A stretch of DNA of 64,000 nt from Mycobacteroides chelonae CCUG 47445 (GTDB lineage: Bacteria > Actinomycetota > Actinomycetes > Mycobacteriales > Mycobacteriaceae), in NCBI RefSeq assembly GCF_001632805.1, contig NZ_CP007220.1:3410001-3474000 (forward strand). The letters are read 5' to 3'. The translations under genes were made by a program, and so were the position numbers. The notes beneath the pieces are model-generated. The model was not told the DNA's origin, did not search any database, and was given only the letters and a program-made list of their open reading frames with translations. Shown here piece after piece: positions 1-64,000 of this stretch (within the stretch, counting starts at the first letter, position 1; each line of letters begins with the position of its first letter).

Positions 1-500
<500 letters not shown>

Positions 501-579
501 CTAACACGTCGGACTCCTCCCGGGAATGGGCATGGAGGCCGTGACGTTTGCCACACCGCACGGCCCGAGGCCCTTGCCG

Positions 580-1056
580 TCACACCCGGGTATAGGCCGG
601 CCCCTCCGGCAGCAGGTGCTTGTCGACGAGCTTGTGCCAGCGCCGCTGTCGATAGCGGAAGATGGCCGTCGCTCCCCTGGCTGCCAGCCCGGTGAGCGGC
701 CCGGCATCGATGTCTATGGAATCGCTGTACCGGCAGCGACCGTCCCCGAGGGGTTGCACATGAAGGGTGTGGTTCCAGGTGCGCAGAATGCCGCCACGCT
801 CGTTGGTGCGCACGGTACGGGTCTTCTCGTCGACCTCGATCACGTGAATGGTGTGTCGGTACAACGGAATCAGATGCAACCCCCACAGCCATGCAGTGCC
901 GATCTCGCCCACCCGCATGGGGTCGGTGCGCCCCGTCAGCGCGGGAATGCCGAACAATCCACGGCACAGATACAGGAAGGTGCCGGCATATCGCATGGCA
1001 CTCCACACCCGGTCGGCATCGGTGGGAAGTTCAGTTTCCAGATAGACCGTCCTCAT
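580..1056 (-). CDS. SRPBCC (START/polyketide cyclase-like) family protein
   Basis: About 158 residues. The order of a beta-strand start (RTVYLETELPTDADRVWSAM), an amphipathic helix region and a C-terminal helix (RQRRWHKLVDKHLLP) fits the SRPBCC fold, a hydrophobic ligand-binding cup. No catalytic residues can be named, so the substrate is unknown. The start is placed at the second in-frame ATG (1056) because AAGGAAATGAG lies directly upstream; the ATG at 1071 would put this ribosome site inside the gene. It is divergent from a TetR gene with a palindrome between them, which suggests that the TetR protein controls it in response to a lipid-like ligand. Confidence 0.7.
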   Translation of the reverse strand: MRTVYLETELPTDADRVWSAMRYAGTFLYLCRGLFGIPALTGRTDPMRVGEIGTAWLWGLHLIPLYRHTIHVIEVDEKTRTVRTNERGGILRTWNHTLHVQPLGDGRCRYSDSIDIDAGPLTGLAARGATAIFRYRQRRWHKLVDKHLLPEGPAYTRV

Positions 1057-1093
1057 CTCATTTCCTTCCATATATGCTGGTCAATGACTATTA

Positions 1094-1107
1094 TGAGTAA
1101 TTACTCA
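1094..1107. promoter_or_regulatory. Putative TetR operator (TGAGTAA-TTACTCA)
   Basis: Perfect 14-bp palindrome in the 89-bp gap between the SRPBCC gene and the divergent tetR gene. TetR regulators commonly bind such sites in their own divergent promoters, so repression of both genes is likely. Confidence 0.6.
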
Positions 1108-1145
1108 CATAAGCGGTACTCGCTTTTGGGGAAGGTGCCAGCACC

Positions 1146-1757
1146 ATGCTCAACACCCGGCTACAGCCACGCAAGCAGCCACGACAGGACCGCGCAGGGG
1201 CCACCCGGCGGCGCATCCTCGACGCGGCTGCTCACGTTTTCGCCGACTTCGGTTACGCCGCCGGGACCACCAATCGCATCGCCGAGCGGGCCGATATCTC
1301 GATCGGCTCGCTGTATCAGTACTTCCCCAACAAGGACTCCATCCTCGTCGAGCTGATGACCGCGCACACCGAGGAAGGGTTCGCCCTCATCCAGCGGCAT
1401 CTGTCTGCGGGACTGCCCAATTCGATCGAAGACACCCTGCGAGTCTTTGTCAGGGCAGCCATCGACAACCATCGCGACAACCCACGGTTGCACCGGGTGC
1501 TCTTCGAAGAGGCGCCGCGCCCACCCGAGTTCCTGGCCTTGTTGCATCGGTCGGAAGATGCCGTCGTCGCTGCGGCCGAGACGCTCCTGGCAACACACCC
1601 CGAGGTCCGGATAGCCGAAACAGCCATGGCGGCAAGGATGGTGGTGGCGACCATCGAGTCACTGGTACACCGTCTGGTGGCCGGTCCACGACCGGTCGAT
1701 ACGCAACTGTTCGAGGACGAGCTGGTCAACATGTTGACGCGGTACCTGACACACTGA
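1146..1757 (+). CDS. TetR/AcrR family transcriptional regulator
   Basis: 203 residues. The N-terminal TetR DNA-binding domain is clear at about residues 17-65 (RRRILDAAAHVFADFGYA, then the recognition helix region ISIGSLYQYFPNKDSIL). The C-terminal part (about 80-203) is helical with no identifiable ligand motif. GGGGAAGG lies about 10 nt upstream of the ATG. It is divergent from the SRPBCC gene and has a palindrome in the shared promoter; the ligand is unknown. Confidence 0.85.
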   Translation: MLNTRLQPRKQPRQDRAGATRRRILDAAAHVFADFGYAAGTTNRIAERADISIGSLYQYFPNKDSILVELMTAHTEEGFALIQRHLSAGLPNSIEDTLRVFVRAAIDNHRDNPRLHRVLFEEAPRPPEFLALLHRSEDAVVAAAETLLATHPEVRIAETAMAARMVVATIESLVHRLVAGPRPVDTQLFEDELVNMLTRYLTH

Positions 1758-1760
1758 GGG

Positions 1761-2600
1761 TCAGTGCAAATGATCGGCGATCTGCCCCTGCTCGCCAAAC
1801 AACAGGGCATTCCACTTCGCGATGAGTTCGGTGTTGTCTACCTCATCGGGGTGAAAATCCTTGCGACTGTAGGACATCAATCGCCGGAACACCTCACGTG
1901 AGAAGAACGGCGAACGGAACATCCGGCTAACACTCGGAAAGAAGATCCTGGGGTTGTAGAAGTCCCGATCCCGAAACAGCGAGATGAACGACGCACATGC
2001 GGCAAGGGTGAAGAACCCAAATGTGGTGAACCACATGACGGATACCCGCATACGGTTGGTTCCGCCGATGGCCTGGTAGACGTCGAACGCCACCGTGCGA
2101 TGCTCAGATTCCTCCAGCGCGTGCCACAGCAGCATGGAACGCACCTCTCCCTCACCCAGCATGTCCAAGGCCCGCTGATCTGTCAGCAAGGTCTCGGCGA
2201 GAATCGCGGTGTAATGCTCCAGCGCGGCTGTCATCGCAAGGCAGTACCGGGGAGACGAGAAGCGTGAGCGCGTTTCCAGAACCCTGCGGGTCGCCCGGTC
2301 GACAAACGCGGTCGGATAACCCATCTGCTGCAGCCGCTCGTTGAGATCGCGGTGCTCGCGGCTATGCGTGGCTTCCTGCCCGATGAAGCCTGCCACCTGC
2401 TTCTTGAGCACAGGATCGGTCAGCTGGTCGGCAACCGCGCGCACCGAACGAATCATGAACGCCTCCCCCTCGGGGAAGGCCGCCGAAAGCACCGACACCA
2501 CATGACTCATGCCCAGGTCGTCCTGCACATAGTGACGGCGCAGGGAACCGGCCGGATAACGAAACCTGATCCGTCTGGTCCTGATCTCCCGCTCCACCAT
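1761..2600 (-). CDS. Metal-dependent hydrolase family protein (PF10118-like), second copy
   Basis: About 279 residues, from an ATG only 8 nt after the stop of its upstream paralogue. A GTG one codon later is better spaced from the GAGG ribosome site, so the exact start is uncertain. Conserved acidic and histidine blocks (GQEATHSREHRDLNERL at about 80-100, ALEHYTAILAETL, HALEESEHRTVAFDVY) suggest a helical metal-binding bundle; the family is annotated as predicted metal-dependent hydrolase without an established substrate. It is a tandem duplicate of the next gene and shares long blocks with it (LAETLLTDQRALDMLGEGEV is identical), so the pair is a clear local duplication, probably one transcript. 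Confidence 0.75.
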   Translation of the reverse strand: MVEREIRTRRIRFRYPAGSLRRHYVQDDLGMSHVVSVLSAAFPEGEAFMIRSVRAVADQLTDPVLKKQVAGFIGQEATHSREHRDLNERLQQMGYPTAFVDRATRRVLETRSRFSSPRYCLAMTAALEHYTAILAETLLTDQRALDMLGEGEVRSMLLWHALEESEHRTVAFDVYQAIGGTNRMRVSVMWFTTFGFFTLAACASFISLFRDRDFYNPRIFFPSVSRMFRSPFFSREVFRRLMSYSRKDFHPDEVDNTELIAKWNALLFGEQGQIADHLH

Positions 2601-2608
2601 CACCTCGG

Positions 2609-3445
2609 CTAGTGCAGATGGCCGGTCAGCTGTCCGTTCTCCCCGAAGAGCTCGGCATGCCATTTCTCGATCAGTTCGGAATTGTCGGAGTCGTTGGGAT
2701 GGAATCCCGGACGGTTGTACTCGCCGATGCGGCGACGTACCTCACGACTCAGGAACGGCAAGTGCCGCAACGCCGCAATGCTTTTCACCAAGCGAACCGG
2801 GTTGTAGGCGGCCTTATCACGCAGCAGCGAGATCACCGTCTCGAAGAATGTGGTGTAGATGAACGCGATGGTGGTGCGGCGCATCACCCAGATGCGTAGC
2901 CGCTCGCTACCACCGACTGCGCGGTACACATCGAAGGTCACGCACCGGTGCTCGGCTTCCTCGAAGGCATGCCACAGCAGCATGGAACGCACCTCGCCCT
3001 CACCCAGCATGTCCAAGGCACGCTGATCGGTCAGCAAGGTCTCGGCAAGGACCGCGGTGTAATGCTCCAACGCGGCCGTGACGGCCAAGGTGTAGATCGG
3101 CGGGTAATTCCGGGTCTGGAAGTTGAAAATCCGCCGAGCCAGCCGCTCCACGAACGCGGTGGGATAGCCCATCTCCTGCAGGCGCTCGTTGAGTTCGCGA
3201 TGTTCACGCCCGTGTGTCATCTCCTGGCCGATGAATCCGGCCACCTGCTTTTTGAGCTCAGGATCGGTGATCTGGTCCGAGTAACGCCGGACCGACCGGA
3301 TGAAGAACTCCTCGCCCTCCGGAAACACCGCCGACAGCATCGCCATCATGTGGCTAGACACCAGGTCACCTTGTACAAAATGACGATCCAGCGAACCAGG
3401 TTGGTAGCGAAACTTGATACGGCGGGTCTTGATCGGCCTGTCCAT
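2609..3445 (-). CDS. Metal-dependent hydrolase family protein (PF10118-like), first copy
   Basis: 278 residues from ATG 3445, chosen because GGGAAG precedes it at good spacing and because MDRPIKTRRIKFRYQPGS aligns with the start of the paralogue. It has the same conserved Glu/His blocks (GQEMTHGREHRELNERL, HAFEEAEHRCVTFDVY). A hydrophobic stretch around residues 205-225 (TTIAFIYTTFFETVI) may contact a membrane or lipid substrate. It is transcribed away from the ArsR gene. Function is not known beyond the family name. Confidence 0.75.
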   Translation of the reverse strand: MDRPIKTRRIKFRYQPGSLDRHFVQGDLVSSHMMAMLSAVFPEGEEFFIRSVRRYSDQITDPELKKQVAGFIGQEMTHGREHRELNERLQEMGYPTAFVERLARRIFNFQTRNYPPIYTLAVTAALEHYTAVLAETLLTDQRALDMLGEGEVRSMLLWHAFEEAEHRCVTFDVYRAVGGSERLRIWVMRRTTIAFIYTTFFETVISLLRDKAAYNPVRLVKSIAALRHLPFLSREVRRRIGEYNRPGFHPNDSDNSELIEKWHAELFGENGQLTGHLH

Positions 3446-3541
3446 ACTCAGCTTCCCACTACCCCGCAATGACTGATTTCGGTCGGCATCGCCGACGCGC
3501 TCAGGGTACCGCAATCCGCTGATATTCCGAGGATTCCGGGC

Positions 3542-3569
3542 TTGACATATACCTATATCGGTATATGTT
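3542..3569 (+). promoter_or_regulatory. ArsR promoter with overlapping operator palindrome
   Basis: TTGACA at 3542-3547 and TATGTT at 3564-3569 with a 16-bp spacer form a sigma-A-like promoter just before the arsR gene. The whole spacer is an inverted repeat at 3547-3566 (ATATACC-N6-GGTATAT). A repressor bound there would block RNA polymerase, which fits autoregulation by the adjacent ArsR protein. Confidence 0.65.
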
Positions 3570-3575
3570 TCCTTC

Positions 3576-3911
3576 ATGGCCCGCACCCCCACGACCGCCG
3601 ATGCGTTCAACGCGATCGCCGAGGCCGGCCGTCGCGACCTTCTCAGTGCCATCGGCACCGGCGAGGTCACGGTGAACGATCTGGTGGCGCGGACCAGGAT
3701 GGGTCAGCCACAGGTGTCGAAGCATCTGGGCGTGCTCCGCGCCGTCGATCTGGTGCGGGTGCGCTCACATGGACGGCACCGCTTCTATCGGGTCAACGGT
3801 GCGGCTCTGCGGCCCGTCCACGACTGGGTGACCGCGTTTGAACGCACCTGGAACGAGCGTCTCAACCGGCTCGACGACCTACTCACCGAACTACAGGAGG
3901 AAACCCCATGA
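3576..3911 (+). CDS. ArsR/SmtB family winged-helix repressor
   Basis: 111 residues, entirely a winged helix: EAGRRDLLSAIGTGEVTV, then QPQVSKHLGVLRAVDLV (recognition helix) and VRSHGRHRFYRVN (wing). No Cys or clustered His typical of metal-sensing ArsR members is visible, so it is probably one of the non-metal sensors. Its stop overlaps the start of the SRPBCC gene (ATGA), a layout also seen in M. tuberculosis Rv2034-Rv2035. Expression is probably self-controlled through the palindrome in its promoter. Confidence 0.85.
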   Translation: MARTPTTADAFNAIAEAGRRDLLSAIGTGEVTVNDLVARTRMGQPQVSKHLGVLRAVDLVRVRSHGRHRFYRVNGAALRPVHDWVTAFERTWNERLNRLDDLLTELQEETP

Positions 3912-4402
3912 GCAGTCGGTATGGCAGCGCCACCGTCGAACTTCCCTCGGATACAACGATTCTCATCACCCGATCATTTGACGCGCCCGCCGCACTGGTC
4001 TTTCGAACGCTCACCGAGCCCGATCTGGTCAAGCGCTGGTGGGGATTCGAGACCGCGCACTGGCAGGTCTGCGATATCGATCTGCGAGTAGGTGGCACAT
4101 GGCGGTATGTAGTCAGCCAACCGTGCGAATCCGCGCCAGACATGGAGGTCGGGTTCCACGGCGAGTACCACGAGATCGACAGACCCCACCGATTGGTCAA
4201 TACCGAGGTCTACGAGGGGATGCCCGATGCCTCGGCCCTGGTGTCCACCACCCTGGACGAGGTCGACGGGGTCACCACCATGCGGGTCTTGGTACAGCAC
4301 AGCTGCAAGGAGCACCGGGACGGACACATCGAGTCCGGCATGGAGGTGGGCATGCAGATCAGCTACAACCGCATCGAGGATCTGCTGGCTGACGTGAAAT
4401 AG
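3908..4402 (+). CDS. AHSA1-type SRPBCC domain protein
   Basis: 164 residues. ITRSFDAPAALVFRTLTEPDLVKRWW is a textbook AHSA1/SRPBCC start and the C-terminal helix ends the fold (ESGMEVGMQISYNRIEDLL). Translationally coupled to the ArsR gene by ATGA. ArsR-AHSA1 pairs are common in actinobacteria and are thought to sense or bind small hydrophobic ligands; no enzyme activity can be assigned. Confidence 0.8.
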   Translation: MSSRYGSATVELPSDTTILITRSFDAPAALVFRTLTEPDLVKRWWGFETAHWQVCDIDLRVGGTWRYVVSQPCESAPDMEVGFHGEYHEIDRPHRLVNTEVYEGMPDASALVSTTLDEVDGVTTMRVLVQHSCKEHRDGHIESGMEVGMQISYNRIEDLLADVK

Positions 4403-4430
4403 CACGCCCACGGCAGGTGTTGCAGCCACG

Positions 4431-4877
4431 GTGACCAACGAATTCACCTTCGAATACATCGCCACCAACCCACAGTGGGTCGACGAGCAGATCGAGATCT
4501 ACGAATCCAGCGGCGGCGTCGAGGGCACCACGTTAGAGGGCATCCCCGTCGTGATCTTGTACACCGTCGGCGCGAAATCGGGACAGATCCGCAAGGCGCC
4601 GCTCATGCGTGTGGAACACGAGGGCGTGTACCTCGCGGTCGGCTCGATCGGCGGCGCACCGAAGAACCCCGCCTGGGTCGCGAATCTGCGTGCCAATCCG
4701 GTCTTCGAGCTGCGCGACGGCGAAAACGTGCAGACCGTCCGTGCCGAAGAAATCTCGGACGACGCCGAGCGTGCGAACTGGTGGGAACGTGCCGTGGCGG
4801 CCTTCCCGCCCTACGCCGAGTACACGAAGCGCACCACGCGGGTGTTCCCGCTGTTCACCCTCACTCCGGTGAGTTAG
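4431..4877 (+). CDS. Deazaflavin (F420)-dependent nitroreductase family protein (Ddn-like)
   Basis: 148 residues. The family signature for F420-binding split-barrel proteins is present: VVILYTVGAKSGQIRKAPLM, then the Gly-rich GSIGGAPKNPAWVANLRANP and the closing FPLFTLTP. Members reduce quinones or nitro compounds with F420H2; the substrate here is unknown. GTG start at 4431. The last 17 nt overlap the 3' end of the convergent acyltransferase gene. Confidence 0.85.
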   Translation: MTNEFTFEYIATNPQWVDEQIEIYESSGGVEGTTLEGIPVVILYTVGAKSGQIRKAPLMRVEHEGVYLAVGSIGGAPKNPAWVANLRANPVFELRDGENVQTVRAEEISDDAERANWWERAVAAFPPYAEYTKRTTRVFPLFTLTPVS

Positions 4878-5610
4878 CGGCCGCCTTCTTACGTTCGATA
4901 TCGGCCAGCGCCTCGGCCAGCTGAGCTCGTTGCGCGGCCGAGGCGTCCCACGCCACCTTGCGGTTCTTGACGACCCGGGCCGGGGCACCGACCGCAATCG
5001 AGTAGTCCGGAATGACACCCTTGACCACGGCGTGAGCGCCGAGCACGCAGCCGCGGCCGACGATCGTGTCCCGCAGGATCGTCACCTTGGTGGCGATCCA
5101 GGTATCCGGCCCGATGCGCACCGGGGACTTGATGATGCCCTGGTCCTTGATCGGATAGGTGATGTCTTCCATCCGATGGTCGAAATCGCACACATAGCAC
5201 CAGTCGGCCATCAGGGCGGAGTCACCGAACTCGATATCGATGTAGGCGTTGACGACGTTGTCCTTACCGAACACCACCTTGTCGCCCAGCCGCAGTGACC
5301 CCTCGTGGGCGCGCAACGAGTTTCCATCGCCGATGTGCACCCACCGGCCGATCTCCATCCGGGCCAGCTCTGGTGTGCAGTGGATCTCGACGTTCTTGCC
5401 CAGGAACAGCATGCCGCGCGTGACGATGTGCGGATTGGAGAGCTTGAACTTGAGCAGCCGCCAGTACCGCACCAGGTACCACGGTGTGTATGCCTTGTTC
5501 GCGATCACCCATCGCAGTGAGGCCTTGGTCAGGAATTTGGCCTGTGCCGGGTCGCGCAGGCGCTGTCCGCGCCACCGCTTGTGCAGGGGAGCGCCCCACA
5601 TCGTCGTCAT
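4861..5610 (-). CDS. Left-handed beta-helix (hexapeptide) acyltransferase, Rv3034c-like
   Basis: About 249 residues from the ATG at 5610 (MTTMWGAPLHKRW). Hexapeptide repeats run from about residue 75 to 205 (for example IGRWVHIGDGNSL, RIGPDTWIATKVTIL, VGRGCVLGAHAVV, ending VGAPARVVKN), the fold of O- and N-acetyltransferases. The N-terminal basic region could contact membrane or a lipid-linked acceptor. Gene order with the following lipoprotein matches Rv3034c-Rv3035. The acceptor is unknown. It is convergent with, and overlaps, the Ddn-like gene. The ribosome site is weak, so the start is tentative. Confidence 0.75.
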   Translation of the reverse strand: MTTMWGAPLHKRWRGQRLRDPAQAKFLTKASLRWVIANKAYTPWYLVRYWRLLKFKLSNPHIVTRGMLFLGKNVEIHCTPELARMEIGRWVHIGDGNSLRAHEGSLRLGDKVVFGKDNVVNAYIDIEFGDSALMADWCYVCDFDHRMEDITYPIKDQGIIKSPVRIGPDTWIATKVTILRDTIVGRGCVLGAHAVVKGVIPDYSIAVGAPARVVKNRKVAWDASAAQRAQLAEALADIERKKAAANSPE

Positions 5611-5695
5611 GGCCGCACAGCCTACGGGACGCGGCAGAGCGCGCACGCTACCCTGCGATGGGCCGGACCGCCCCCTAAGGAAGGAGTGTCTCACC

Positions 5696-6988
5696 GTGCT
5701 TTCCCGGGCACGAGTACTCGCGAGCATGGTCTTCGCGACACTCCTCACCGTTACCGGATGCTCCGGCGATGATTCCTGGATCAACATCAAAGCGGCGCCA
5801 GGCTGGTCCGCAAGCTACGCCGACGCGCACAACAGCAGCTACACGCCCACCGAGGGCGCTCGCGAACTGACCCTGGAGTGGAGCCGGAACACCAAGGGCC
5901 AGATAGGCAGTGCCGCGGCAATCGGCATCGACAACTTCATCGCGGTCAGTGCCGACACCCCTGCCGGTTGCACGCTCATGGAGTGGGAGAACAACAAGGC
6001 CGCGCGCCAGCGCTGGTGCACCCGGATGATCACCGGCAGCCCATGGTCGGGACCGCTCGCCGACGGCTACAACAACATCTACATGGGCCAGCCCGGCGCC
6101 GTGGTGTCGTTTCCCCCCACCCAGTGGATCCGGTGGCGCAAGCCAGTAATCGGCGCACCCACCACACCCAAGATCGTCGAGCCCGGACGGCTCCTCATCG
6201 TCACGCACCTCGGTCAGATACTGATCTTCAATGCGCAGCGCGGTGAGGTCGTGGGCACCCCCATGGATCTGCTCGAAGGTGTCGATCCGACCGATCCGCG
6301 GCGCGGCCTGGGTGACTGCGAAGCGGCCGGACCGCAATGTCCGGTATCCGCCTCCCCCGCCTACGACCCGGAAACCGGCACCATCGTCACCACGCTGTGG
6401 CAGCCAGGAAAACCCGTACCCGTGCTGCTGGGAATCACGTACGACGCCGACGGCCACATCACCCTGAAACACAAGTGGGCCAACAAGATCATTGACGAAG
6501 GCGTGATCGGCTCCCCGGTGATGTCTCAGGATGGCGAAACGGTCTACATCAATGACCGCAAGGGTTCGCTCCACGCGATGCATACCTTCGATGGCAGCCA
6601 GAAATGGTCGCTGCCCTTGGGATTCAACGCCGTCACACCGCCCTCCGTCGCACCGGACGGAACCATCATCGCCGGAACCGGCGACAAGGCCACCCTGGTG
6701 GCCATCAAAGACTCCGGTAGCAAGGGTGAAATCGCCTGGCGTCGCGACGACCTCGTTCCGCTCTCGACATCCAGCCAGGCCGCCGGAAACGTCGGTTATG
6801 CCGTGGTCAAGGACGGAGACAAGGGCCTGGCGCTGGTGGTGTTCAACACCCCGGACGGAGCCACCATCAACCGCTATCCGCTACCCGATGCCGCCGGAGT
6901 CCCGGTCGGCATCTCGATTGGACCGGATCAGCGCGTGATCGTCACGCTGAGCGAGGGCCAGGTGTACGGGTTCCGCCCGGGGACCTAG
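5696..6988 (+). CDS. PQQ-like beta-propeller lipoprotein, Rv3035-like
   Basis: 430 residues from GTG 5696, chosen because AAGGAAGGAGTG precedes it. The N-terminus is a lipoprotein signal ending at the lipobox LLTVTGC. The rest contains repeated propeller blades (for example SPVMSQDGETVYINDRKGSLHA and PPSVAPDGTIIAGTGDKATL), as in PQQ-like/YncE beta-propellers. Such proteins usually bind partners or sugars outside the cell; function is not established. Its 3' end overlaps the convergent methyltransferase gene by 47 nt. Confidence 0.75.
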   Translation: MLSRARVLASMVFATLLTVTGCSGDDSWINIKAAPGWSASYADAHNSSYTPTEGARELTLEWSRNTKGQIGSAAAIGIDNFIAVSADTPAGCTLMEWENNKAARQRWCTRMITGSPWSGPLADGYNNIYMGQPGAVVSFPPTQWIRWRKPVIGAPTTPKIVEPGRLLIVTHLGQILIFNAQRGEVVGTPMDLLEGVDPTDPRRGLGDCEAAGPQCPVSASPAYDPETGTIVTTLWQPGKPVPVLLGITYDADGHITLKHKWANKIIDEGVIGSPVMSQDGETVYINDRKGSLHAMHTFDGSQKWSLPLGFNAVTPPSVAPDGTIIAGTGDKATLVAIKDSGSKGEIAWRRDDLVPLSTSSQAAGNVGYAVVKDGDKGLALVVFNTPDGATINRYPLPDAAGVPVGISIGPDQRVIVTLSEGQVYGFRPGT

Positions 6989-8135
6989 CCGCACAGACGA
7001 ATACTCTTGCGTCACTACCTATCCGGGTGATGACGACCGAGAGCGCCACACCGCCTCGCAACTTCATCCTGGTGCGCAGCACCGCGGGGTCAACGTCTAC
7101 CCCGCGCACGGTGATCTCGACAGAACCGCAGTCTCGTGCGGCGAGCGCCTGGCGCAGCCGTTTCTCGCTGTACGCCAGCGCGTCGAGCACCCGGTAGCCC
7201 TGCACACCGGCGGGCACCGAATCCCCCGACAGGTACGCGATGCGGGGATCCAACTGCCACAACCCATGCCGCGCAGCGTATTGCCGCACCAGGCCCGCAC
7301 GCACCACCGCACCATCGGGGTCGATGATCCACTCGCCCGCCTCGGCGAGTGCACAGTCATCGGGATCGGCATCTGTCAGCTGGAAGCCGTCGCCGGCCGT
7401 CGAGAGCACCGTGGCGCGCCTGCGCGCCCGTGCCAACCCCGCCGACCACAGACACGCCTCCCGAACGCCGCCATCAAGGGAAACAACCTCGATCTCGCCA
7501 TCGAATCCGGTCTGTTCCCGTAGATCGGTGAAGTCCAGTCCCGGCGCACATTTGACGACCAGGTCGCGATCCGCGTATGTCCGCAGCACCAGGTCCAGAG
7601 GCGGCGAGTATGCCGAGGGGTCGAACCGCCGGCGCCCGCCGGAGCGGCGCCCCGGATCGGCAATCACCACGTCGGCGCGACTGGAAGGTGCCAGCGCATC
7701 TGCCTGACAGATCAGAACTCGCCTGCCAATGTTGTGACGTGCCATCGCCGTTCGCACCGGATCGATATCGCTGCCGATGACCGTCGCGGCGACACCGTCG
7801 AGGGCGGCCAGCTCGGCCCCGACCGAACAGGTGACATCGTGAACCACCCGATCGGCCAGCCGCTCGGCGCGATGCCGCGCCACTGCCGCAGGTGTCGCCT
7901 GCTGTAGCGCGTCATCGGTAAACAGCCAATCCTGTACATCGCCCAGCTTGGCCGCCGCCTTACGGCGCAGCTGCACCGTCTGCGCCAAAACTGCCGCGCG
8001 GTTACCGAATTCGGTACGCAGAGCCGCCGTATCGGCCACCAGGGTGCCCGCTGAGAACGTGTACGCCGATGCCCGTGCGAGATCCGCACTGCCTGCCTCC
8101 GACGACAGATATGCAACGTCGGAAGGCTCGAACAC
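6942..8135 (-). CDS. Class I SAM-dependent methyltransferase, THUMP-like (Rv3037c-like)
   Basis: 397 residues. After an N-terminal helical region the Rossmann core is visible at about residues 95-200 (VHDVTCSVGAELAAL as motif I, VIGSDIDPVRTAMARHN, then VVIADPGRRSGG as the DPP-like catalytic loop), followed by a C-terminal domain resembling THUMP-like RNA methyltransferase relatives. It probably methylates an RNA or protein; the target is unknown. GTG start, 18 nt after the upstream methyltransferase gene, so likely in the same operon as Rv3038c-Rv3041c-like genes. Confidence 0.7.
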   Translation of the reverse strand: MFEPSDVAYLSSEAGSADLARASAYTFSAGTLVADTAALRTEFGNRAAVLAQTVQLRRKAAAKLGDVQDWLFTDDALQQATPAAVARHRAERLADRVVHDVTCSVGAELAALDGVAATVIGSDIDPVRTAMARHNIGRRVLICQADALAPSSRADVVIADPGRRSGGRRRFDPSAYSPPLDLVLRTYADRDLVVKCAPGLDFTDLREQTGFDGEIEVVSLDGGVREACLWSAGLARARRRATVLSTAGDGFQLTDADPDDCALAEAGEWIIDPDGAVVRAGLVRQYAARHGLWQLDPRIAYLSGDSVPAGVQGYRVLDALAYSEKRLRQALAARDCGSVEITVRGVDVDPAVLRTRMKLRGGVALSVVITRIGSDARVFVCAARSPGGTRTPGPRSA

Positions 8136-8153
8136 CGGCGGGAATTCGAGGGA

Positions 8154-9119
8154 TTAGGAGGACTTGAGCCCTGTGATCATCACGTTGTAGTACCAGCCCT
8201 TCGGCACCACGTGACGCCACACGTTCTCGTCGACCCAGCTGAGCGCCTTCCAACCGCCGAACGCGAACTTCGCCCAGCCCCAGCCCAACTTGCCGGGCGG
8301 CACCGTCGACTCGAACGTGCGCACAGGCCAGCCCAGCATGGCGGCCGTGAATTCCTCGCTGGCGGTTCGCACCGCGACAGCCCCGGCGTTGGTGGCCATC
8401 TTCTCCAGGTCTGCAGGATCAAAGGTGTGCAGGTCAACCACCCATTCGAGGGCGGCAGCGCGCGAGTTCTCGTCGAGCTCCTCCTGCGGACGCCGCCAAC
8501 TCTCCAGTCCGGGCAGCTTCATCGCCTGGACCGTGGCCTTCCAGGTCAGATTCGCCAGCGCGCGGGCGTAGAGGTTGCCGACCGTGGTGGGCTCCCCGGC
8601 GAAGATGAACCGTCCACCCGGCTTGAGCACCCGCAGCACCTCACGCAGCGACAGCTCGACATCGGGAATGTGGTGCAGCACGGCATGGCCCACCACCAAA
8701 TCGAAGGTGTTGTCGTCATAAGGAATCCGCTCGGCGTCGGCGACCCGGCCGTCGACGTCCAGACCCAGCTCCTTGCCGGTACGCGTGGCGACCTTGACCA
8801 TGCCCGGCGACAGGTCGGTGACCGAGCCACGGCGCGCGACACCCGACTGCATCAGGTTCAGCAAGAAGAAGCCGGTGCCACAGCCCAGCTCCAGGGCACG
8901 GTCGTAGGGCAGCTCGCGCTGGTCCTCGACGGGCACGATGGCGTCGAACCGGCCGCGCGCGTAGTCGATGCAGCGCTGGTCATAGGAGATGGACCACTTC
9001 TCGTCGTAGGTCTCTGCCTCCCAGTCGTGGTACAGGATCTGGGCGAGTTTGTTGTCCTCAAAAGCAGCAGCGACCTGCTCCGCAGTGGCCTTGGTCGTCG
9101 GCTCCGAAATCTCCGTCAT
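8154..9119 (-). CDS. Class I SAM-dependent methyltransferase, Rv3038c-like
   Basis: 321 residues. SAM-binding motif I is LELGCGTGFF (about residue 81), motif II acidic region VTDLSPGMVKVA, and the post-motif IV segment is VVGHAVLHHIPD. The C-terminal half (FIFAGEPTTVG onwards) resembles the UbiE/COQ5 type small-molecule or lipid methyltransferases. The substrate is unknown. It sits between echA17 and a second methyltransferase in the same orientation, as in M. tuberculosis. Confidence 0.8.
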   Translation of the reverse strand: MTEISEPTTKATAEQVAAAFEDNKLAQILYHDWEAETYDEKWSISYDQRCIDYARGRFDAIVPVEDQRELPYDRALELGCGTGFFLLNLMQSGVARRGSVTDLSPGMVKVATRTGKELGLDVDGRVADAERIPYDDNTFDLVVGHAVLHHIPDVELSLREVLRVLKPGGRFIFAGEPTTVGNLYARALANLTWKATVQAMKLPGLESWRRPQEELDENSRAAALEWVVDLHTFDPADLEKMATNAGAVAVRTASEEFTAAMLGWPVRTFESTVPPGKLGWGWAKFAFGGWKALSWVDENVWRHVVPKGWYYNVMITGLKSS

Positions 9120-9140
9120 GGCCGTCAGCCTAACGCCTGG

Positions 9141-9935
9141 TTAGGCTCCCCTGAACCGGGCCGTCCCTGGGCCGATCTCCAGCTGAGCAGCCACCCCGTC
9201 CACGCGGTCCTGTGTCGCGAACACCTGGCAAAACAGCTCGCGTTCCCTGTCCAGTCCCCCGGCCAACGGACTGTCGAAGCCGTGGTCGATGGCCTGTTTG
9301 GCGGCGGCGAGTGCCACGGGCGGCCCGTCGACAAAGCGCCGGGCCCACGCTGCCGCCTCGGTGTAGACGTCGTCGGGTGCCACCATCTGGTCCAGGAGCC
9401 CCATCCGCAGGGCCTCCTTGGCGCCAACCAGGCGGCCACTGAACACCATTTCCTTGGCCCGGCTCAGCCCCACAACGCGCGCCAACCGCACCGTGCCGCC
9501 GCCACCCGGGATCATGCTCGCCAGGATCTCGGGCGAACCGACCTTGGCGTTGTCCCCGGCGATCCGCCAGTCGGCTGCCAGTGCCAGCTCCAGGCCGCTA
9601 CCCAAGGCGTACCCCGTGATGGCGGCGATTGTCGGTTTGGCCAGCTCCGCCACCGCGGTCAGCGCGGCCTGCCGGTCACCGGCGCTGCGCGACATCTCCT
9701 CGGCGGTCAACTCCGATAGTTCATCCAAATCATCGCCAGTGCAAAAGATTTCGTGCCCGCCGTAGACAATGACGACCCGGATGTCTTCGCGTGCGTTCGC
9801 CTCGGCCGCAGCCAGCGCCAGTTCGCGGTACATCTGGCGGGTAAGGGCATTGGTGGGCGGACGCGACAGTGCGATGGTGCCGATGCCGGGGTATTCGGGC
9901 GCGGTGCGCACCGACACGAATTCGGGTTCGGTCAC
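9141..9935 (-). CDS. echA17: Enoyl-CoA hydratase/isomerase family protein EchA17
   Basis: 264 residues from GTG 9935, whose GTGA overlaps the stop of the NUDIX gene. Crotonase fold: the first oxyanion-hole segment is HEIFCTGDDLDELSEL and the second is PTIAAITGYALGSGLELALA, followed by PEILASMIPGGGGTVRL carrying the usual acidic catalytic position. Members hydrate or isomerise enoyl-CoA in beta-oxidation. The symbol rests on gene order matching Rv3039c. A much longer in-frame reading exists upstream but only antisense to the NUDIX gene, so it was not used. Confidence 0.85.
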   Translation of the reverse strand: MTEPEFVSVRTAPEYPGIGTIALSRPPTNALTRQMYRELALAAAEANAREDIRVVIVYGGHEIFCTGDDLDELSELTAEEMSRSAGDRQAALTAVAELAKPTIAAITGYALGSGLELALAADWRIAGDNAKVGSPEILASMIPGGGGTVRLARVVGLSRAKEMVFSGRLVGAKEALRMGLLDQMVAPDDVYTEAAAWARRFVDGPPVALAAAKQAIDHGFDSPLAGGLDRERELFCQVFATQDRVDGVAAQLEIGPGTARFRGA

Positions 9936-10765
9936 GTCAGCTCCGTCCCGGTCACCTCGGGGATCTCCACGGCGCCCTGCCGGGCCGCCTCGTAGCGGTC
10001 CACATCGGCGAATTGGACGAACCATCGGCCGTCCTGCTCGGTCAAGATCGGCATGATCGGCGCGATCTCCCGCACGGAAGCCAGCACGTCCGCGACCGTC
10101 GCACCGGACGAGGACACGGCGTCGAGCTGGGACCAGGTCGGCGGAAGCAAGAAACTGCGCCGTTCGGTAAAGGCCGAGATCGCGGCCCCGGGGGTCTGCC
10201 ATCCCGAGGCGACCGCCTCGGTGTTGTCGCCGTCGGCATCCTGTCCCGAGGGCAATGCCGCGACGAAGAAGAAGGTGTCGTAGCGACGCGGTTCTGCCTC
10301 CGGAGTGATCCAGTTGGCCCACGGCCGCAGCAAGTCTGCCCGCAGAAGCAAGCCCTCGCGCTGCAGGAACTCCGCAAAGGACAGGGACTTGTCCGACAGA
10401 TCCTTGCGCGCCTGGTGATAGACCGCCGCGTCCTCGACGATCGAGGTATCCGAGGTGCCCGCGAACAACACACCGCATTCCTCGAAGGTCTCGCGCGCGG
10501 CCGCGCACACCAGTGCCGATGCCAGCTCGGGTGTCACGCCGAATTGTTCGGCCCACCACGTGACATCCGGGCCCACCCACGGCACATCCGCCCGCAGATC
10601 CCGCGAGTCCACCCCGCCGCCCGGGAAGACCGTCATGCCCCCGGCGAAGGCCATGGCGTTATCGCGACGCATCAGAAAGGCCTCGACACCGACGGCGCCG
10701 TCACGTATGAGTACGACAGTCGCCGCCGGCTTCGGCGGCGCTGGATCGTTGGGGGTAGATGTCAC
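9932..10765 (-). CDS. NUDIX hydrolase, Rv3040c-like
   Basis: 277 residues. The Nudix box is split by an insertion: VFPGGGVDSRDL near residue 48 and the catalytic helix AARETFEECGVLF near residue 90, a layout found in the NUDT7/NUDT8-like (CoA diphosphatase) branch and in actinobacterial relatives. It may hydrolyse a CoA or nucleotide diphosphate. GTG start overlaps the ABC gene's TAG by 1 nt and its stop overlaps echA17, so the three are translationally coupled. Confidence 0.8.
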   Translation of the reverse strand: MTSTPNDPAPPKPAATVVLIRDGAVGVEAFLMRRDNAMAFAGGMTVFPGGGVDSRDLRADVPWVGPDVTWWAEQFGVTPELASALVCAAARETFEECGVLFAGTSDTSIVEDAAVYHQARKDLSDKSLSFAEFLQREGLLLRADLLRPWANWITPEAEPRRYDTFFFVAALPSGQDADGDNTEAVASGWQTPGAAISAFTERRSFLLPPTWSQLDAVSSSGATVADVLASVREIAPIMPILTEQDGRWFVQFADVDRYEAARQGAVEIPEVTGTELT

Positions 10766-11610
10766 TACTGCCTCCTGGAATGTGCGGCGCGGGGCCGGGC
10801 GCGTCGCGCGAAGTAACGCCCATCGATCATCTCAACCACGATCGACTGCCCAAACGCGCGGGACAAATTCTCACTGGTCATCACATCCGCCAACAGACCC
10901 TGAGCGACAATCCCTCCCTCGGACAGCAACAACGCGTGACTGAAACCCGGTGGGATCTCCTCCACGTGGTGAGTCACCAAAACCATCGCGGGCGCGTCCG
11001 GATCAGCCGCGAGCTCACCCAGCCGCGCCACAAGTTCCTCACGCCCACCCAGGTCCAGCCCGGCCGCCGGCTCGTCGAGGAGTAGCAATTCGGGATCGGT
11101 CATGAGCGCACGCGCGATGAGCACCCTCTTGCGCTCTCCCTCGGAGAGCGTGCCGTACGTGCGTTCTGCCAGATGCTCGGCGCCCAGCGTCTCAAGCATG
11201 TCGATGGCGCGCGCCGTATCGATCTCCTCGTACTCCTCGCGCCAGCGCCCCAGCACCGCATAGCCGGCCGATACCACCAGATCACGCACTACTTCGTCAT
11301 CCGGTATCCGCTGCGCAAGCGCGGCCGAGCTCAGTCCGATTCGCGCCTTGAGCTCGGAAACATCAACACGGCCCAACCGCTCGCCGAGGATCACGGCCTC
11401 CCCCGATGACGGGTGCTCCATGGCCGCCGCGATCCGCAGCAACGATGTCTTCCCGGCACCGTTGGGGCCGAGAACCACCCACCGTTCGTCAAGCTCGACC
11501 GACCAGGTAACCGGGCCTACCAACACCTTGCGATTGCGGCGCAGCAGCACATCGCGGAAATCGAGCAGAAGGTCCGGATCAATTTCGGCCACGGGGCCAT
11601 CGTGCCGCAT
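10765..11610 (-). CDS. ABC transporter ATP-binding protein, Rv3041c-like
   Basis: About 281 residues. Walker A GPNGAGKT, signature LSEGERKR, Walker B LLLLDEP and H-loop THH are all present and in order, so the ATPase should be active. No permease gene is next to it; it is an orphan nucleotide-binding subunit coupled to the NUDIX gene. The start is uncertain: ATG 11610 (MRHDGPVAEIDPDLL) is used, but GTG 11592 and ATG 11661 are possible. Confidence 0.85.
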   Translation of the reverse strand: MRHDGPVAEIDPDLLLDFRDVLLRRNRKVLVGPVTWSVELDERWVVLGPNGAGKTSLLRIAAAMEHPSSGEAVILGERLGRVDVSELKARIGLSSAALAQRIPDDEVVRDLVVSAGYAVLGRWREEYEEIDTARAIDMLETLGAEHLAERTYGTLSEGERKRVLIARALMTDPELLLLDEPAAGLDLGGREELVARLGELAADPDAPAMVLVTHHVEEIPPGFSHALLLSEGGIVAQGLLADVMTSENLSRAFGQSIVVEMIDGRYFARRARPRAAHSRRQ

Positions 11611-11730
11611 CGAGCCCGGCAAGCGGCGAGCGGGAGCCATCTCGCGGGCCGTCCTGACCATGCGCCCAGACCTCTATCGCGTATCCTCATCCATACGTCA
11701 GCAAGCTCGGAAGGAATTCTAGGCAACCAT

Positions 11731-12477
11731 ATGACAAACGATCTTGATCCGGATCCCTACCTGGACACGGTGCACAACATCGGGCTTGCTAACCATCGAC
11801 TGATCGCACAGCTCGATGCCGAGGCATGCCGCATTCAGCAACGTGCAGCTCATGGCGAGGATCGATCATGGGTATGGGATGACCTCAAGGCATGGCGTCG
11901 CCGAGTGGACGCCTTCCAGTCTCAGCTGCGTCGCGATACGACGGCTCTCGGCCGCCTGATCGATGCCAACCGGCGAATTCAAGGATCGGACAGTCCGGAA
12001 GATAGTCGCACATCAAAACTTGATTCGTCGGCTGAGAGCAACCGCAATGCCCTCTATCCGTTCAAGGACTCCCGAGCGCAAGAGGAATTCGTCGCCAGAC
12101 TTAACCGGGTGTTCGCGGTGCTGCATACACCGGGCCGCGGCCCCTACTCCAACAGCGAATTCCTTGTGTTCATGCGCACTGGCGGCACCGTGGTCTCGGC
12201 GCCTTATCTGTCACAGCTGCGCAATGGGCAGCGAGGACGCCCTTCACTGCAGGCACTGGAGAGCATCGCGCACGCTTTCCGCATCGATGTCCGTTACTTC
12301 ACAGATAGTGGCTACGCGGACGAGCTGGATGCCGATCTGACCACCCTTGAACTCGCCCAGAACCCAGTGGTGTCCGAGTTGACATCCAAACTGCTCGACC
12401 TCCCGGAAGCGGTTCGCAATCAGTTGTTTGCCGATGCCGAGTCACTCGACCGGCACAGTCAAGCCGCCACATCCTGA
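11731..12477 (+). CDS. EspR-like nucleoid/regulatory protein with an N-terminal extension
   Basis: 248 residues. Residues about 118-248 follow EspR along its whole length: FVARLNRVFAVLHTPGRGP, then SAPYLSQLRNGQRGRPS (recognition helix) and FRIDVRYFTDSGYADELD, then the C-terminal helical dimerisation region. EspR is a mycobacterial architectural regulator that controls ESX-1 and wall genes. Here the EspR part is preceded by about 115 extra residues rich in charged helix (DDLKAWRRRVDAFQSQLRRD) with a Ser/Asp-rich linker, absent from classical EspR. It overlaps the convergent YczE gene by 19 nt. AAGGA lies rather far (15 nt) upstream of the ATG. Confidence 0.75.
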   Translation: MTNDLDPDPYLDTVHNIGLANHRLIAQLDAEACRIQQRAAHGEDRSWVWDDLKAWRRRVDAFQSQLRRDTTALGRLIDANRRIQGSDSPEDSRTSKLDSSAESNRNALYPFKDSRAQEEFVARLNRVFAVLHTPGRGPYSNSEFLVFMRTGGTVVSAPYLSQLRNGQRGRPSLQALESIAHAFRIDVRYFTDSGYADELDADLTTLELAQNPVVSELTSKLLDLPEAVRNQLFADAESLDRHSQAATS

Positions 12478-13151
12478 GGTGATTTCGACGGCTCCGCGCA
12501 CGCGGCGTTCTCACGCTGCGTGCTCAACACCACGCCCCAGCCGCTGACGGCCAGCAGCCGCCGTGGCAGCAGCCGCAACACCACCTGAATGAGGGGGCCG
12601 ATACCTAGCGCGTAGAGCACGGTCCCCACCCCGACGTTGCCGCCGAGCAGCCAGCCCGTCCCCACCACGATGACCTCGATGGTGGTTCTGATCAGCCGCA
12701 CAGACCGACCGGTGCGATGAACCAGTCCAGTTGTCAGTCCATCACGAGGCCCCGGGCCCAGCCCAGCGCCGACATAAAGCACCGTGGCAATCGCGTTCAG
12801 CAATACACCGCCGACCAGGAACGCCACCCGCACAGCCATCGCCGAGGGCGCGGACAACCAGGCCAATGTGGAATCAACGGCGACGGCGATGACAACAATA
12901 TTGGCGATCGTCCCCACACCAGGCTTGTTGCGCAACGGAATCCACGCGAGAAGCACCACAACACCGGTCACCGCCGAGGCCAGCCCAATGCTCATTCCGG
13001 TCCGCAGGGAGAGCCCCTGATGGAACACGTCCCACGGGTCCAGCCCGAGGCCCGCCCGCACCATCAGTGCCATCGAGACCCCGTACAGATACAGACCCAC
13101 CAACAGCGCGGTACCGCGCGCACTCCATCCAATCCATTTCCCGGTCACCAC
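12459..13151 (-). CDS. YczE/YitT-like integral membrane protein
   Basis: About 230 residues from GTG 13151; GTG 13148 is also possible, and a TTG at 13184 would add 11 residues inside the operator region, which is less likely. Five or six membrane spans are visible (GTALLVGLYLYGVSMALMV, AVTGVVVLLAWIPL, VAFLVGGVLLNAIATVLYV, VIVVGTGWLLGG and others) with the family motifs GLGLDPWDVFHQGL and GAGLGPGPRDGL. The YczE family has no proven transport substrate. It is divergent from a MocR/YczR-type regulator, the known partnership of this family in Bacillus and actinobacteria. Confidence 0.8.
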   Translation of the reverse strand: MVTGKWIGWSARGTALLVGLYLYGVSMALMVRAGLGLDPWDVFHQGLSLRTGMSIGLASAVTGVVVLLAWIPLRNKPGVGTIANIVVIAVAVDSTLAWLSAPSAMAVRVAFLVGGVLLNAIATVLYVGAGLGPGPRDGLTTGLVHRTGRSVRLIRTTIEVIVVGTGWLLGGNVGVGTVLYALGIGPLIQVVLRLLPRRLLAVSGWGVVLSTQRENAACAEPSKSPQDVAA

Positions 13152-13162
13152 ATGATTTTCTG

Positions 13163-13207
13163 AGCCAACTGGCTTGTCTTTCAATAGCCAGTTGAGTCAC
13201 ACTGGCT
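13163..13207. promoter_or_regulatory. YczR/MocR operator with repeated ACTGGCT half-sites
   Basis: ACTGGCT occurs at 13168-13174 and again at 13201-13207 in direct orientation, and its complement AGCCAGT at 13186-13192 makes an inverted repeat with the second copy (8-bp spacer). The cluster fills the divergent promoter between yczE and mocR. Direct plus inverted half-sites are typical of MocR regulators. Confidence 0.65.
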
Positions 13208-13210
13208 TTT

Positions 13211-14659
13211 ATGTCCGATCGTGTGGTCGTTGCAGACACCCTGGCCCGTCACCTCGGCCAATGGCGCACGGCAGGGTCTGCCGGACCCGCCTACGGAGCG
13301 TTGGCGGATGCGATCCGGCTTCTCGTCATCGACGGACGCCTGCCCCTGGGGGCCCGCATCCCCAGCGAACGAGCATTGGCAAGTGCCCTGCACGTCAGCC
13401 GCACCACCGTCACCGCCGCGTACGCAGAACTGCGCGAGAGCGGATATCTGCGCGGCCGCCAGGGCGCGCGCAGCACTACCGCCCTGCCCGGACCCGACCG
13501 ATCACCCTCGGCCACCACGGGATTGGCAACCCCGATGATCGATCTGCAAAACGCGGCGACCGCAGCGCCGGCGGCCGCGGTACTGGACGCCTACCAGGTG
13601 GCCCTGACCAAGCTGCCGACCCATCTTCGGGGAATCGGCCATGAGCTGGTGGGCATTCCAGAACTGCGCCCTCGTATCGCCGAGCACTTCTCACGACGCG
13701 GGCTGCCTACTACCGAGGATCAGATCATGGTGACCTGCGGCGCCCAGCAGGCCATCGCCTTGCTCCTCGGCGCCTTCGTGGAGCCCGGCGACCGGGTCCT
13801 GGTGGAGCAGCCGACGTACCACGGCGCACTCGATGCGATCACCCAGCGTGGCGGGCGCCCGGTTCCGGTACCGATGCACACCCACGAGCGCGAATCCGGC
13901 TGGGATATGACCGGCATGGAGACCACCATCCGCCAAACGGCCCCCAACCTGGCCTACCTGGTGCTGGACAACCACAATCCCACCGGTCTCACGATGCCGC
14001 TTGCGCAGCGAAAGACGTTGGCGGACATAATATCCCAGACTCGAACCCGCACCGTTGTCGATGAGTCACTTGTCGGTGCCTGGCACGAGGCCTCGACCCC
14101 CGCGCCCATGGCTTCGCTGGTGGCCCGGCCCGATCTGGTGGTCACCATCGGGTCGATGTCGAAGTCGTTCTGGGGCGGCATGCGCGTCGGCTGGGTCCGT
14201 GCCGACCGCACCACGGTCGCCCGGCTCGCGGCAGTGCGCTCCGCCATGGACACGGGCACGCCGATCCTGGAGCAGTTGGCCGCCGCCGAGCTTCTGGAAC
14301 ACGCGGACGAGGTGGAGGCCGTGCAGCGGGCGACCCTGCGCGCACGGCGCGCCCTGGTATTGGCCGAGCTGCGTCGTCGGCTCCCCGATTGGGAGCTACA
14401 GGAAGCCGAAGGCGGACTGTGCATCTGGGCCCGGTTGCCCGCCCCAATGAGTACCGCACTCGCCGCCGCTGCCGCGCGCCTCGGGGTTCGTATCGCCGCC
14501 GGCCCGCGGTTCGGTGTCGGCGGCTCGCTGGAACGATTCGTGCGGGTGCCCTTCACCCAGCATGACGATCAGTTGATACGCGGTGTGGAGCTGCTGGCCC
14601 AGGCCTGGCACACCGTGACCGGTGCACTGCCGCTTTCCGACTCGGCGATGGTGGGCTGA
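13211..14659 (+). CDS. MocR/YczR-type regulator (GntR HTH fused to PLP aminotransferase fold)
   Basis: 482 residues. A GntR winged helix occupies about residues 27-95 (DGRLPLGARIPSERALASAL, SRTTVTAAYAELRESGYL), and residues 120-470 form a fold-type I aminotransferase domain with the PLP-binding lysine in SMSKSFWGGMRVGW and the pocket segments DNHNPTGL and VDESL. Such proteins sense PLP or an amino-compound adduct and regulate an adjacent gene; here the divergent yczE-like gene is the obvious target. Confidence 0.85.
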   Translation: MSDRVVVADTLARHLGQWRTAGSAGPAYGALADAIRLLVIDGRLPLGARIPSERALASALHVSRTTVTAAYAELRESGYLRGRQGARSTTALPGPDRSPSATTGLATPMIDLQNAATAAPAAAVLDAYQVALTKLPTHLRGIGHELVGIPELRPRIAEHFSRRGLPTTEDQIMVTCGAQQAIALLLGAFVEPGDRVLVEQPTYHGALDAITQRGGRPVPVPMHTHERESGWDMTGMETTIRQTAPNLAYLVLDNHNPTGLTMPLAQRKTLADIISQTRTRTVVDESLVGAWHEASTPAPMASLVARPDLVVTIGSMSKSFWGGMRVGWVRADRTTVARLAAVRSAMDTGTPILEQLAAAELLEHADEVEAVQRATLRARRALVLAELRRRLPDWELQEAEGGLCIWARLPAPMSTALAAAAARLGVRIAAGPRFGVGGSLERFVRVPFTQHDDQLIRGVELLAQAWHTVTGALPLSDSAMVG

Positions 14660-14677
14660 GGCCCGATCCGGCAGCGG

Positions 14678-17689
<3,012 letters not shown>

Positions 17690-17841
17690 CTAGCCCGCGC
17701 CACCCCCGATCGCGGAGCGGGTCCTACAGAGAGTCGTACTTAGGGTTGATTACCATCCGCGCGGACGTGGTCACCGGGCCCTGCCGCGGTCCTACCCGCG
17801 TGTTCACGACCCCGCGCGGTAAGTTCAACCGGGTGCAGACA

Positions 17842-18870
17842 GTGAGGTTCTGGGGCGCTGCCGTGATATCGGCGGCACTGGCGGCGACGGTGGCCGGCTG
17901 TACCGAGAAACCCACCAACGAGACCGCGAGCACCGTGGTCACCAGTACGACGAGGATTGCCGGCGCGGGCGTGTTGGGTAATGAGCGCAAGCCCGACGAG
18001 TCCTGCGCCAAGGATCCGGCGGCCCTCGACCCCGCCGCGCCACGCGAGGTGAGGCACGCACAGGGCGAAACCGAGGTACCCGAAGACCCCAAGCGGATTG
18101 TGGTCCTTGACGGCGGCGCCATCGACACCCTGTGTGCGCTCGGGCTGCAGGATCGCATCGTCGGGGTCGGGTTGACTGACCGCGCGACCTCTCCCCCGTC
18201 ATACCTGGGCACGACGGTCCACGACCTGCCGTCGATCGGCCCGATGGCATCTCCAGACCTGGCCAAGATCGGCGCCGCCAAGCCGGATCTCATCCTGAGC
18301 TCCAATGGGGAGCAGAATTCCTACCTCGACCTGAGCGCCATCGCTCCCACCGTGATCGTGTCGGGACACGATCTGGCCGAGCACGTCCGGCTGGTAGGTA
18401 AGGCGACCCGCCGGACCGCGGAGACCGACAAACTGTGGTCGGATTTCGTCGACGCCGCCAAGAAGGTGGGCCGCGAGAACGACACCGCACACTTCCAGGC
18501 CTCGATCGTCCAGTTCACCGATCAGACGGTGCGGGTATACGGGGCCAACAACTTCCCGGCATCGGTGCTCGCCACAGCGGGATTGGATCGTCCTGCCACC
18601 CAACGGTTTAGCGATACCCCCTTCATCGAGATCGACACCGACGACTTCTCGGCCGCCGAGGGCGACATCGTCTACGTCTCGTTCACCAGCCCGTCGGCCA
18701 AGGATCGCGCCGCCCGGATTTTCAGCACCAAGCCCTGGATGGCGCTCGGCGCCACCCGCGACCACCGGGTGTTCGCGGTCAACAACGAGATCTGGCAGAC
18801 CGGGGATGGAATTGTCGCGGCGCGCGGGATTCTCGATGACTTGCAGTTCGTCAACCGACCCATCAACTAG
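17842..18870 (+). CDS. fecB: FecB-type periplasmic iron-siderophore/heme-binding lipoprotein
   Basis: About 342 residues from GTG 17842; GTG 17833 is an alternative and ribosome sites are weak. The signal peptide ends at the lipobox ATVAGC. The FecB-specific IAGAGVLGNERKPDESCA follows, then the substrate-binding protein fold (RIVVLDGGAIDTLCALGL, SYLGTTVHDLPSIG, VRVYGANNFPASVLATAGL, FAVNNEIWQTGDGIVAARGI). It is tethered outside the membrane, where such proteins bind siderophores or heme. It is divergent from ctaD, exactly as Rv3044 and Rv3043c. Confidence 0.9.
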   Translation: MRFWGAAVISAALAATVAGCTEKPTNETASTVVTSTTRIAGAGVLGNERKPDESCAKDPAALDPAAPREVRHAQGETEVPEDPKRIVVLDGGAIDTLCALGLQDRIVGVGLTDRATSPPSYLGTTVHDLPSIGPMASPDLAKIGAAKPDLILSSNGEQNSYLDLSAIAPTVIVSGHDLAEHVRLVGKATRRTAETDKLWSDFVDAAKKVGRENDTAHFQASIVQFTDQTVRVYGANNFPASVLATAGLDRPATQRFSDTPFIEIDTDDFSAAEGDIVYVSFTSPSAKDRAARIFSTKPWMALGATRDHRVFAVNNEIWQTGDGIVAARGILDDLQFVNRPIN

Positions 18871-18921
18871 ATCCCCGGTCGCCCGGCCCGCGCCCGTCGC
18901 TGCACGCGTTACGCTCCCGGC

Positions 18922-19200
18922 ATGTACCACGTACTGCAGCTGACCTATACCCAACCGCTCGATGTCGTGGACGCTGTCCGCCCCGCGCACCTGGAGTGGC
19001 TCGATGGCGAGATCGCGGCAGGCAACCTGTTGATCAGTGGCCGCAACGAGGCCGGCACCGGGGGCGTGCTGGTCACCGGCGATATCAGCGCGCAGGACGC
19101 CGAAGCCCTGATCGCCGCCGACCCTTACACCACGGCCGGGGTCGCCGAATACACCCGAATCGGGTTCAACGCGGGCCGCAAGGCGGAGATAATCCCATGA
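18922..19200 (+). CDS. YciI-like family protein
   Basis: 92 residues with the dimeric alpha+beta barrel pattern of YciI: YHVLQLTYTQPLDVVDAVRPAHLEWL, the central NLLISGRNEA strand and EALIAADPYTTAGVAEYTRIGF. The His of RPAHLEWL corresponds to the conserved family histidine. The role of YciI proteins is poorly defined. The stop overlaps the start of the next gene (ATGA), which suggests a functional pair with an F420-type protein. Confidence 0.85.
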   Translation: MYHVLQLTYTQPLDVVDAVRPAHLEWLDGEIAAGNLLISGRNEAGTGGVLVTGDISAQDAEALIAADPYTTAGVAEYTRIGFNAGRKAEIIP

Positions 19201-19709
19201 GCGATAAGGGTTTTCCCGAGAATCGCTGGGGCAATCCGGACAGTGCGCTGTCGCGGGTCGCGGCCAAGTTCGCCGCCACCAAACCGGGTTCGTGGACCAT
19301 CCGGAAACTGACGCCACTGGACCGGGCCGTTATGGAGCGCACCGGCAGCAGATACACCGTGCTGGGCCCGCTGGGCTTGTCGACGCTGCTGCTGACCACG
19401 ACGGGTCGCAAGTCTGGCCAGCCTCGGGTCTCTCCGCTGCTTTATCTGCACGATGGTGACCGAATCGCGCTGGTGGGCAGTAATTTCGGCCAGGAGAAGC
19501 ACCCCGCTTGGACCACGAACCTGCTCGCCGACCCGCGCGCCAAGGTGACACTGGCCGGCCAGACCTTCGACGTGATCGCAACCCTTGTCCAGGGCCCCGA
19601 GCGCGACGACTACTACCGGCGCTTCGAGGCGATGCTCGAGGTGTACTCCGCGTACAAGGGCCGCACCGGACGTGAGATCAGGGTTTTCACCCTTGAGCGC
19701 ACCCCGTAA
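19197..19709 (+). CDS. Deazaflavin (F420)-dependent nitroreductase family protein (Ddn-like)
   Basis: 170 residues from ATG 19197, overlapping the YciI stop. Family signatures: LLLTTTGRKSGQPRVSPLLYL, GSNFGQEKHPAWTTNLLADP and the terminal FTLERTP. An N-terminal extension of about 40 residues precedes the split-barrel core. It probably uses F420H2 for reduction of a quinone or other small molecule; the substrate is unknown. Confidence 0.85.
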   Translation: MSDKGFPENRWGNPDSALSRVAAKFAATKPGSWTIRKLTPLDRAVMERTGSRYTVLGPLGLSTLLLTTTGRKSGQPRVSPLLYLHDGDRIALVGSNFGQEKHPAWTTNLLADPRAKVTLAGQTFDVIATLVQGPERDDYYRRFEAMLEVYSAYKGRTGREIRVFTLERTP

Positions 19710-19743
19710 AGCTATCCGTTACCGGTAGTATCCGTACCTTAAG

Positions 19744-19762
19744 TACCGGTTCTGAACTGGTA
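19744..19762. promoter_or_regulatory. Inverted repeat upstream of a SRPBCC gene
   Basis: TACCGGTT-CTG-AACTGGTA, one mismatch between arms, 83 nt before the SRPBCC start. A related TTACCGGTA occurs about 20 bp upstream (near 19719). Repeated TACCGGT elements suggest an operator, but the regulator is not known. Confidence 0.4.
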
Positions 19763-19844
19763 ATTTACAATCAACTTGCCGCAAATGCTCCCATTTGGGC
19801 CCATATTGGGCTAACGTTCCCCGCAGTCCGCGGAAGGATGGAAC

Positions 19845-20318
19845 GTGATCCAGGAACGCTTAGACATCACCGTCGCAGCCCGGCCGGAAACCGTCCTTGA
19901 GGTACTCAAGGACGTTGAGTCCGTCGACAGTTGGCTACGGCCACACCTGCCGACGTGGCCACCGGTCACCAGCACCATGACCGTCGTCGAATCGTTCGAC
20001 GACGGCTCACCACGGCTGGTGCGAACGGTGAGCTCCACGCTCGGAATCTCCGACGACTCCCTGACCGAGTACGAGTGGTATCCCGACGGCTGCCAGCTCA
20101 CGCTGCTGGAGAGCAGAACCCTGCGCCACAACATCAGCAGGTTCACCGTCATCCCCGACGAGCCCGAATCCCGGCTGACCGCCGACATCTCCCTGGATCT
20201 CAAGATCCGGTTGCCGGGCCTGCTGGAACGCCAGCTCAAGAAGACTCAGGTCGGATTCGTCCGGAGCTTCCAGCGGGCACTTGCCGAGGAATCGGCACGA
20301 CGAGAACTGAATTCGTAG
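19845..20318 (+). CDS. SRPBCC family protein
   Basis: 157 residues starting at GTG 19845 with GGAAGG about 8 nt upstream. IQERLDITVAARPETVLEVLKDVESVDSWL is a START/polyketide-cyclase-like first strand and helix, and the terminal helix is QLKKTQVGFVRSFQRAL. A small hydrophobic ligand is expected but unknown. It is convergent with another SRPBCC gene, with only 6 nt between their stops. Confidence 0.7.
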   Translation: MIQERLDITVAARPETVLEVLKDVESVDSWLRPHLPTWPPVTSTMTVVESFDDGSPRLVRTVSSTLGISDDSLTEYEWYPDGCQLTLLESRTLRHNISRFTVIPDEPESRLTADISLDLKIRLPGLLERQLKKTQVGFVRSFQRALAEESARRELNS

Positions 20319-20324
20319 CTGAGT

Positions 20325-20741
20325 TCAACGCGAACCCGCATCGACGACGCGGCGTTTCACGGAGCGCAGCACGTGATTGGTCGCCAGCACGTGTCCGCGG
20401 GTGCCGATCACCAGCGCGCGGTAGATCCGGCCGCGCACCCCGGGAAAGTCCGCGTACGTCTGCGCGCGCAGACGGGTAGTGCCGCCGCAGTCGTCATCGA
20501 GCTCAAACACTAGTTTGTACCGCGAAAAACGATGCCGCCCAGTTAAACTCAGACGTTGTTCGGGGTCGATGCGGTCTACCGCGAAGCCCGCACGCGGACG
20601 GGTGCCCAACACAGCGCCGAGCGGATTGCGCTCGGCGGATCGTAAGACCGCGTCCACGTAGCGCCGCAAACTCTCCCACACCTGCCCCCGCGGCGCGTCG
20701 ATACGAATCGCATGCTCGTCAATATAGGATAGATGTTCCAT
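20325..20741 (-). CDS. SRPBCC-like (DUF2867-like) small protein
   Basis: 138 residues: YIDEHAIRIDAPRGQVWESLRRYVDAVL is a SRPBCC-type start, followed by strands TRPRAGFAVDRIDPEQRLSLTGRHRFSRYKLVFEL and the C-terminal VIGTRGHVLATNHVLRSV. No enzyme motif is visible. It is divergent from a TetR gene; the 36-bp gap and flanks contain a direct repeat that could serve both promoters. Confidence 0.7.
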   Translation of the reverse strand: MEHLSYIDEHAIRIDAPRGQVWESLRRYVDAVLRSAERNPLGAVLGTRPRAGFAVDRIDPEQRLSLTGRHRFSRYKLVFELDDDCGGTTRLRAQTYADFPGVRGRIYRALVIGTRGHVLATNHVLRSVKRRVVDAGSR

Positions 20742-20779
20742 ATTCCAGATTTACCAGAATTAGGACGAATATTCCAGAT
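20740..20779. repeat. Direct repeat ATATTCCAGAT x2 in a divergent promoter
   Basis: The 11-bp word ATATTCCAGAT occurs at 20740-20750 and 20769-20779, centre-to-centre 29 bp (close to three helical turns). It lies between the SRPBCC gene and the tetR gene and overlaps both start codons, so it is a candidate regulator site. Confidence 0.5.
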
Positions 20780-21350
20780 GGCTCCTGAACGCAAACACAC
20801 CAGCGATGCCATCCTTGACGCGGTGCGATCACTGCTGCTCGACGGCGGCCCCCGCGCCGCGACCATTGCGGCGATAGCGGAAGCCTCGGGTGCACCACCG
20901 GGGACGCTCAATCACCGCTTCGGCAACCGCGAGGCCATCATGTCGGCAACGTGGCTACGTGCGGTTGAGCGCTTTCACCAGCACGCCCTCCATGCGTTAC
21001 GCACCTCCGCCGATCCTGTTGAAATTGCCGTGGCACTAGCCCTTTCGGTGCCCGCCTTCGCGCGTGCATACCCCGAGGACGCCCGGTTGCTGCTTTCCCT
21101 GCGCAGTGCCGACGTCCTGGGTACCGACGCGGGCTCCACGCTCGACGAGATGAACGAGCCACTGTTCACCTCCGTGCGGGATCTGACGCGGGCCATCTAC
21201 GGCCGCACCGATGCGCGCTCACGCGACCGGCTCACGCGGGCCGTGGTGGACTTGCCGTATGCCGCAGTACGCCGCCACATGCCCGCCCTGCCCGCGTGGC
21301 TCGAAGAAGATCTGGCGGACGCGGTCCGCACGCTCTTGGCAGCGCGGTGA
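20778..21350 (+). CDS. TetR/AcrR family transcriptional regulator
   Basis: About 190 residues from ATG 20778 (MAPERKHTSDAILDAV); an upstream ATG at 20733 would add 15 residues that overlap the divergent gene. The DNA-binding domain is residues about 8-55 (RSLLLDGGPRAATIAAIAEASGAPPGTLNHRFGNREAI). Its stop overlaps the start of the EamA transporter (GTGA), so the regulator and exporter form one unit, which suggests ligand-controlled efflux. Confidence 0.8.
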   Translation: MAPERKHTSDAILDAVRSLLLDGGPRAATIAAIAEASGAPPGTLNHRFGNREAIMSATWLRAVERFHQHALHALRTSADPVEIAVALALSVPAFARAYPEDARLLLSLRSADVLGTDAGSTLDEMNEPLFTSVRDLTRAIYGRTDARSRDRLTRAVVDLPYAAVRRHMPALPAWLEEDLADAVRTLLAAR

Positions 21351-22216
21351 CTGAACCCGGGCACCACCGGCTCACCGCGCCGGCACTCATGCTCGTCAGC
21401 GGCACCTCCCTGTACATCGGGGCGGCGGCCGGAGTCAGCCTGTTCCGCTGGCTCGACCCGGTGAGCGTGGCCTGGCTGCGGATATGTGGTGCGGCGCTCG
21501 TGTTCCTCGCCATCGCCCGGCCTGCGGGCTCGGCCTGGCGGGGCCGGGCGTTGTGGTGGGCGGGGGGCTTTGGCGTGGTCACCGCGCTGATGAACATGTC
21601 GTTCTATCTGGCCATCGACCGGCTGCCGTTGGGCACCGCGGTGGCGATCGAATTTCTGGGGCCGATCGTCGTGGCCGCCGCCGGTTCACGGTCCCTTCGA
21701 GACGGCTTCTCGGTACTGGCCGCGCTCGTCGGCGTGGTCCTGATCGCCGATGTACAGCTTTCCGCCGAGCCCGTGGGAATGGCCTTCGCACTACTGGCCG
21801 CGTTGTTCTGGGCCGGGTACATCGTGCTTGGAAAACGTGTTGCGCTGCAGGGCAACCCGGCAGACTCGCTAGCGGTGGGCTTCACGGTCGCCATGATCGT
21901 GACCGCCCCGGCCTTGGCTATGGGCATCGCCGGCATCCACGGTCAGGTACCCGTCGTTCACATCCTCGTCCTGGGACTCCTGATGGGTGTGCTCTCCAAC
22001 GTCATCCCTTACGGGCTCGATCAGGTGATCCTGCGACGGGCTGGACGAAGCCATTTCGCGGTACTCCTGGCGCTTCTCCCGCTCTCCGCGACCGCGATCG
22101 GTGTACTTGTCATGCACCAGATCCCCAGCACACCAGAACTTTTCGGCATCCTGGCAATCGTGGTAGCGGTGGCCGCACGCCGAGACTCCCTGCCGAGCGA
22201 GCTCCCTGGCACGTAG
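21347..22216 (+). CDS. EamA/RhaT family (DMT superfamily) exporter
   Basis: 289 residues from GTG 21347, overlapping the TetR stop. About ten membrane spans in two EamA repeats; visible family segments are VAWLRICGAALVFLAIARP, TAVAIEFLGPIVVAA, MAFALLAALFWAGYIVLGKR and LSNVIPYGLDQVILRRAG. It resembles the RhtA-type threonine/homoserine exporters, but the substrate is unknown. Coupling to a TetR regulator supports an inducible efflux role. Confidence 0.85.
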   Translation: MTEPGHHRLTAPALMLVSGTSLYIGAAAGVSLFRWLDPVSVAWLRICGAALVFLAIARPAGSAWRGRALWWAGGFGVVTALMNMSFYLAIDRLPLGTAVAIEFLGPIVVAAAGSRSLRDGFSVLAALVGVVLIADVQLSAEPVGMAFALLAALFWAGYIVLGKRVALQGNPADSLAVGFTVAMIVTAPALAMGIAGIHGQVPVVHILVLGLLMGVLSNVIPYGLDQVILRRAGRSHFAVLLALLPLSATAIGVLVMHQIPSTPELFGILAIVVAVAARRDSLPSELPGT

Positions 22217-22234
22217 CACGCGGAACATGCTAAT

Positions 22235-22257
22235 TTGGCCATATGACCAACTTGGTC
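22235..22257. promoter_or_regulatory. Palindromic operator overlapping the tetR start codon
   Basis: GACCAA-C-TTGGTC (22245-22257) is a perfect 13-bp palindrome beginning inside the start codon region, and TTGGCCATATGACCAA (22235-22250) forms a second imperfect palindrome sharing the same half-site. Binding there would stop transcription or initiation of tetR itself, a sign of autorepression. Confidence 0.5.
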
Positions 22258-22833
22258 GATCGGCCTAATTCGGAGCGTGGTGGCCGGCGACGCGCCCAAC
22301 TCGTGCAAGCCGGGGTCGAGCTGCTGTGCGAGGGCGGATGGCCGGCGGTGACCACCCGAGCAGTCGCCGCGCGTGCGGATACCAACCCCGGAGTCATCCA
22401 TTACCACTTCGGCGGACTGCCGGGCCTGCACTGCGCCGTCGCGCGCCAGACCTGTGAACTGGTGATCAGCCCATTGGTGACGATGTTTCTCGATGCTCCC
22501 GATACACGCACCGCCCTGCGCACGATGCGTGACGCACTCCCTCAGACTGCGAGTGACGACCACACGATGCGTCTGGCAGTTGAACTCATCTCCGGGGCGA
22601 CCCGCGATTCCGCGTTGGGTTCGGCGCTGGCCGCCAAGCTCAAAGAGGTACGCGCGGAGATCGCAGACCATGTACGGATCCGTCACCCCGAGTGGACCCG
22701 GCGCCGCGCGGCCGGGATGGCGACGTTGATCATCGCCTTCATGGACGGCCTGGTGCTGCACCACTCAGTCGATCCCAATATCGAAACCGCCGAGGCATTT
22801 TCACTACTCGAAAGCCTGCTGGACGTGCAATGA
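22243..22833 (+). CDS. TetR/AcrR family transcriptional regulator
   Basis: 196 residues. The HTH domain is residues about 14-60 (RRAQLVQAGVELLCEGGWPAVTTRAVAARADTNPGVIHYHF). The C-terminal domain contains LAVELISGATRDSALGSALAAKL and a hydrophobic segment GMATLIIAFMDGLVLHHSV typical of the ligand cavity. It lies 31 nt upstream of a Ddn-like gene in the same orientation, which is the most likely coregulated gene. Confidence 0.85.
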   Translation: MTNLVDRPNSERGGRRRAQLVQAGVELLCEGGWPAVTTRAVAARADTNPGVIHYHFGGLPGLHCAVARQTCELVISPLVTMFLDAPDTRTALRTMRDALPQTASDDHTMRLAVELISGATRDSALGSALAAKLKEVRAEIADHVRIRHPEWTRRRAAGMATLIIAFMDGLVLHHSVDPNIETAEAFSLLESLLDVQ

Positions 22834-22864
22834 GCCGAACCGATCCAGCTGAAGGGAGAGTGTC

Positions 22865-23341
22865 GTGAGAAAGATCCAAAAACCTAATCCGCCAACCGGT
22901 TTCCAGCGCCTGCTGTGGCGCCTCCCCATTACGTTGTTCCGGGCCCACCTCGGATTCCTGGTGAGCAAGAGACTGATGTTGGTCACCCATGTGGGCCGCT
23001 CCTCCGGTCGGCCGCGGCAGGCCGCGCTGGAGGTGGTCGAGCGCAGGGACGACGGCAGCATCATCACCGCGTCGGGATTTGGCACGGCCGCGGACTGGTA
23101 CAAGAACATCCGCAAGACACCCGAGGTGACGATTCAGGTGGGTAGCCGCGTTCACGGTGCGCGAGCAACCTTGCTGTCCACCGAGGAGGGTGGAGAGATC
23201 ATGGCGAACTACGCGATGAAGCGTCCGCGGTTGGCGAAGCGACTGAGCCGTGTGATGGGTTTTGAGGTCGACGGCTCCGTCGATGACTATCGCGCGGTGG
23301 GATGCGCCATACCGTTCGTGAGGTTCGTACCCGCGCCGTAA
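22865..23341 (+). CDS. Deazaflavin-dependent nitroreductase/quinone reductase family protein (DUF385)
   Basis: 158 residues. LMLVTHVGRSSGRPRQAALEVVE is the F420-phosphate-binding signature of the family, followed by ITASGFGTAADWYKNIRKTPEVTIQVG and a C-terminal SVDDYRAVGCAIPFVRF. GTG start at 22865 with GGGAGAG upstream. It is the third member of this family in the first 25 kb; each sits beside a regulator or small ligand-binding protein. Substrate unknown. Confidence 0.85.
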   Translation: MRKIQKPNPPTGFQRLLWRLPITLFRAHLGFLVSKRLMLVTHVGRSSGRPRQAALEVVERRDDGSIITASGFGTAADWYKNIRKTPEVTIQVGSRVHGARATLLSTEEGGEIMANYAMKRPRLAKRLSRVMGFEVDGSVDDYRAVGCAIPFVRFVPAP

Positions 23342-23423
23342 CCGCGTTGCCAGGACGCGCTCAGTCTGTGCCCGTACACTCCGCGGTCAACTGGATAGTG
23401 ACTGATTCGGAGGACATTGATCG

Positions 23424-25304
23424 ATGAAGACGGCGACCGACTGGGGCACGGAGGTATGGCGATCGCTCAGCTGGATCGCATGGGTATGGCCTCTCACTTT
23501 CGTCTGCTTTGTAGCGGTCGCCTTCTTATTGGTAAGACTCACTCAGTGGGGTCGCCAGTTCTGGAGGATCAGCAGCGGCTTCTTCACTGGCAGTGAAGCA
23601 CGTCTCACCTGGACCTACCTAGCGGTGCTATTGCTATCGGTGGTAGCTGGCGTGCGCCTGACGGTTGTCTTCTCTTACTACTACTTCGACATCGCGGCAT
23701 CGATCCAGGCGATCTCCGGATCCCTCGCCAAAGACAAGGCAGGGATGCCCGAGGCCCGCGCCGCTTTCTGGCACGCCATTCGAATATTCGCCATCCTGGC
23801 CACCATTCACGTGGCTCGAACGATGCTCGACGTGTACATCTTGCAAGCCTTTATCATTCGATGGCGGGTATGGCTCACTGATCGCATCACGACCAATTGG
23901 CTGGACGAACGCGCTTTCTATCGATCAAGATTCATCGACAGCACGATAGACAACCCGGATCAACGAATCCAGGCTGATATCAACAACTTTGTCGCGATGT
24001 ATGCGTCACCGGAAACTCTTCAAACATCGGGTGGTCACCTAGCGTTCGGCGCCGCGAAATCTGTGATCTCACTAGTCTCATTCACCATTATTCTGTGGCA
24101 GCTTTCAGGAACGATGAACATATTTGGCGTCACGGTGCCTTACGCGATGGTCTGGCTCGCCTACCTATACGTGATCGTCGGAACCCTCATCACATTCTGG
24201 ATCGGCCACCCCCTCATCCGGCTCTACTTCCTCAACGAACGACTCAACGCCATGTTTCGGTATGCGCTTGTCCGCCTGCGTGATACCGCGGAGAGCGTCG
24301 CCTTCTATCGCGGTGAGCGCGCCGAAGCGCGTCAGCTCAAACAACGATTCGACGGAATCATTGCCAATTACTGGCGCCTAGTAGGCCGAGGCATCAGCTT
24401 CACTGGATGGAACCTCAGCGTCACCCAGGCCGCCGCGATCTTCGCCTACGTCCTTCAGGGACCACGGCTCATGGCCGGAGAGATCAGTTACGGTGCGCTG
24501 AGCCAGTCCAGCAATGCTTTTGGACAGGTGCACGACAACCTGTCCTTCTTCCGCAACGCGTATGACACATTCGCGTCGTATCGCGCCACCGTCAACCGGC
24601 TCGACGGTCTGCTCCAGGCCAATGAACAATCTCGCGAGCTTCCCTCACTCGACCCCGGCACCCAGGATGAGGGTGTCACCTTAGAAAACGTGTATGTCCG
24701 TAAACCCAACGGCGATACGCTCATCGATGATGTGAACCTGGAGCTCAACGCGGGCGATGCCCTTGTCATCAAGGGATCATCAGGCGGCGGCAAGACAACC
24801 CTGCTGCGCTCCCTTGCCCAGTTGTGGCCGTACACGGATGGCCATTGGAGCCGCCCCGGCGGTGAGCACGAGACTATGTTCATTTCGCAGCTGCCCTATA
24901 TCCCGCTGGGGAATCTGCGTGATGCGCTCTCCTACCCTGCCGAGTCGGGAACCTTCTCCGACGACGAACTCCGCCAGATCCTGGAAAAGGTGTCCCTCGC
25001 TCACCTCGTCGACCGCCTCGACGAGGAGTCCGACTGGATCAAGGTGCTCTCCCCCGGTGAGCAGCAGCGCGTCGCCTTTGCACGCATCCTTCTCATCAGA
25101 CCCAAGGTGGTCTTCATGGACGAGTCGACCTCGGCACTCGACGAGGGCCTGGAGTTCGCGCTCTACCGCCTTGTCCGCACCGAGGTGCCCGAGTGCACCG
25201 TCGTCAGCGTCAGCCATCGCAGCACCGTTGACCAGCATCACACCCAGAAATTGGAGCTGATAGGCGAGGGGCGCTGGGCGCTCTCTCCCATCGGACAGGA
25301 ATAA
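23424..25304 (+). CDS. BacA/SbmA-type ABC transporter, membrane and ATPase fused (Rv1819c-like)
   Basis: 626 residues. The N-terminal SbmA/BacA-like membrane domain covers about 1-385 (RLTQWGRQFWRISSGFFTG, FSYYYFDIAASIQAI, FIDSTIDNPDQRIQADINNF, FYRGERAEARQLKQRF, ISFTGWNLSVTQAAAIF). The ATPase domain follows with Walker A GSSGGGKTT, signature LSPGEQQRV, Walker B VVFMDEST and SHR at the H-loop. M. tuberculosis Rv1819c is a broad importer of hydrophilic solutes including cobalamin and antimicrobial peptides such as bleomycin; this protein aligns with remembered Rv1819c over its whole length. GGAGGAC precedes the ATG. Whether it is the orthologue or an extra copy cannot be told from the window. 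Confidence 0.88.
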   Translation: MKTATDWGTEVWRSLSWIAWVWPLTFVCFVAVAFLLVRLTQWGRQFWRISSGFFTGSEARLTWTYLAVLLLSVVAGVRLTVVFSYYYFDIAASIQAISGSLAKDKAGMPEARAAFWHAIRIFAILATIHVARTMLDVYILQAFIIRWRVWLTDRITTNWLDERAFYRSRFIDSTIDNPDQRIQADINNFVAMYASPETLQTSGGHLAFGAAKSVISLVSFTIILWQLSGTMNIFGVTVPYAMVWLAYLYVIVGTLITFWIGHPLIRLYFLNERLNAMFRYALVRLRDTAESVAFYRGERAEARQLKQRFDGIIANYWRLVGRGISFTGWNLSVTQAAAIFAYVLQGPRLMAGEISYGALSQSSNAFGQVHDNLSFFRNAYDTFASYRATVNRLDGLLQANEQSRELPSLDPGTQDEGVTLENVYVRKPNGDTLIDDVNLELNAGDALVIKGSSGGGKTTLLRSLAQLWPYTDGHWSRPGGEHETMFISQLPYIPLGNLRDALSYPAESGTFSDDELRQILEKVSLAHLVDRLDEESDWIKVLSPGEQQRVAFARILLIRPKVVFMDESTSALDEGLEFALYRLVRTEVPECTVVSVSHRSTVDQHHTQKLELIGEGRWALSPIGQE

Positions 25305-25363
25305 GCGGGGCCGAGTAGGCTTTTAATCGGTAGCAATGTTAACTATCGCAAAAGGATGCATAT

Positions 25364-26404
25364 ATGGTCTCCGTGTCGGCTTATGCCGCGACTTCCGGTA
25401 AGGACCCCCTGGTCCCCACCACAATCGAACGTCGCGAGGTTGGTCCGCACGATGTCTTTATCGACATCAAGTTCGCCGGTATCTGTCACTCCGATATCCA
25501 CACTGTCCGCGACGAGTGGGGCCGCGCCAACTACCCCATCGTCCCAGGTCACGAGATCGCCGGTGTTATCACCGAGGTCGGCTCCGAGGTAACCAAGTTC
25601 AAGCCGGGCGATCATGCCGGCGTCGGCTGTTTCGTCAACTCGTGCCGCGAGTGTTCGAGCTGCCTCGCTGGACTGGAGCAGTTCTGCGAGCGCGGCATGG
25701 TGGGCACCTACGGCGCCAAGGATCGTGACGGCACCCAGACCCAGGGCGGGTACAGCCAGGCCATCGTCGTGGACGAGAACTATGTGCTGCGCATCCCCGA
25801 CAGCCTGCCGCTGGACGCGGCCGCGCCGCTGCTGTGCGCGGGCATCACCACTTTCTCTCCGTTGCGGCACTGGAACGCAGGCCCCGGCAAGCGCGTCGCT
25901 GTCGTCGGACTTGGTGGCCTCGGCCATATGGCCGTCAAGCTCGGCAAGGCGATGGGTGCCGAGGTGACGGTGCTGAGCCAGTCACTCAAGAAGATGGAAG
26001 ACGGCCTGCGTTTGGGCGCCAGCCACTACTACGCCACCGCCGACCCGGACACCTTCAAGTCGCTGCGCAGCAGCTTCGACCTGATTCTCAACACCGTGTC
26101 CTCGAACCTGGACATGGGCAAGTACCTGGGCCTGCTGGGTGTCGACGGCACCCTGGTCGAATTGGGGTTGCCCGAGAACCCGATCGAGGTCCCCGGCTTC
26201 CCGCTGCTGACCAACCGGCGCAGTATTTCCGGTTCGTTGATCGGCGGCATACCGGAAACCCAAGAGATGCTTGACTTCTGCGCCAAGCACGGCATCGGGT
26301 CGGAGATCGAAGTCATTGACGCCAGCTACATCAACGAGGCCTACGAGCGCGTCGTGGCCAGCGATGTGCGGTACCGGTTCGTCATCGACACCGCCACTTT
26401 GTAA
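25364..26404 (+). CDS. adhC: Zinc-containing NADP-dependent alcohol dehydrogenase AdhC
   Basis: 346 residues. The catalytic zinc ligands are seen in GICHSDIHT and PGHEIAG, the structural zinc cysteines in [20 protein letters not shown], and the cofactor Rossmann motif in [19 protein letters not shown]. This is the cinnamyl-alcohol-dehydrogenase-like branch that interconverts aldehydes and alcohols with NADP(H), probably for lipid alcohols or detoxification. AAAGGATG precedes the ATG. It occupies the Rv3045 position after fecB, but an accessory block of about 6.5 kb now separates them. Confidence 0.9.
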
Positions 26405-26460
26405 GTTTCATCCCGAGTACAACCGGTGACTGATGTCGTCGGGGTGCCGATGCTGAGGGG

Positions 26461-27912
26461 ATGACCCGCGTCATCCGTTTCAACGCATTCGATATGAATT
26501 GTGTTGCGCACCAATCCCCCGGCCTGTGGCGGCACCCCGACGACCAGTCGTGGCGGTACAAGGACCTGTCCTATTGGACAAATCTGGCCAAGCTCCTCGA
26601 GCGCGGCCGCTTCGACGGACTGTTCATCGCCGATGTGCTCGGCACCTACGACATCTACGACGCCAGCGATGAGGCCGCCATCCGCCAGGCGGCGCAGATA
26701 CCGGTCGCCGATCCCCTGCTCCTGGTCTCGGCGATGGCCCTCGTCACCGAACATCTTGGTTTCGGAGTCACCACGGGCACCGGATTTGAGCACCCATATC
26801 CTTTCGCGCGCAGGCTATCCACCCTCGATCACCTCACCGGAGGCCGGGTCGGATGGAACGTGGTCACGGGGTATCTGCCCGCCGCGGCGCGCAATATGGG
26901 ACAGACCGACCAGCCCGCGCACGATGCCCGCTACGACCACGCCGACGAGTACCTGGAGGTGCTCTACAAGCTGTGGGAGGGCTCCTGGGAGGATGACGCC
27001 GTCGTTCGCGATGCCGCACGGGGCGTCTTCACCGACCCCGACAAAGTGCATCACATCGGCCATGAGGGAACACATTTCACCGTCCCCGGGGTGCACCTGG
27101 TGGAACCGTCGCCGCAGCGGACCCCGGTGATCTACCAAGCGGGATCCTCACCACGCGGGGTGCGCTTCGCCGCCGAGAACGCCGAGGCCGTGTTCACCGC
27201 GGCCCCCACCAAAGAGCTGCTACGCCAGACGGTGACCACCATCCGCCGCGAGCTTGAGCTCGCCGGGCGAGACCCCTACTCCGCCAAGATCTTCAACCTC
27301 ACCACCGTGGTCACTGGCGAGAACTCCGAAGCAGCGCACGCCAAGCACCGCGAGCTGCTCAGCTACGGCAGCGCCGAGGGCGCGCTGGTGTTCATGTCCG
27401 GCTGGATGGGCGTGGATCTGGCCCGCTACGGCCTGGACGAACCCATCGGAAATGTGGACTCCAACGCGATCCTGTCGGCAGTCGCGGCGTTCCAGGCCGC
27501 CACCGACGATGGCAGGGAGTGGAAGGTGCGCGATATCGCCGAGTGGGGCGAGATCGGCGGGATGGGACCGCGAGTCGTCGGCTCGGGCACCGAGGTCGCC
27601 GACACCCTGCAGGAATGGGTGGAGGAAACCGATGTCGACGGCTTCAATCTGGCCTACGCGATCACCCCCGGCACCTTCGAGGACTTCATCGAGTACGTCG
27701 TCCCGGTGCTGACCGAACGTGGTGCCTACCAAAACGAGTACGCACCAGGGACATTGCGTCACAAGCTACTGGGCAGGGGTGATCGCCTCCCCGACGAGCA
27801 CCGAGGTGCCCAGTACCGAATCGGCGGGCCGCTCTCGACGATTATCGATCGCCCCTCGACCGTTCCCTCGTCGTCGGGTTCCACAGCACCGGCACCAACA
27901 CGCGGGCGGTAG
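26461..27912 (+). CDS. Luciferase-like (NtaA/SnaA/DszA-type) FMN-dependent monooxygenase
   Basis: 483 residues. Typical family segments are LYWTNLAKLLERGRFDGLFIADVL-like text near residue 40 (seen here as RGRFDGLFIADVLG), HLGFGVTTGTGFEHPYPFARR, STLDHLTGGRVGWNVVTG and VIYQAGSSPRGVRFAAENAE. These flavin monooxygenases use reduced FMN from a partner reductase to oxidise xenobiotics, sulfur compounds or chelators. No reductase is adjacent. The substrate is unknown. Confidence 0.88.
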   Translation: MTRVIRFNAFDMNCVAHQSPGLWRHPDDQSWRYKDLSYWTNLAKLLERGRFDGLFIADVLGTYDIYDASDEAAIRQAAQIPVADPLLLVSAMALVTEHLGFGVTTGTGFEHPYPFARRLSTLDHLTGGRVGWNVVTGYLPAAARNMGQTDQPAHDARYDHADEYLEVLYKLWEGSWEDDAVVRDAARGVFTDPDKVHHIGHEGTHFTVPGVHLVEPSPQRTPVIYQAGSSPRGVRFAAENAEAVFTAAPTKELLRQTVTTIRRELELAGRDPYSAKIFNLTTVVTGENSEAAHAKHRELLSYGSAEGALVFMSGWMGVDLARYGLDEPIGNVDSNAILSAVAAFQAATDDGREWKVRDIAEWGEIGGMGPRVVGSGTEVADTLQEWVEETDVDGFNLAYAITPGTFEDFIEYVVPVLTERGAYQNEYAPGTLRHKLLGRGDRLPDEHRGAQYRIGGPLSTIIDRPSTVPSSSGSTAPAPTRGR

Positions 27913-27922
27913 ATTTCCATGT

Positions 27923-28444
27923 ATGAAGAGCAGCGTCAGGCTGGGTGTGTGCGCCTCAGTCGCACTGCTGTGCGCGACAACCGTTAGCGCTGGTTCCGCT
28001 GCCGCCGACCCGCCCCCGGGCTTCCCCGAGATCAGCGGGCTCCCCACCGTCGAGTCCCGGCAGTACTTCAGCGTCAAGGTCTATCGGTTCGCGACACCCG
28101 ACGGCGTTTTGTGTGAAAGCGCCGGATGGAACCCGTATTTTCAATGGACCTGCATCGGACCTAAGGGCTCCGGGTCGGCGCAACTGGATCTGGGTAGCTA
28201 TGCACGGAACAACGGCACCCCTGCGACAGTGGGCGAATCGCAGGGCAACCCCGACTTATCCCGCGTCCCAGTGCTACCCGGCAATCGCCAAGTCCGGATA
28301 GCCGCCACTGTGCACAACGACGACGGCAGCCAAACGACATTGACGTGTGCCACCCCAGCACCCAAGACCACGGCATGTTTGGTGGACGACCTCCGCGGTA
28401 CACACGGATTCGTACTGAGCCCAGAACGCAACTGGGCGTTCTAG
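27923..28444 (+). CDS. Small secreted protein with Sec signal peptide
   Basis: 173 residues from ATG 27923, 10 nt after the monooxygenase stop. The N-terminus is a clear signal peptide (MKSSVRLGVCASVALLCATTVSAGSAAADPPPG) with cleavage after SAAA. The mature part has four cysteines (CESAGW, TCIGPKG, LTCATP, ACLVDD), which suggests two disulfides, and a repetitive beta-like pattern. It resembles the many unnamed mycobacterial exported proteins; no function can be given. Confidence 0.75.
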   Translation: MKSSVRLGVCASVALLCATTVSAGSAAADPPPGFPEISGLPTVESRQYFSVKVYRFATPDGVLCESAGWNPYFQWTCIGPKGSGSAQLDLGSYARNNGTPATVGESQGNPDLSRVPVLPGNRQVRIAATVHNDDGSQTTLTCATPAPKTTACLVDDLRGTHGFVLSPERNWAF

Positions 28445-28774
28445 TTACGCGTTGAGCGCGGTGGAATCCACGCCGGCGAGCGGCCAGCCACCGGCCGCCA
28501 GGCGCGAGGCGACTCGCGAAATATCTTGAGCGGTCGGCTCATCCTTCGTCACATCGGTGATGAACTTCTCGATCTCATCCTGGCTCACCACACCATCGAT
28601 CTGCGCGGACGATGCCGGATCGGTCAGCTTGGCGACCACTTCCTTGACCTGCTCCTCGGTCAGGGTGCGGCGCAGCAGCGCCAGCAGCGGGAACCGATCC
28701 GTGGGAGGTACCCCCTCCGGGTATCCGGCCGACAGCCAGGACAGGATCGAACCGATAATCGATGTGCTCGTCAC
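28445..28774 (-). CDS. DUF3349 domain protein, Rv3046c-like
   Basis: 109 residues, almost all helical: WLSAGYPEGVPPTDRFPLLALLRRTLTEEQVKEVVAKL, then VSQDEIEKFITDVTKDEPTAQDISRVASRLAAGGWPL. This small domain is found in mycobacteria (Rv3046c, Rv0543c), has a four-helix fold, and has no known role. GTG start. Its stop directly abuts the stop of the convergent secreted-protein gene. Confidence 0.85.
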   Translation of the reverse strand: MTSTSIIGSILSWLSAGYPEGVPPTDRFPLLALLRRTLTEEQVKEVVAKLTDPASSAQIDGVVSQDEIEKFITDVTKDEPTAQDISRVASRLAAGGWPLAGVDSTALNA

Positions 28775-28890
28775 GGTAATAGTGTCCCCGCAGCAGGTTC
28801 ACAGCGCGAGGTGACATCAATACAGTTCACCGGCCGTTCATTTGTTCTCAGCGAACAGTCCCACAGAGGGACTGTTCGCCGACAGCAGGC

Positions 28891-30895
<2,005 letters not shown>

Positions 30896-30924
30896 ACGCG
30901 CTCTCGGCCCTTACTATTTAGTAC

Positions 30925-32118
30925 GTGAGCGAGAAGCACTACGACATTGCGGTAGTCGGCGGAGGCCCGGCCGGGTCATCCGCGGCCTGGCAAGCCGCCC
31001 GCACGGGCGCCAGCGTGGTTCTCGTCGATAAGGCCGAATTCCCGCGGGATAAGCCGTGCGGCGACGGTCTGACCGCCCGCGCGGTGAGCTACCTACAGAA
31101 AATGGGCCTGGCCCAAGAGGTCGCCCAGTTCCATCGCGTCGATGGTGTGCGCGTGGACAGCGGCAGCGTCTGGGAACTCACCTTCCCCAAGCGTCCCGGT
31201 ATGCCCGATCACGGACATGTGGTGCGCCGCCCTGAGCTGGACACCCTGCTGCTCAAGCACGCCGAGTCCGCAGGCGTAGAAGTGCGCCAGTCCACCGAGG
31301 CAGTGGCCCCAATCGGCGACGGCGACCTGGTCAAGGGCATCGAAGTCAAAACCGCGAATGGATCTCGCGAGACCATCTCGGCCGACGCGGTGATTGTCGC
31401 CGACGGCGCCTACTCCCCCATCAAGCGCGCGATGAACCTCGACTCCGAGGTCAAGGGATACACCGCGATTGCGATCCGGGCCGAGATGGAAGCCAACCGC
31501 GAAGACTCCAACATGCTCGACATCGACCTGCGGCTGCACCACAACAACGACGCGCTGATCGGATACGGCTGGGTTTTCCCACTCGGCGCCGGACGCATCA
31601 ACATCGGCATCGGGTACGTCAACAGCTACAAGAAGTGGCAGGACGTCAACGCCGCGCAGGTGCTCGATACCTACATGAAGAAGCTGCCCAGGGAGTGGGA
31701 GCTGCCCGACCTGGCCGAGCTGCGCAAGAACAAGGGTGTGCGCGCCTGGCGCCTGCCCATGGGATTCACCGCGTGGCCGCCCTGGCGTCCCGGCGTGCTG
31801 TTCGCCGGCGACGCGCTGGGCGCGGGTAAGCCGGTCAGTGGCGCCGGCATCTCCAAGGCCCTCGAATCCGGTTTGGCGGCAGGCGAATGTGCGGTGGCGG
31901 CGTTGCAGAACGCCGGGCCACAGGACTTCACCAACTACCAGCAGCGGATGAACGATGCCTGGGGCCGGGAGTACCGCCGCGGGCGGATCATGCACCGCGC
32001 GCTGGGCAATCCGTGGCTGTGCGACAAGGGCATCAAGCTGATGGACAACGCGACCTTCCGCGACAACATGCTCAAGGCCTTGTACAAGCGGGCTCAGGGC
32101 CCCGGTCACAAGCACTGA
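30925..32118 (+). CDS. Geranylgeranyl reductase family FAD protein (MenJ-like)
   Basis: 397 residues. FAD-binding motif VVGGGPAGSSAAWQAARTGA, the family signature RDKPCGDGLTARAV, and the second FAD motif GVLFAGDALGAGKPVSGAGISKALESG. Such flavoproteins saturate isoprenoid chains; the mycobacterial MenJ (Rv0561c) reduces one isoprene unit of menaquinone. It could be MenJ itself or a paralogue, because the usual men-gene neighbourhood is absent here. GTG start 30925, in the same direction as the SDR, 29 nt downstream. Confidence 0.85.
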   Translation: MSEKHYDIAVVGGGPAGSSAAWQAARTGASVVLVDKAEFPRDKPCGDGLTARAVSYLQKMGLAQEVAQFHRVDGVRVDSGSVWELTFPKRPGMPDHGHVVRRPELDTLLLKHAESAGVEVRQSTEAVAPIGDGDLVKGIEVKTANGSRETISADAVIVADGAYSPIKRAMNLDSEVKGYTAIAIRAEMEANREDSNMLDIDLRLHHNNDALIGYGWVFPLGAGRINIGIGYVNSYKKWQDVNAAQVLDTYMKKLPREWELPDLAELRKNKGVRAWRLPMGFTAWPPWRPGVLFAGDALGAGKPVSGAGISKALESGLAAGECAVAALQNAGPQDFTNYQQRMNDAWGREYRRGRIMHRALGNPWLCDKGIKLMDNATFRDNMLKALYKRAQGPGHKH

Positions 32119-32124
32119 TTCGCC

Positions 32125-32793
32125 GTGTGGTCGATCCGGCGGCGCGAGATGGTGCTCGCCACTGGACTATCCACGGTCGCGGGGTTTCTCGATGCGATTG
32201 GGTTCGTGCATCTGGGCGGGTACTTCCTGTCTTTCATGAGCGGGAACACGACCAGGATGGCGGCATCAACCGCCACCCAGCACTGGGAATCCGCGTACAA
32301 GGCAGCCGGTTTGATCGGCATGTTCTTCATCGGGGTGATGGTCGGTGCGGTCGCATCACGCATCAGTGGCCAACATGAACGGGTCGCCGTCCTGGCGGTT
32401 GCCTCAAGCACCGTGGCGGCGGCGGCGATCACCCAGGAATTAGGCGCGGGCGTCGCGGCGCTGCTCCTGACGGCACTCGCGATGGGCTCCATGAACTCGG
32501 TTTTCCAGCGCTCCGGCGAAGTCCAGGTGGGCCTCACCTACATCACCGGCACGGTGGTCAAGGCCGGGCAGCGACTCGTCGATGCGTTCTTCGGCGGCCC
32601 TCGGTGGGTGTGGCTGCGCTACATCACGCTCTGGGCGGGCCTGACCGTCGGCGCCGTCCTGGGTGCAGCGACCTACCACCGCATCGGACTCAACGCACTG
32701 TGGATTGGCCTGGCGCTGCTGCTCATCGCCACTATCACCACGTGGTTGGTGCGCCGTTCCAGCCCTGCGGTTTTAGATCCGGACCAGATCTAG
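32125..32793 (+). CDS. YoaK/DUF1275 family membrane protein
   Basis: 222 residues with six membrane spans. Family signature GFLDAIGFVHLGGYFLSFMSGNTTRMA near residue 20 and GSMNSVFQRSGEVQVGLTYITGTVVKAGQRL in the middle. The transported substrate is unknown. It starts at GTG 6 nt after the reductase stop, so it is probably in the same operon, and overlaps the convergent maleylpyruvate isomerase-like gene by 21 nt. Confidence 0.85.
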   Translation: MWSIRRREMVLATGLSTVAGFLDAIGFVHLGGYFLSFMSGNTTRMAASTATQHWESAYKAAGLIGMFFIGVMVGAVASRISGQHERVAVLAVASSTVAAAAITQELGAGVAALLLTALAMGSMNSVFQRSGEVQVGLTYITGTVVKAGQRLVDAFFGGPRWVWLRYITLWAGLTVGAVLGAATYHRIGLNALWIGLALLLIATITTWLVRRSSPAVLDPDQI

Positions 32794-33510
32794 CACCCGC
32801 TCGACACGAGCCACATCTCCATCGACCGTCAAGTGTGACAATGGAACCCGGTGCCATAGCGCCAGCAGTAGGTCAGACGTCGACGCCGTAATCGTGGCGT
32901 CCGGTTCCGCGTCGTCGTCCACGATGCCGATGCCGTCAGCATCGGCACGCAACAGCCAGGAGCCGCCGGCGTCGTTGGCGTGCAGAAGTATTCGCGCTCC
33001 CAGTAGGTCCTCCGGGGTGCCGCCGTCACGCCCGATACGCCTGGGTGTGAAGAGCTCCGACCACTCGCTGATGCCATCGGCCGCGAGGGTCGCGTCGATG
33101 GGGTCGGCGTCCCAGCCCCGGTATGCGTGCTCGATGTCCCAGCGGTGCACCGCCACCTCGTTGGCCTGCCGGCGATACCAGAACCGCACCGGCCGCTCAC
33201 CGAACGGCGACTTCGTGGGGGTATCGAGATCTTTCGAGGTCAATGCGGAGACCAGATTGGCTGCGCGGTCGGCATACCAACCGATGACGGCCTCCCCCGT
33301 CGGCGCGTCCGGGTCGACATCTGTGTACGGAATCTTTTGACCGATAACGACTCCCACGGCCCAGCGGTGCACTCCGCCGAGATGGGCGACCACATCGCGT
33401 GCTGCCCAGCCGGGACAGGACGGCGCTTCCCGGTCCAGATGCTCGGGCCGGGTGGCGGTGACCGCCGCAATCCCCGATCGCAACGCCTCTAGCCACTCAT
33501 CGGGTGTCAT
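32773..33510 (-). CDS. DinB-like maleylpyruvate isomerase family protein (TIGR03083 type)
   Basis: 245 residues from ATG 33510. The N-terminal DinB-like metal-binding helix bundle contains DVVAHLGGVHRWAVG and the conserved NEVAVHRWDIEHAY, whose histidines bind zinc in mycothiol-dependent maleylpyruvate isomerase. The C-terminal domain (DATITASTSDLLLALWHRV) is the usual SCP2/MDMPI-C part. Relatives are mycothiol-dependent transferases or isomerases of unknown substrate. Confidence 0.85.
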   Translation of the reverse strand: MTPDEWLEALRSGIAAVTATRPEHLDREAPSCPGWAARDVVAHLGGVHRWAVGVVIGQKIPYTDVDPDAPTGEAVIGWYADRAANLVSALTSKDLDTPTKSPFGERPVRFWYRRQANEVAVHRWDIEHAYRGWDADPIDATLAADGISEWSELFTPRRIGRDGGTPEDLLGARILLHANDAGGSWLLRADADGIGIVDDDAEPDATITASTSDLLLALWHRVPLSHLTVDGDVARVERVLDLVRI

Positions 33511-33729
33511 ACGGCAGTCATACCAGCATCCAGTAAGTACCGAGACCCGAGTCCGCTCAATTGACCGAACAGATGCGGTGCTACGGGTTTCGCGCGACAT
33601 GATCGTCATCGCGTGCCGACGCCGTACAAGCCACTACGCATGCACGTTCACGTACTGAACAACAACCCGCGCGGCGGGGCTACCTCGTTACCCCGATCGC
33701 CGAACAGACACGATCAGTAGAGTCGTAAC

Positions 33730-34455
33730 GTGCCTTTTTTCGATGCAGAGAACACCAGCCTGTACTACGAGGAACAGGGCTCGGGACATCCCATCCTGTT
33801 GCTTGCGCCCGGTGGCCTGCGCTCATCGATTCCCTACTGGGAACGCGTCGCATGGAACCCCATCCAAGAACTCTCCGCTCACTACCGCGTCATCACGATG
33901 GATCAACGCAACGCAGGCCAGTCCTCGGCCCCGGTCACCGGCCGGGAGACCTGGGCGACCTACGCGGCCGACCAGCTGAGCCTGCTTGATCACCTGGGCA
34001 TCGACCGCTTCCACGTCCTGGGCATGTGCATCGGTGGCTCGTTCATCGCCAAACTCGCCACCACCGCCCCCGAACGGATCACCGCCGCGGTGGTGGCTCA
34101 GACCATCGGCCAGGACGACAATCTCGCCACATTTCGGGAGATATTCGACGAGTGGTCGACAGGTCTGGTGTCCACGCACCCCGAAGCCGACGACACCGCA
34201 TGGCAGAAATATTGGAATGCGTTGTTCATCAACGACAATCGAGTCTTCAGTGTGCCCGACACGGAACTAAGGGATATCCGGGTTCCGTTGCTCGTCCTCA
34301 ACGGTGACGACAGGTTCCATCCCGCGATCGCCAGTCGCGCACTTGTGGACGCCGTACCGGATGCGCAGTTCATCGAACGATGGAAAGAGACCGACGAGCT
34401 TCCTGCTGCTCGAGAAGCGGTGTCTGAGTTCCTGAAACGACATACCCCGGCCTAA
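33730..34455 (+). CDS. Alpha/beta hydrolase with a Cys nucleophile elbow
   Basis: 241 residues. The fold is clear (PILLLAPGGL oxyanion strand, VITMDQRNAGQSSAP, elbow HVLGMCIGGSF, PLLVLNGDDRFHP). The nucleophile position is Cys100 in GMCIGG, not Ser, as in dienelactone hydrolases. The acid is Asp193 or Asp194, but the usual late histidine after strand 8 is not visible; the nearest candidates are His197 and His238. It may be a thiol hydrolase with altered geometry or a non-catalytic member. GTG start at 33730. Confidence 0.8.
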   Translation: MPFFDAENTSLYYEEQGSGHPILLLAPGGLRSSIPYWERVAWNPIQELSAHYRVITMDQRNAGQSSAPVTGRETWATYAADQLSLLDHLGIDRFHVLGMCIGGSFIAKLATTAPERITAAVVAQTIGQDDNLATFREIFDEWSTGLVSTHPEADDTAWQKYWNALFINDNRVFSVPDTELRDIRVPLLVLNGDDRFHPAIASRALVDAVPDAQFIERWKETDELPAAREAVSEFLKRHTPA

Positions 34456-34480
34456 CCGGCGCACACCACTTTCCTCGGTG

Positions 34481-35194
34481 TCAGCGCCGACCGCGCTCGG
34501 TTCGCCCCGGCTTGCGGGCGACCTTTCCCGCAGTGGCGCGGGCGGCCTGCTTGGCCAGTGTCTTTTCTCGGGCGGTACGTTTCGGCGCCGGTTCGGCCTG
34601 CCCCCGCGATGAACCTGGCTTGCGACCGCGCACAATGCCGATGAACTCCTCGACCAGCGCCGACTGCACGCCCTCCGGAAAGGCAAGCGCCACCGGACAC
34701 GTGGGCGCGTCGGTGACCGGACGGTACGTGAGGTCCTTACGGTGATAAAGCCGCGCCAAGGACTGCGGGACGATGAGCGCGCCCAGCCCCGCCGCAACGA
34801 GTTCTATTGCGTCCTCAGTGGTCTCGGGTCGATGATCCACCGGGCTGCCGGGAGCGTCGTCCCAGTTCAGCACATCGTCGAGGGGTACCAGCGTCGGCTC
34901 GCCATCGAGATCCGCAGCGGTGATGGCGTCGGCAGCACTGAGGTGGTGATCGGCCGGCACCACAGCCACCGTTGTCTCCTCGTAGAGAGGGATCACCGCC
35001 AGCCCGGCTGAATCGGACGGCGGTCGTAGCAGTGCCACATCGACGGTGCCGGCCCGCACCGCGTCCGCCGCGTCGGCTGCGGCAACCGCTCGCAACTGCA
35101 GCGGGACCTCGGGATAACGCTCTGCCCAGATACGGGCCCACTTCGCAGGCGTCCCGCCGGGGACGTACCCGAGAGTGAGCGAGGGCGAGGTCAC
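34481..35194 (-). CDS. LysR-type substrate-binding domain protein without HTH
   Basis: 237 residues. It starts directly with the effector domain (LTLGYVPGGTPAKWARIWAERYPEVPLQLRAV, VDVALLRPPSDSAGLAVIPLY, IELVAAGLGALIVPQSLA), with no N-terminal LysR winged helix in any frame upstream. The C-terminal 45 residues are a Lys/Arg/Ala-rich tail (RTAREKTLAKQAARATAGKV) that may bind nucleic acid. It is divergent from the DUF5997 gene with 28 nt between the starts, a pairing widespread in actinobacteria. Confidence 0.8.
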   Translation of the reverse strand: MTSPSLTLGYVPGGTPAKWARIWAERYPEVPLQLRAVAAADAADAVRAGTVDVALLRPPSDSAGLAVIPLYEETTVAVVPADHHLSAADAITAADLDGEPTLVPLDDVLNWDDAPGSPVDHRPETTEDAIELVAAGLGALIVPQSLARLYHRKDLTYRPVTDAPTCPVALAFPEGVQSALVEEFIGIVRGRKPGSSRGQAEPAPKRTAREKTLAKQAARATAGKVARKPGRTERGRR

Positions 35195-35222
35195 CGCATC
35201 AGGCTACCGATAGGCTGAAGCC

Positions 35223-35603
35223 ATGAGCAGGCCGAACGCGCAGTCCATGAAACCCGCCACCGCGGCGAAGAAGTTGGACGTGTACTTACAGGCGACCCCT
35301 GCGGAGTTCCAGGAGAACCCGATCACCCGCGCCGAGCTGGCCGCCCTGCAGGCGGACCCGCCCGAGTGGCTCAAAGACCTCCGTAAGCATGGGCCGCACC
35401 CGAAGAACCTGGTGGCGGCCAAGCTGGGCGTCTCGATTTCCGGTCTCACCCGCGGGGGTGTCGAGGGCGCGCTGACCACCGAGCAGATCGATCAGCTGCT
35501 CGAGGAGAAGCCGCCCTGGCTGATCGCCGAACGCGAGAGCTACCAAGAGGTGCTACGCGAACAGCGACGCGTGAAGGCGCTGCGCGCAGACAAGGCCCGC
35601 TGA
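35223..35603 (+). CDS. DUF5997 family protein (candidate DNA-binding partner)
   Basis: 126 residues. TAAKKLDVYLQATPAEFQENPITRAELAAL is the family start. The centre (HPKNLVAAKLGVSISGLTRGGV) looks like a helix-turn-helix, and LTTEQIDQLLEEKPPWL follows. It has no known function. Its fixed position beside a LysR ligand domain that lacks DNA-binding suggests that the two together make a split regulator; this is inference. Confidence 0.75.
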   Translation: MSRPNAQSMKPATAAKKLDVYLQATPAEFQENPITRAELAALQADPPEWLKDLRKHGPHPKNLVAAKLGVSISGLTRGGVEGALTTEQIDQLLEEKPPWLIAERESYQEVLREQRRVKALRADKAR

Positions 35604-35629
35604 TCCGTTAGAGATCAACGGCTCGTCGG

Positions 35630-36337
35630 CTACTGGTTCAGCGGCAGTTGCGCGATGATCGGGCCCGTCGGCGAGGTCGAACCGCTGCCCTTCTCGACAG
35701 AGAATGCCAATACGGTGGAGTTGTTGAGGTGGGGTATGACCGCTGTGGTCGACGGTGCGACGGCCTGAGTGTCCATGGTTCCCGCCGACTCCGGCCCGCG
35801 GTCGCCGATCAGCCACATTTGGTAAACAGTGCCCGGTTGTGGTGGTGCGACATTGTTCATCACCAACACCGCCGTGTTCTTCTGCCGCGAGTAGACGACC
35901 GTCACGGTACCACCGGTCGGGATGGAGCCGCTGACTGTGCGCACATCGGTTGCGGTGAAGACCTGCTGCGCGGATGGTGGCGGGGGCCGCAGGATGGTGC
36001 CGATCCCAGCCGCCGCGAGACCGATGGCAGTGGCGGCCGCAACCGCGACCAAGGGCGCTCTCCAGCGGTTGATATCTTTTGCCCCGGAATCTCTTTGGAT
36101 GTCCCGGGCCACAATCTTGAGCAGTCGCGGGCGCAGCCGAGCCGGAGGTTCGACCGCGGTACTTGCCGCCAGGGACGCCATAGTTTCCCGTGTGGCACGC
36201 ACTTCCTGGGTAAAAGACAGCGTTTGTTCGGTCGCTCCGGCTGACAGCCAACGATCGATGTGGTCTCGTTCATCGTCGGGCAGTGCATGCAGTGCGTATG
36301 GGGTGGCGGCAGTGATGAGGTCGTTGGGTTCGGTCAT
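35630..36337 (-). CDS. rskA: Anti-sigma-K factor RskA
   Basis: 235 residues from ATG 36337, whose ATGA overlaps the sigK stop. The cytosolic N-terminal domain (TPYALHALPDDERDHIDRWL) binds SigK, one membrane span lies at about 85-108 (PLVAVAAATAIGLAAAGIG), and the extracytoplasmic C-terminal domain carries VYQMWLIGDRGPESAGTM and FSVEKGSGSTSPTGPI. It aligns with M. tuberculosis RskA (Rv0444c). Regulated proteolysis of such membrane anti-sigma factors releases SigK. The signal is unknown. Confidence 0.92.
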   Translation of the reverse strand: MTEPNDLITAATPYALHALPDDERDHIDRWLSAGATEQTLSFTQEVRATRETMASLAASTAVEPPARLRPRLLKIVARDIQRDSGAKDINRWRAPLVAVAAATAIGLAAAGIGTILRPPPPSAQQVFTATDVRTVSGSIPTGGTVTVVYSRQKNTAVLVMNNVAPPQPGTVYQMWLIGDRGPESAGTMDTQAVAPSTTAVIPHLNNSTVLAFSVEKGSGSTSPTGPIIAQLPLNQ

Positions 36338-36915
36338 GATGTCCCCAGGCATCGGCGCAGCGCCTTGATCGCGTCACGCATACGAGACTTGATAGTTGCC
36401 AGATTAGCGGCAAGCCGTTGTGAGACTTGGTTATAAGTCAAACCGTCATAGTAGGCCAGATGTAGGCACTGGCGTTGTGTATCCGTGAGTGTGTCGAGGC
36501 ATTCGGTCACTTGCCGCTGCTCTTCGTTACGGATCACCGATTCGGTGACCTCGTCGGCGGCGCGCTCGATAGTGGCGGCGCCATAGCGCGACTCGCGGTC
36601 GGCTGCGGATTGCTCCGAACGCACACGATCGATGGCGCGGCGATGAGCCAAGGTCATGATCCAGGCCAGAGGCGATCCGGCAGTCGGGTCATAGCTTTGG
36701 GCTGAACGCCAGATCTGTAGGTAGATCTCTTGCGTTGTCTCCTCGCTATAGCCGGGGTCCCGTAGTACCCGCAGCACCAGCCCGTATACACGCGAGCGGG
36801 TGTGATCGTAGAGAGCGGCGAATGCCGCGGAATCACGGTCGGCGACATTACGCAAGAGGGTATCCAGGTCGCCAGTCACGCCCGTGAGCCTAAACGCATC
36901 GCGGAGAATGTTCAT
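36334..36915 (-). CDS. sigK: ECF RNA polymerase sigma factor SigK
   Basis: 193 residues. Region 2 contains LVLRVLRDPGYSEETTQEIYLQIWRSA and WIMTLAHRRAIDRVR; region 4 contains LTDTQRQCLHLAYYDGLTYNQVSQRLAANLATIKSRM. Both match M. tuberculosis SigK (Rv0445c). ATG 36915 overlaps the DUF1295 stop (ATGA); GTG 36879 would give a protein closer to the M. tuberculosis length. As the fifth gene of the operon starting at the SigK-type promoter near 41.03 kb, it should be autoregulated. Confidence 0.92.
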   Translation of the reverse strand: MNILRDAFRLTGVTGDLDTLLRNVADRDSAAFAALYDHTRSRVYGLVLRVLRDPGYSEETTQEIYLQIWRSAQSYDPTAGSPLAWIMTLAHRRAIDRVRSEQSAADRESRYGAATIERAADEVTESVIRNEEQRQVTECLDTLTDTQRQCLHLAYYDGLTYNQVSQRLAANLATIKSRMRDAIKALRRCLGTS

Positions 36916-37697
36916 GGCGATTGGCGTTTCGGGGGACGTGGCAGGATAAATGAGACCCGGCGTTGGTAGTCGGCGAATCCGGGCCGACCGGCCATTGCCT
37001 TCTCAGTGCGGCGGCCTCCGGTGGCGTAAACCAGGAAGTAGGTCATCAGCACCGGGTAAGGCACCGTTGCCAACGATTGCCAGCCAGTGATGGTGATCAA
37101 CCACAGCCCCCACCACACGCAGGCATCGCCAAAATAGTTCGGGTGCCGAGTCCAGGCCCAAAGGCCCTGCTCCATGATCTTGCCCTTGTTGGCCGGGTCC
37201 TGTTTGAAACGGCGCAGCTGATAATCACCCACCGCTTCGAAAATCATTCCAAGAAGCCATAACCCGATACCGACGGCTACCACGGGGCGCAGCGACTCGG
37301 GGGTCGGCCCTTCGACAGCCGAGCGTTGGACGGGCAGGGATACCAGCCACGTGGCAGCGGCCTGGATGATGAAGATCTTGCGCAACACATGCGGCACCGA
37401 GAAGTCGCCACCAAGCAGGTCACGATACCGCGGATCTTCGCCTTTCCCAGCCGACTTCACCCACATGTGCCACGAGAGTCGGCCCCCCCATATCCCGACG
37501 AGCGCGAGCAGCAGAACTTGGCGCTGCCGGTCACCGTCACCGAACGCGGTGCACACCACGGCCACCGCGATGAACCCTAGGCCCCACGCCACGTCGACCA
37601 CGTTGTAACGGCCTATGCGGTAGCCGATCAGGAACGTGACACTGTGCACGGCCACGACAGCGCACAGCGAGCACACCATCACGGTGAAGAAGTTCAT
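36912..37697 (-). CDS. DUF1295 membrane protein (steroid 5-alpha-reductase-like), Rv0446c-like
   Basis: 261 residues from ATG 37697 overlapping the ufaA1 stop. Six to seven membrane spans. The signature motif GLWAWTRHPNYFGDACVWWG is the reductase-type cofactor-binding end found in steroid 5-alpha-reductases and isoprenylcysteine methyltransferases. Relatives lie next to cyclopropane synthase genes in many bacteria, so a role in modification of membrane lipids or sterol-like molecules is likely, but the reaction is unproven. Confidence 0.85.
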   Translation of the reverse strand: MNFFTVMVCSLCAVVAVHSVTFLIGYRIGRYNVVDVAWGLGFIAVAVVCTAFGDGDRQRQVLLLALVGIWGGRLSWHMWVKSAGKGEDPRYRDLLGGDFSVPHVLRKIFIIQAAATWLVSLPVQRSAVEGPTPESLRPVVAVGIGLWLLGMIFEAVGDYQLRRFKQDPANKGKIMEQGLWAWTRHPNYFGDACVWWGLWLITITGWQSLATVPYPVLMTYFLVYATGGRRTEKAMAGRPGFADYQRRVSFILPRPPKRQSP

Positions 37698-38968
37698 TGT
37701 TGACCTCGCTGGAAAATCCATTGGTGGACATCGAGATACCCGGACCGGAACCCCGCCTCCGAGTAGGCCAGATACAGCTGCCACATTCGGTAGAACGCGT
37801 CGTCGAATCCCAGCGCCAGCACGCTCTCGCGCCGGGCCGCGAGCTGCTGACTCCATAACCGCAGTGTTTCGGCGTAGTGCGGCCGCAGGGACATTGTCTC
37901 GATGGTCCGCAAATGCGTGTTATCAGTGGTCGTTTCGGTGATTGCCCGCACCGAGGGAAGCAGGCCGCCCGGGAAAATGTACTTCTGTATCCAGGTGTGG
38001 GTGTTGCGACTGGCCAGCATCCGCTCGTGGGGCATGGTGATGGTTTGAAGGGCCAGCCGGCCGCCCGGTCTGAGCAATCGGTCGATGTTTTGGAAGTATG
38101 TTGTCCAGAAATCGAACCCGACCGCTTCGAGCATCTCTATCGACACGATGGCGTCATAGTGGCCTTGAACATCTCGATAGTCGCACAGCTCTACCTGTAC
38201 TCGGTCGGATAGCCCGGCAGCTTTTACCCGCCGCAGAGCCAGTTTCTGTTGCTCGCTCGACAACGTGACCGACCGCACGTGCGCTCCGCGAGCAGCGGCC
38301 GATAAGCACAATTGCCCCCAACCCGTACCGATCTCGAGAACCCGGGTGCCGGGACCTACCTGTGCGTGGTCCAGCAAGCGGTCGATCTTGCGGTGTTGGG
38401 CATCCGCCAGGATCGCCGTTGAGCCCGGGATGTGGTCGAACAGCGCACACGAGTAGGTCAGTGTCTCGTCCAGGAACAGGGAGAAAAAGTCGTTCGACAG
38501 GTCATAGTGATGCGCAACATTGCGCTGGGCCTGTGGTGGCTCGTTGCGCTGAGCTTGCGGGACGCGCGGCACGGCGAGATGCCGGAAGCGTTGCAAGACG
38601 GGGGGAATCAACTCCCCCATCGATGCCGCCCATGGAGTGAGAAAGCCCGCCAGATCGTCGCAGTCCCAGTCTCCGTTCGTGTAGGCCTCGCCGAATCCGA
38701 TCAACCCGGATCGACCCAGACGTCGTGCCAGTGCCGTCGGCCGTCGAACTCTCATGGTGGGCAGGGACGTATCTGCTGCCCCTACGACGGACCCGTCCGG
38801 GTACACCACCCGCACCGGGAGCCGCGCGGCCGCACGGCGCAGCAGCTTGTCGGCTACTACCGCTCGTGCCGCTGCCAGCGGCCCGGATGGAACCGGTGCG
38901 ATATCCAGCTGGCGATGCGCTCTGATTTCACGCGCATCGGGGGTGGCGCTGTCGAGATGACCGTTCAC
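37694..38968 (-). CDS. ufaA1: Cyclopropane-fatty-acyl-phospholipid synthase family methyltransferase UfaA1
   Basis: 424 residues from GTG 38968 (GTGA overlaps the DUF1365 stop). An N-terminal domain (about 1-125) is followed by the methyltransferase with HHYDLSNDFFSLFLDETLTYS, SAM motif VLEIGTGWGQL, and the bicarbonate-site region SIEMLEAVGFDFW. Rv0447c is its match; it has been reported to methylate oleate to tuberculostearic acid using SAM and NADPH. The adjacent FAD protein and DUF1365 protein are expected partners in the reductive step. Confidence 0.88.
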   Translation of the reverse strand: MNGHLDSATPDAREIRAHRQLDIAPVPSGPLAAARAVVADKLLRRAAARLPVRVVYPDGSVVGAADTSLPTMRVRRPTALARRLGRSGLIGFGEAYTNGDWDCDDLAGFLTPWAASMGELIPPVLQRFRHLAVPRVPQAQRNEPPQAQRNVAHHYDLSNDFFSLFLDETLTYSCALFDHIPGSTAILADAQHRKIDRLLDHAQVGPGTRVLEIGTGWGQLCLSAAARGAHVRSVTLSSEQQKLALRRVKAAGLSDRVQVELCDYRDVQGHYDAIVSIEMLEAVGFDFWTTYFQNIDRLLRPGGRLALQTITMPHERMLASRNTHTWIQKYIFPGGLLPSVRAITETTTDNTHLRTIETMSLRPHYAETLRLWSQQLAARRESVLALGFDDAFYRMWQLYLAYSEAGFRSGYLDVHQWIFQRGQQ

Positions 38969-39702
38969 GCTACCCATTCCCTCTCGCGTGTAGGCGTGCG
39001 CTTCACCACTGGTAACCCTTTCAGCCACAGCCTGATCCCTTCCTTACGGATGGCCAGCGCACCCATTAGTGGCGCCAGGGGCGCAACGGCCTGCAACCAC
39101 AACAGTTCCCCGACCCCGGCCCGGCGCCGAGTGCCGTGCACCGCGGCGAAGAACGGCTGCTGGCCGCTGCGCTGCAGCGAGATACTGATGTTCAATGTGT
39201 TGCCGGGGCGGGCAGCCCGAACCCGGTATCGCCCGTCGACACCGTTGAACGGGGATACGTAAAGCTGTTTGTCCACTGTGGAATTGGTGGTTGGAGGTAG
39301 CAGATATGCGTGCCGTCCGCCATAGGTGTTATGGACCTCGGCAATGATGTGGGCGAGATTGCCGTGGCGATCATGGCACCAGTACAGGCTCAGTGGGTTG
39401 AAGACGTGACCCAACACCCGTGCCTGCAGCAGCGCGGTGACCGTACCGCCGCCCAGTTCTACCCCGTGCGCGGCCAAGAATCGATCCACACGTTGGCGCA
39501 GTGTGTCGTCAACATCGCCCCGGAAATGGTCCCGTGCTTGGAAATTGGCGAAGGCACGCAGACCGAAGGGCAGGCGCGGCGGCTTGTCGATATCGATGTA
39601 CCAGCAGTAGCCACGATAGGTGAACCGGTGCGTCACCGGTGAACGCCGCACATGGATGATCCGGGTGCGGTACAGGCAGGGAACCATCGTCGCCGAATTC
39701 AT
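38965..39702 (-). CDS. DUF1365 family protein, Rv0448c-like
   Basis: 245 residues. Typical family text: RIIHVRRSPVTHRFTYRGYCWYIDID, LQARVLGHVFNPLSLYWC, and VSPFNGVDGRYRVRA. DUF1365 genes almost always stand between an FAD amine-oxidase-like protein and a cyclopropane synthase, as here, so it probably takes part in the same lipid modification. ATGA overlap with the FAD gene. Confidence 0.87.
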   Translation of the reverse strand: MNSATMVPCLYRTRIIHVRRSPVTHRFTYRGYCWYIDIDKPPRLPFGLRAFANFQARDHFRGDVDDTLRQRVDRFLAAHGVELGGGTVTALLQARVLGHVFNPLSLYWCHDRHGNLAHIIAEVHNTYGGRHAYLLPPTTNSTVDKQLYVSPFNGVDGRYRVRAARPGNTLNISISLQRSGQQPFFAAVHGTRRRAGVGELLWLQAVAPLAPLMGALAIRKEGIRLWLKGLPVVKRTPTREREWVA

Positions 39703-41021
39703 CGCGCTCCCACGCGATGCTCGCGCTTGGCGGCCGCACCGACCGGCCAGTCCCGGCCCAGTGCTTGTGCGGCACGTAGGCCCGCGGCGGCACCGTCCTC
39801 ATGGAAACCCCATCCATGGTACGCACCGGCGAACGCGATACGGCCGTCGTTGAGACTTGGCAGTCTGCGTTGGGCGGCAACAGATTGCGGCGTATAGACC
39901 GGGTGCTGGTAGGTCATTTCGGCAAGCACCGCCCCGGAGTCTACGAGATGCTCGCCACCGAGGGTGACCAGAAACCTGCGCGGACCGGGCAGTCTCATCA
40001 ACCGGGTGATGTCATACGTCACCACGACGCCCTGGGGACCTCCGCCACACAGGTAGTTCCACGACGCACGGGCACGGGGATGTCGCGGTAACAGTGACTC
40101 GTCGGTATGTAGTTGTGCGGAATTGCTCACGTAACCAATGGCTCCCAGCACCGCGCGCTCGGCAGCGGTCGACTGCGCCAGCAGGGCCAGCGCCTGATCG
40201 GGATGCGTCGCGACGACGGCGGCATCAAACACCTTCGGCGGATGCCCCGCAGCTGTCACCACCACACCCTCGGAAATCCGTCTGACTTCGGCGACAGGGG
40301 AATCGGTGAATGCCTCGTGTAGGCCGCGCACCACCGCGTCGACATACGTGCGCGAGCCCCCTACCACTGTTTTCCACTGCGGCGACCCGAATACCGACAG
40401 CATGCCGTGATGGTCCAGGAACCTGAACAGGTACTGCGCCGGGTACGCCATGGCCTGCCCGGGCGGGCACGACCACACGGCGGCCACCAGTGGTGTCAGG
40501 AAGCGGTCGAGGAAGAACTGTGAGAAACCCAGCTGCCGAACAAAATCCCCGAGACTCAGGGCATTGTCGTCTGCATCGGGGGCAGCGAGCAATCGGCGGG
40601 CATGGCGATGAAAGCGCTTGATCTCTGCCAGCATCCACAGATAGCGAGGATTCGCTGTCGCGGGCGAAGCAAAGAGGCCGCGCACGCCCTTTGCACCCGC
40701 GTATTCCAGCCCAGTGCTGCCATCGCGCACCGACATCGACATATCCGTGTCAGAGGTGGCGATACCGAGTTCGTCGAACAATCGACACAGTGTGGGGTAG
40801 GTCCGGTCGTTGTGCACCAAGAACGCGGTGTCGACCGCGGTCAGCGCGCCTTGGCCCGCATCGACGAACTGAGTGTGGGCGTGTCCCCCGAAACGCCCAT
40901 CGGCCTCGTACAACGAGACGTGGTCGTAGGCAGAGAGCACGTGAGCTGCGGTTAGTCCGGCCACCCCACTGCCGATGACGGCGACGGACCGTGACCCGTC
41001 GGCGCCAGATATTGCACTCAC
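39699..41021 (-). CDS. FAD-dependent amine oxidase-like protein, Rv0449c-like
   Basis: 440 residues from GTG 41021. Dinucleotide-binding motif VAVIGSGVAGLTAAHVL near the start, RFGGHAHT, AMAYPAQYLFRFLDHHGML, and the C-terminal FAD contact FAGAYHGWGFHEDGAAAGLRAA. It is the first gene of the sigK operon. The length matches Rv0449c. The -10 element of the SigK-type promoter ends 7 nt before this GTG, so the transcript is probably leaderless, which explains the absent ribosome site. Probable redox partner of UfaA1. Confidence 0.88.
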   Translation of the reverse strand: MSAISGADGSRSVAVIGSGVAGLTAAHVLSAYDHVSLYEADGRFGGHAHTQFVDAGQGALTAVDTAFLVHNDRTYPTLCRLFDELGIATSDTDMSMSVRDGSTGLEYAGAKGVRGLFASPATANPRYLWMLAEIKRFHRHARRLLAAPDADDNALSLGDFVRQLGFSQFFLDRFLTPLVAAVWSCPPGQAMAYPAQYLFRFLDHHGMLSVFGSPQWKTVVGGSRTYVDAVVRGLHEAFTDSPVAEVRRISEGVVVTAAGHPPKVFDAAVVATHPDQALALLAQSTAAERAVLGAIGYVSNSAQLHTDESLLPRHPRARASWNYLCGGGPQGVVVTYDITRLMRLPGPRRFLVTLGGEHLVDSGAVLAEMTYQHPVYTPQSVAAQRRLPSLNDGRIAFAGAYHGWGFHEDGAAAGLRAAQALGRDWPVGAAAKREHRVGAR

Positions 41022-41028
41022 ACCCCGT

Positions 41029-41055
41029 ATTCGGAGTAAACCTGCCCGCGGATGG
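41029..41055 (-). promoter_or_regulatory. SigK-type promoter for the Rv0449c-like/sigK operon
   Basis: On the minus strand CCATCC (41055-41050) and CCGAAT (41034-41029) are separated by 15 nt. These are the -35 and -10 elements remembered for mycobacterial SigK promoters. Transcription would start about at the GTG at 41021. Confidence 0.8.
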
Positions 41056-41109
41056 GTACTGCCTCCATCGGGCGGCGTCTCGGCGCGGTCCAGCTTTTGC
41101 GCCACCGAC

Positions 41110-41136
41110 CCATCCGGAGAACGTTTGGCACCGAAT
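41110..41136 (+). promoter_or_regulatory. SigK-type promoter for the cyclopropane synthase-photolyase operon
   Basis: CCATCC (41110-41115) and CCGAAT (41131-41136) with the same 15-nt spacer as the divergent promoter 55 bp away. It would start a transcript near 41143 with an untranslated leader of about 105 nt before the cyclopropane synthase gene. Confidence 0.8.
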
Positions 41137-41249
41137 TATCACCAAGCCGCACAGACATGCCCTCAGAGTGCGGCCCTTCCCGTGCGCCCGCGGGAGGAAG
41201 GCCAGCAGGTAGACGTTCCCCCGTACCGCCTACGAAAGGTTCCGCCCAG

Positions 41250-42143
41250 ATGTCAGACTCACCGCGGCTTCGCCCACACTTCGCCGATGTTCAGGCTCAT
41301 TACGACCTGTCAGACGATTTCTTCCGTCCTTTTCTCGACCCGACCCAGACATATAGCTGCGCCTACTTCGAACGCGACGATATGACTCTTCAGGAGGCTC
41401 AAATCGCCAAGATCGACCTGGCGTTGGGCAAGCTGCACCTGGAGCCCGGGATGACGCTGCTGGATGTGGGGTGCGGTTGGGGTGCCACCCTCAATCGCGC
41501 ACTGGAAAAGTACGACGTCAACGTCATCGGTTTGACTCTGAGCAAAAATCAGAAGGCGCACGTCGAGAAGCTTTTGGCGGCGTCCTCGAGCACCCGGTCA
41601 AAGAGCGTCCAGCTGCACGGGTGGGAAGAGTTCGACGGCAAGGTCGATCGGATCGTGTCGATCGGCGCATTCGAACATTTCGGCTTTGACCGCTACGACG
41701 ACTTTTTCAGGTTCGCCTACAACGCGCTGCCTGACGACGGCGTCATGCTGCTGCACACCATCACCGGGTTGCACCCCAACGAAATCACCGCCAAGGGTCT
41801 GCCGCTGAGTTTCGAGCTGGCACGCTTCATCAAATTCATAATCACCGAGATCTTCCCTGGCGGTCGCCTCCCCACCATCGAGATGGTGCGAGAGCATGCC
41901 GAGCGGGCGGGCTTCACCTGCACGCGAGTACACCAACTGCAGCAGCACTACGCCAAGACCCTGGACCTGTGGGCGGCAGCACTCAAGGAACACAAGGATG
42001 AGGCCATCGCCATCCAGGATGAGGTTGTCTACGAGCGTTACATGAAGTACCTCACCGGATGTGCGAACTACTTCCGCATCGGCTACATCGACGTCGCCCA
42101 ATTCACCCTCCCGAAGCTGCACATCCCGTATCTCGAGAAGTAG
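41250..42143 (+). CDS. Cyclopropane/mycolic acid-type SAM methyltransferase
   Basis: 297 residues from ATG 41250 with GAAAGG upstream. The family start RPHFADVQAHYDLSDDFF, the TYSCAYFERDDMTLQEAQIAK segment, SAM motif LLDVGCGWGATLNRALEKYDV and SIGAFEHFGFDRYDDFF match the CmaA/MmaA/PcaA and UfaA2 group. It adds a methylene or methyl group to a double bond of a lipid chain. First gene of the rightward SigK-type operon; a different subfamily from UfaA1 in the other arm. Confidence 0.88.
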   Translation: MSDSPRLRPHFADVQAHYDLSDDFFRPFLDPTQTYSCAYFERDDMTLQEAQIAKIDLALGKLHLEPGMTLLDVGCGWGATLNRALEKYDVNVIGLTLSKNQKAHVEKLLAASSSTRSKSVQLHGWEEFDGKVDRIVSIGAFEHFGFDRYDDFFRFAYNALPDDGVMLLHTITGLHPNEITAKGLPLSFELARFIKFIITEIFPGGRLPTIEMVREHAERAGFTCTRVHQLQQHYAKTLDLWAAALKEHKDEAIAIQDEVVYERYMKYLTGCANYFRIGYIDVAQFTLPKLHIPYLEK

Positions 42144-42166
42144 CGATCGTCGAAAGGAGCAAGAAA

Positions 42167-42814
42167 TTGAGTGCCATCGTGCCGCTGTGGACTCTGGGGG
42201 CCGAACTACTCAAAGCCGCGGGCAATATCGTCGGAATCCGTTCGGGGACCGAAGAACCGCGGTACTCGTCACGGCCTCTGACCGCTTCGGTGCAGATCAG
42301 GCAGTACAGCAGCCGAATCGCGGCAGAAACCACCGTCTTGGCCGATGACGACCGGGCACGCAGCGAGGGTTTTCGCCGCCTTGCGGGTTACATTTTCGGC
42401 AAGAACCACAGACAGGCCAAGATCGCCATGACCGCACCAGTAGCCCAACAAAACGACACCATCGCCATGACGGCCCCAGTAAGCCAACTGTCAAGTCCAA
42501 CTGGCGGTTCAATAATCCGGTTTTACATGCCGGCGAAATGGACGCTGGCAAGCCTGCCCACTCCGGGCGATGAGAGCATCCGGCTCACCGAAGTGCCTGC
42601 CGAGACGCTCGCGGTGCTGCGCTTCAGCGGTGACCGATCGGTGGCCACCGTCGCCAGACGAACCGATGAGCTGCTTAATACCCTGCGCAACAAAAACATA
42701 GAGACCTCGGGCGATCCCCAAGCCTGGTTCTACGACCCGCCGTGGACACTCTCGTGCGCTCGACGCAACGAGATTGCCGTCCCCATCCACACACGGGGCG
42801 ACGACGGCTTCTGA
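42167..42814 (+). CDS. SOUL family heme-binding protein
   Basis: 215 residues from TTG 42167 with GAAAGGAG 6 nt upstream. The SOUL/HBP pattern is seen in VQIRQYSSRIAAETTV, AGYIFGKNHRQAKIAMTAPV, FYMPAKWTLASLP and the terminal WFYDPPWTLSCARRNEIAVPI. SOUL proteins bind heme or porphyrin intermediates. Lies 23 nt after the methyltransferase. Porphyrins are photosensitisers, so binding them would suit a light-stress regulon. Confidence 0.85.
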   Translation: MSAIVPLWTLGAELLKAAGNIVGIRSGTEEPRYSSRPLTASVQIRQYSSRIAAETTVLADDDRARSEGFRRLAGYIFGKNHRQAKIAMTAPVAQQNDTIAMTAPVSQLSSPTGGSIIRFYMPAKWTLASLPTPGDESIRLTEVPAETLAVLRFSGDRSVATVARRTDELLNTLRNKNIETSGDPQAWFYDPPWTLSCARRNEIAVPIHTRGDDGF

Positions 42815-42863
42815 GGGACCACGCAGAGGACGGCGGAACTAGACTTCCCGTGATCGGAGACTT

Positions 42864-44222
42864 ATGGGTATCAGTGGCTCGGTGATTGTCGACGCGTCCG
42901 TCGAGGACGTGTTCGCCTGGTACTCCAGGCCGGGCGCGTTCAATCGCTTGGCGGCACCGTGGGCGCCGGTCGAGGTGCGTACCGAAGCCGCCTCGCTGCG
43001 CGACGGGACTGCTGTATTGGATTTACCGGGAGGCTTGCGCTGGGTCGCCCGGCACGATCAGAAAGCGTTCCTGCCCGGCCGGCGATTCGTCGACGAAGGA
43101 GTTGCGACGGGACTGCGATCGGCGGTCAGTGGTGTGTTGCCCTGGCGGCATATTCACGAGTTCGAGCCCGTCGGCGATAGCAGCACGCGGGTGCGCGACA
43201 CGATCGAAACTCCCATTCCGGAGCGCCTTCTCGCCGACCTCATCGCATATCGCCACCGGCAACTCACCTGGGATCTGGCGGCACATCGGAGGGCCGCCGA
43301 CCACGGAATAAACGCCTTGACGGTGGCTGTTACCGGCGCAACCGGCTTAGTGGGCACCGCACTTACCGCGTTCCTCAGCACCGGTGGACACCGCGTGATT
43401 CGCCTAGTCCGCGGAGAGCCGAAGAGTCCTACGGAGCGAAATTGGGAGCCAGACAATCCCGACCCGGCCGCGCTCGAGGGCGTTGATGCCGTTATCCATC
43501 TGGCGGGTGCCACCATCGCCGGACGCTTCACCCAGCGGCACAAAGAGCTGATCGCCTCAAGCCGAATCGAGCCCACGCGCCTGCTTTCCCGAGCCGCCGC
43601 ATCCGCAGGTGTCGGTACCTTCGTGAGCGCCTCAGCGGTGGGGTACTACGGGAAGAACCGAGACGACGAAACGCTCACCGAGACAAGCCCTCCCCCGCCG
43701 ACGGCAGACTTTCTTTCCAACGTGGTGGCTCGTTGGGAGCAGGCAGCGTTAGCCGGCGAGGGTGCCGAGACCCGCGTTGTCACTGTCCGCACCGGCATAG
43801 TTCAGTCACCACGCGGCGGAACGCTCAAGCTTCTGCTCCCGCTCTTCCGGGCCGGTTTGGGCGGACGCCTGGGCTCCGGCACCCAGTGGTTGCCCTGGAT
43901 CGGCATCGACGACTTGGTGGACATCTATCATCGCTGCCTGTGGGACCTTTCGCTATCGGGCCCCGTTAACGCCGTGGCGCCCGGCGTGGTTCGCAACATC
44001 GACTACACGCGCGCACTGGCCCAGGCGGTCCACCGCCCGGCCGTCGTACCAGTGCCTGCCTTCGGCCCTGCGCTCCTACTCGGACGCGAGGGCGCCGATG
44101 AACTCGCGATGGCAAGTCAGCGTGTCTCTCCGGCAACGCTATTGGACCGTCAGCATGTTTTCCGCACGCACAATATCGGCCCCGCCCTGGGGCATCTCTT
44201 GGGAAGCCCGATCGGTTCGTGA
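42864..44222 (+). CDS. TIGR01777-type protein: SRPBCC domain fused to SDR epimerase
   Basis: 452 residues. Residues 1-150 are a SRPBCC domain (ISGSVIVDASVEDVFAWYSRPGAFNRLA); residues about 152-450 are an extended SDR with the cofactor motif VTGATGLVGTALTAFL, VIHLAGATIAGRFT and the C-terminal DUF1731-like LLGREGADELAMASQRVSP. The family is linked to cell-division inhibitor SulA-like annotation but has no proven reaction. It is coupled to the photolyase by GTGA overlap. Confidence 0.87.
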   Translation: MGISGSVIVDASVEDVFAWYSRPGAFNRLAAPWAPVEVRTEAASLRDGTAVLDLPGGLRWVARHDQKAFLPGRRFVDEGVATGLRSAVSGVLPWRHIHEFEPVGDSSTRVRDTIETPIPERLLADLIAYRHRQLTWDLAAHRRAADHGINALTVAVTGATGLVGTALTAFLSTGGHRVIRLVRGEPKSPTERNWEPDNPDPAALEGVDAVIHLAGATIAGRFTQRHKELIASSRIEPTRLLSRAAASAGVGTFVSASAVGYYGKNRDDETLTETSPPPPTADFLSNVVARWEQAALAGEGAETRVVTVRTGIVQSPRGGTLKLLLPLFRAGLGGRLGSGTQWLPWIGIDDLVDIYHRCLWDLSLSGPVNAVAPGVVRNIDYTRALAQAVHRPAVVPVPAFGPALLLGREGADELAMASQRVSPATLLDRQHVFRTHNIGPALGHLLGSPIGS

Positions 44223-45586
44223 CCGTTATCTGGTGGGCCCGCCGCGACTTGCGGTTGGCCGACAATCCCGCGCTCCGGGCTGCGGCCGCGAGCGGTGATG
44301 TGCTTGCCGTCTTTGTCCTGGACCCGCAGTTGCTTGGTAGCGCAGCACGCCCGCGGGATGCGTGGCTTGCCGCCAGCGTTGTTGACCTTGATCAACAGCT
44401 CGATGGACGGCTCTGCCTCTGTTCCGGTGCGCCGGAACAGGTCCTGGTAGAGCTGGCTGAACGTGTCGGCGCAAGTGAAGTGCACGTGGCCCGGGAGACG
44501 ACCCCCTTCGGCAGGCGCCGAGATACGTCGGTATCGGCCGCGCTGGCCAAGATCGGTGTGGACTGGATCGAGACGGGCTCGCCCTACGCAGTGACGCCGG
44601 GCCGAATCACTAAATCAGACGGGTCTGCGTATCGGGTGTTCACCGCGTTCGAACGCGCCTGGCGCGAGCACCACTGGCCGCGCCCCGCCCAGCTGAACAC
44701 CAGCCCTCCCTGGGCGAAGCCTCCCAAGTCCGCACAATCAGGCCCCGCTCGGTCGTTACTCGCCGAGCTCGCCCAAAGCTGCAGCATCACTTTGCCTCCC
44801 GCAGGTGAAGGTGCGGCCCGCGCGCGGTGGGAACACTTCCTCAAACACGAGCTGACCGGGTATGCCGTCGGTCGTGACCGCGCCGACGTGGACGCCACAT
44901 CCAAGATCTCGCCCTACCTCAAAGTCGGGGCGATCCACCCCCGCACATTGCTTGCCGACCTGGCAGCCATCACAGGCCAGGACGCCGCCAAATTCAGGTC
45001 GGAGCTCGCCTGGCGAGACTTCTATGCCGACGTGCTGTACCACCAGCCGCAATCCGCGCACGCCGACTTGACCGATGCCCTAGCGCATTTGACCTATACC
45101 GAACCCGGCGAGGGCTTCACGGCCTGGCAACGCGGGGAAACCGGATACCCATTGGTGGATGCCGGCATGCGGCAACTACTTGCCGAAGGGTGGATGCATA
45201 ACCGAGTACGGATGGTCACCGCGAGCTTCCTCACCAAGGATCTCCACATCTGGTGGCCACATGGAGCCAAGCACTTCATGAACCATCTCATCGACGCCGA
45301 TAGCGCATCCAACACACACGGCTGGCAATGGGTCGCGGGAACGGGCACCGATGCGGCGCCGTACTTCCGAGTCTTCAACCCCACGGCTCAAGCGCAAAAG
45401 TTCGACCCGAACGGCGAATACATCCGCAGACACATCCCGGAACTACGGCACCTGCCCGGAGCCTCGGCCATCACACCCTGGAAACACCCCGACGGCCATG
45501 CGCGCGGGTACCCGACACCCATCCTCGATCACGCAGAGGAACGGAACATCGCGCTGCACCGTTACCGGTCCAGGCAAGACCACTAG
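44219..45586 (+). CDS. phr: Deoxyribodipyrimidine photolyase
   Basis: 455 residues. N-terminal antenna domain (VIWWARRDLRLADNPAL), C-terminal FAD domain with WRDFYADVLYHQP, GMRQLLAEGWMHNRVRMVTA, DLHIWWPHGAKHFMNHLIDAD and HGWQWVAGTGTDAAPYFRVF. It splits UV-induced cyclobutane pyrimidine dimers using blue light. GTG start overlapping the TIGR01777 gene. The position at the end of an operon with a SigK-type promoter links DNA photorepair to SigK. Confidence 0.93.
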   Translation: MTVIWWARRDLRLADNPALRAAAASGDVLAVFVLDPQLLGSAARPRDAWLAASVVDLDQQLDGRLCLCSGAPEQVLVELAERVGASEVHVARETTPFGRRRDTSVSAALAKIGVDWIETGSPYAVTPGRITKSDGSAYRVFTAFERAWREHHWPRPAQLNTSPPWAKPPKSAQSGPARSLLAELAQSCSITLPPAGEGAARARWEHFLKHELTGYAVGRDRADVDATSKISPYLKVGAIHPRTLLADLAAITGQDAAKFRSELAWRDFYADVLYHQPQSAHADLTDALAHLTYTEPGEGFTAWQRGETGYPLVDAGMRQLLAEGWMHNRVRMVTASFLTKDLHIWWPHGAKHFMNHLIDADSASNTHGWQWVAGTGTDAAPYFRVFNPTAQAQKFDPNGEYIRRHIPELRHLPGASAITPWKHPDGHARGYPTPILDHAEERNIALHRYRSRQDH

Positions 45587-46077
45587 CTATTCAGCTGCCA
45601 CACCGAGAAATTCAGCACCGCCGCGAACGTCGTCCATGCCACATAGGGAAGCAACAAGATTGCGGCCCAACGGCTTCGGTTCCAGAAAAGCACCACCGTT
45701 GCGGCAACAAATCCCCATAGCACCAGGATCTCGATGAATGCCACTCCCCGCCAGCCAAGTCCAAAGAACAGCGGTGTCCACGCCATGTTCAGGACGAGCT
45801 GTACGCCGTACACAATCAGCGGCACACGGTTTTCCTGTGATGGCTCTGACCGCCATACCAGCCAGGCCGATATCGCCATCAATACATACAGCGCCGTCCA
45901 TACGGGACCAAAAAGGTAGGCCGGTGGCGCCCAACCAGGTTGTTGCAGGCGCCCATAGGTGTCCGCAGCGCGCGTCGCGGCTGCGCCGCCAACTCCCGCG
46001 GCGACGGTCACCGCAATGACAGAAACGGCGAGCGCAGCCCACTCCCTGGGCCAGCGGCGCGAAATCCCCTGAGTCAT
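45583..46077 (-). CDS. tspO: TspO/MBR family tryptophan-rich sensory protein
   Basis: 164 residues from ATG 46077. Five membrane spans and the family motifs LQQPGWAPPAYLFGPVWTALYVLMAISAWLVW-type text (here QPGWAPPAYLFGPVWTALY), LVLNMAWTPLFFGLGW and the terminal YVAWTTFAAVLNFSVWQLN. TspO binds porphyrins and in Rhodobacter controls light- and oxygen-dependent genes. Overlaps the convergent photolyase gene by 4 nt. No SigK-type promoter is seen upstream of it. Confidence 0.9.
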   Translation of the reverse strand: MTQGISRRWPREWAALAVSVIAVTVAAGVGGAAATRAADTYGRLQQPGWAPPAYLFGPVWTALYVLMAISAWLVWRSEPSQENRVPLIVYGVQLVLNMAWTPLFFGLGWRGVAFIEILVLWGFVAATVVLFWNRSRWAAILLLPYVAWTTFAAVLNFSVWQLNS

Positions 46078-46266
46078 ATCGACATAGTAGACAGAATTCG
46101 CACGTCGGTAATGCTCTACTCCGATCTCGGTCCAACATCGCCGGACGTCCTCGCCCGGGTACGTGCCCGTGGTTCTGAAACCCATCAACACTCAAGCGGA
46201 GACGTCGGGATAATGAGGTCTGGCAAGCAGCTAAGGCAGCGGCCATAGTCGAAGCGCTGGCTGTCT

Positions 46267-46731
46267 TCAACGGCGGTCGAAACATTCTCCACGCGGCTTT
46301 GAAGGTAGAAAGCCGAAGATAATCGGCATCAGGGATCCGATGTAGGGCAAGATCGCTAGGAGCGCCATCCACCCGGAAAAGTCGGCGTCGTGGAGCCTGC
46401 GGACCATCAGCGCCCAGGCCGGAATCGCCCATACCAGCATGAATCCGATGAGCACGGTCACGCCCATACGCTCAAGCGAGCTCTCTGTCCCGAGGGCCAC
46501 TCCACATACAAGAAGGCCTGCGGCCGCAGTTTGTGCCAGCATGACCCACCAGTACTCGCTGCGCGACGCTCGACCAGAGAAGCGGGCGTAACTACGGAAG
46601 AACCGAGTCATCGCCTGACCAAATGTTGCCCCGTACAAGGGGAGGGCCAAATCGCGTGGATCGGTCGCGCCGAGGAGTTTGGAGACTTCCTGGCGATTCG
46701 TCTTGGACGGCGACGATTCGGCGTGTGTCAT
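46267..46731 (-). CDS. DUF805 membrane protein
   Basis: 154 residues. Starts with a 45-residue soluble stretch, then FFRSYARFSGRASRSEYWWVMLAQTAAAGLLV, RMGVTVLIGFMLVWAIPAWALMVRRLHDADFSGWMALLAILPYIGSL-type DUF805 text with three to four membrane spans (RRLHDADFSGW is the diagnostic motif). Function is unknown; found in many bacteria as a small inner-membrane protein. Confidence 0.85.
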   Translation of the reverse strand: MTHAESSPSKTNRQEVSKLLGATDPRDLALPLYGATFGQAMTRFFRSYARFSGRASRSEYWWVMLAQTAAAGLLVCGVALGTESSLERMGVTVLIGFMLVWAIPAWALMVRRLHDADFSGWMALLAILPYIGSLMPIIFGFLPSKPRGECFDRR

Positions 46732-46834
46732 CGGTGCCTCTGTTGATTAGTCGGGTTCGGTGGGACTACATGCCTTCGTGGCGGAATGAGAATCGGCCGC
46801 TCGAAGGCCTCGGTTCTCACCTTGGCCGTTTCCG

Positions 46835-47233
46835 CTACTTCATGCCCTCAAACGGGTTCCATGACCGGCTGCCCTTGATCTGGTCAAGGTAATAGGAGTA
46901 GTTCGCCGTCATCATCAGCACTCCCCCAAGTCCAGCGCTGGCGGCCTGATACATCGTCTCGGACGCATCGACCGCGAGCAGAACGGTACCGATCGCCAAC
47001 GTGAGTATCAGGATAGTGAAGCCCTTGCGCCACATACCCTTAACGAAGAAGTAGATGGGACCGAAGAAGAACGCCAATATATTGCAGCCGAGCATTACCC
47101 TGGCACCAAAAGGTAGAGCCTTATAGGCCGCGTCAGATTCGGGTGTGGAGCCTGTGCGCCCGTACTGGTCATAGAAATCAAACCGCCACTGCCAAATCGA
47201 AACCGACTCGGCAGGATCATCAGCCTGACTCAT
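46835..47233 (-). CDS. DUF2628-like small membrane protein
   Basis: 132 residues from ATG 47231-47233 with GAGGGGGT upstream. WQWRFDFYDQYGRTG, then GARVMLGCNILAFFFGPIYFFVKGMWRKGFTILILTLAIG-type text, the DUF2628 hallmark FFFGPIYFFVKGMWRKG, and three membrane spans. Function unknown. Same direction as the DUF805 gene but 103 nt apart. Confidence 0.75.
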   Translation of the reverse strand: MSQADDPAESVSIWQWRFDFYDQYGRTGSTPESDAAYKALPFGARVMLGCNILAFFFGPIYFFVKGMWRKGFTILILTLAIGTVLLAVDASETMYQAASAGLGGVLMMTANYSYYLDQIKGSRSWNPFEGMK

Positions 47234-47430
47234 CTTGACCCCCTCGATCTAGACCACTGAAAATTTCGCATCACTGCATCAGCCTTTGCCGCCCCTAAGT
47301 GCGCTCTGCCATATGGGAACCGGCGACCAACGGGGAATTCTGTTGGTGCAGAACAATAGCCTTCGTGAACACATCGAGTTCCGTACGTGGCTGTCATCAA
47401 GGTAACCGCAACCGAAACCGGACCAGGGCC

Positions 47431-47766
47431 TCATCGAGAGACCCTCAACGAAGTGAGGAGCTTGGCGGCGAGAAGCCGGACTTCATCCCATCGAGCATCC
47501 AACTGCAGCCCCTCATACGACCACTGGCCGACATCCGGGGCCTCTGACATCGCGATCAGAAGACGATCCACGCCGAGCGCGTACACACCCTGCTGATCAG
47601 TTAACGAAAGCCGTTCTGACACAAGCAAAGATTCGAACTCAAGCGCCAGTTCATCAGTTCCCACGCCAAGCTCCTGTAGGTAGCTGATCTGAACTTCCGG
47701 CGAAGCTGCCATTCGCGCAACAAGCTCCACGAAACTGTTACGCCAGTTGTCGATGCCTGATGTCAT
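47431..47766 (-). CDS. Small helical protein downstream of toxin/immunity genes
   Basis: 111 residues from ATG 47766. The sequence is acidic and helical (WRNSFVELVARMAASPEVQISYLQELGV, ARWDEVRLLAAKLLTSLRV) with no recognised motif. Start lies 47 nt after the duplicated-domain protein, and it has the same orientation, so it probably belongs to the toxin locus. It could be a second immunity protein or a chaperone; neither is proven. Confidence 0.6.
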   Translation of the reverse strand: MTSGIDNWRNSFVELVARMAASPEVQISYLQELGVGTDELALEFESLLVSERLSLTDQQGVYALGVDRLLIAMSEAPDVGQWSYEGLQLDARWDEVRLLAAKLLTSLRVSR

Positions 47767-47813
47767 CGGATTACCCCTCCGCGGCCATGAGCGTCGGGCG
47801 CTCTGACATTGCG

Positions 47814-48383
47814 TTAGCCAGTTCGGCCAGACCAGATCTCGGCCAGTACCGATTTGGGTGTGCGCCTGCCGCCACGCCATTGCGCGACAGCTTCTTGTGG
47901 CCACACATAGGAAGGGAAGAACAGCGTTGACAGATCCGGGCCGATCAGCACCGAACCCGCGCCTCTGGCCTCGCTTGAGACCACGACGATCCCATCTTCC
48001 ATGTCATTTGCCCGGGCAGCTGCTGCTTCAAGGGTCCCATTGAGGAGCCCCGCGGCCACACTGAGTTTCTCGTCACGGGTTGCCACATGGGAGTGGCGTC
48101 CTACCGTTTCCGAGGGTAACTGCCAAAGCAAAGCGAACTCTTCGACCGGTGTACGTTGTCCGCTGCGCCAGTATTCGAGCGCATCGTTGCCGTCATTGAA
48201 CGGCGGTACGAACATGGTTGAAAGATCGGGAGCGACCACCACGGCACCAACTTTAGGCAGTGGACTTTCGATCAAGATCAAACCAGACTCAAGGTCTTGA
48301 GCGGTCTGCTCCGCCGCATCGATGCCAATGTTCATGCACTGAGCACCGACCGCGATCTGCTGCTCTCTACTCACCCTAATCAC
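47814..48383 (-). CDS. Two-repeat domain protein, candidate immunity protein
   Basis: 189 residues from GTG 48383, whose GTGA overlaps the toxin stop. It consists of two copies of one roughly 85-residue domain: residues about 5-90 (GAVVVAPDLSTMFVPPF, ALEYWRSGQRTPVEEFALLW) and about 100-185 (GSVLIGPDLSTLFFPSY, AVAQWRGGRRTPKSVLAEIW). Coupling directly to a toxin ending in a papain-like domain is the usual immunity-gene position. No known immunity family was recognised by eye. The domain may bind the toxin as a tandem unit. Confidence 0.7.
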   Translation of the reverse strand: MIRVSREQQIAVGAQCMNIGIDAAEQTAQDLESGLILIESPLPKVGAVVVAPDLSTMFVPPFNDGNDALEYWRSGQRTPVEEFALLWQLPSETVGRHSHVATRDEKLSVAAGLLNGTLEAAAARANDMEDGIVVVSSEARGAGSVLIGPDLSTLFFPSYVWPQEAVAQWRGGRRTPKSVLAEIWSGRTG

Positions 48384-51300
48384 CCTTTGCCTGCCAAGAC
48401 GCCCATGTCCCAGTGTGTGACCGGGGCCCCTGGCGCATCCATGTTAGGCGGCCAACCAAATATTTTCCCCACCTGACCATCTATCGCCCACACGTTCTGG
48501 CCATCGTAATACGCGTTAAACCAGTGCCCTGCAACCCCGTTGGCGCGATCTACCCCAACGATCGTGTGTGCTCCCGGCCCCTGCTTAATGAGGTTCCGTG
48601 CAATCTGATCCGGGCTCATCGACACCTGTTTGAACCCCGTCGCCGCCTCCATCTCGGAAATCGAGAGTGTGCCCAGGCCAGCCGTTGCATCAGGCGCGTG
48701 GCCTGACAACCGGTGTTCAATCGCTAGCGCACAGTTGCCGCAATTCACTGCACGCCCTGGCGTCGATATTCCGGGACTATTGATCTGCTTCAGCCAACCA
48801 CCGATCTCCTCGACGCTCGCCACACCAGGTCTTGCGGCCCGTACTGCCGCGCCTTCGCCACCAAAAGGAAGCGTGGCTATGACTGGAGCTGCTTGCCCTG
48901 CCTCAACCCCGAAGCCGTATGCAAGGCTGGGCGCATCCTTGATCTGCTCGACGCTGTGAACAGTCGAACCCACAGGGCCGTCCGCGAGTCTCCCAAGTAG
49001 ACTTCGCCACGCATCCGGCATCGCATCGACGCCCTTCTCGCCCTGGCCTCCAAGGTCGCGTATCCCTTCGAATAGGCCATCCCAGCCCTCCTTGAACCCA
49101 TCAGCAAATCCTGGTGCTGGCTGCCTAGTCGTCGGTGCCTGCCCCCAAGAAACAACCGGCTTTTGCTTCGACAAAAGCTCAGCCATCTTGTTGATCTGGG
49201 CATCAACGGTTTCGGGCGGCAGCTTCTGATCCAATAGGTACTGGCGTGCGTGGTCCAAAAGCGCTTTGCCCTCAGTACTGCTGGGGTCCAGCGGCATCGA
49301 GACGCTCGGCGATGTCGATGGTGTCGGCGGCTTCCAGGTGTCCCGAACGCCAGGCAACATGGCCATACTGCCTGCAGCAGGGTTCGGCGTGGACGGCGTT
49401 GGTGTGCTGGCGGCCTGCGCCGTGTTCAGGGCCTGCAGCGGTGCCGGGAATGCCGAAGCTTCCAGCGGTGAGAGTGGCTTAGAGGTTGAGGTCTGGTTGG
49501 CGGTCTTCGGTGTGGAAGGGTTGGACGGTTGAGGCGGCTGCTGGGGTGCCTGAGTGGTGGTGCTATCGAGCGCCTGCACGCTCGATGACGATTGCGACGG
49601 CACAGTTGGCGGTGTGGGTGGTTTGGGGACGTCGGTGGGTCCGTTGACGGCGGTCGCCGTCCCCGACAACGCATCCGTAGCACCGGAGGTGTCGGGCATG
49701 CCGGAGGCGCCGAGGCTAGAGACGGTGTTGACGACACCGGACACCTGGGAGATGCCGCCTGCGACTTGGCCAGTGAGGTCGGCGACCTGGCCACCGGCCT
49801 GGGTGAGCTGCTGGATCTGCTCGGCCTGAGGTTTGAGTTGCGGGTTCACGTCGGCGGCCAGTTGTGCGCCCTGCCCGGCCTCATTGAGCCATGTCGAGGC
49901 AATCGAAGCCCCGGAGCCCACGGCGTCCGCTGTATCGCTGATACCCCCAGACACCCCTTGTACCAACGCAACAGCGTCCATGGGGTTGACTGCACCGGAC
50001 TGCGCCGACGACGCGAGCGAAGCCCCAGCTTGGGCAGCGGACCCGAAGTTCTGTGCCGCTGATCCCGCCGATTGACCCAGATTCACACTGTCGGAGACGG
50101 TATTGGAGATATCTCCAGGCAGGGACTGCCCCAACTGCGCGCCGTCTTGCGCGAGCGCCTGAGTGTCCGGACCCTGCTCCTGCTGTTGGTCGGGCTGAGA
50201 CTGGTCGTCCTGCTTGCGGCGGCGCGTGGACGCCGCCCCCATCAACAACGCCGACAGGTCATTATTGCCTGATTGGTCGTCCTGATCCTGCTGGTCTTTG
50301 TCGTCCTGCTTCTTATCCTTGGACGGCGCTTTGGGGAGTTTCTCGTTGCCGCTCTGCTTCTGCTGTCCCTGCTGTTGCAGCTGCTTAGTCAGATCATCAA
50401 TGCGCTGCCGATCCTGACCGGACTGCTGCTGCTTCTCCTGCAGCTGACGCGTCAGGTCATCGATCTTCTGCTGATCCGGCTGATCCGGTGACTGGTTCGG
50501 CTGCTGCCCCGCATCTTGTTGCGGCGGCTGCTGCTGCTGAGGTGCCTGCTGCACGCCCTGCTGCGGTTGTTGGGCTGGCTGCTGCCCGCCCTGGTTCGGT
50601 TGGCCGCCTTGCGATCCCGGATTGGCCTGTCCGCCGTTGAAATCTGGATTCGGCTTACCTGGTCCTTGGGTGTACGGCGTCGCGTTCTGATAATCCGGAA
50701 TCTGAGTACCGTGTGCGGGCTGATCCCATCCCTGCTGAGACCCCTGCTGCCCACTGGATCCGTTCACACCATTGTTGCTGACCGAGGGTGCCTGAGTGTT
50801 ATAGATACTGATGCCGCTGTTCTGATCCAGCGGCGCCTGGTTGATACCGCCCTGATAGTCCGGCATCTGCGGCCCACCCTGACTGGGCGGCTGAAACATC
50901 TGCCCACCCCCAGGCGGACCATCACTACCACCTGGACCACCACAATCCGGCGGACACGCCGCCCGCGCCTGCGGCACCGTCGCCGGACTAAACCACCCCA
51001 AACCCAAACCACTTGCCGAAAACATCAACACCGCAACAACACCCGCGACAGCGCCAGCCTTCTGCGAAGCATCCGTGGCCCACTTCCACAGACCCACAAG
51101 GCCTTTCCACCACCCCAGATTCGAACCAACCGCCCACACCAACGTGCCCGCAATCGCCGCCACCGCAGGAAACACATCCGGGCCCGTGATCCACACATAC
51201 AACCGCGGAGTAATCCCAGCAGTCAGCAGCACCAACCCCAAACCACCACCGATCAAGGCGGCCACCAGGCCCGGATGCCACAGTCCTTCCGGTGCGCGGC

Positions 51301-51928
51301 GCTTGCCGGTTGCCCGGTCACGCTCAATGAGCAGACCCGAGTCAGCGAGAGCCTCCTTAGCCAGGCCGGTCATATACCTGCCGCCGGTGAACAATGCAGC
51401 ACCGGCAAGAACCGCCACCAGCATCTGGCCGATTCCCAACGACAACGACCACTGACTCTCACCGGTGAGGTGCTGCCACCAGATGGCGTACCCACCACGG
51501 AACGTCCACCACATGCCCAACCCGCCAACGATTACCGCAGCAGCCGCCACGACAGCCAGCAGCGGCTCGGACAGGCGCCCTTTCACCGCGTCAGATAGCG
51601 CCGCCGTTACTGGCCTGATGCCCCACATCGCAAGCTTGATCCCACCACCAAGCGCGGTCAAGGCCAGCAGCAACAGCCCGGCCCAGCCAATCAGCTCGGC
51701 GGCACTATCACCGCTGCGGTACAGGTGGTGCAGCGCAGCCACCGCACCAACCACCAGGACACCCCCAACAGCGAAAGCTGCCAGTCGGTGCCCGAGGTCA
51801 GATCCAGCAGTGCGTCCGGGTTCAAGATCACGCACCGGCAACTTCTGTGTGGTTCCATCGGAACGAGCCTTACCGCGGGCTACCGCCACCGCTGTCAGCT
51901 GTTCAGTCGACTCACCATTCCCCGCCAC
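48380..51928 (-). CDS. Polymorphic toxin: multi-span membrane protein with C-terminal papain-fold toxin domain
   Basis: 1182 residues from GTG 51928 (GGAGG 5 nt upstream). Residues about 45-315 hold seven membrane spans (for example LAAFAVGGVLVVGAVAALHH, LLAVVAAAAVIVGGLGMWW, AVAGVVAVLMFSASGLGLGW). From about 320 follows a Gly/Pro-rich stretch beginning ACPPDCGG, then a Gln-rich coil-like linker (about 420-560), an Ala/Ser region and a Pro/Ser/Thr region to about 900. The last 125 residues resemble papain-fold toxins: VNCGNCALAIEHRLSG with Cys1063, GHWFNAYYDG with His1135 and WAIDGQVGK with Asp1150 as the likely triad. No signal peptide or WXG motif is visible; the membrane part may be its export or delivery device, in the manner of TrbL/VirB6-like toxins. 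Confidence 0.8.
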   Translation of the reverse strand: MAGNGESTEQLTAVAVARGKARSDGTTQKLPVRDLEPGRTAGSDLGHRLAAFAVGGVLVVGAVAALHHLYRSGDSAAELIGWAGLLLLALTALGGGIKLAMWGIRPVTAALSDAVKGRLSEPLLAVVAAAAVIVGGLGMWWTFRGGYAIWWQHLTGESQWSLSLGIGQMLVAVLAGAALFTGGRYMTGLAKEALADSGLLIERDRATGKRRAPEGLWHPGLVAALIGGGLGLVLLTAGITPRLYVWITGPDVFPAVAAIAGTLVWAVGSNLGWWKGLVGLWKWATDASQKAGAVAGVVAVLMFSASGLGLGWFSPATVPQARAACPPDCGGPGGSDGPPGGGQMFQPPSQGGPQMPDYQGGINQAPLDQNSGISIYNTQAPSVSNNGVNGSSGQQGSQQGWDQPAHGTQIPDYQNATPYTQGPGKPNPDFNGGQANPGSQGGQPNQGGQQPAQQPQQGVQQAPQQQQPPQQDAGQQPNQSPDQPDQQKIDDLTRQLQEKQQQSGQDRQRIDDLTKQLQQQGQQKQSGNEKLPKAPSKDKKQDDKDQQDQDDQSGNNDLSALLMGAASTRRRKQDDQSQPDQQQEQGPDTQALAQDGAQLGQSLPGDISNTVSDSVNLGQSAGSAAQNFGSAAQAGASLASSAQSGAVNPMDAVALVQGVSGGISDTADAVGSGASIASTWLNEAGQGAQLAADVNPQLKPQAEQIQQLTQAGGQVADLTGQVAGGISQVSGVVNTVSSLGASGMPDTSGATDALSGTATAVNGPTDVPKPPTPPTVPSQSSSSVQALDSTTTQAPQQPPQPSNPSTPKTANQTSTSKPLSPLEASAFPAPLQALNTAQAASTPTPSTPNPAAGSMAMLPGVRDTWKPPTPSTSPSVSMPLDPSSTEGKALLDHARQYLLDQKLPPETVDAQINKMAELLSKQKPVVSWGQAPTTRQPAPGFADGFKEGWDGLFEGIRDLGGQGEKGVDAMPDAWRSLLGRLADGPVGSTVHSVEQIKDAPSLAYGFGVEAGQAAPVIATLPFGGEGAAVRAARPGVASVEEIGGWLKQINSPGISTPGRAVNCGNCALAIEHRLSGHAPDATAGLGTLSISEMEAATGFKQVSMSPDQIARNLIKQGPGAHTIVGVDRANGVAGHWFNAYYDGQNVWAIDGQVGKIFGWPPNMDAPGAPVTHWDMGVLAGKG

Positions 51929-52323
51929 ATCGCCTCCGTCGAATCAGCGCAACCCCCTCAAGGACACGACACTACGCCCGTTCGCTCGTCACTGTCCACG
52001 CGGGTAGCAAACATCACGCTTCGCGCAGAGACATGCCGATGCGCGAGAAGGACTCAGCAGCGGCAAACGCGTAGACGAAAGACGAGAGCACCTCGCTCCG
52101 CAGTTCCAACTGACGTATTGGGAGTCCGAATGAATCCAGTTGTCCCACGCCCACCGCATAGCTCGCAGATGCAGTAAAAGGGCCTACTCATCACTGCCCC
52201 ACACCAATTCGGAGGCGCTGATATCTCGTCATGCTCCGCGCCGTGTGCTTGTGCCCGGTGCGTGCCACCTGGCGGGCCTAAACTGCCTATCCAGCGCAAG
52301 CGCGGATGAGACCTTCGCTGAAT
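51929..52323. other. Intergenic stretch between the toxin gene and nrdE
   Basis: 395 bp without a convincing gene. It should carry the promoter of the toxin gene on the minus strand. Short open frames here lack ribosome sites and family similarity. No tRNA or repeat was seen; the segment ends in the nrdE terminator. Confidence 0.6.
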
Positions 52324-52365
52324 AAAGAAGCGGGCCAGGGAGTATTTTCCCTGGCCCGCTTCTTT
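52324..52365. terminator. Strong stem-loop terminator after nrdE
   Basis: AAAGAAGCGGGCCAGGGA (52324-52341) pairs perfectly with 52348-52365 around a 6-nt loop. The stem ends in A/U runs on both strands, so it can stop the nrdHIE transcript and block readthrough in the other direction. The nrdE stop lies 13 nt away. Confidence 0.9.
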
Positions 52366-52377
52366 ACCAAAAGTGCT

Positions 52378-54546
52378 TTACAGCATGCAGGACACGCAGC
52401 CCTCGACTTCGGTGCCTTCCAGCGCCATCTGCCGTAGCCGGATGTAGTACAGCGTCTTGATTCCCTTGCGCCATGCGTAGATCTGCGCCTTGTTCACGTC
52501 GCGTGTGCTGGCGGTGTCCTTGAAGAACAGCGTCAGCGACAAGCCCTGGTCCACATGCTGTGTGGCCGCGGCATAGGTGTCGATGATCTTCTCGTAACCG
52601 ATCTCGTACGCGTCCTGGTAGTACTCCAGGTTGTCGTTGGTCAGGTACGGCGCCGGGTAGTAGGCCCGGCCGATCTTGCCTTCCTTACGGATCTCGATCT
52701 TCGAAGCCACCGGGTGAATCGACGACGTCGAGTGATTGATGTAGGAGATCGATCCGGTCGGCGGCACCGCCTGCAGGTTCTGGTTGTAGATGCCGTGCTG
52801 CTGCACCGACTCCTTCAAGCGCAGCCAATCCTCCTGCGCCGGAATGCGAATCCCGGCATCGGCGAAGAGCTGACGCACCTTCTCGGTCTTCGGCTCCCAC
52901 ACCTGCTCGGTGTACTTGTCGAAGAACTCGCCGCTGGCGTACTTCGACTTCTCGAACCCACCGAAGCTTCTACCCCGCTCGACAGCAATGCGATTCGACG
53001 CCTTCAGCGCGTGATACAGCACCGTGTAGAAGTAGATGTTGGTGAAGTCCACGCCCTCTTCGGAGCCGTAGAAGATGCGTTCACGCGCCAGGTAACCGTG
53101 CAAGTTCATCTGCCCCAGGCCGATGGCGTGAGAATCGTTGTTGCCCTGCTCGATTGAGGGCACCGACCAGATGTGCGTCTGATCCGATACCGCGGTCAGC
53201 GCCCGAATCGACACCTCGATGGTCTGCGCGAAGTCCGGCGAGTCCATGGTCTTGGCGATGTTGAGCGAGCCCAGGTTGCACGAAATGTCCTTGCCCACCT
53301 TGGCGTAGGACAGATCGTCGTTGAACAGCGAGGGCGTCGACACCTGCAGGATCTCCGAGCACAGGTTCGAGTGGGTGATCTTGCCTTCGATCGGGTTGGC
53401 CCGGTTCACGGTGTCCTCGTACATGATGTACGGGTAACCCGACTCGAACTGCAGCTCGGCGAGGGTCTGGAAGAATTCGCGCGCCTTGATCTTCGTCTTG
53501 CGGATCTGGCCGTTATCGACCATCTCGTAATACTTTTCAGTGACGTTGATGTCGGCGAACGGCACGCCGTAGGTGCGCTCGACGTCGTAAGGCGAGAACA
53601 GGTACATGTCCTCGTTCTTCTTGGCCAGCTCGAAGGTGATGTCCGGGATCACCACACCCAGCGAGAGCGTCTTGATGCGGATCTTCTCGTCGGCGTTCTC
53701 GCGCTTGGTGTCCAGGAAGCGGTAGATGTCCGGGTGGTGCGCGTGCAAGTACACCGCACCGGCACCCTGGCGGGCACCGAGCTGATTGGCATAGGAAAAC
53801 GAGTCCTCCAACAGCTTCATGATCGGGATGACGCCCGAGCTCTGGTTCTCGATGTTCTTGATCGGTGCACCATGCTCACGAATGTTGGTGAGCAGCAAGG
53901 CCACACCGCCACCGCGCTTAGACAGCTGCAGCGCCGAGTTGATGGAACGCCCGATGGACTCCATGTTGTCCTCGATGCGCAGCAGGAAGCAGGACACCGG
54001 CTCGCCGCGCTGCTTCTTGCCCGAGTTGAGGAACGTCGGGGTGGCCGGCTGGAAGCGTCCGTCGATGATCTCGTCGACGAGCTTCTCGGCCAGCTGCAGA
54101 TCACCGGAGGCCAGAGTCAGCGCCACCATGACCACGCGATCTTCGAAGCGCTCCAGGTAGCGCTTTCCGTCAAAAGTCTTCAGCGTGTAGGAGGTGTAGT
54201 ACTTGAACGCGCCGAGGAAGGTCGGGAACCGGAACTTCTTGGCGTAGGCCCGATCCAGCAGCGACTTCACAAAGTTGCGCGAGTACTGGTCGAGCACCTC
54301 GCGCTCGTAGTACTCCTTCTCGATCAGGTAGTCGAGCTTTTCGTCCTGATTGTGGAAGAAGACCGTGTTCTGGTTGACGTGCTGCAGGAAGTACTGCCGG
54401 GCCGCCGCGGCATCCTTGTCGAACTGGATCTTGCCGTCTGCGTCATACAGATTGAGCATGGCGTTGAGGGCGTGATAGTCCAGCTCGCCGTGAGCCGAGC
54501 CGTGCGCAGAGGTCACAGGTTCTGCAGTTGTCGCGGTTGGCGCCAC
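52378..54546 (-). CDS. nrdE: Class Ib ribonucleotide reductase large subunit NrdE
   Basis: 722 residues. Active-site segments [32 protein letters not shown] and [18 protein letters not shown] are conserved; the C-terminal [10 protein letters not shown] carries the redox-active cysteine pair that NrdH reduces. The core aligns with M. tuberculosis NrdE from [16 protein letters not shown]; the GTG start used adds about 29 residues and overlaps nrdI by 34 nt, so a start at that internal Met is possible. Converts ribonucleoside diphosphates to deoxy forms. Confidence 0.96.
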
Positions 54547-54953
54547 GGTGTGTCCTTCCAGAATTCGTCGAGTCCAGCCAGCACCTGCTGCACGTCTTCA
54601 GCGGTGCCCATGAGTTCAAAGCGGTACAGATATGGCACGTCACACTTGGCTGAGATGACCTTGCCCGCGTAGCAGTACTCCGCGCCGAAATTGGTGTTGC
54701 CGGCCGCGATGACCCCGCGGATCAGGGACCGGTTGTGTTCGTTGTTGAGAAATTTGATGACTTGCTTGGGGACGTATCCCCCGGCCTGGCTGGGCACCGG
54801 ATGCCCGCCGCCGTAAGTCGGCAGGATCAGGACGTAGGGGTCGTCGACCTGGATATCGCCACGCAGCGGGATCCGGGTGGCGGGAACACCCAGCTTCTGG
54901 ACGAAGCGGTGGGTGTTCTCCGACACGCTGGAGAAATAGACCAGATGGGCCAT
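54513..54953 (-). CDS. nrdI: Flavodoxin-like NrdI
   Basis: 146 residues. [18 protein letters not shown] is the flavodoxin-like phosphate loop, [12 protein letters not shown] and [17 protein letters not shown] are NrdI signatures. NrdI supplies the oxidant that builds the dimanganese-tyrosyl cofactor in NrdF. ATG start, 28 nt after nrdH. Confidence 0.95.
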
Positions 54954-54981
54954 GCCCGGCTCCCGTACTACTTACTACTTA

Positions 54982-55224
54982 TTAGGCAGAGACTGCGACT
55001 GCGCCCGCGAGCGCCTTGATGCGGTCCGGACGGAAACCCGACCAGTGATCGTCACCGGCCACCACCACGGGCGCCTGCAGGTAGCCGAGCGCCATCACGT
55101 AATCGCGCGCCTCGGGGACCTCGGTGATGTCCACGATGTTGTACTCGATGCCCTGCTTGTCGAGGGCCTTGTACGTCGCGTTGCACTGTACGCAGGCGGG
55201 CTTGGTGTAGACGGTGATGCTCAT
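54982..55224 (-). CDS. nrdH: Glutaredoxin-like electron donor NrdH
   Basis: 80 residues. Redox motif CVQC in TVYTKPACVQCNATYKAL, the cis-proline region YLQAPVVV and the NrdH-specific HWSGFRPDRI. It delivers electrons to NrdE from thioredoxin reductase. First gene of the nrdHIE operon, with paired NrdR boxes about 175-220 nt upstream. Confidence 0.96.
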   Translation of the reverse strand: MSITVYTKPACVQCNATYKALDKQGIEYNIVDITEVPEARDYVMALGYLQAPVVVAGDDHWSGFRPDRIKALAGAVAVSA

Positions 55225-55396
55225 GCGTAGCTCCTCAGCGAATCGATCATAGACATCTCAACAAAGTTTTCAGCAGTCCAGCACCCGGGAAAATTCCACG
55301 CCGCCCGTGGTGGCTGAGCGCCGGGATAAGCCAGAAGATCTGGCGAAAATCCGGGCCGGGCGGCCCGGAGTGGTTCCCGGCCTTTCGGTGTTCCAG

Positions 55397-55444
55397 ACAC
55401 TACACCTAGTGTCCGACAATCGGAACCCATACAAGATGTTCTGA
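55397..55444 (-). promoter_or_regulatory. Paired NrdR boxes upstream of nrdHIE
   Basis: ACACTACACCTAGTGT (55397-55412) is a strong NrdR box with symmetric ends; ATACAAGATGTTCTGA (55429-55444) matches the consensus at about 12 of 16 positions. Their spacing is 32 bp, the same as the pair upstream of nrdF2. Confidence 0.75.
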
Positions 55445-55622
55445 ACAACATTCGTGAAATTCCCTGGTCGTGAGACCTGACACCCCTGAAATTCCGGCGT
55501 GTCGTAACCATGGCGTGTCCAGGCCTTCGGAGATGGCTGGAACATATGTGGTGTCTACCACCGGGCACCGACACCGGCTAGCAGATCGACTACCGCCGGG
55601 CAAACCTTTTCGCCTGGCGAGT

Positions 55623-55660
55623 CTGTGGAAACTGTGGAGTTCTGTGGACGAATCTGGGGA
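55623..55660 (+). repeat. Four CTGTGGA-type repeats resembling DnaA boxes
   Basis: CTGTGGA at 55623, 55632 and 55642 and CTGGGGA at 55654. Read as TGTGGACAA (complement of the DnaA box TTGTCCACA) the copies match at 7, 6, 8 and 7 of 9 positions. Spacing is 9-12 bp. Confidence 0.4.
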
Positions 55661-55716
55661 CAGATCCCGATCTAGCGGAAGAGTCCCACGTCGGCGACGG
55701 AGTCATCCGCAGAAGT

Positions 55717-55730
55717 GGTACCCGGGTACC
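55717..55730. promoter_or_regulatory. 14-bp palindrome GGTACCCGGGTACC
   Basis: Perfect palindrome 125 bp before the MFS gene. Symmetry suggests a regulator site for the MFS promoter. It may be chance in GC-rich DNA. Confidence 0.35.
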
Positions 55731-55854
55731 CGGTCTGATCGGACGCCGACATGTTCGCCGGACCGGAGCATCCCGGCCATGTTCCGCAGCGTCAGGACCC
55801 GGCGTCCGCGCACCCTAAGCTGCCACGCATGGAACTGAGCCGGATCACCGCGCG

Positions 55855-57147
55855 ATGACGTCGTCCCCTGCGCAGCAGCACATCAGCCCCCGCAGAGTGT
55901 TCATGGCCAGCGCAGTCGGGTCGGCCATCGAGTTCTACGACTTCTATATCTACGGAACGGCGGCCGCGCTCGTCTTCCCCGCGGTGTTCTTCCCGAATCT
56001 CAGCCATTCTCTGGCGCTCTTCGCCTCCATCGCCACCTTCAGCACCGCGTTTCTGGCACGCCCACTCGGTGCCGCGCTGTTCGGTCACTACGGAGATCGC
56101 TTCAGCCGTAAGGGCACCCTGGTGGTCACGCTGATCACCATGGGGCTCGCCACCATGGCGGTCGGTCTGGTTCCCGGCGCCGCCTCCATCGGGGCCGCCG
56201 CACCCACGGCCATCGTCTTGCTGCGCCTCGCGCAGGGCCTCGCGGTCGGCGGCGAATGGAGCGGGGCGGCGCTACTGTCCTCCGAATACTCGCCAAGCCG
56301 CGATCGTGGCCGCGCCGCGACCGCTGTGCCGATCGGCAGCTCGACAGGGCTATTGCTCAGCAGCCTGGTGTTCCTCGTCGTCAGTGTCACGGTCGGGGAA
56401 AACAGCCCCGCATTCCTGTCGTGGGGATGGCGCATACCCTTCATCGCCAGCGGGCTCTTGGTGGCAGTCGGCCTGTACATCCGGCTCCACGTCGCCGAGA
56501 CACCCGAATTCGTGAACGCGAAGGCTCAAAACAAACTGGTCACATCGCCGCTGCGGCATGTGCTTACAGAGAGCCCTCGCACGCTGGCGCTCACCTGCGG
56601 GACGATGCTGATCATTTTCACGCTGTCCTTCATGACCAACACCTACTTCCCCGGATTCGCCCGATCCGAATTGCACTTCTCCCGCGCGGCCATCCTCACC
56701 GCAGGCGCGCTCGGGGCCGTGGTGCTCATGGTGTCCGCTGCGGTCGGCGGAATCCTCAGCGATCGATTTGGCCGGCGCCGGGTGATATTGACCGGCATGG
56801 GGCTGATACTTCCGTGGACGTTACTGGTCACTCCCCTGTTAAGCAGCGGACCATTCTGGGCCTACCTCGCCGCGATGGCGATCACCTATGTGCTGTTCGG
56901 CCTCGCCTTCGGGCCGATGGCGAGCTTCCTTCCGGAGTCATACCCCGTGGGCACCCGCTATAGCGGAACCGGTGTGGCGTTCAACGTGGCCGGCGTCTTC
57001 GGAGGTGCCATCCCGCCATTGATCGCCGGCCCGCTGCAGAACGCTCTGGGCGACTGGGCTGTCGGGCTGATGCTGCTGGTGATTTGTGCGATCAGCGTCG
57101 CGTCGGTCTCGGCAATGAAAGAAACCTGGGCCGGATCGAGAAGCTGA
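55855..57147 (+). CDS. MFS transporter, metabolite:H+ symporter (MHS) type
   Basis: 430 residues with 12 membrane spans. The MHS signatures are GSAIEFYDFYIYGTAAALVF at the start, RPLGAALFGHYGDRFSRKGTLVV between spans 2 and 3, and RLAQGLAVGGEWSGAALL. Close relatives take up shikimate, proline/betaine or citrate-like acids; the substrate cannot be told. ATG start with a weak ribosome site. Confidence 0.88.
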   Translation: MTSSPAQQHISPRRVFMASAVGSAIEFYDFYIYGTAAALVFPAVFFPNLSHSLALFASIATFSTAFLARPLGAALFGHYGDRFSRKGTLVVTLITMGLATMAVGLVPGAASIGAAAPTAIVLLRLAQGLAVGGEWSGAALLSSEYSPSRDRGRAATAVPIGSSTGLLLSSLVFLVVSVTVGENSPAFLSWGWRIPFIASGLLVAVGLYIRLHVAETPEFVNAKAQNKLVTSPLRHVLTESPRTLALTCGTMLIIFTLSFMTNTYFPGFARSELHFSRAAILTAGALGAVVLMVSAAVGGILSDRFGRRRVILTGMGLILPWTLLVTPLLSSGPFWAYLAAMAITYVLFGLAFGPMASFLPESYPVGTRYSGTGVAFNVAGVFGGAIPPLIAGPLQNALGDWAVGLMLLVICAISVASVSAMKETWAGSRS

Positions 57148-57224
57148 ATCGTCCAAGGCCCGAAGACAAAGGCAGCCACACCCGGCACGGCACCGGGCAT
57201 GACCGCCAGTGATGTCTTCGCGAA

Positions 57225-57767
57225 TTAGTCGTTGACGGACGTCAATGCGTCCAGGGCCTTGGTCAGCTCGGCGACCGTTTCGGCGTGCTCTCGCGGGTGC
57301 TTGCCATCGAAGGCCGAGGACGGCACGGCCACCTTGATGTCATCAAGGACGTTGGCGGTCGCGATGGCGGCCACCTTCCGGGTGTCGTCAATCGCCCAGA
57401 TACCGCCGTACCTTCCGGCCGACGTTCCGATCACCACGGTGGGCTTGCCCTTGAAGACGCTGCTGCCGAACGGGCGGGACAGCCAGTCGAGCGCGTTCTT
57501 CAGCGCACTGGAGACGGTGCCGTTGTTCTCCGGGCTGACCAGCAGGACCGCATCGGCATCGGCGACGGCAGCACGCAGCGACTCCACGGATGCGGGGGCG
57601 TTGTCGCCGTCAATGTCCTCGTTGTAATGCGGGAGGTCGGCGAGGCCCTCGAAGATGTTGACGCTCACACCGGCCGGTGCGCTCTCGGCGGCGGCTTCGG
57701 CGAGCTGCCGATTGAGCGATGCCTTGCGCAGGCTTCCGACAATTGCCAGCACGTTCTTCTCTGCCAT
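57225..57767 (-). CDS. NAD(P)H-dependent FMN reductase, Rv3054c-like
   Basis: 180 residues from ATG 57767, chosen because GAAAGG lies 8 nt upstream; a GTG three codons earlier overlaps that site. Flavodoxin-like fold: IVGSLRKASLNRQLAEA phosphate loop, VSPENNGTVSSALKNALDWLSRP (FMN and cofactor contacts) and VIGTSAGRYGG. It reduces FMN, quinones or azo compounds. Divergent from a TetR gene with a 20-bp palindrome between, so probably TetR-controlled. Confidence 0.88.
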   Translation of the reverse strand: MAEKNVLAIVGSLRKASLNRQLAEAAAESAPAGVSVNIFEGLADLPHYNEDIDGDNAPASVESLRAAVADADAVLLVSPENNGTVSSALKNALDWLSRPFGSSVFKGKPTVVIGTSAGRYGGIWAIDDTRKVAAIATANVLDDIKVAVPSSAFDGKHPREHAETVAELTKALDALTSVND

Positions 57768-57835
57768 GGGGAACACCTTTCATCAGAGCGGCACGTTTGT
57801 CGCACCTACATCCTGCTTCTCTGTCACGTTCTACA

Positions 57836-57855
57836 ATACGGACTGCGGTCCGTAT
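57836..57855. promoter_or_regulatory. TetR operator ATACGGAC-TGCG-GTCCGTAT
   Basis: Perfect 8-bp arms with a 4-bp centre in the gap between the FMN reductase and tetR genes, 28 nt before the tetR start. The sequence reads ACGGAC/GTCCGT, a common TetR-type half-site. It should control both genes. Confidence 0.75.
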
Positions 57856-57883
57856 ATTTCCCCGGCGCTAGTATCGAGGTGTT

Positions 57884-58498
57884 ATGCCTGGTCAAGAAAT
57901 ACCCCTGCTTTCTGTCGACCTTGCGCAGAATCCCACCCGGGAGCGTGCCGTCGCCACCCGCAACCGGGTTCGCCTCCTGGAAGCCGCACGTCAGATCCTC
58001 GACGATGTCGGTCCGGACAACATGTCCATGGATGCCGTCGCCAATGCGGCGGGCGTCGGCAAGGGCACCCTCTTTCGCCGATTCGGCAGCCGCACCGGGC
58101 TGCTGCTGGCCCTGCTGGACCATGAAGAGCACATCGAGCAGCAGGCATTCATGTTCGGTCCACCGCCGCTGGGGCCCGATGCGCCTCCACTGACCCGGCT
58201 CATCGCGTTCGGACGAGCGCGACTCGCCTTCCTGGAACGGCACCTCGACCTCGCCCGCGCCACCACTGCCGATGCCGACGCCTGGCACAACGCACCGCCC
58301 ACTCTGCTGGTCCGCGCACACATCCGGATGCTGCTGGCTCAGCTCGAATGCACCGGCGACCTCGACGCACAGACCCATGCCCTGATGTCGATCATCGATC
58401 CCGGCTACGTGCACTTCGCCACCACCACCAACGGCCAGTCGCTGGCTCAGCTCGGCGACGCGTGGCAGGACCTGGTGTGCAAGGTGTGCGCACGCTGA
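57884..58498 (+). CDS. TetR/AcrR family transcriptional regulator, Rv3055-like
   Basis: 204 residues, same length as Rv3055. The HTH domain is at about 27-75 ([41 protein letters not shown]). The C-terminal domain contains three His/Asp-rich patches ([20 protein letters not shown]). Divergent FMN reductase gene and palindrome suggest that a redox-active or quinone-like ligand releases it. Confidence 0.87.
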
Positions 58499-58520
58499 CC
58501 CAGCGTTCTACAGTCGGGCA

Positions 58521-59342
58521 ATGAGCACCCTTCGCGAAGAGATCCGGTCCGCCCTCGACGTCTCCCCCACGATCGATCCGGCCGCCGAGGTGTCGCGACG
58601 GGTGGGGTTCCTCAAGGACTATCTAAGGGCCAGCGGGACAGCGGGATTCGTGCTCGGCATCTCCGGTGGACAGGACAGTGCCCTGGCCGGGCGGCTCTGC
58701 CAGTTGGCGGCGCAGGAGTCACGACTGGAAGGGGTTCAGGCAGAGTTCATCGCCGTGCGCCTGCCCTACGGGGTGCAGGCCGACGAGCACGATGCCCAAG
58801 TGGCCCTGAGGTTTATCGACCCCGACCGCTCCATCGTCATCAACGTCAAAGACGCCTCTGACGCTATTTCCAACGCGGTCACCGACGCCCTGGGCGAGAC
58901 GCCGTCCGACTTCGTCCGCGGCAACATCAAGGCCCGCGAACGAATGGTCGCCCAGTACGCCGTCGCCGGTCAGCACCGGCACCTCGTGGTCGGCACCGAC
59001 CACGCCGCCGAGGCGGTCACGGGATTCTTCACCAAGTTCGGCGATGGCGGTGTCGACGTCACCCCGCTCACTGGACTCACCAAACGCCAAGGTGCGCAGA
59101 TTCTTTCCCACCTCGGGGCGCCGGAGAGCATCTCCCACAAGGTGCCTACCGCCGACCTGGAAGATGACCGACCCGCACTGCCCGACGAGGTCGCGCTTGG
59201 CGTCACCTACGCGCAGATCGACGACTACCTGGAAGGCAAGGCAGTCACCGTCGAGGCCGCCGACCGCATCGAACGCTGGTACCTACAGACCCGGCACAAG
59301 CGCACCGTGCCGGTCACACCGTTCGACAGCTGGTGGCGCTAG
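58521..59342 (+). CDS. nadE: Ammonia-dependent NAD+ synthetase
   Basis: 273 residues. P-loop [49 protein letters not shown] and the C-terminal [14 protein letters not shown] match the E. coli-type NH3-dependent enzyme. It amidates nicotinate adenine dinucleotide to NAD+. There is no N-terminal glutaminase domain, unlike the long NadE typical of mycobacteria, so this is likely an extra enzyme. Overlaps the convergent SDR gene by 4 nt. Confidence 0.92.
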
Positions 59343-60223
59343 GAATCTGACGGCGGCGGATTCGATCCCGCCTTCTGCAGTCCGGGCCGCAGCGCGTTCG
59401 TGAAGGCGAGATTCACAAGCCGCATCGCCACGCTGTAGGGCCACCACAACGTGCGCTTGAACAGATACAGCGCGCGGATATCGATCCCGGTGTAGACGAG
59501 GTAGCGGTTGTGGCGGACACCCTGCAGGATCCGTTCGGCCACCTTCTCCGGTGAGGTGGCATGCCCCACGAATCGGTTCACCCATTTACTGACGTCGGGG
59601 TTGTCCCGGTCCACTCCGGCGATGTCGACGGTGCGTACCAGCGGGGTGTTGACCGCCCCGGGTACAACCACCGTGACGCCGATCTTGTACCGAGCCAGAT
59701 CGAAGCGCAGCACCTCCGAGACGCCCCGCAGCCCATACTTGCTGGCGCTGTAGGCGGCATGCCATGGCAAGGCCACCAGCCCGGCCGCCGACGACACGTT
59801 CACGATCTGGCCGCCGTTACGGGCCTTGATCATCGCGGGGACGAAGCTTTCGATGACGTGGATGGGTCCCATCAGGTTGATATCGACCACCGAGCGCCAC
59901 TGCTGATGCGACAGCCGATCCACCGATCCCCACACCGAAATGCCCGCGATGTTGAGCAGGACATCCATGCTCGGGTGGGTCGCCAGGATATCGGCCGCGA
60001 AGGCGGACACCGCGTCATAGTCGGAGATATCGAGCGCCCGGTAGGCGCTGACCTTCCCTCCGGCGGCTTTGATCTCCTCGACGACAGACTCCAGTCCGTC
60101 GGCGGCGCGATCGGTCAAAAACAGCTCGGCGCCCTCGCGCCCCAGACGCAGCGCGGTGGCCCGTCCGATCCCGCTGGCGGCCCCAGTGACGAAGCATCGC
60201 TTACCGGTGAATTCATAGGCCAT
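59339..60223 (-). CDS. Short-chain dehydrogenase/reductase, Rv3057c position
   Basis: 294 residues from ATG 60223. Cofactor motif [22 protein letters not shown], serine in NVSSAAGLV and catalytic [10 protein letters not shown]. The C-terminal part ([31 protein letters not shown]) is an amphipathic extension typical of mycobacterial SDRs acting on membrane lipids. Close to TetR and cyp136 as in M. tuberculosis. Confidence 0.87.
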
Positions 60224-60288
60224 TACTGAACCGTACCGGCCGTCAATCCTGAATTTCTGCGCGGTCCAATAGCAAACGGTACCTTCGA

Positions 60289-61236
60289 ATGATGACGATT
60301 GATAGCACGCAATCTCGCCGTAGTTGGTTACCTTGGGCAACTACAATTGCAGTAGTGCTGATGGCCACGACGGCCTGCGCGGGAGGCTCGCACCCCCGGT
60401 CTGAAGCGCCCCAGGAAGGCGGCTACCCCGCCACCGCGGCGCCCACCTACACACAACTCCCGGCGGCCCCGCTTCGCGACTCGATGCAACAGGCCCCGCA
60501 GCACGGACCGCCGATCGAGGCCAAACGAGACATCGTCAAGACCGGAACCATGACCATCACCGTCTCCAGCCCGTCCGAGGCTGCCGACAAAGCGGCCGGC
60601 CTCGCCGAATCCGCCAATGGCCGGGTGGAGAGCCGTTCGGAGGACGCCGGATCGGGGGCCGCCCGCGCACGCACCTCAATCGTGCTGCGCATCCCCGCCG
60701 CCAAACTCGACGGTGTTCTTCGTGAACTCAAGGAGCTGGGCAAGGTTAAGTCCGCTGACACCAAGAGCGATGACGTGACCGCCCAACGGGTCGACCTGGA
60801 TGCCAGAATCACTGCCCTGCAAACCTCCGTCGACAGGCTGCTGGTCATCATGCGGGACTCCAAAGACACCGAAGCCCTGATCCAGGCCGAGACCGAATTG
60901 TCCAAGCGTCAGGCCGACCTCGACAGCCTGCGCGCGCAGCGCAACCAACTCGGGGAGCAAGTCGCCTACAGCTCGGTCACCGTGACATTCGTGGCCGAAG
61001 AAGTCGGCCTCCCGCCGACACCGCCCAAATATCAGGGGTTCTTCGGACAGATCGAGCGCGGCTGGGACGGGCTCGTATCGGCGGGTAACAGTGTGCTGCT
61101 GCTCTTCGGACTACTCCTGCCCTGGCTCGGCGCGCTTACGGTCCTGGGCGCAATCGGTTACGGCGTTCGCCGCACGGTATTGCGGCGCCGATCAGAGACG
61201 GCACAGTTAGCGCCCCAAAAGGCTGACACGCCATAG
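60289..61236 (+). CDS. DUF4349 lipoprotein
   Basis: 315 residues. Lipoprotein signal ends at VLMATTAC. A Pro-rich linker (about 35-75) is followed by the DUF4349 core (VKTGTMTITVSSPSEAADKAAGL, RTSIVLRIPAAKLDGVLREL), a coiled coil (RVDLDARITALQTSVDRLLVIM, ETELSKRQADLDSLRAQRNQL) and a C-terminal membrane span (LLLFGLLLPWLGALTVLGAIGYG). It is anchored at both ends; function unknown. Its last 30 nt overlap the convergent TetR gene. Confidence 0.85.
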   Translation: MMTIDSTQSRRSWLPWATTIAVVLMATTACAGGSHPRSEAPQEGGYPATAAPTYTQLPAAPLRDSMQQAPQHGPPIEAKRDIVKTGTMTITVSSPSEAADKAAGLAESANGRVESRSEDAGSGAARARTSIVLRIPAAKLDGVLRELKELGKVKSADTKSDDVTAQRVDLDARITALQTSVDRLLVIMRDSKDTEALIQAETELSKRQADLDSLRAQRNQLGEQVAYSSVTVTFVAEEVGLPPTPPKYQGFFGQIERGWDGLVSAGNSVLLLFGLLLPWLGALTVLGAIGYGVRRTVLRRRSETAQLAPQKADTP

Positions 61237-61845
61237 GGTCTCGATAACCCCGAGCGCCCGCGCGGGGTCTACGTTGCGGCCGACGAACGAGCTGTCGCCC
61301 GACACAGTCGACGCGGTCAGTGCCACCAGCGATCGCACCAATGCGGGCAGGTCATCCGAGATTGGCTGGGCACCACGCTCATTCACCTCGATCTCGGCGA
61401 TCTTGATGATCTTCTCGATGACGACATCGGTGAGATCATCGAGCAGACCGGCGATCGTCGGATCGGTGATCCGCGCCTCCTGACACGCCTTCATCAACGG
61501 GTCGTTATGCGCGAAGGACGCGGCGGCGCTGCCCACCATGCGGTTGGCGAACTGTTCGGGCGTCTCCTTCTCACCACGCGGCGCGAAGTAGTCGGTGAGC
61601 TCGTCGAGTTCAGCGAACGCATCGCCCACCATCTGCGCCAGCACTGAGTACTTGCTGTCGAAGTAGAAGTAGAACCCGGACCGGCCGACCCCGGCCCGCT
61701 CACTGATGGCGCTGACCGAAAGGTCGGCAAAGCTGTGGTTTTCCGCGATGAGCTCGGCGACAGCCGTCATGATCGCGTCCCGCTGGCGATCGCCACGGGT
61801 CTGCGTGCCACTACGCGCTGGACTGACCACCTGCACAGTTTGCAC
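61207..61845 (-). CDS. TetR/AcrR family transcriptional regulator, Rv3058c-like
   Basis: About 212 residues from GTG 61845; GTG 61836 is an alternative. HTH domain at about 18-65 (RQRDAIMTAVAELIAENHSF, SVSAISERAGVGRSGFYFYFDSKYSVL). The C-terminal domain has DVVIEKIIKIAEIEVNERG. Divergent from cyp136, with a 26-bp inverted repeat between. The same motif before the SDR at 30.0 kb gives it a second likely target. Confidence 0.88.
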   Translation of the reverse strand: MQTVQVVSPARSGTQTRGDRQRDAIMTAVAELIAENHSFADLSVSAISERAGVGRSGFYFYFDSKYSVLAQMVGDAFAELDELTDYFAPRGEKETPEQFANRMVGSAAASFAHNDPLMKACQEARITDPTIAGLLDDLTDVVIEKIIKIAEIEVNERGAQPISDDLPALVRSLVALTASTVSGDSSFVGRNVDPARALGVIETLWRVSLLGR

Positions 61846-61861
61846 TGAAATACCGTATGAA

Positions 61862-61887
61862 CAGAACTTGACACCCGTCAAGTCCTG
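61862..61887. promoter_or_regulatory. TetR operator between tetR and cyp136
   Basis: Arms CAGAACTTGAC and GTCAAGTCCTG around ACCC pair at 10 of 11 positions. The inner ACTTGAC-N4-GTCAAGT is perfect. It is 16 nt from the tetR start and 59 nt from cyp136. Confidence 0.75.
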
Positions 61888-61946
61888 TGGCGAAGATGAT
61901 CTGGAGCACACCGATGTGCTCGTCGCGAGCGAAGGAGCCACGCCCC

Positions 61947-63425
61947 ATGGCGACGATCAGCAGCACCGATTACCTCATCGACCAGGCCAAACGACGTCTT
62001 CCCACCATGAACACCCTTCCGGGGATGGCATACGTCGAGAATTACCTCAACAATCGGGACTGGCCACTGAGCGAGCTGGCTCCGCCACCACCCGGAAGCG
62101 GCCTGAAGCCGGTGATGGGCGACCAGGGCTTGCCGATGCTCGGGCACATGATCGAGATGTTCCGCGGCGGCATCGACTGGGTACTCAACATGTACCAGGA
62201 GCGCGGCCCGGTCAGCTGGTCACAGACGCCCATCGGCAAGATCGTCGCAGCGCTGGGTCCCGACGCCACCCAGGCGGTGTTCAGCAATGCGAACAAAGAC
62301 TTCTCCCAGCAAGGCTGGGTTCCGGTCATCGGACCATTCTTCAGCCGCGGACTGATGCTCCTGGACTTCCAGGAACACCGCGAACACCGACTGATCATGC
62401 AGCAGGCATTTCTGCGCAGCCGTCTGGCCGGCTATGTGGAACAGATCGACTCAGTCGCGAACGAGATCGTCGCCCAGTGGCCAACCAACGACAGCAGGTT
62501 CCTGTTCTACCCGGCCATCAAGGAACTCACCCTCGACGTCGCGTCGGTGGTCTTCATGGGCAACGAGCCACATTCACAACACGAGCGGCTCGAGAAGGTC
62601 AACAAAGCGTTTGTAGCGACCACCCGCGCCGGCGGCGCCATCTTCCGCTTCGGTCTGCCCCCGTTCAAATGGTGGCAGGGGTTGCAGGGACGCAAGCTGC
62701 TCGAGGAGTACTTTGCCGAGCGGGTCAGCATTGCGCGCCAAAAAGACTCGGGCGCAGACATGTTGACGGCGCTGTGCCACGCCGAGACCGACGAGGGCGA
62801 CGCCTTCACGGACACCGACATCGTCAACCACATGATCTTCCTGATGATGGCCGCGCACGACACCACGACGTCGACGACCACCACAATGGCTTACTACCTG
62901 GCCGCGAATCCCGAATGGCAAGAACGGGTTCGGGAAGAGTCGGACCGACTCGGCGACGGTCCGCTGGACATCGACTCGCTGGAGAAGCTGGAGAGCCTCG
63001 ACCTGGTGATGAACGAGGCGCTGCGCCTTGTGACGCCGCTGCCGTTCAACATCCGGTCCGCGGTGCGCGATACCGACCTACTCGGGTTCCACATCCCGGC
63101 CGGGACCATGATCAACATCTGGCCGGGCATGAACCACCGGCTCCCCGAGCTGTGGACCGATCCGGACAAGTTCGACCCCGACCGTTTCGCCGAACCGCGC
63201 AACGAGCACAAACGGCACCGGTACGCGTTCTCACCGTTCGGCGGGGGTGCGCACAAGTGCATCGGCATGGTGTTCGGCCAGCTGGAGATCAAGGCCGTCA
63301 TGCACCGGCTGTTACGCCGCTACCGGTTTGAGCTGGCCCATCCCAACTACGAAGCCAAGTGGGACTACGCCGGTATGCCGCTGCCGATCGACGGCATGCC
63401 CATCGTCCTGCGCCCCTTGCACTAA
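61947..63425 (+). CDS. cyp136: Cytochrome P450 CYP136
   Basis: 492 residues from ATG 61947 (GAAGGAG upstream). I-helix oxygen-activation motif MMAAHDTTTSTT, K-helix NEALRLV (ExxR) and heme-thiolate loop FSPFGGGAHKCIGM are intact. The N-terminus is long and soluble, with no membrane anchor. Position beside the Rv3058c-like TetR matches cyp136 (Rv3059). The substrate is unknown; resemblance to the sterol/lipid P450 group suggests a hydrophobic one. Confidence 0.92.
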   Translation: MATISSTDYLIDQAKRRLPTMNTLPGMAYVENYLNNRDWPLSELAPPPPGSGLKPVMGDQGLPMLGHMIEMFRGGIDWVLNMYQERGPVSWSQTPIGKIVAALGPDATQAVFSNANKDFSQQGWVPVIGPFFSRGLMLLDFQEHREHRLIMQQAFLRSRLAGYVEQIDSVANEIVAQWPTNDSRFLFYPAIKELTLDVASVVFMGNEPHSQHERLEKVNKAFVATTRAGGAIFRFGLPPFKWWQGLQGRKLLEEYFAERVSIARQKDSGADMLTALCHAETDEGDAFTDTDIVNHMIFLMMAAHDTTTSTTTTMAYYLAANPEWQERVREESDRLGDGPLDIDSLEKLESLDLVMNEALRLVTPLPFNIRSAVRDTDLLGFHIPAGTMINIWPGMNHRLPELWTDPDKFDPDRFAEPRNEHKRHRYAFSPFGGGAHKCIGMVFGQLEIKAVMHRLLRRYRFELAHPNYEAKWDYAGMPLPIDGMPIVLRPLH

Positions 63426-63437
63426 CCCGACGGGGCG

Positions 63438-63896
63438 TCAGCAGGCCAGACGATTGGCACAGGCGGTGACCGCCCTGAGCGATGACGCGATGGCATCATG
63501 CGCGCGTCCCATTGCCCAGGCGGTGCTGGCTCCGTTGGTGCCACGCACAAAGGTAAAAGTCTGATCGCCGTCGTGCAGCTGGTGGAAGCTGAGCGTCTCC
63601 ATCCGTATCCCGCGCTCGGACAGCATGGCGGTCAGGGCCGCCATGGGCCCGCACGCCGCGGCCGTCGACGATTCGATGCACTCACCGATCGCGAGCGTCG
63701 CCTGGTAAATGCCGTCTGCTTCCGACCATTGGCCTAGCCGCAATGAACCTCCACTGCGCTCATAGGTCTGACAGAACGAGGCCCAGGACATCTCGCCGGC
63801 CTCTTCACGCAGGCCGCGCGGCAGTGGGACGCCGAAGCGGTCCAGGAACGGATCGTGAGCCGTTGACGGATCGGAAATTGTTGTTGAGGAGTGCAT
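63438..63896 (-). CDS. Stand-alone LeuA-type regulatory (dimerisation/allosteric) domain protein
   Basis: 152 residues. Residues about 55-150 follow the C-terminal leucine-binding domain of 2-isopropylmalate synthase: TLAIGECIESSTAAACGPMAALTAML, MLSERGIRMETLSFHQL, FVRGTNGASTAWAMGRAHDAIASSLRAVTACANRL. There is no catalytic HMGL-type TIM barrel. It may sense leucine or modulate LeuA by forming mixed oligomers; this is inference. A large hairpin of attenuator type lies upstream of its start. Confidence 0.75.
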   Translation of the reverse strand: MHSSTTISDPSTAHDPFLDRFGVPLPRGLREEAGEMSWASFCQTYERSGGSLRLGQWSEADGIYQATLAIGECIESSTAAACGPMAALTAMLSERGIRMETLSFHQLHDGDQTFTFVRGTNGASTAWAMGRAHDAIASSLRAVTACANRLAC

Positions 63897-63935
63897 GTGT
63901 CCGGTCTTTCATCCGAAAGGGAAAGTGACCGACAG

Positions 63936-63999
63936 GTAGTAGCTTCGACCCACAGCGAGGGGTCGGTCTGGATCAGACCCCGCTGCGGGTTGCTACTAC
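63936..63999 (-). promoter_or_regulatory. Long hairpin upstream of the LeuA-domain gene, possible leucine attenuator
   Basis: GTAGTAGC (63936-63943) pairs perfectly with GCTACTAC (63992-63999), and 63948-63964 pairs with 63976-63990 (GGGGTC/GACCCC and CAGC/GCTG helices with a small bulge). On the minus strand the 5' arm begins with two stop codons TAG TAG, as when a short leader peptide ends inside the stem. The part that would show leucine codons lies beyond the window. Confidence 0.55.
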
Positions 64000-64000
64000 G

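What the first reader, a model, noticed from the sequence alone, without database searches (positions are those of the whole stretch)
35630..46077. SigK island with face-to-face promoters unites lipid methylation, tetrapyrrole binding and DNA photorepair
Seen: rskA, sigK, DUF1295, ufaA1, DUF1365 and an FAD oxidoreductase form one operon with GTGA/ATGA overlaps. The divergent arm is cyclopropane synthase-SOUL-TIGR01777-photolyase, with tspO convergent at its end. Both arms start at CCATCC-N15-CCGAAT. Known: in Rhodobacter the RpoE-ChrR singlet-oxygen response includes a cyclopropane synthase-like gene and photolyase, and TspO and SOUL proteins bind porphyrins, which are photosensitisers. Inference: in this organism SigK/RskA is a photo-oxidative stress switch. 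The mycobacterial SigK system is usually discussed for the MPT70/83 antigens, so a light or singlet-oxygen role would be new.
Basis: partly seen in the sequence, partly recalled or inferred. Interest (0 to 1): 0.85.

Follow-up and report, generated by a model that had tools for sequence, protein, structure and literature searches.

The report
SigK island for photo-oxidative stress
In a non-tuberculous mycobacterium, the alternative sigma factor SigK seems to drive just two back-to-back gene strips, one probably making protective membrane fats and one carrying light-driven DNA repair, which suggests that this poorly understood switch responds to light-induced oxidative damage.

Summary
The anatomy is real. 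Six overlapping genes (ufaD–DUF1365–ufaM–DUF1295–sigK–rskA) and a divergent arm (mycolic-type methyltransferase–SOUL–TIGR01777–photolyase) each start at an exact CCATCC-N15-CCGAAT, the only two exact N15 copies in the 5.03-Mb genome. The pair recurs in 7 of 396 genus genomes. The promoters are back-to-back, not face-to-face; tspO is convergent, without a SigK motif.

New here: (1) the left operon has the gene order ufaD-ufaO-ufaM, a furan-fatty-acid pathway that scavenges singlet oxygen in alphaproteobacteria. (2) SigK-linked genes resemble the RpoE–ChrR singlet-oxygen regulon (ufaDOM, photolyase, fasciclin) and recur beside sigK–rskA in other Actinomycetota, including sigK–rskA–photolyase runs in three Streptomyces loci. 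None of the 7 genomes has a fasciclin (MPT70/83 family) gene, so SigK is no MPT70/83 switch there.

Published light-induction of mpk83/mpk70 in M. kansasii fits. Against: its sigK operon was not induced, its light-induced photolyase belongs to a tspO–photolyase type without SigK motifs in the loci I fetched, and many mycobacteria keep DUF1365–sigK–rskA without ufaD. Photo-oxidative control is the best-supported reading, not a proven one; no expression or lipid data were available.

The parts
35630..36337 (-). rskA, anti-sigma-K factor (one predicted membrane segment near residue 99 of the longest frame, no cysteine)
   Evidence: Pfam RskA_N 65.9 and RskA_C 84.3 bits; hydropathy and residue count; ATGA overlap with sigK
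36334..36915 (-). sigK, ECF sigma factor
   Evidence: NCBIfam SigK subfamily 295.6 bits, cut-off 226; Cys139 and Cys189 each kept in 87 of 94 homologues
36912..37697 (-). DUF1295 membrane protein
   Evidence: Pfam DUF1295 237.9 bits; start chosen by ATGA overlap
   Evidence: Pfam CMAS 318.6 bits; below the mycolic-MTase cut-off (164.8 against 390)
38965..39702 (-). ufaO-like DUF1365 protein
   Evidence: Pfam DUF1365 212.1 bits; 23 columns invariant in a 10-sequence alignment with actinobacterial and proteobacterial relatives
39699..41021 (-). ufaD-like FAD oxidoreductase, probably leaderless GTG start
   Evidence: Pfam Amino_oxidase; 37-58% identity to nine relatives next to DUF1365 and a CMAS-type gene
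41029..41055 (-). SigK promoter of the left operon, CCATCC-N15-CCGAAT
41110..41136 (+). SigK promoter of the right operon, CCATCC-N15-CCGAAT
41250..42143 (+). mycolic-acid-type cyclopropane synthase/methyltransferase
   Evidence: NF040660 509.3 bits, cut-off 390; GAAAGGTT conserved before the ATG in the seven-genome alignment
42059..42814 (+). SOUL haem-binding family protein (start uncertain)
   Evidence: Pfam SOUL 140.1 bits; starts
42864..44222 (+). TIGR01777 family oxidoreductase with N-terminal extension
   Evidence: TIGR01777 279.9 bits, cut-off 207.35
44219..45586 (+). photolyase (phr)
   Evidence: Pfam DNA_photolyase and FAD_binding_7; only match at E<=1e-30 in this genome; 89% to a protein named for Mycobacteroides abscessus, 67% to Tsukamurella
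45583..46191 (-). tspO (longest frame), convergent; no SigK motif, so not counted in the regulon
   Evidence: Pfam TspO_MBR 163.9 bits; convergent overlap and motif scan

Best explanation
The island is a compact, autoregulated SigK-RskA stress regulon. RNA polymerase with SigK starts both divergent transcripts. The left one makes more SigK and RskA together with a furan-fatty-acid-type lipid pathway: UfaM methylates a membrane 18:1 chain, UfaD desaturates it, UfaO (DUF1365) uses O2 to close the furan. The right one adds a mycolate-type methyltransferase, a SOUL tetrapyrrole/haem-binding protein, a TIGR01777 oxidoreductase and the only photolyase detected in the genome. The likely trigger is photo-oxidative damage (singlet oxygen or oxidised lipid) read through the extracytoplasmic half of RskA followed by proteolysis. 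The outputs are sacrificial membrane lipid, envelope change, photosensitiser handling and DNA photorepair. It is the actinobacterial counterpart in content, not in sensor, of RpoE-ChrR. Shown: gene content, promoter motifs, their recurrence, the linkages. Inferred: transcription by SigK, the lipid product, the signal.
For: Only two exact N15 motifs in the genome, both here; the exact pair in 7 of 396 genomes, photolyase about 3.1 kb downstream in 5 of 7. No fasciclin gene in any of the 7. In 80 UfaD loci from titled genome records: ufaO match in 80, ufaM in 75, sigK+rskA in 36; of those 36, fasciclin in 13, msrP-like in 11, photolyase in 6. SigK-type promoter at spacer 15 upstream of ufaD in 22 of 77 (<=1 mismatch), against a mean of 0.055 and a maximum of 2 for shuffled hexamers. 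sigK-rskA-phr runs in three Streptomyces loci, gaps 37, 12 and -8 bp, photolyase and RskA_C confirmed in all three, SigK cut-off passed in the two tested. Among 20 hand-picked plasmid loci with these enzymes, 9 have an annotated ChrR beside them; single ones add photolyase, TspO, fasciclin, MsrPQ. Literature seen as passages: UfaD/UfaO/UfaM chemistry and singlet-oxygen scavenging (PMC7380195); RSP_1090/1091, phrA and fasciclin RSP_1409 as RpoE targets, and a SigK/RskA-like pair beside a photolyase, induced by singlet oxygen, in R. capsulatus (PMC7074977); light-induced mpk83/mpk70 (PMC9861118).
Against: No expression, mutant or lipid data for this organism. In M. kansasii 20 min of light changed 14 genes; the sigK operon and dipZ were not among them, and phrB-tspO-mmpL2 rose about 30-fold, although none of the 19 tspO-containing photolyase loci I fetched carries an exact SigK motif (PMC9861118). 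R. capsulatus, with the SigK/RskA-like pair, has no homologues of RSP_1087-1091, so there the pair works without UfaD/UfaO (PMC7074977). Oxidising conditions were reported to stabilise the SigK-RskA complex (PMC7509140 passage, citing Shukla 2014). 26 of 27 short-form DUF1365-sigK-rskA loci are in genomes with no ufaD match at E<=1e-60, so DUF1365 does not always serve a UfaD-dependent pathway. UfaA1 of M. tuberculosis was reported to make 10-methylstearate in vitro (PMC5660069 passages). Of the 43 UfaD loci with neither sigK+rskA nor chrR, 8 also have photolyase against 6 of 36 with sigK+rskA, so in that sample photolyase tracks UfaD, not SigK in particular. G050 has the promoter pair but no photolyase.
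Confidence: 0.62

Rival explanations
1. SigK is a general envelope/lipid-remodelling switch: the operon makes methyl-branched (tuberculostearic-like) or other modified acyl chains and mycolate changes, and the photolyase/SOUL genes are passengers of a nearby insertion.
For: UfaA1 in vitro activity (PMC5660069 passages); two methyltransferases in the island; SOUL, TIGR01777 or tspO lie near photolyase without an exact SigK motif in 25 of 80 loci; the paired promoters are clade-restricted (7 of 396).
Against: phr overlaps TIGR01777 by GTGA in an arm headed by an exact SigK promoter, and keeps its distance in 5 of 7 genomes; photolyase follows sigK-rskA in three Streptomyces loci, lies downstream of fasciclin genes in 42 of 80 mycobacterial photolyase loci and near the sigK operon in G078 (L029); 10-methylstearate was made in E. 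coli from two other genes without DUF1365 (PMC5660069 title and abstract passage).
Confidence: 0.22
2. The signal is not light but envelope redox stress (thiol/disulfide or nitrosative), with photolyase carried along because oxidants and light co-occur.
For: Cys139/Cys189 pair conserved (each 87 of 94); SigK-RskA affected by redox state (PMC7509140 passages); dipZ beside mpt83/mpt70 and msrP-like genes beside sigK in 11 of 36 loci.
Against: Photolyase needs light to work; the UfaDOM product is a singlet-oxygen scavenger (PMC7380195 passages); mpk83/mpk70 respond to light (PMC9861118).
Confidence: 0.13
3. The promoter matches are chance or the right-arm motif is not used.
For: 12-base motif; relaxed versions are common (649 sites at <=2 mismatches, 166 for the reversed pattern).
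Against: Exact pair in 7 genomes, 108-111 bp overall; 46 of 46 exact motifs in 60 DUF1365/sigK loci have spacer 15 although 13-18 was allowed.
Confidence: 0.03

Closest known systems
Mycobacterial SigK-RskA regulon (Rv0449c-Rv0444c operon plus mpt83-dipZ-mpt70)
   Same: Same sigma and anti-sigma families, same six-gene operon (Rv order recalled), same promoter consensus (recalled; exact copies found here in 44 of 60 DUF1365/sigK loci)
   Different: No fasciclin gene in this genome or the six others with the promoter pair; a second SigK promoter drives a methyltransferase-SOUL-TIGR01777-photolyase arm; both exact-motif promoters of the genome are in one island
RpoE-ChrR singlet-oxygen regulon of R. 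sphaeroides (and ChrR loci of Rhizobium, Mesorhizobium, Pseudoalteromonas)
   Same: ufaD, ufaO, a cfa-type methylase, photolyase; DUF1295 plus CMAS and TspO in Rhizobium tropici; fasciclin, MsrPQ and a photolyase-related protein in Mesorhizobium terrae
   Different: ChrR has a cupin domain (three tested), the window's RskA does not and has no cysteine; the sigma factor passes the SigK cut-off
UfaD-UfaO-UfaM furan-fatty-acid pathway (RSP1091/1090, UfaM; RPA2571-2570-2569)
   Same: Same three families in the same order; UfaO is a DUF1365 protein (PMC7380195 passages)
   Different: Actinobacterial; product not shown; DUF1365 persists without ufaD in many mycobacteria
M. kansasii light-induced phrB-tspO-mmpL2 locus
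   Same: photolyase and tspO as neighbours
   Different: Here tspO is convergent and phr is in the SigK arm

Membership tests
SigK-RskA (mycobacterial ECF sigma/anti-sigma pair) | Sigma factor over the SigK subfamily cut-off | tested here: met
   295.6 bits against 226
SigK-RskA (mycobacterial ECF sigma/anti-sigma pair) | Adjacent RskA with N-terminal sigma-binding and C-terminal domain | tested here: met
   RskA_N 65.9, RskA_C 84.3 bits; ATGA overlap
SigK-RskA (mycobacterial ECF sigma/anti-sigma pair) | Redox cysteine pair 50 residues apart (C133/C183 in M. tuberculosis, PMC7509140) | tested here: met
   Cys139 and Cys189; each kept in 87 of 94 homologues
SigK-RskA (mycobacterial ECF sigma/anti-sigma pair) | SigK-dependent transcription of both arms | not testable with these tools
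   only motifs:
RpoE-ChrR singlet-oxygen system | ChrR anti-sigma (cupin, metal-binding) | tested here: not met
   RskA families only, no cysteine; three ChrR proteins from plasmid loci score Cupin_7
RpoE-ChrR singlet-oxygen system | Target set ufaD/ufaO, cfa-type methylase, photolyase | tested here: met
RpoE-ChrR singlet-oxygen system | Fasciclin protein among the targets | tested here: not met
   no PF02469 match in this genome
RpoE-ChrR singlet-oxygen system | Induction by singlet oxygen | not testable with these tools
   no expression data
Furan-fatty-acid pathway | UfaD, UfaO (DUF1365) and UfaM families contiguous in that order | tested here: met
   order RPA2571-2570-2569 from PMC7380195 passages
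Furan-fatty-acid pathway | Direct similarity to RSP1090/RSP1091 or RPA2569-2571 proteins | not tested
   those sequences were not fetched; proteobacterial relatives, four of six from ChrR loci, stood in
Furan-fatty-acid pathway | Furan fatty acid in lipids | not testable with these tools
   none

The most novel reading that the evidence does not exclude
SigK-RskA across Actinomycetota is the Gram-positive counterpart of the RpoE-ChrR singlet-oxygen response: it switches on furan-fatty-acid synthesis, photolyase and fasciclin proteins, so the antigens MPT70/MPT83 are photo-oxidative or singlet-oxygen stress proteins (like RSP_1409) and mycobacteria make furan fatty acids. The island in the window is the minimal form of this regulon.
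Probability: 0.42. Interest if true: 0.87.

Novelty: new variant of a known kind. Interest (0 to 1): 0.7.

Why it matters
The signal for SigK is stated in print to be unknown (PMC7509140 passage), and MPT70/MPT83 have, as far as I recall, no settled function. A fasciclin-free mycobacterium whose only exact-motif SigK promoters sit in one island gives a clean test organism. The resemblance of SigK-linked genes to the RpoE-ChrR singlet-oxygen regulon makes the signal, the lipid product and the role of the antigens testable with ordinary reporters and GC-MS.

Tried and rejected
The first tblastn pass used a wrong ufaD frame and was repeated with the right one. I first read SigK motifs upstream of phr in other mycobacteria as a SigK-phr operon. 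ORF maps of 11 loci showed that they belong to the mpt83/dipZ/mpt70 genes, in at least 9 of the 11 with an opposite-strand gene before phr. A later count found fasciclin directly before phr (gap under 200 nt) in 6 of 80 loci; only some of those have a recognisable SigK site.

Relaxed genome-wide SigK scans were uninformative (649 sites at <=2 mismatches, 166 reversed). Of the 15 one-mismatch sites that were listed (+ strand only), 11 lie inside open frames of 80 or more codons by a crude codon test and 4 do not; the minus-strand one-mismatch sites were not listed or examined, so further SigK targets with imperfect motifs are not excluded. Face-to-face promoters, tspO as a SigK target, and MPT70/83 control in this genome were rejected.

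The 2008 SigK-evolution paper (PMC2258859) is not held, so whether it already lists this arm is unknown. SigK+RskA+photolyase gave 3 papers, SigK+mycobacter+furan fatty acid 1, fasciclin+singlet oxygen+mycobacter 2, furan fatty acid+mycobacter 9, fasciclin/singlet oxygen/RpoE/ChrR 33 with 20 listed; in what I saw of them none states the combined reading.

Full report
What is there. The window is G000:C1:3410001-3474000 of a 5.03-Mb, one-contig genome. On the minus strand six genes overlap head to tail: ufaD-like FAD oxidoreductase, DUF1365, ufaM-like methyltransferase, DUF1295, sigK, rskA. On the plus strand a mycolic-acid-type methyltransferase, SOUL, TIGR01777 and photolyase follow; TIGR01777 and photolyase overlap by GTGA. 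tspO meets the photolyase convergently.

Promoters. Both arms begin at an exact CCATCC-N15-CCGAAT. The two -35 elements lie inside and the -10 elements outside, so the pair is back-to-back. Allowing spacers 13-17, the window has 2 matches against 0.09 expected (0 of 100 shuffles reach 2). In the whole genome the exact N15 motif occurs twice, both here, and the reversed control does not occur. With spacers 14-17 there are six; of the other four, three lie inside open frames by a crude test. The paired divergent motif occurs in 7 of 396 genus genomes, 108-111 bp overall. In all seven, ufaD and the methyltransferase flank it, and SOUL follows in six of seven. The photolyase lies about 3.1 kb downstream of the pair in five of the seven (own, G088, G189, G219, G242), on another contig in G168, and is absent from G050. 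The ufaD GTG lies 7 nt past the -10 element and is GTG in all seven, so the transcript is probably leaderless; the methyltransferase keeps a conserved GAAAGGTT before its ATG, 113 nt past the -10 element in the window.

SigK in the genus. DUF1365 is found in 100 of 148 sampled genomes. I fetched 60 such loci from 59 of those genomes: a sigK match is in the locus in 59, rskA in 58, ufaD in 32. Exact motifs are in 44 of 60 loci; all 46 motifs have spacer 15, although 13-18 was allowed. Of the 28 loci without ufaD, 27 are a short form, DUF1365-sigK-rskA, and one (L083) is a decayed operon. Of the 27 short-form genomes, 26 are absent from the 53 of 148 with a ufaD match at E<=1e-60; the exception, G136, also has a locus with ufaD. 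Fasciclin genes are in 117 of 148 genomes but in none of the seven with the paired promoter. In these organisms SigK therefore cannot be a switch for MPT70/83.

What the left operon is. PMC7380195 (abstract and passages) shows that UfaM methylates an 18:1 chain, UfaD (FAD protein, RSP1091) desaturates it, and UfaO (RSP1090, a DUF1365 protein) forms the furan with O2. R. palustris RPA2571-2570-2569 are ufaD, ufaO and ufaM, the order found here, and the furan fatty acid disappears under singlet oxygen. The window's UfaD is 37-58% and UfaO 24-49% identical to nine relatives from such neighbourhoods. I did not fetch the Rhodobacter or Rhodopseudomonas proteins themselves.

The wider neighbourhood. 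By tblastn, of the 80: ufaO in 80, ufaM in 75, DUF1295 in 50, sigK plus rskA in 36, chrR in 1, neither in 43 (some contigs are short). Of the 36 with sigK and rskA: fasciclin 13, msrP-like 11, photolyase 6, TIGR01777 4, SOUL 1, tspO 1. Of the 43 with neither: photolyase 8, fasciclin 1, msrP-like 0, tspO 2, TIGR01777 1. So fasciclin and msrP-like genes go with SigK, while photolyase goes with ufaD whether or not SigK is near. The msrP-like matches are weak (25-32% identity); three checked are molybdopterin oxidoreductases (Oxidored_molyb). Six Nocardioides loci and one Pimelobacter locus run msrP-like, fasciclin, sigK, rskA, ufaD, ufaO, ufaM, DUF1295. Three Streptomyces loci (L253, L259, L271) run sigK-rskA-photolyase with gaps of 37, 12 and -8 bp on longest frames. 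Photolyase and RskA_C were confirmed by Pfam in all three, and the sigma passes the SigK cut-off in L259 and L271 (L253 not tested). Upstream of ufaD, in 77 usable windows, the motif at spacer 15 is exact in 7, within one mismatch in 22 and within two in 32; up to 200 hexamer shuffles averaged 0.005, 0.055 and 0.855, maxima 1, 2 and 5. The Conexibacter sigma (L303), one of the 36 and one of the six with photolyase, falls below the SigK cut-off.

Proteobacterial and other counterparts. I opened 20 plasmid loci with ufaO or ufaD, hand-picked from two hit lists (opened). Nine carry an annotated ChrR anti-sigma: Rhizobium tropici, Azospirillum oryzae, A. thermophilum, A. lipoferum, Mesorhizobium terrae, Ensifer, Shinella, Aminobacter and Pseudoalteromonas. 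Three carry an RskA_C anti-sigma: Burkholderia anthina, Tsukamurella and Streptomyces NBC_00069. Eight showed no annotated anti-sigma in the stretch: Cupriavidus, Klebsiella, Azoarcus, Paracoccus, Mesorhizobium jarvisii, Salinivibrio, Rhodococcus, Streptomyces NBC_00158. Mesorhizobium terrae adds fasciclin, MsrPQ and a photolyase-related protein; Pseudoalteromonas and Salinivibrio a photolyase; R. tropici TspO. In R. sphaeroides RSP_1090/1091, cfaS, phrA and the fasciclin RSP_1409 belong to the RpoE regulon and rise under singlet oxygen (PMC7074977, Table 1 and passages). In R. capsulatus the singlet-oxygen-induced RpoE-ChrR pair is closer to SigK-RskA than to the R. sphaeroides pair and lies beside a photolyase gene, but that genome has no RSP_1087-1091 homologues (same paper).

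Photolyase in other mycobacteria. 127 of 148 genomes have a photolyase match; I fetched 80 of those loci. Same-strand fasciclin lies upstream in 42 of 80, within 200 nt in 6. Exact SigK motifs occur in 15 of 80, all 19 copies on the photolyase strand, but in the 11 loci that I mapped they precede fasciclin or dipZ genes, and an opposite-strand gene separates photolyase in at least 9 of the 11. tspO, SOUL or TIGR01777 are near photolyase in 25 of 80, none of them with an exact SigK motif. So photolyase neighbours SigK targets in part of the genus and a tetrapyrrole group in another part; the window's clade has both. Related loci share ancestry, so these counts are not independent events.

Published expression. 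In M. kansasii 20 min of light raised 14 genes: the crt locus (8 genes), phrB-tspO-mmpL2 (27- to 32-fold), mpk83 (6-fold), mpk70 (3-fold) and a PE gene; dipZ and the sigK operon were not in the list (PMC9861118, section 2.6 read whole, plus table passages). A UV proteome of a soil actinobacterium saw RskA fall under UV (PMC8965627, passages). These fit a light-linked SigK but do not prove it.

Judgement. Anatomy and motifs are secure. That SigK runs both arms is very likely. That the regulon answers photo-oxidative stress is the best single reading. That furan fatty acids are made, and that MPT70/83 share this role, are bold but testable inferences. The main reasons for doubt are the sigK operon missing from the M. 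kansasii light list, the redox biochemistry of SigK-RskA, the short-form loci that keep DUF1365 without ufaD, and photolyase being no more frequent at UfaD loci with SigK than at those without.

Noticed in passing
L056, L059-L077, L079-L082, L084-L086 (genus genomes): Short-form operon DUF1365-sigK-rskA (27 loci), mostly with the same exact SigK promoter; 26 of the 27 genomes lack a ufaD match. DUF1365 may have a role in SigK control itself, as RSP_1090/1091 do for full RpoE activation.
   Followed up: partly
L135, L158, L167, L172, L174, L189: A fasciclin (MPT70-like) gene directly upstream of photolyase on the same strand, gap under 150 nt.
   Followed up: partly
L148, L155, L157, L161, L162, L165, L166, L168, L170, L176, L179, L180, L188, L190-L195: tspO beside or near photolyase in 19 of 80 loci, none with an exact SigK motif; same gene pair as the light-induced M. 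kansasii locus.
   Followed up: partly
L236:9305-14729: Mesorhizobium terrae plasmid: fasciclin, MsrPQ and a photolyase-related protein next to ChrR-ECF and ufaDOM.
   Followed up: partly
L332:4834-15344: Burkholderia anthina plasmid typed as conjugative: an RskA_C anti-sigma, DUF1295, ufaDOM and GTP cyclohydrolase I together.
   Followed up: partly
L083: 3.3-Mb genome with a fragmented, apparently decayed sigK/DUF1365 operon.
   Followed up: no
L282, L326 (Tsukamurella): TIGR01777 gene divergent from ufaD in a sigK operon, 68% identical to the window's in L282; Tsukamurella photolyase is also the nearest named one outside the clade (67%), hinting at exchange.
   Followed up: partly
window 48380-51928 (-): 1182-aa proline/glutamine-rich membrane protein with a C-terminal papain-like look (recalled resemblance, not searched), followed by two small genes; possibly a polymorphic-toxin or secretion-linked locus.
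   Followed up: no
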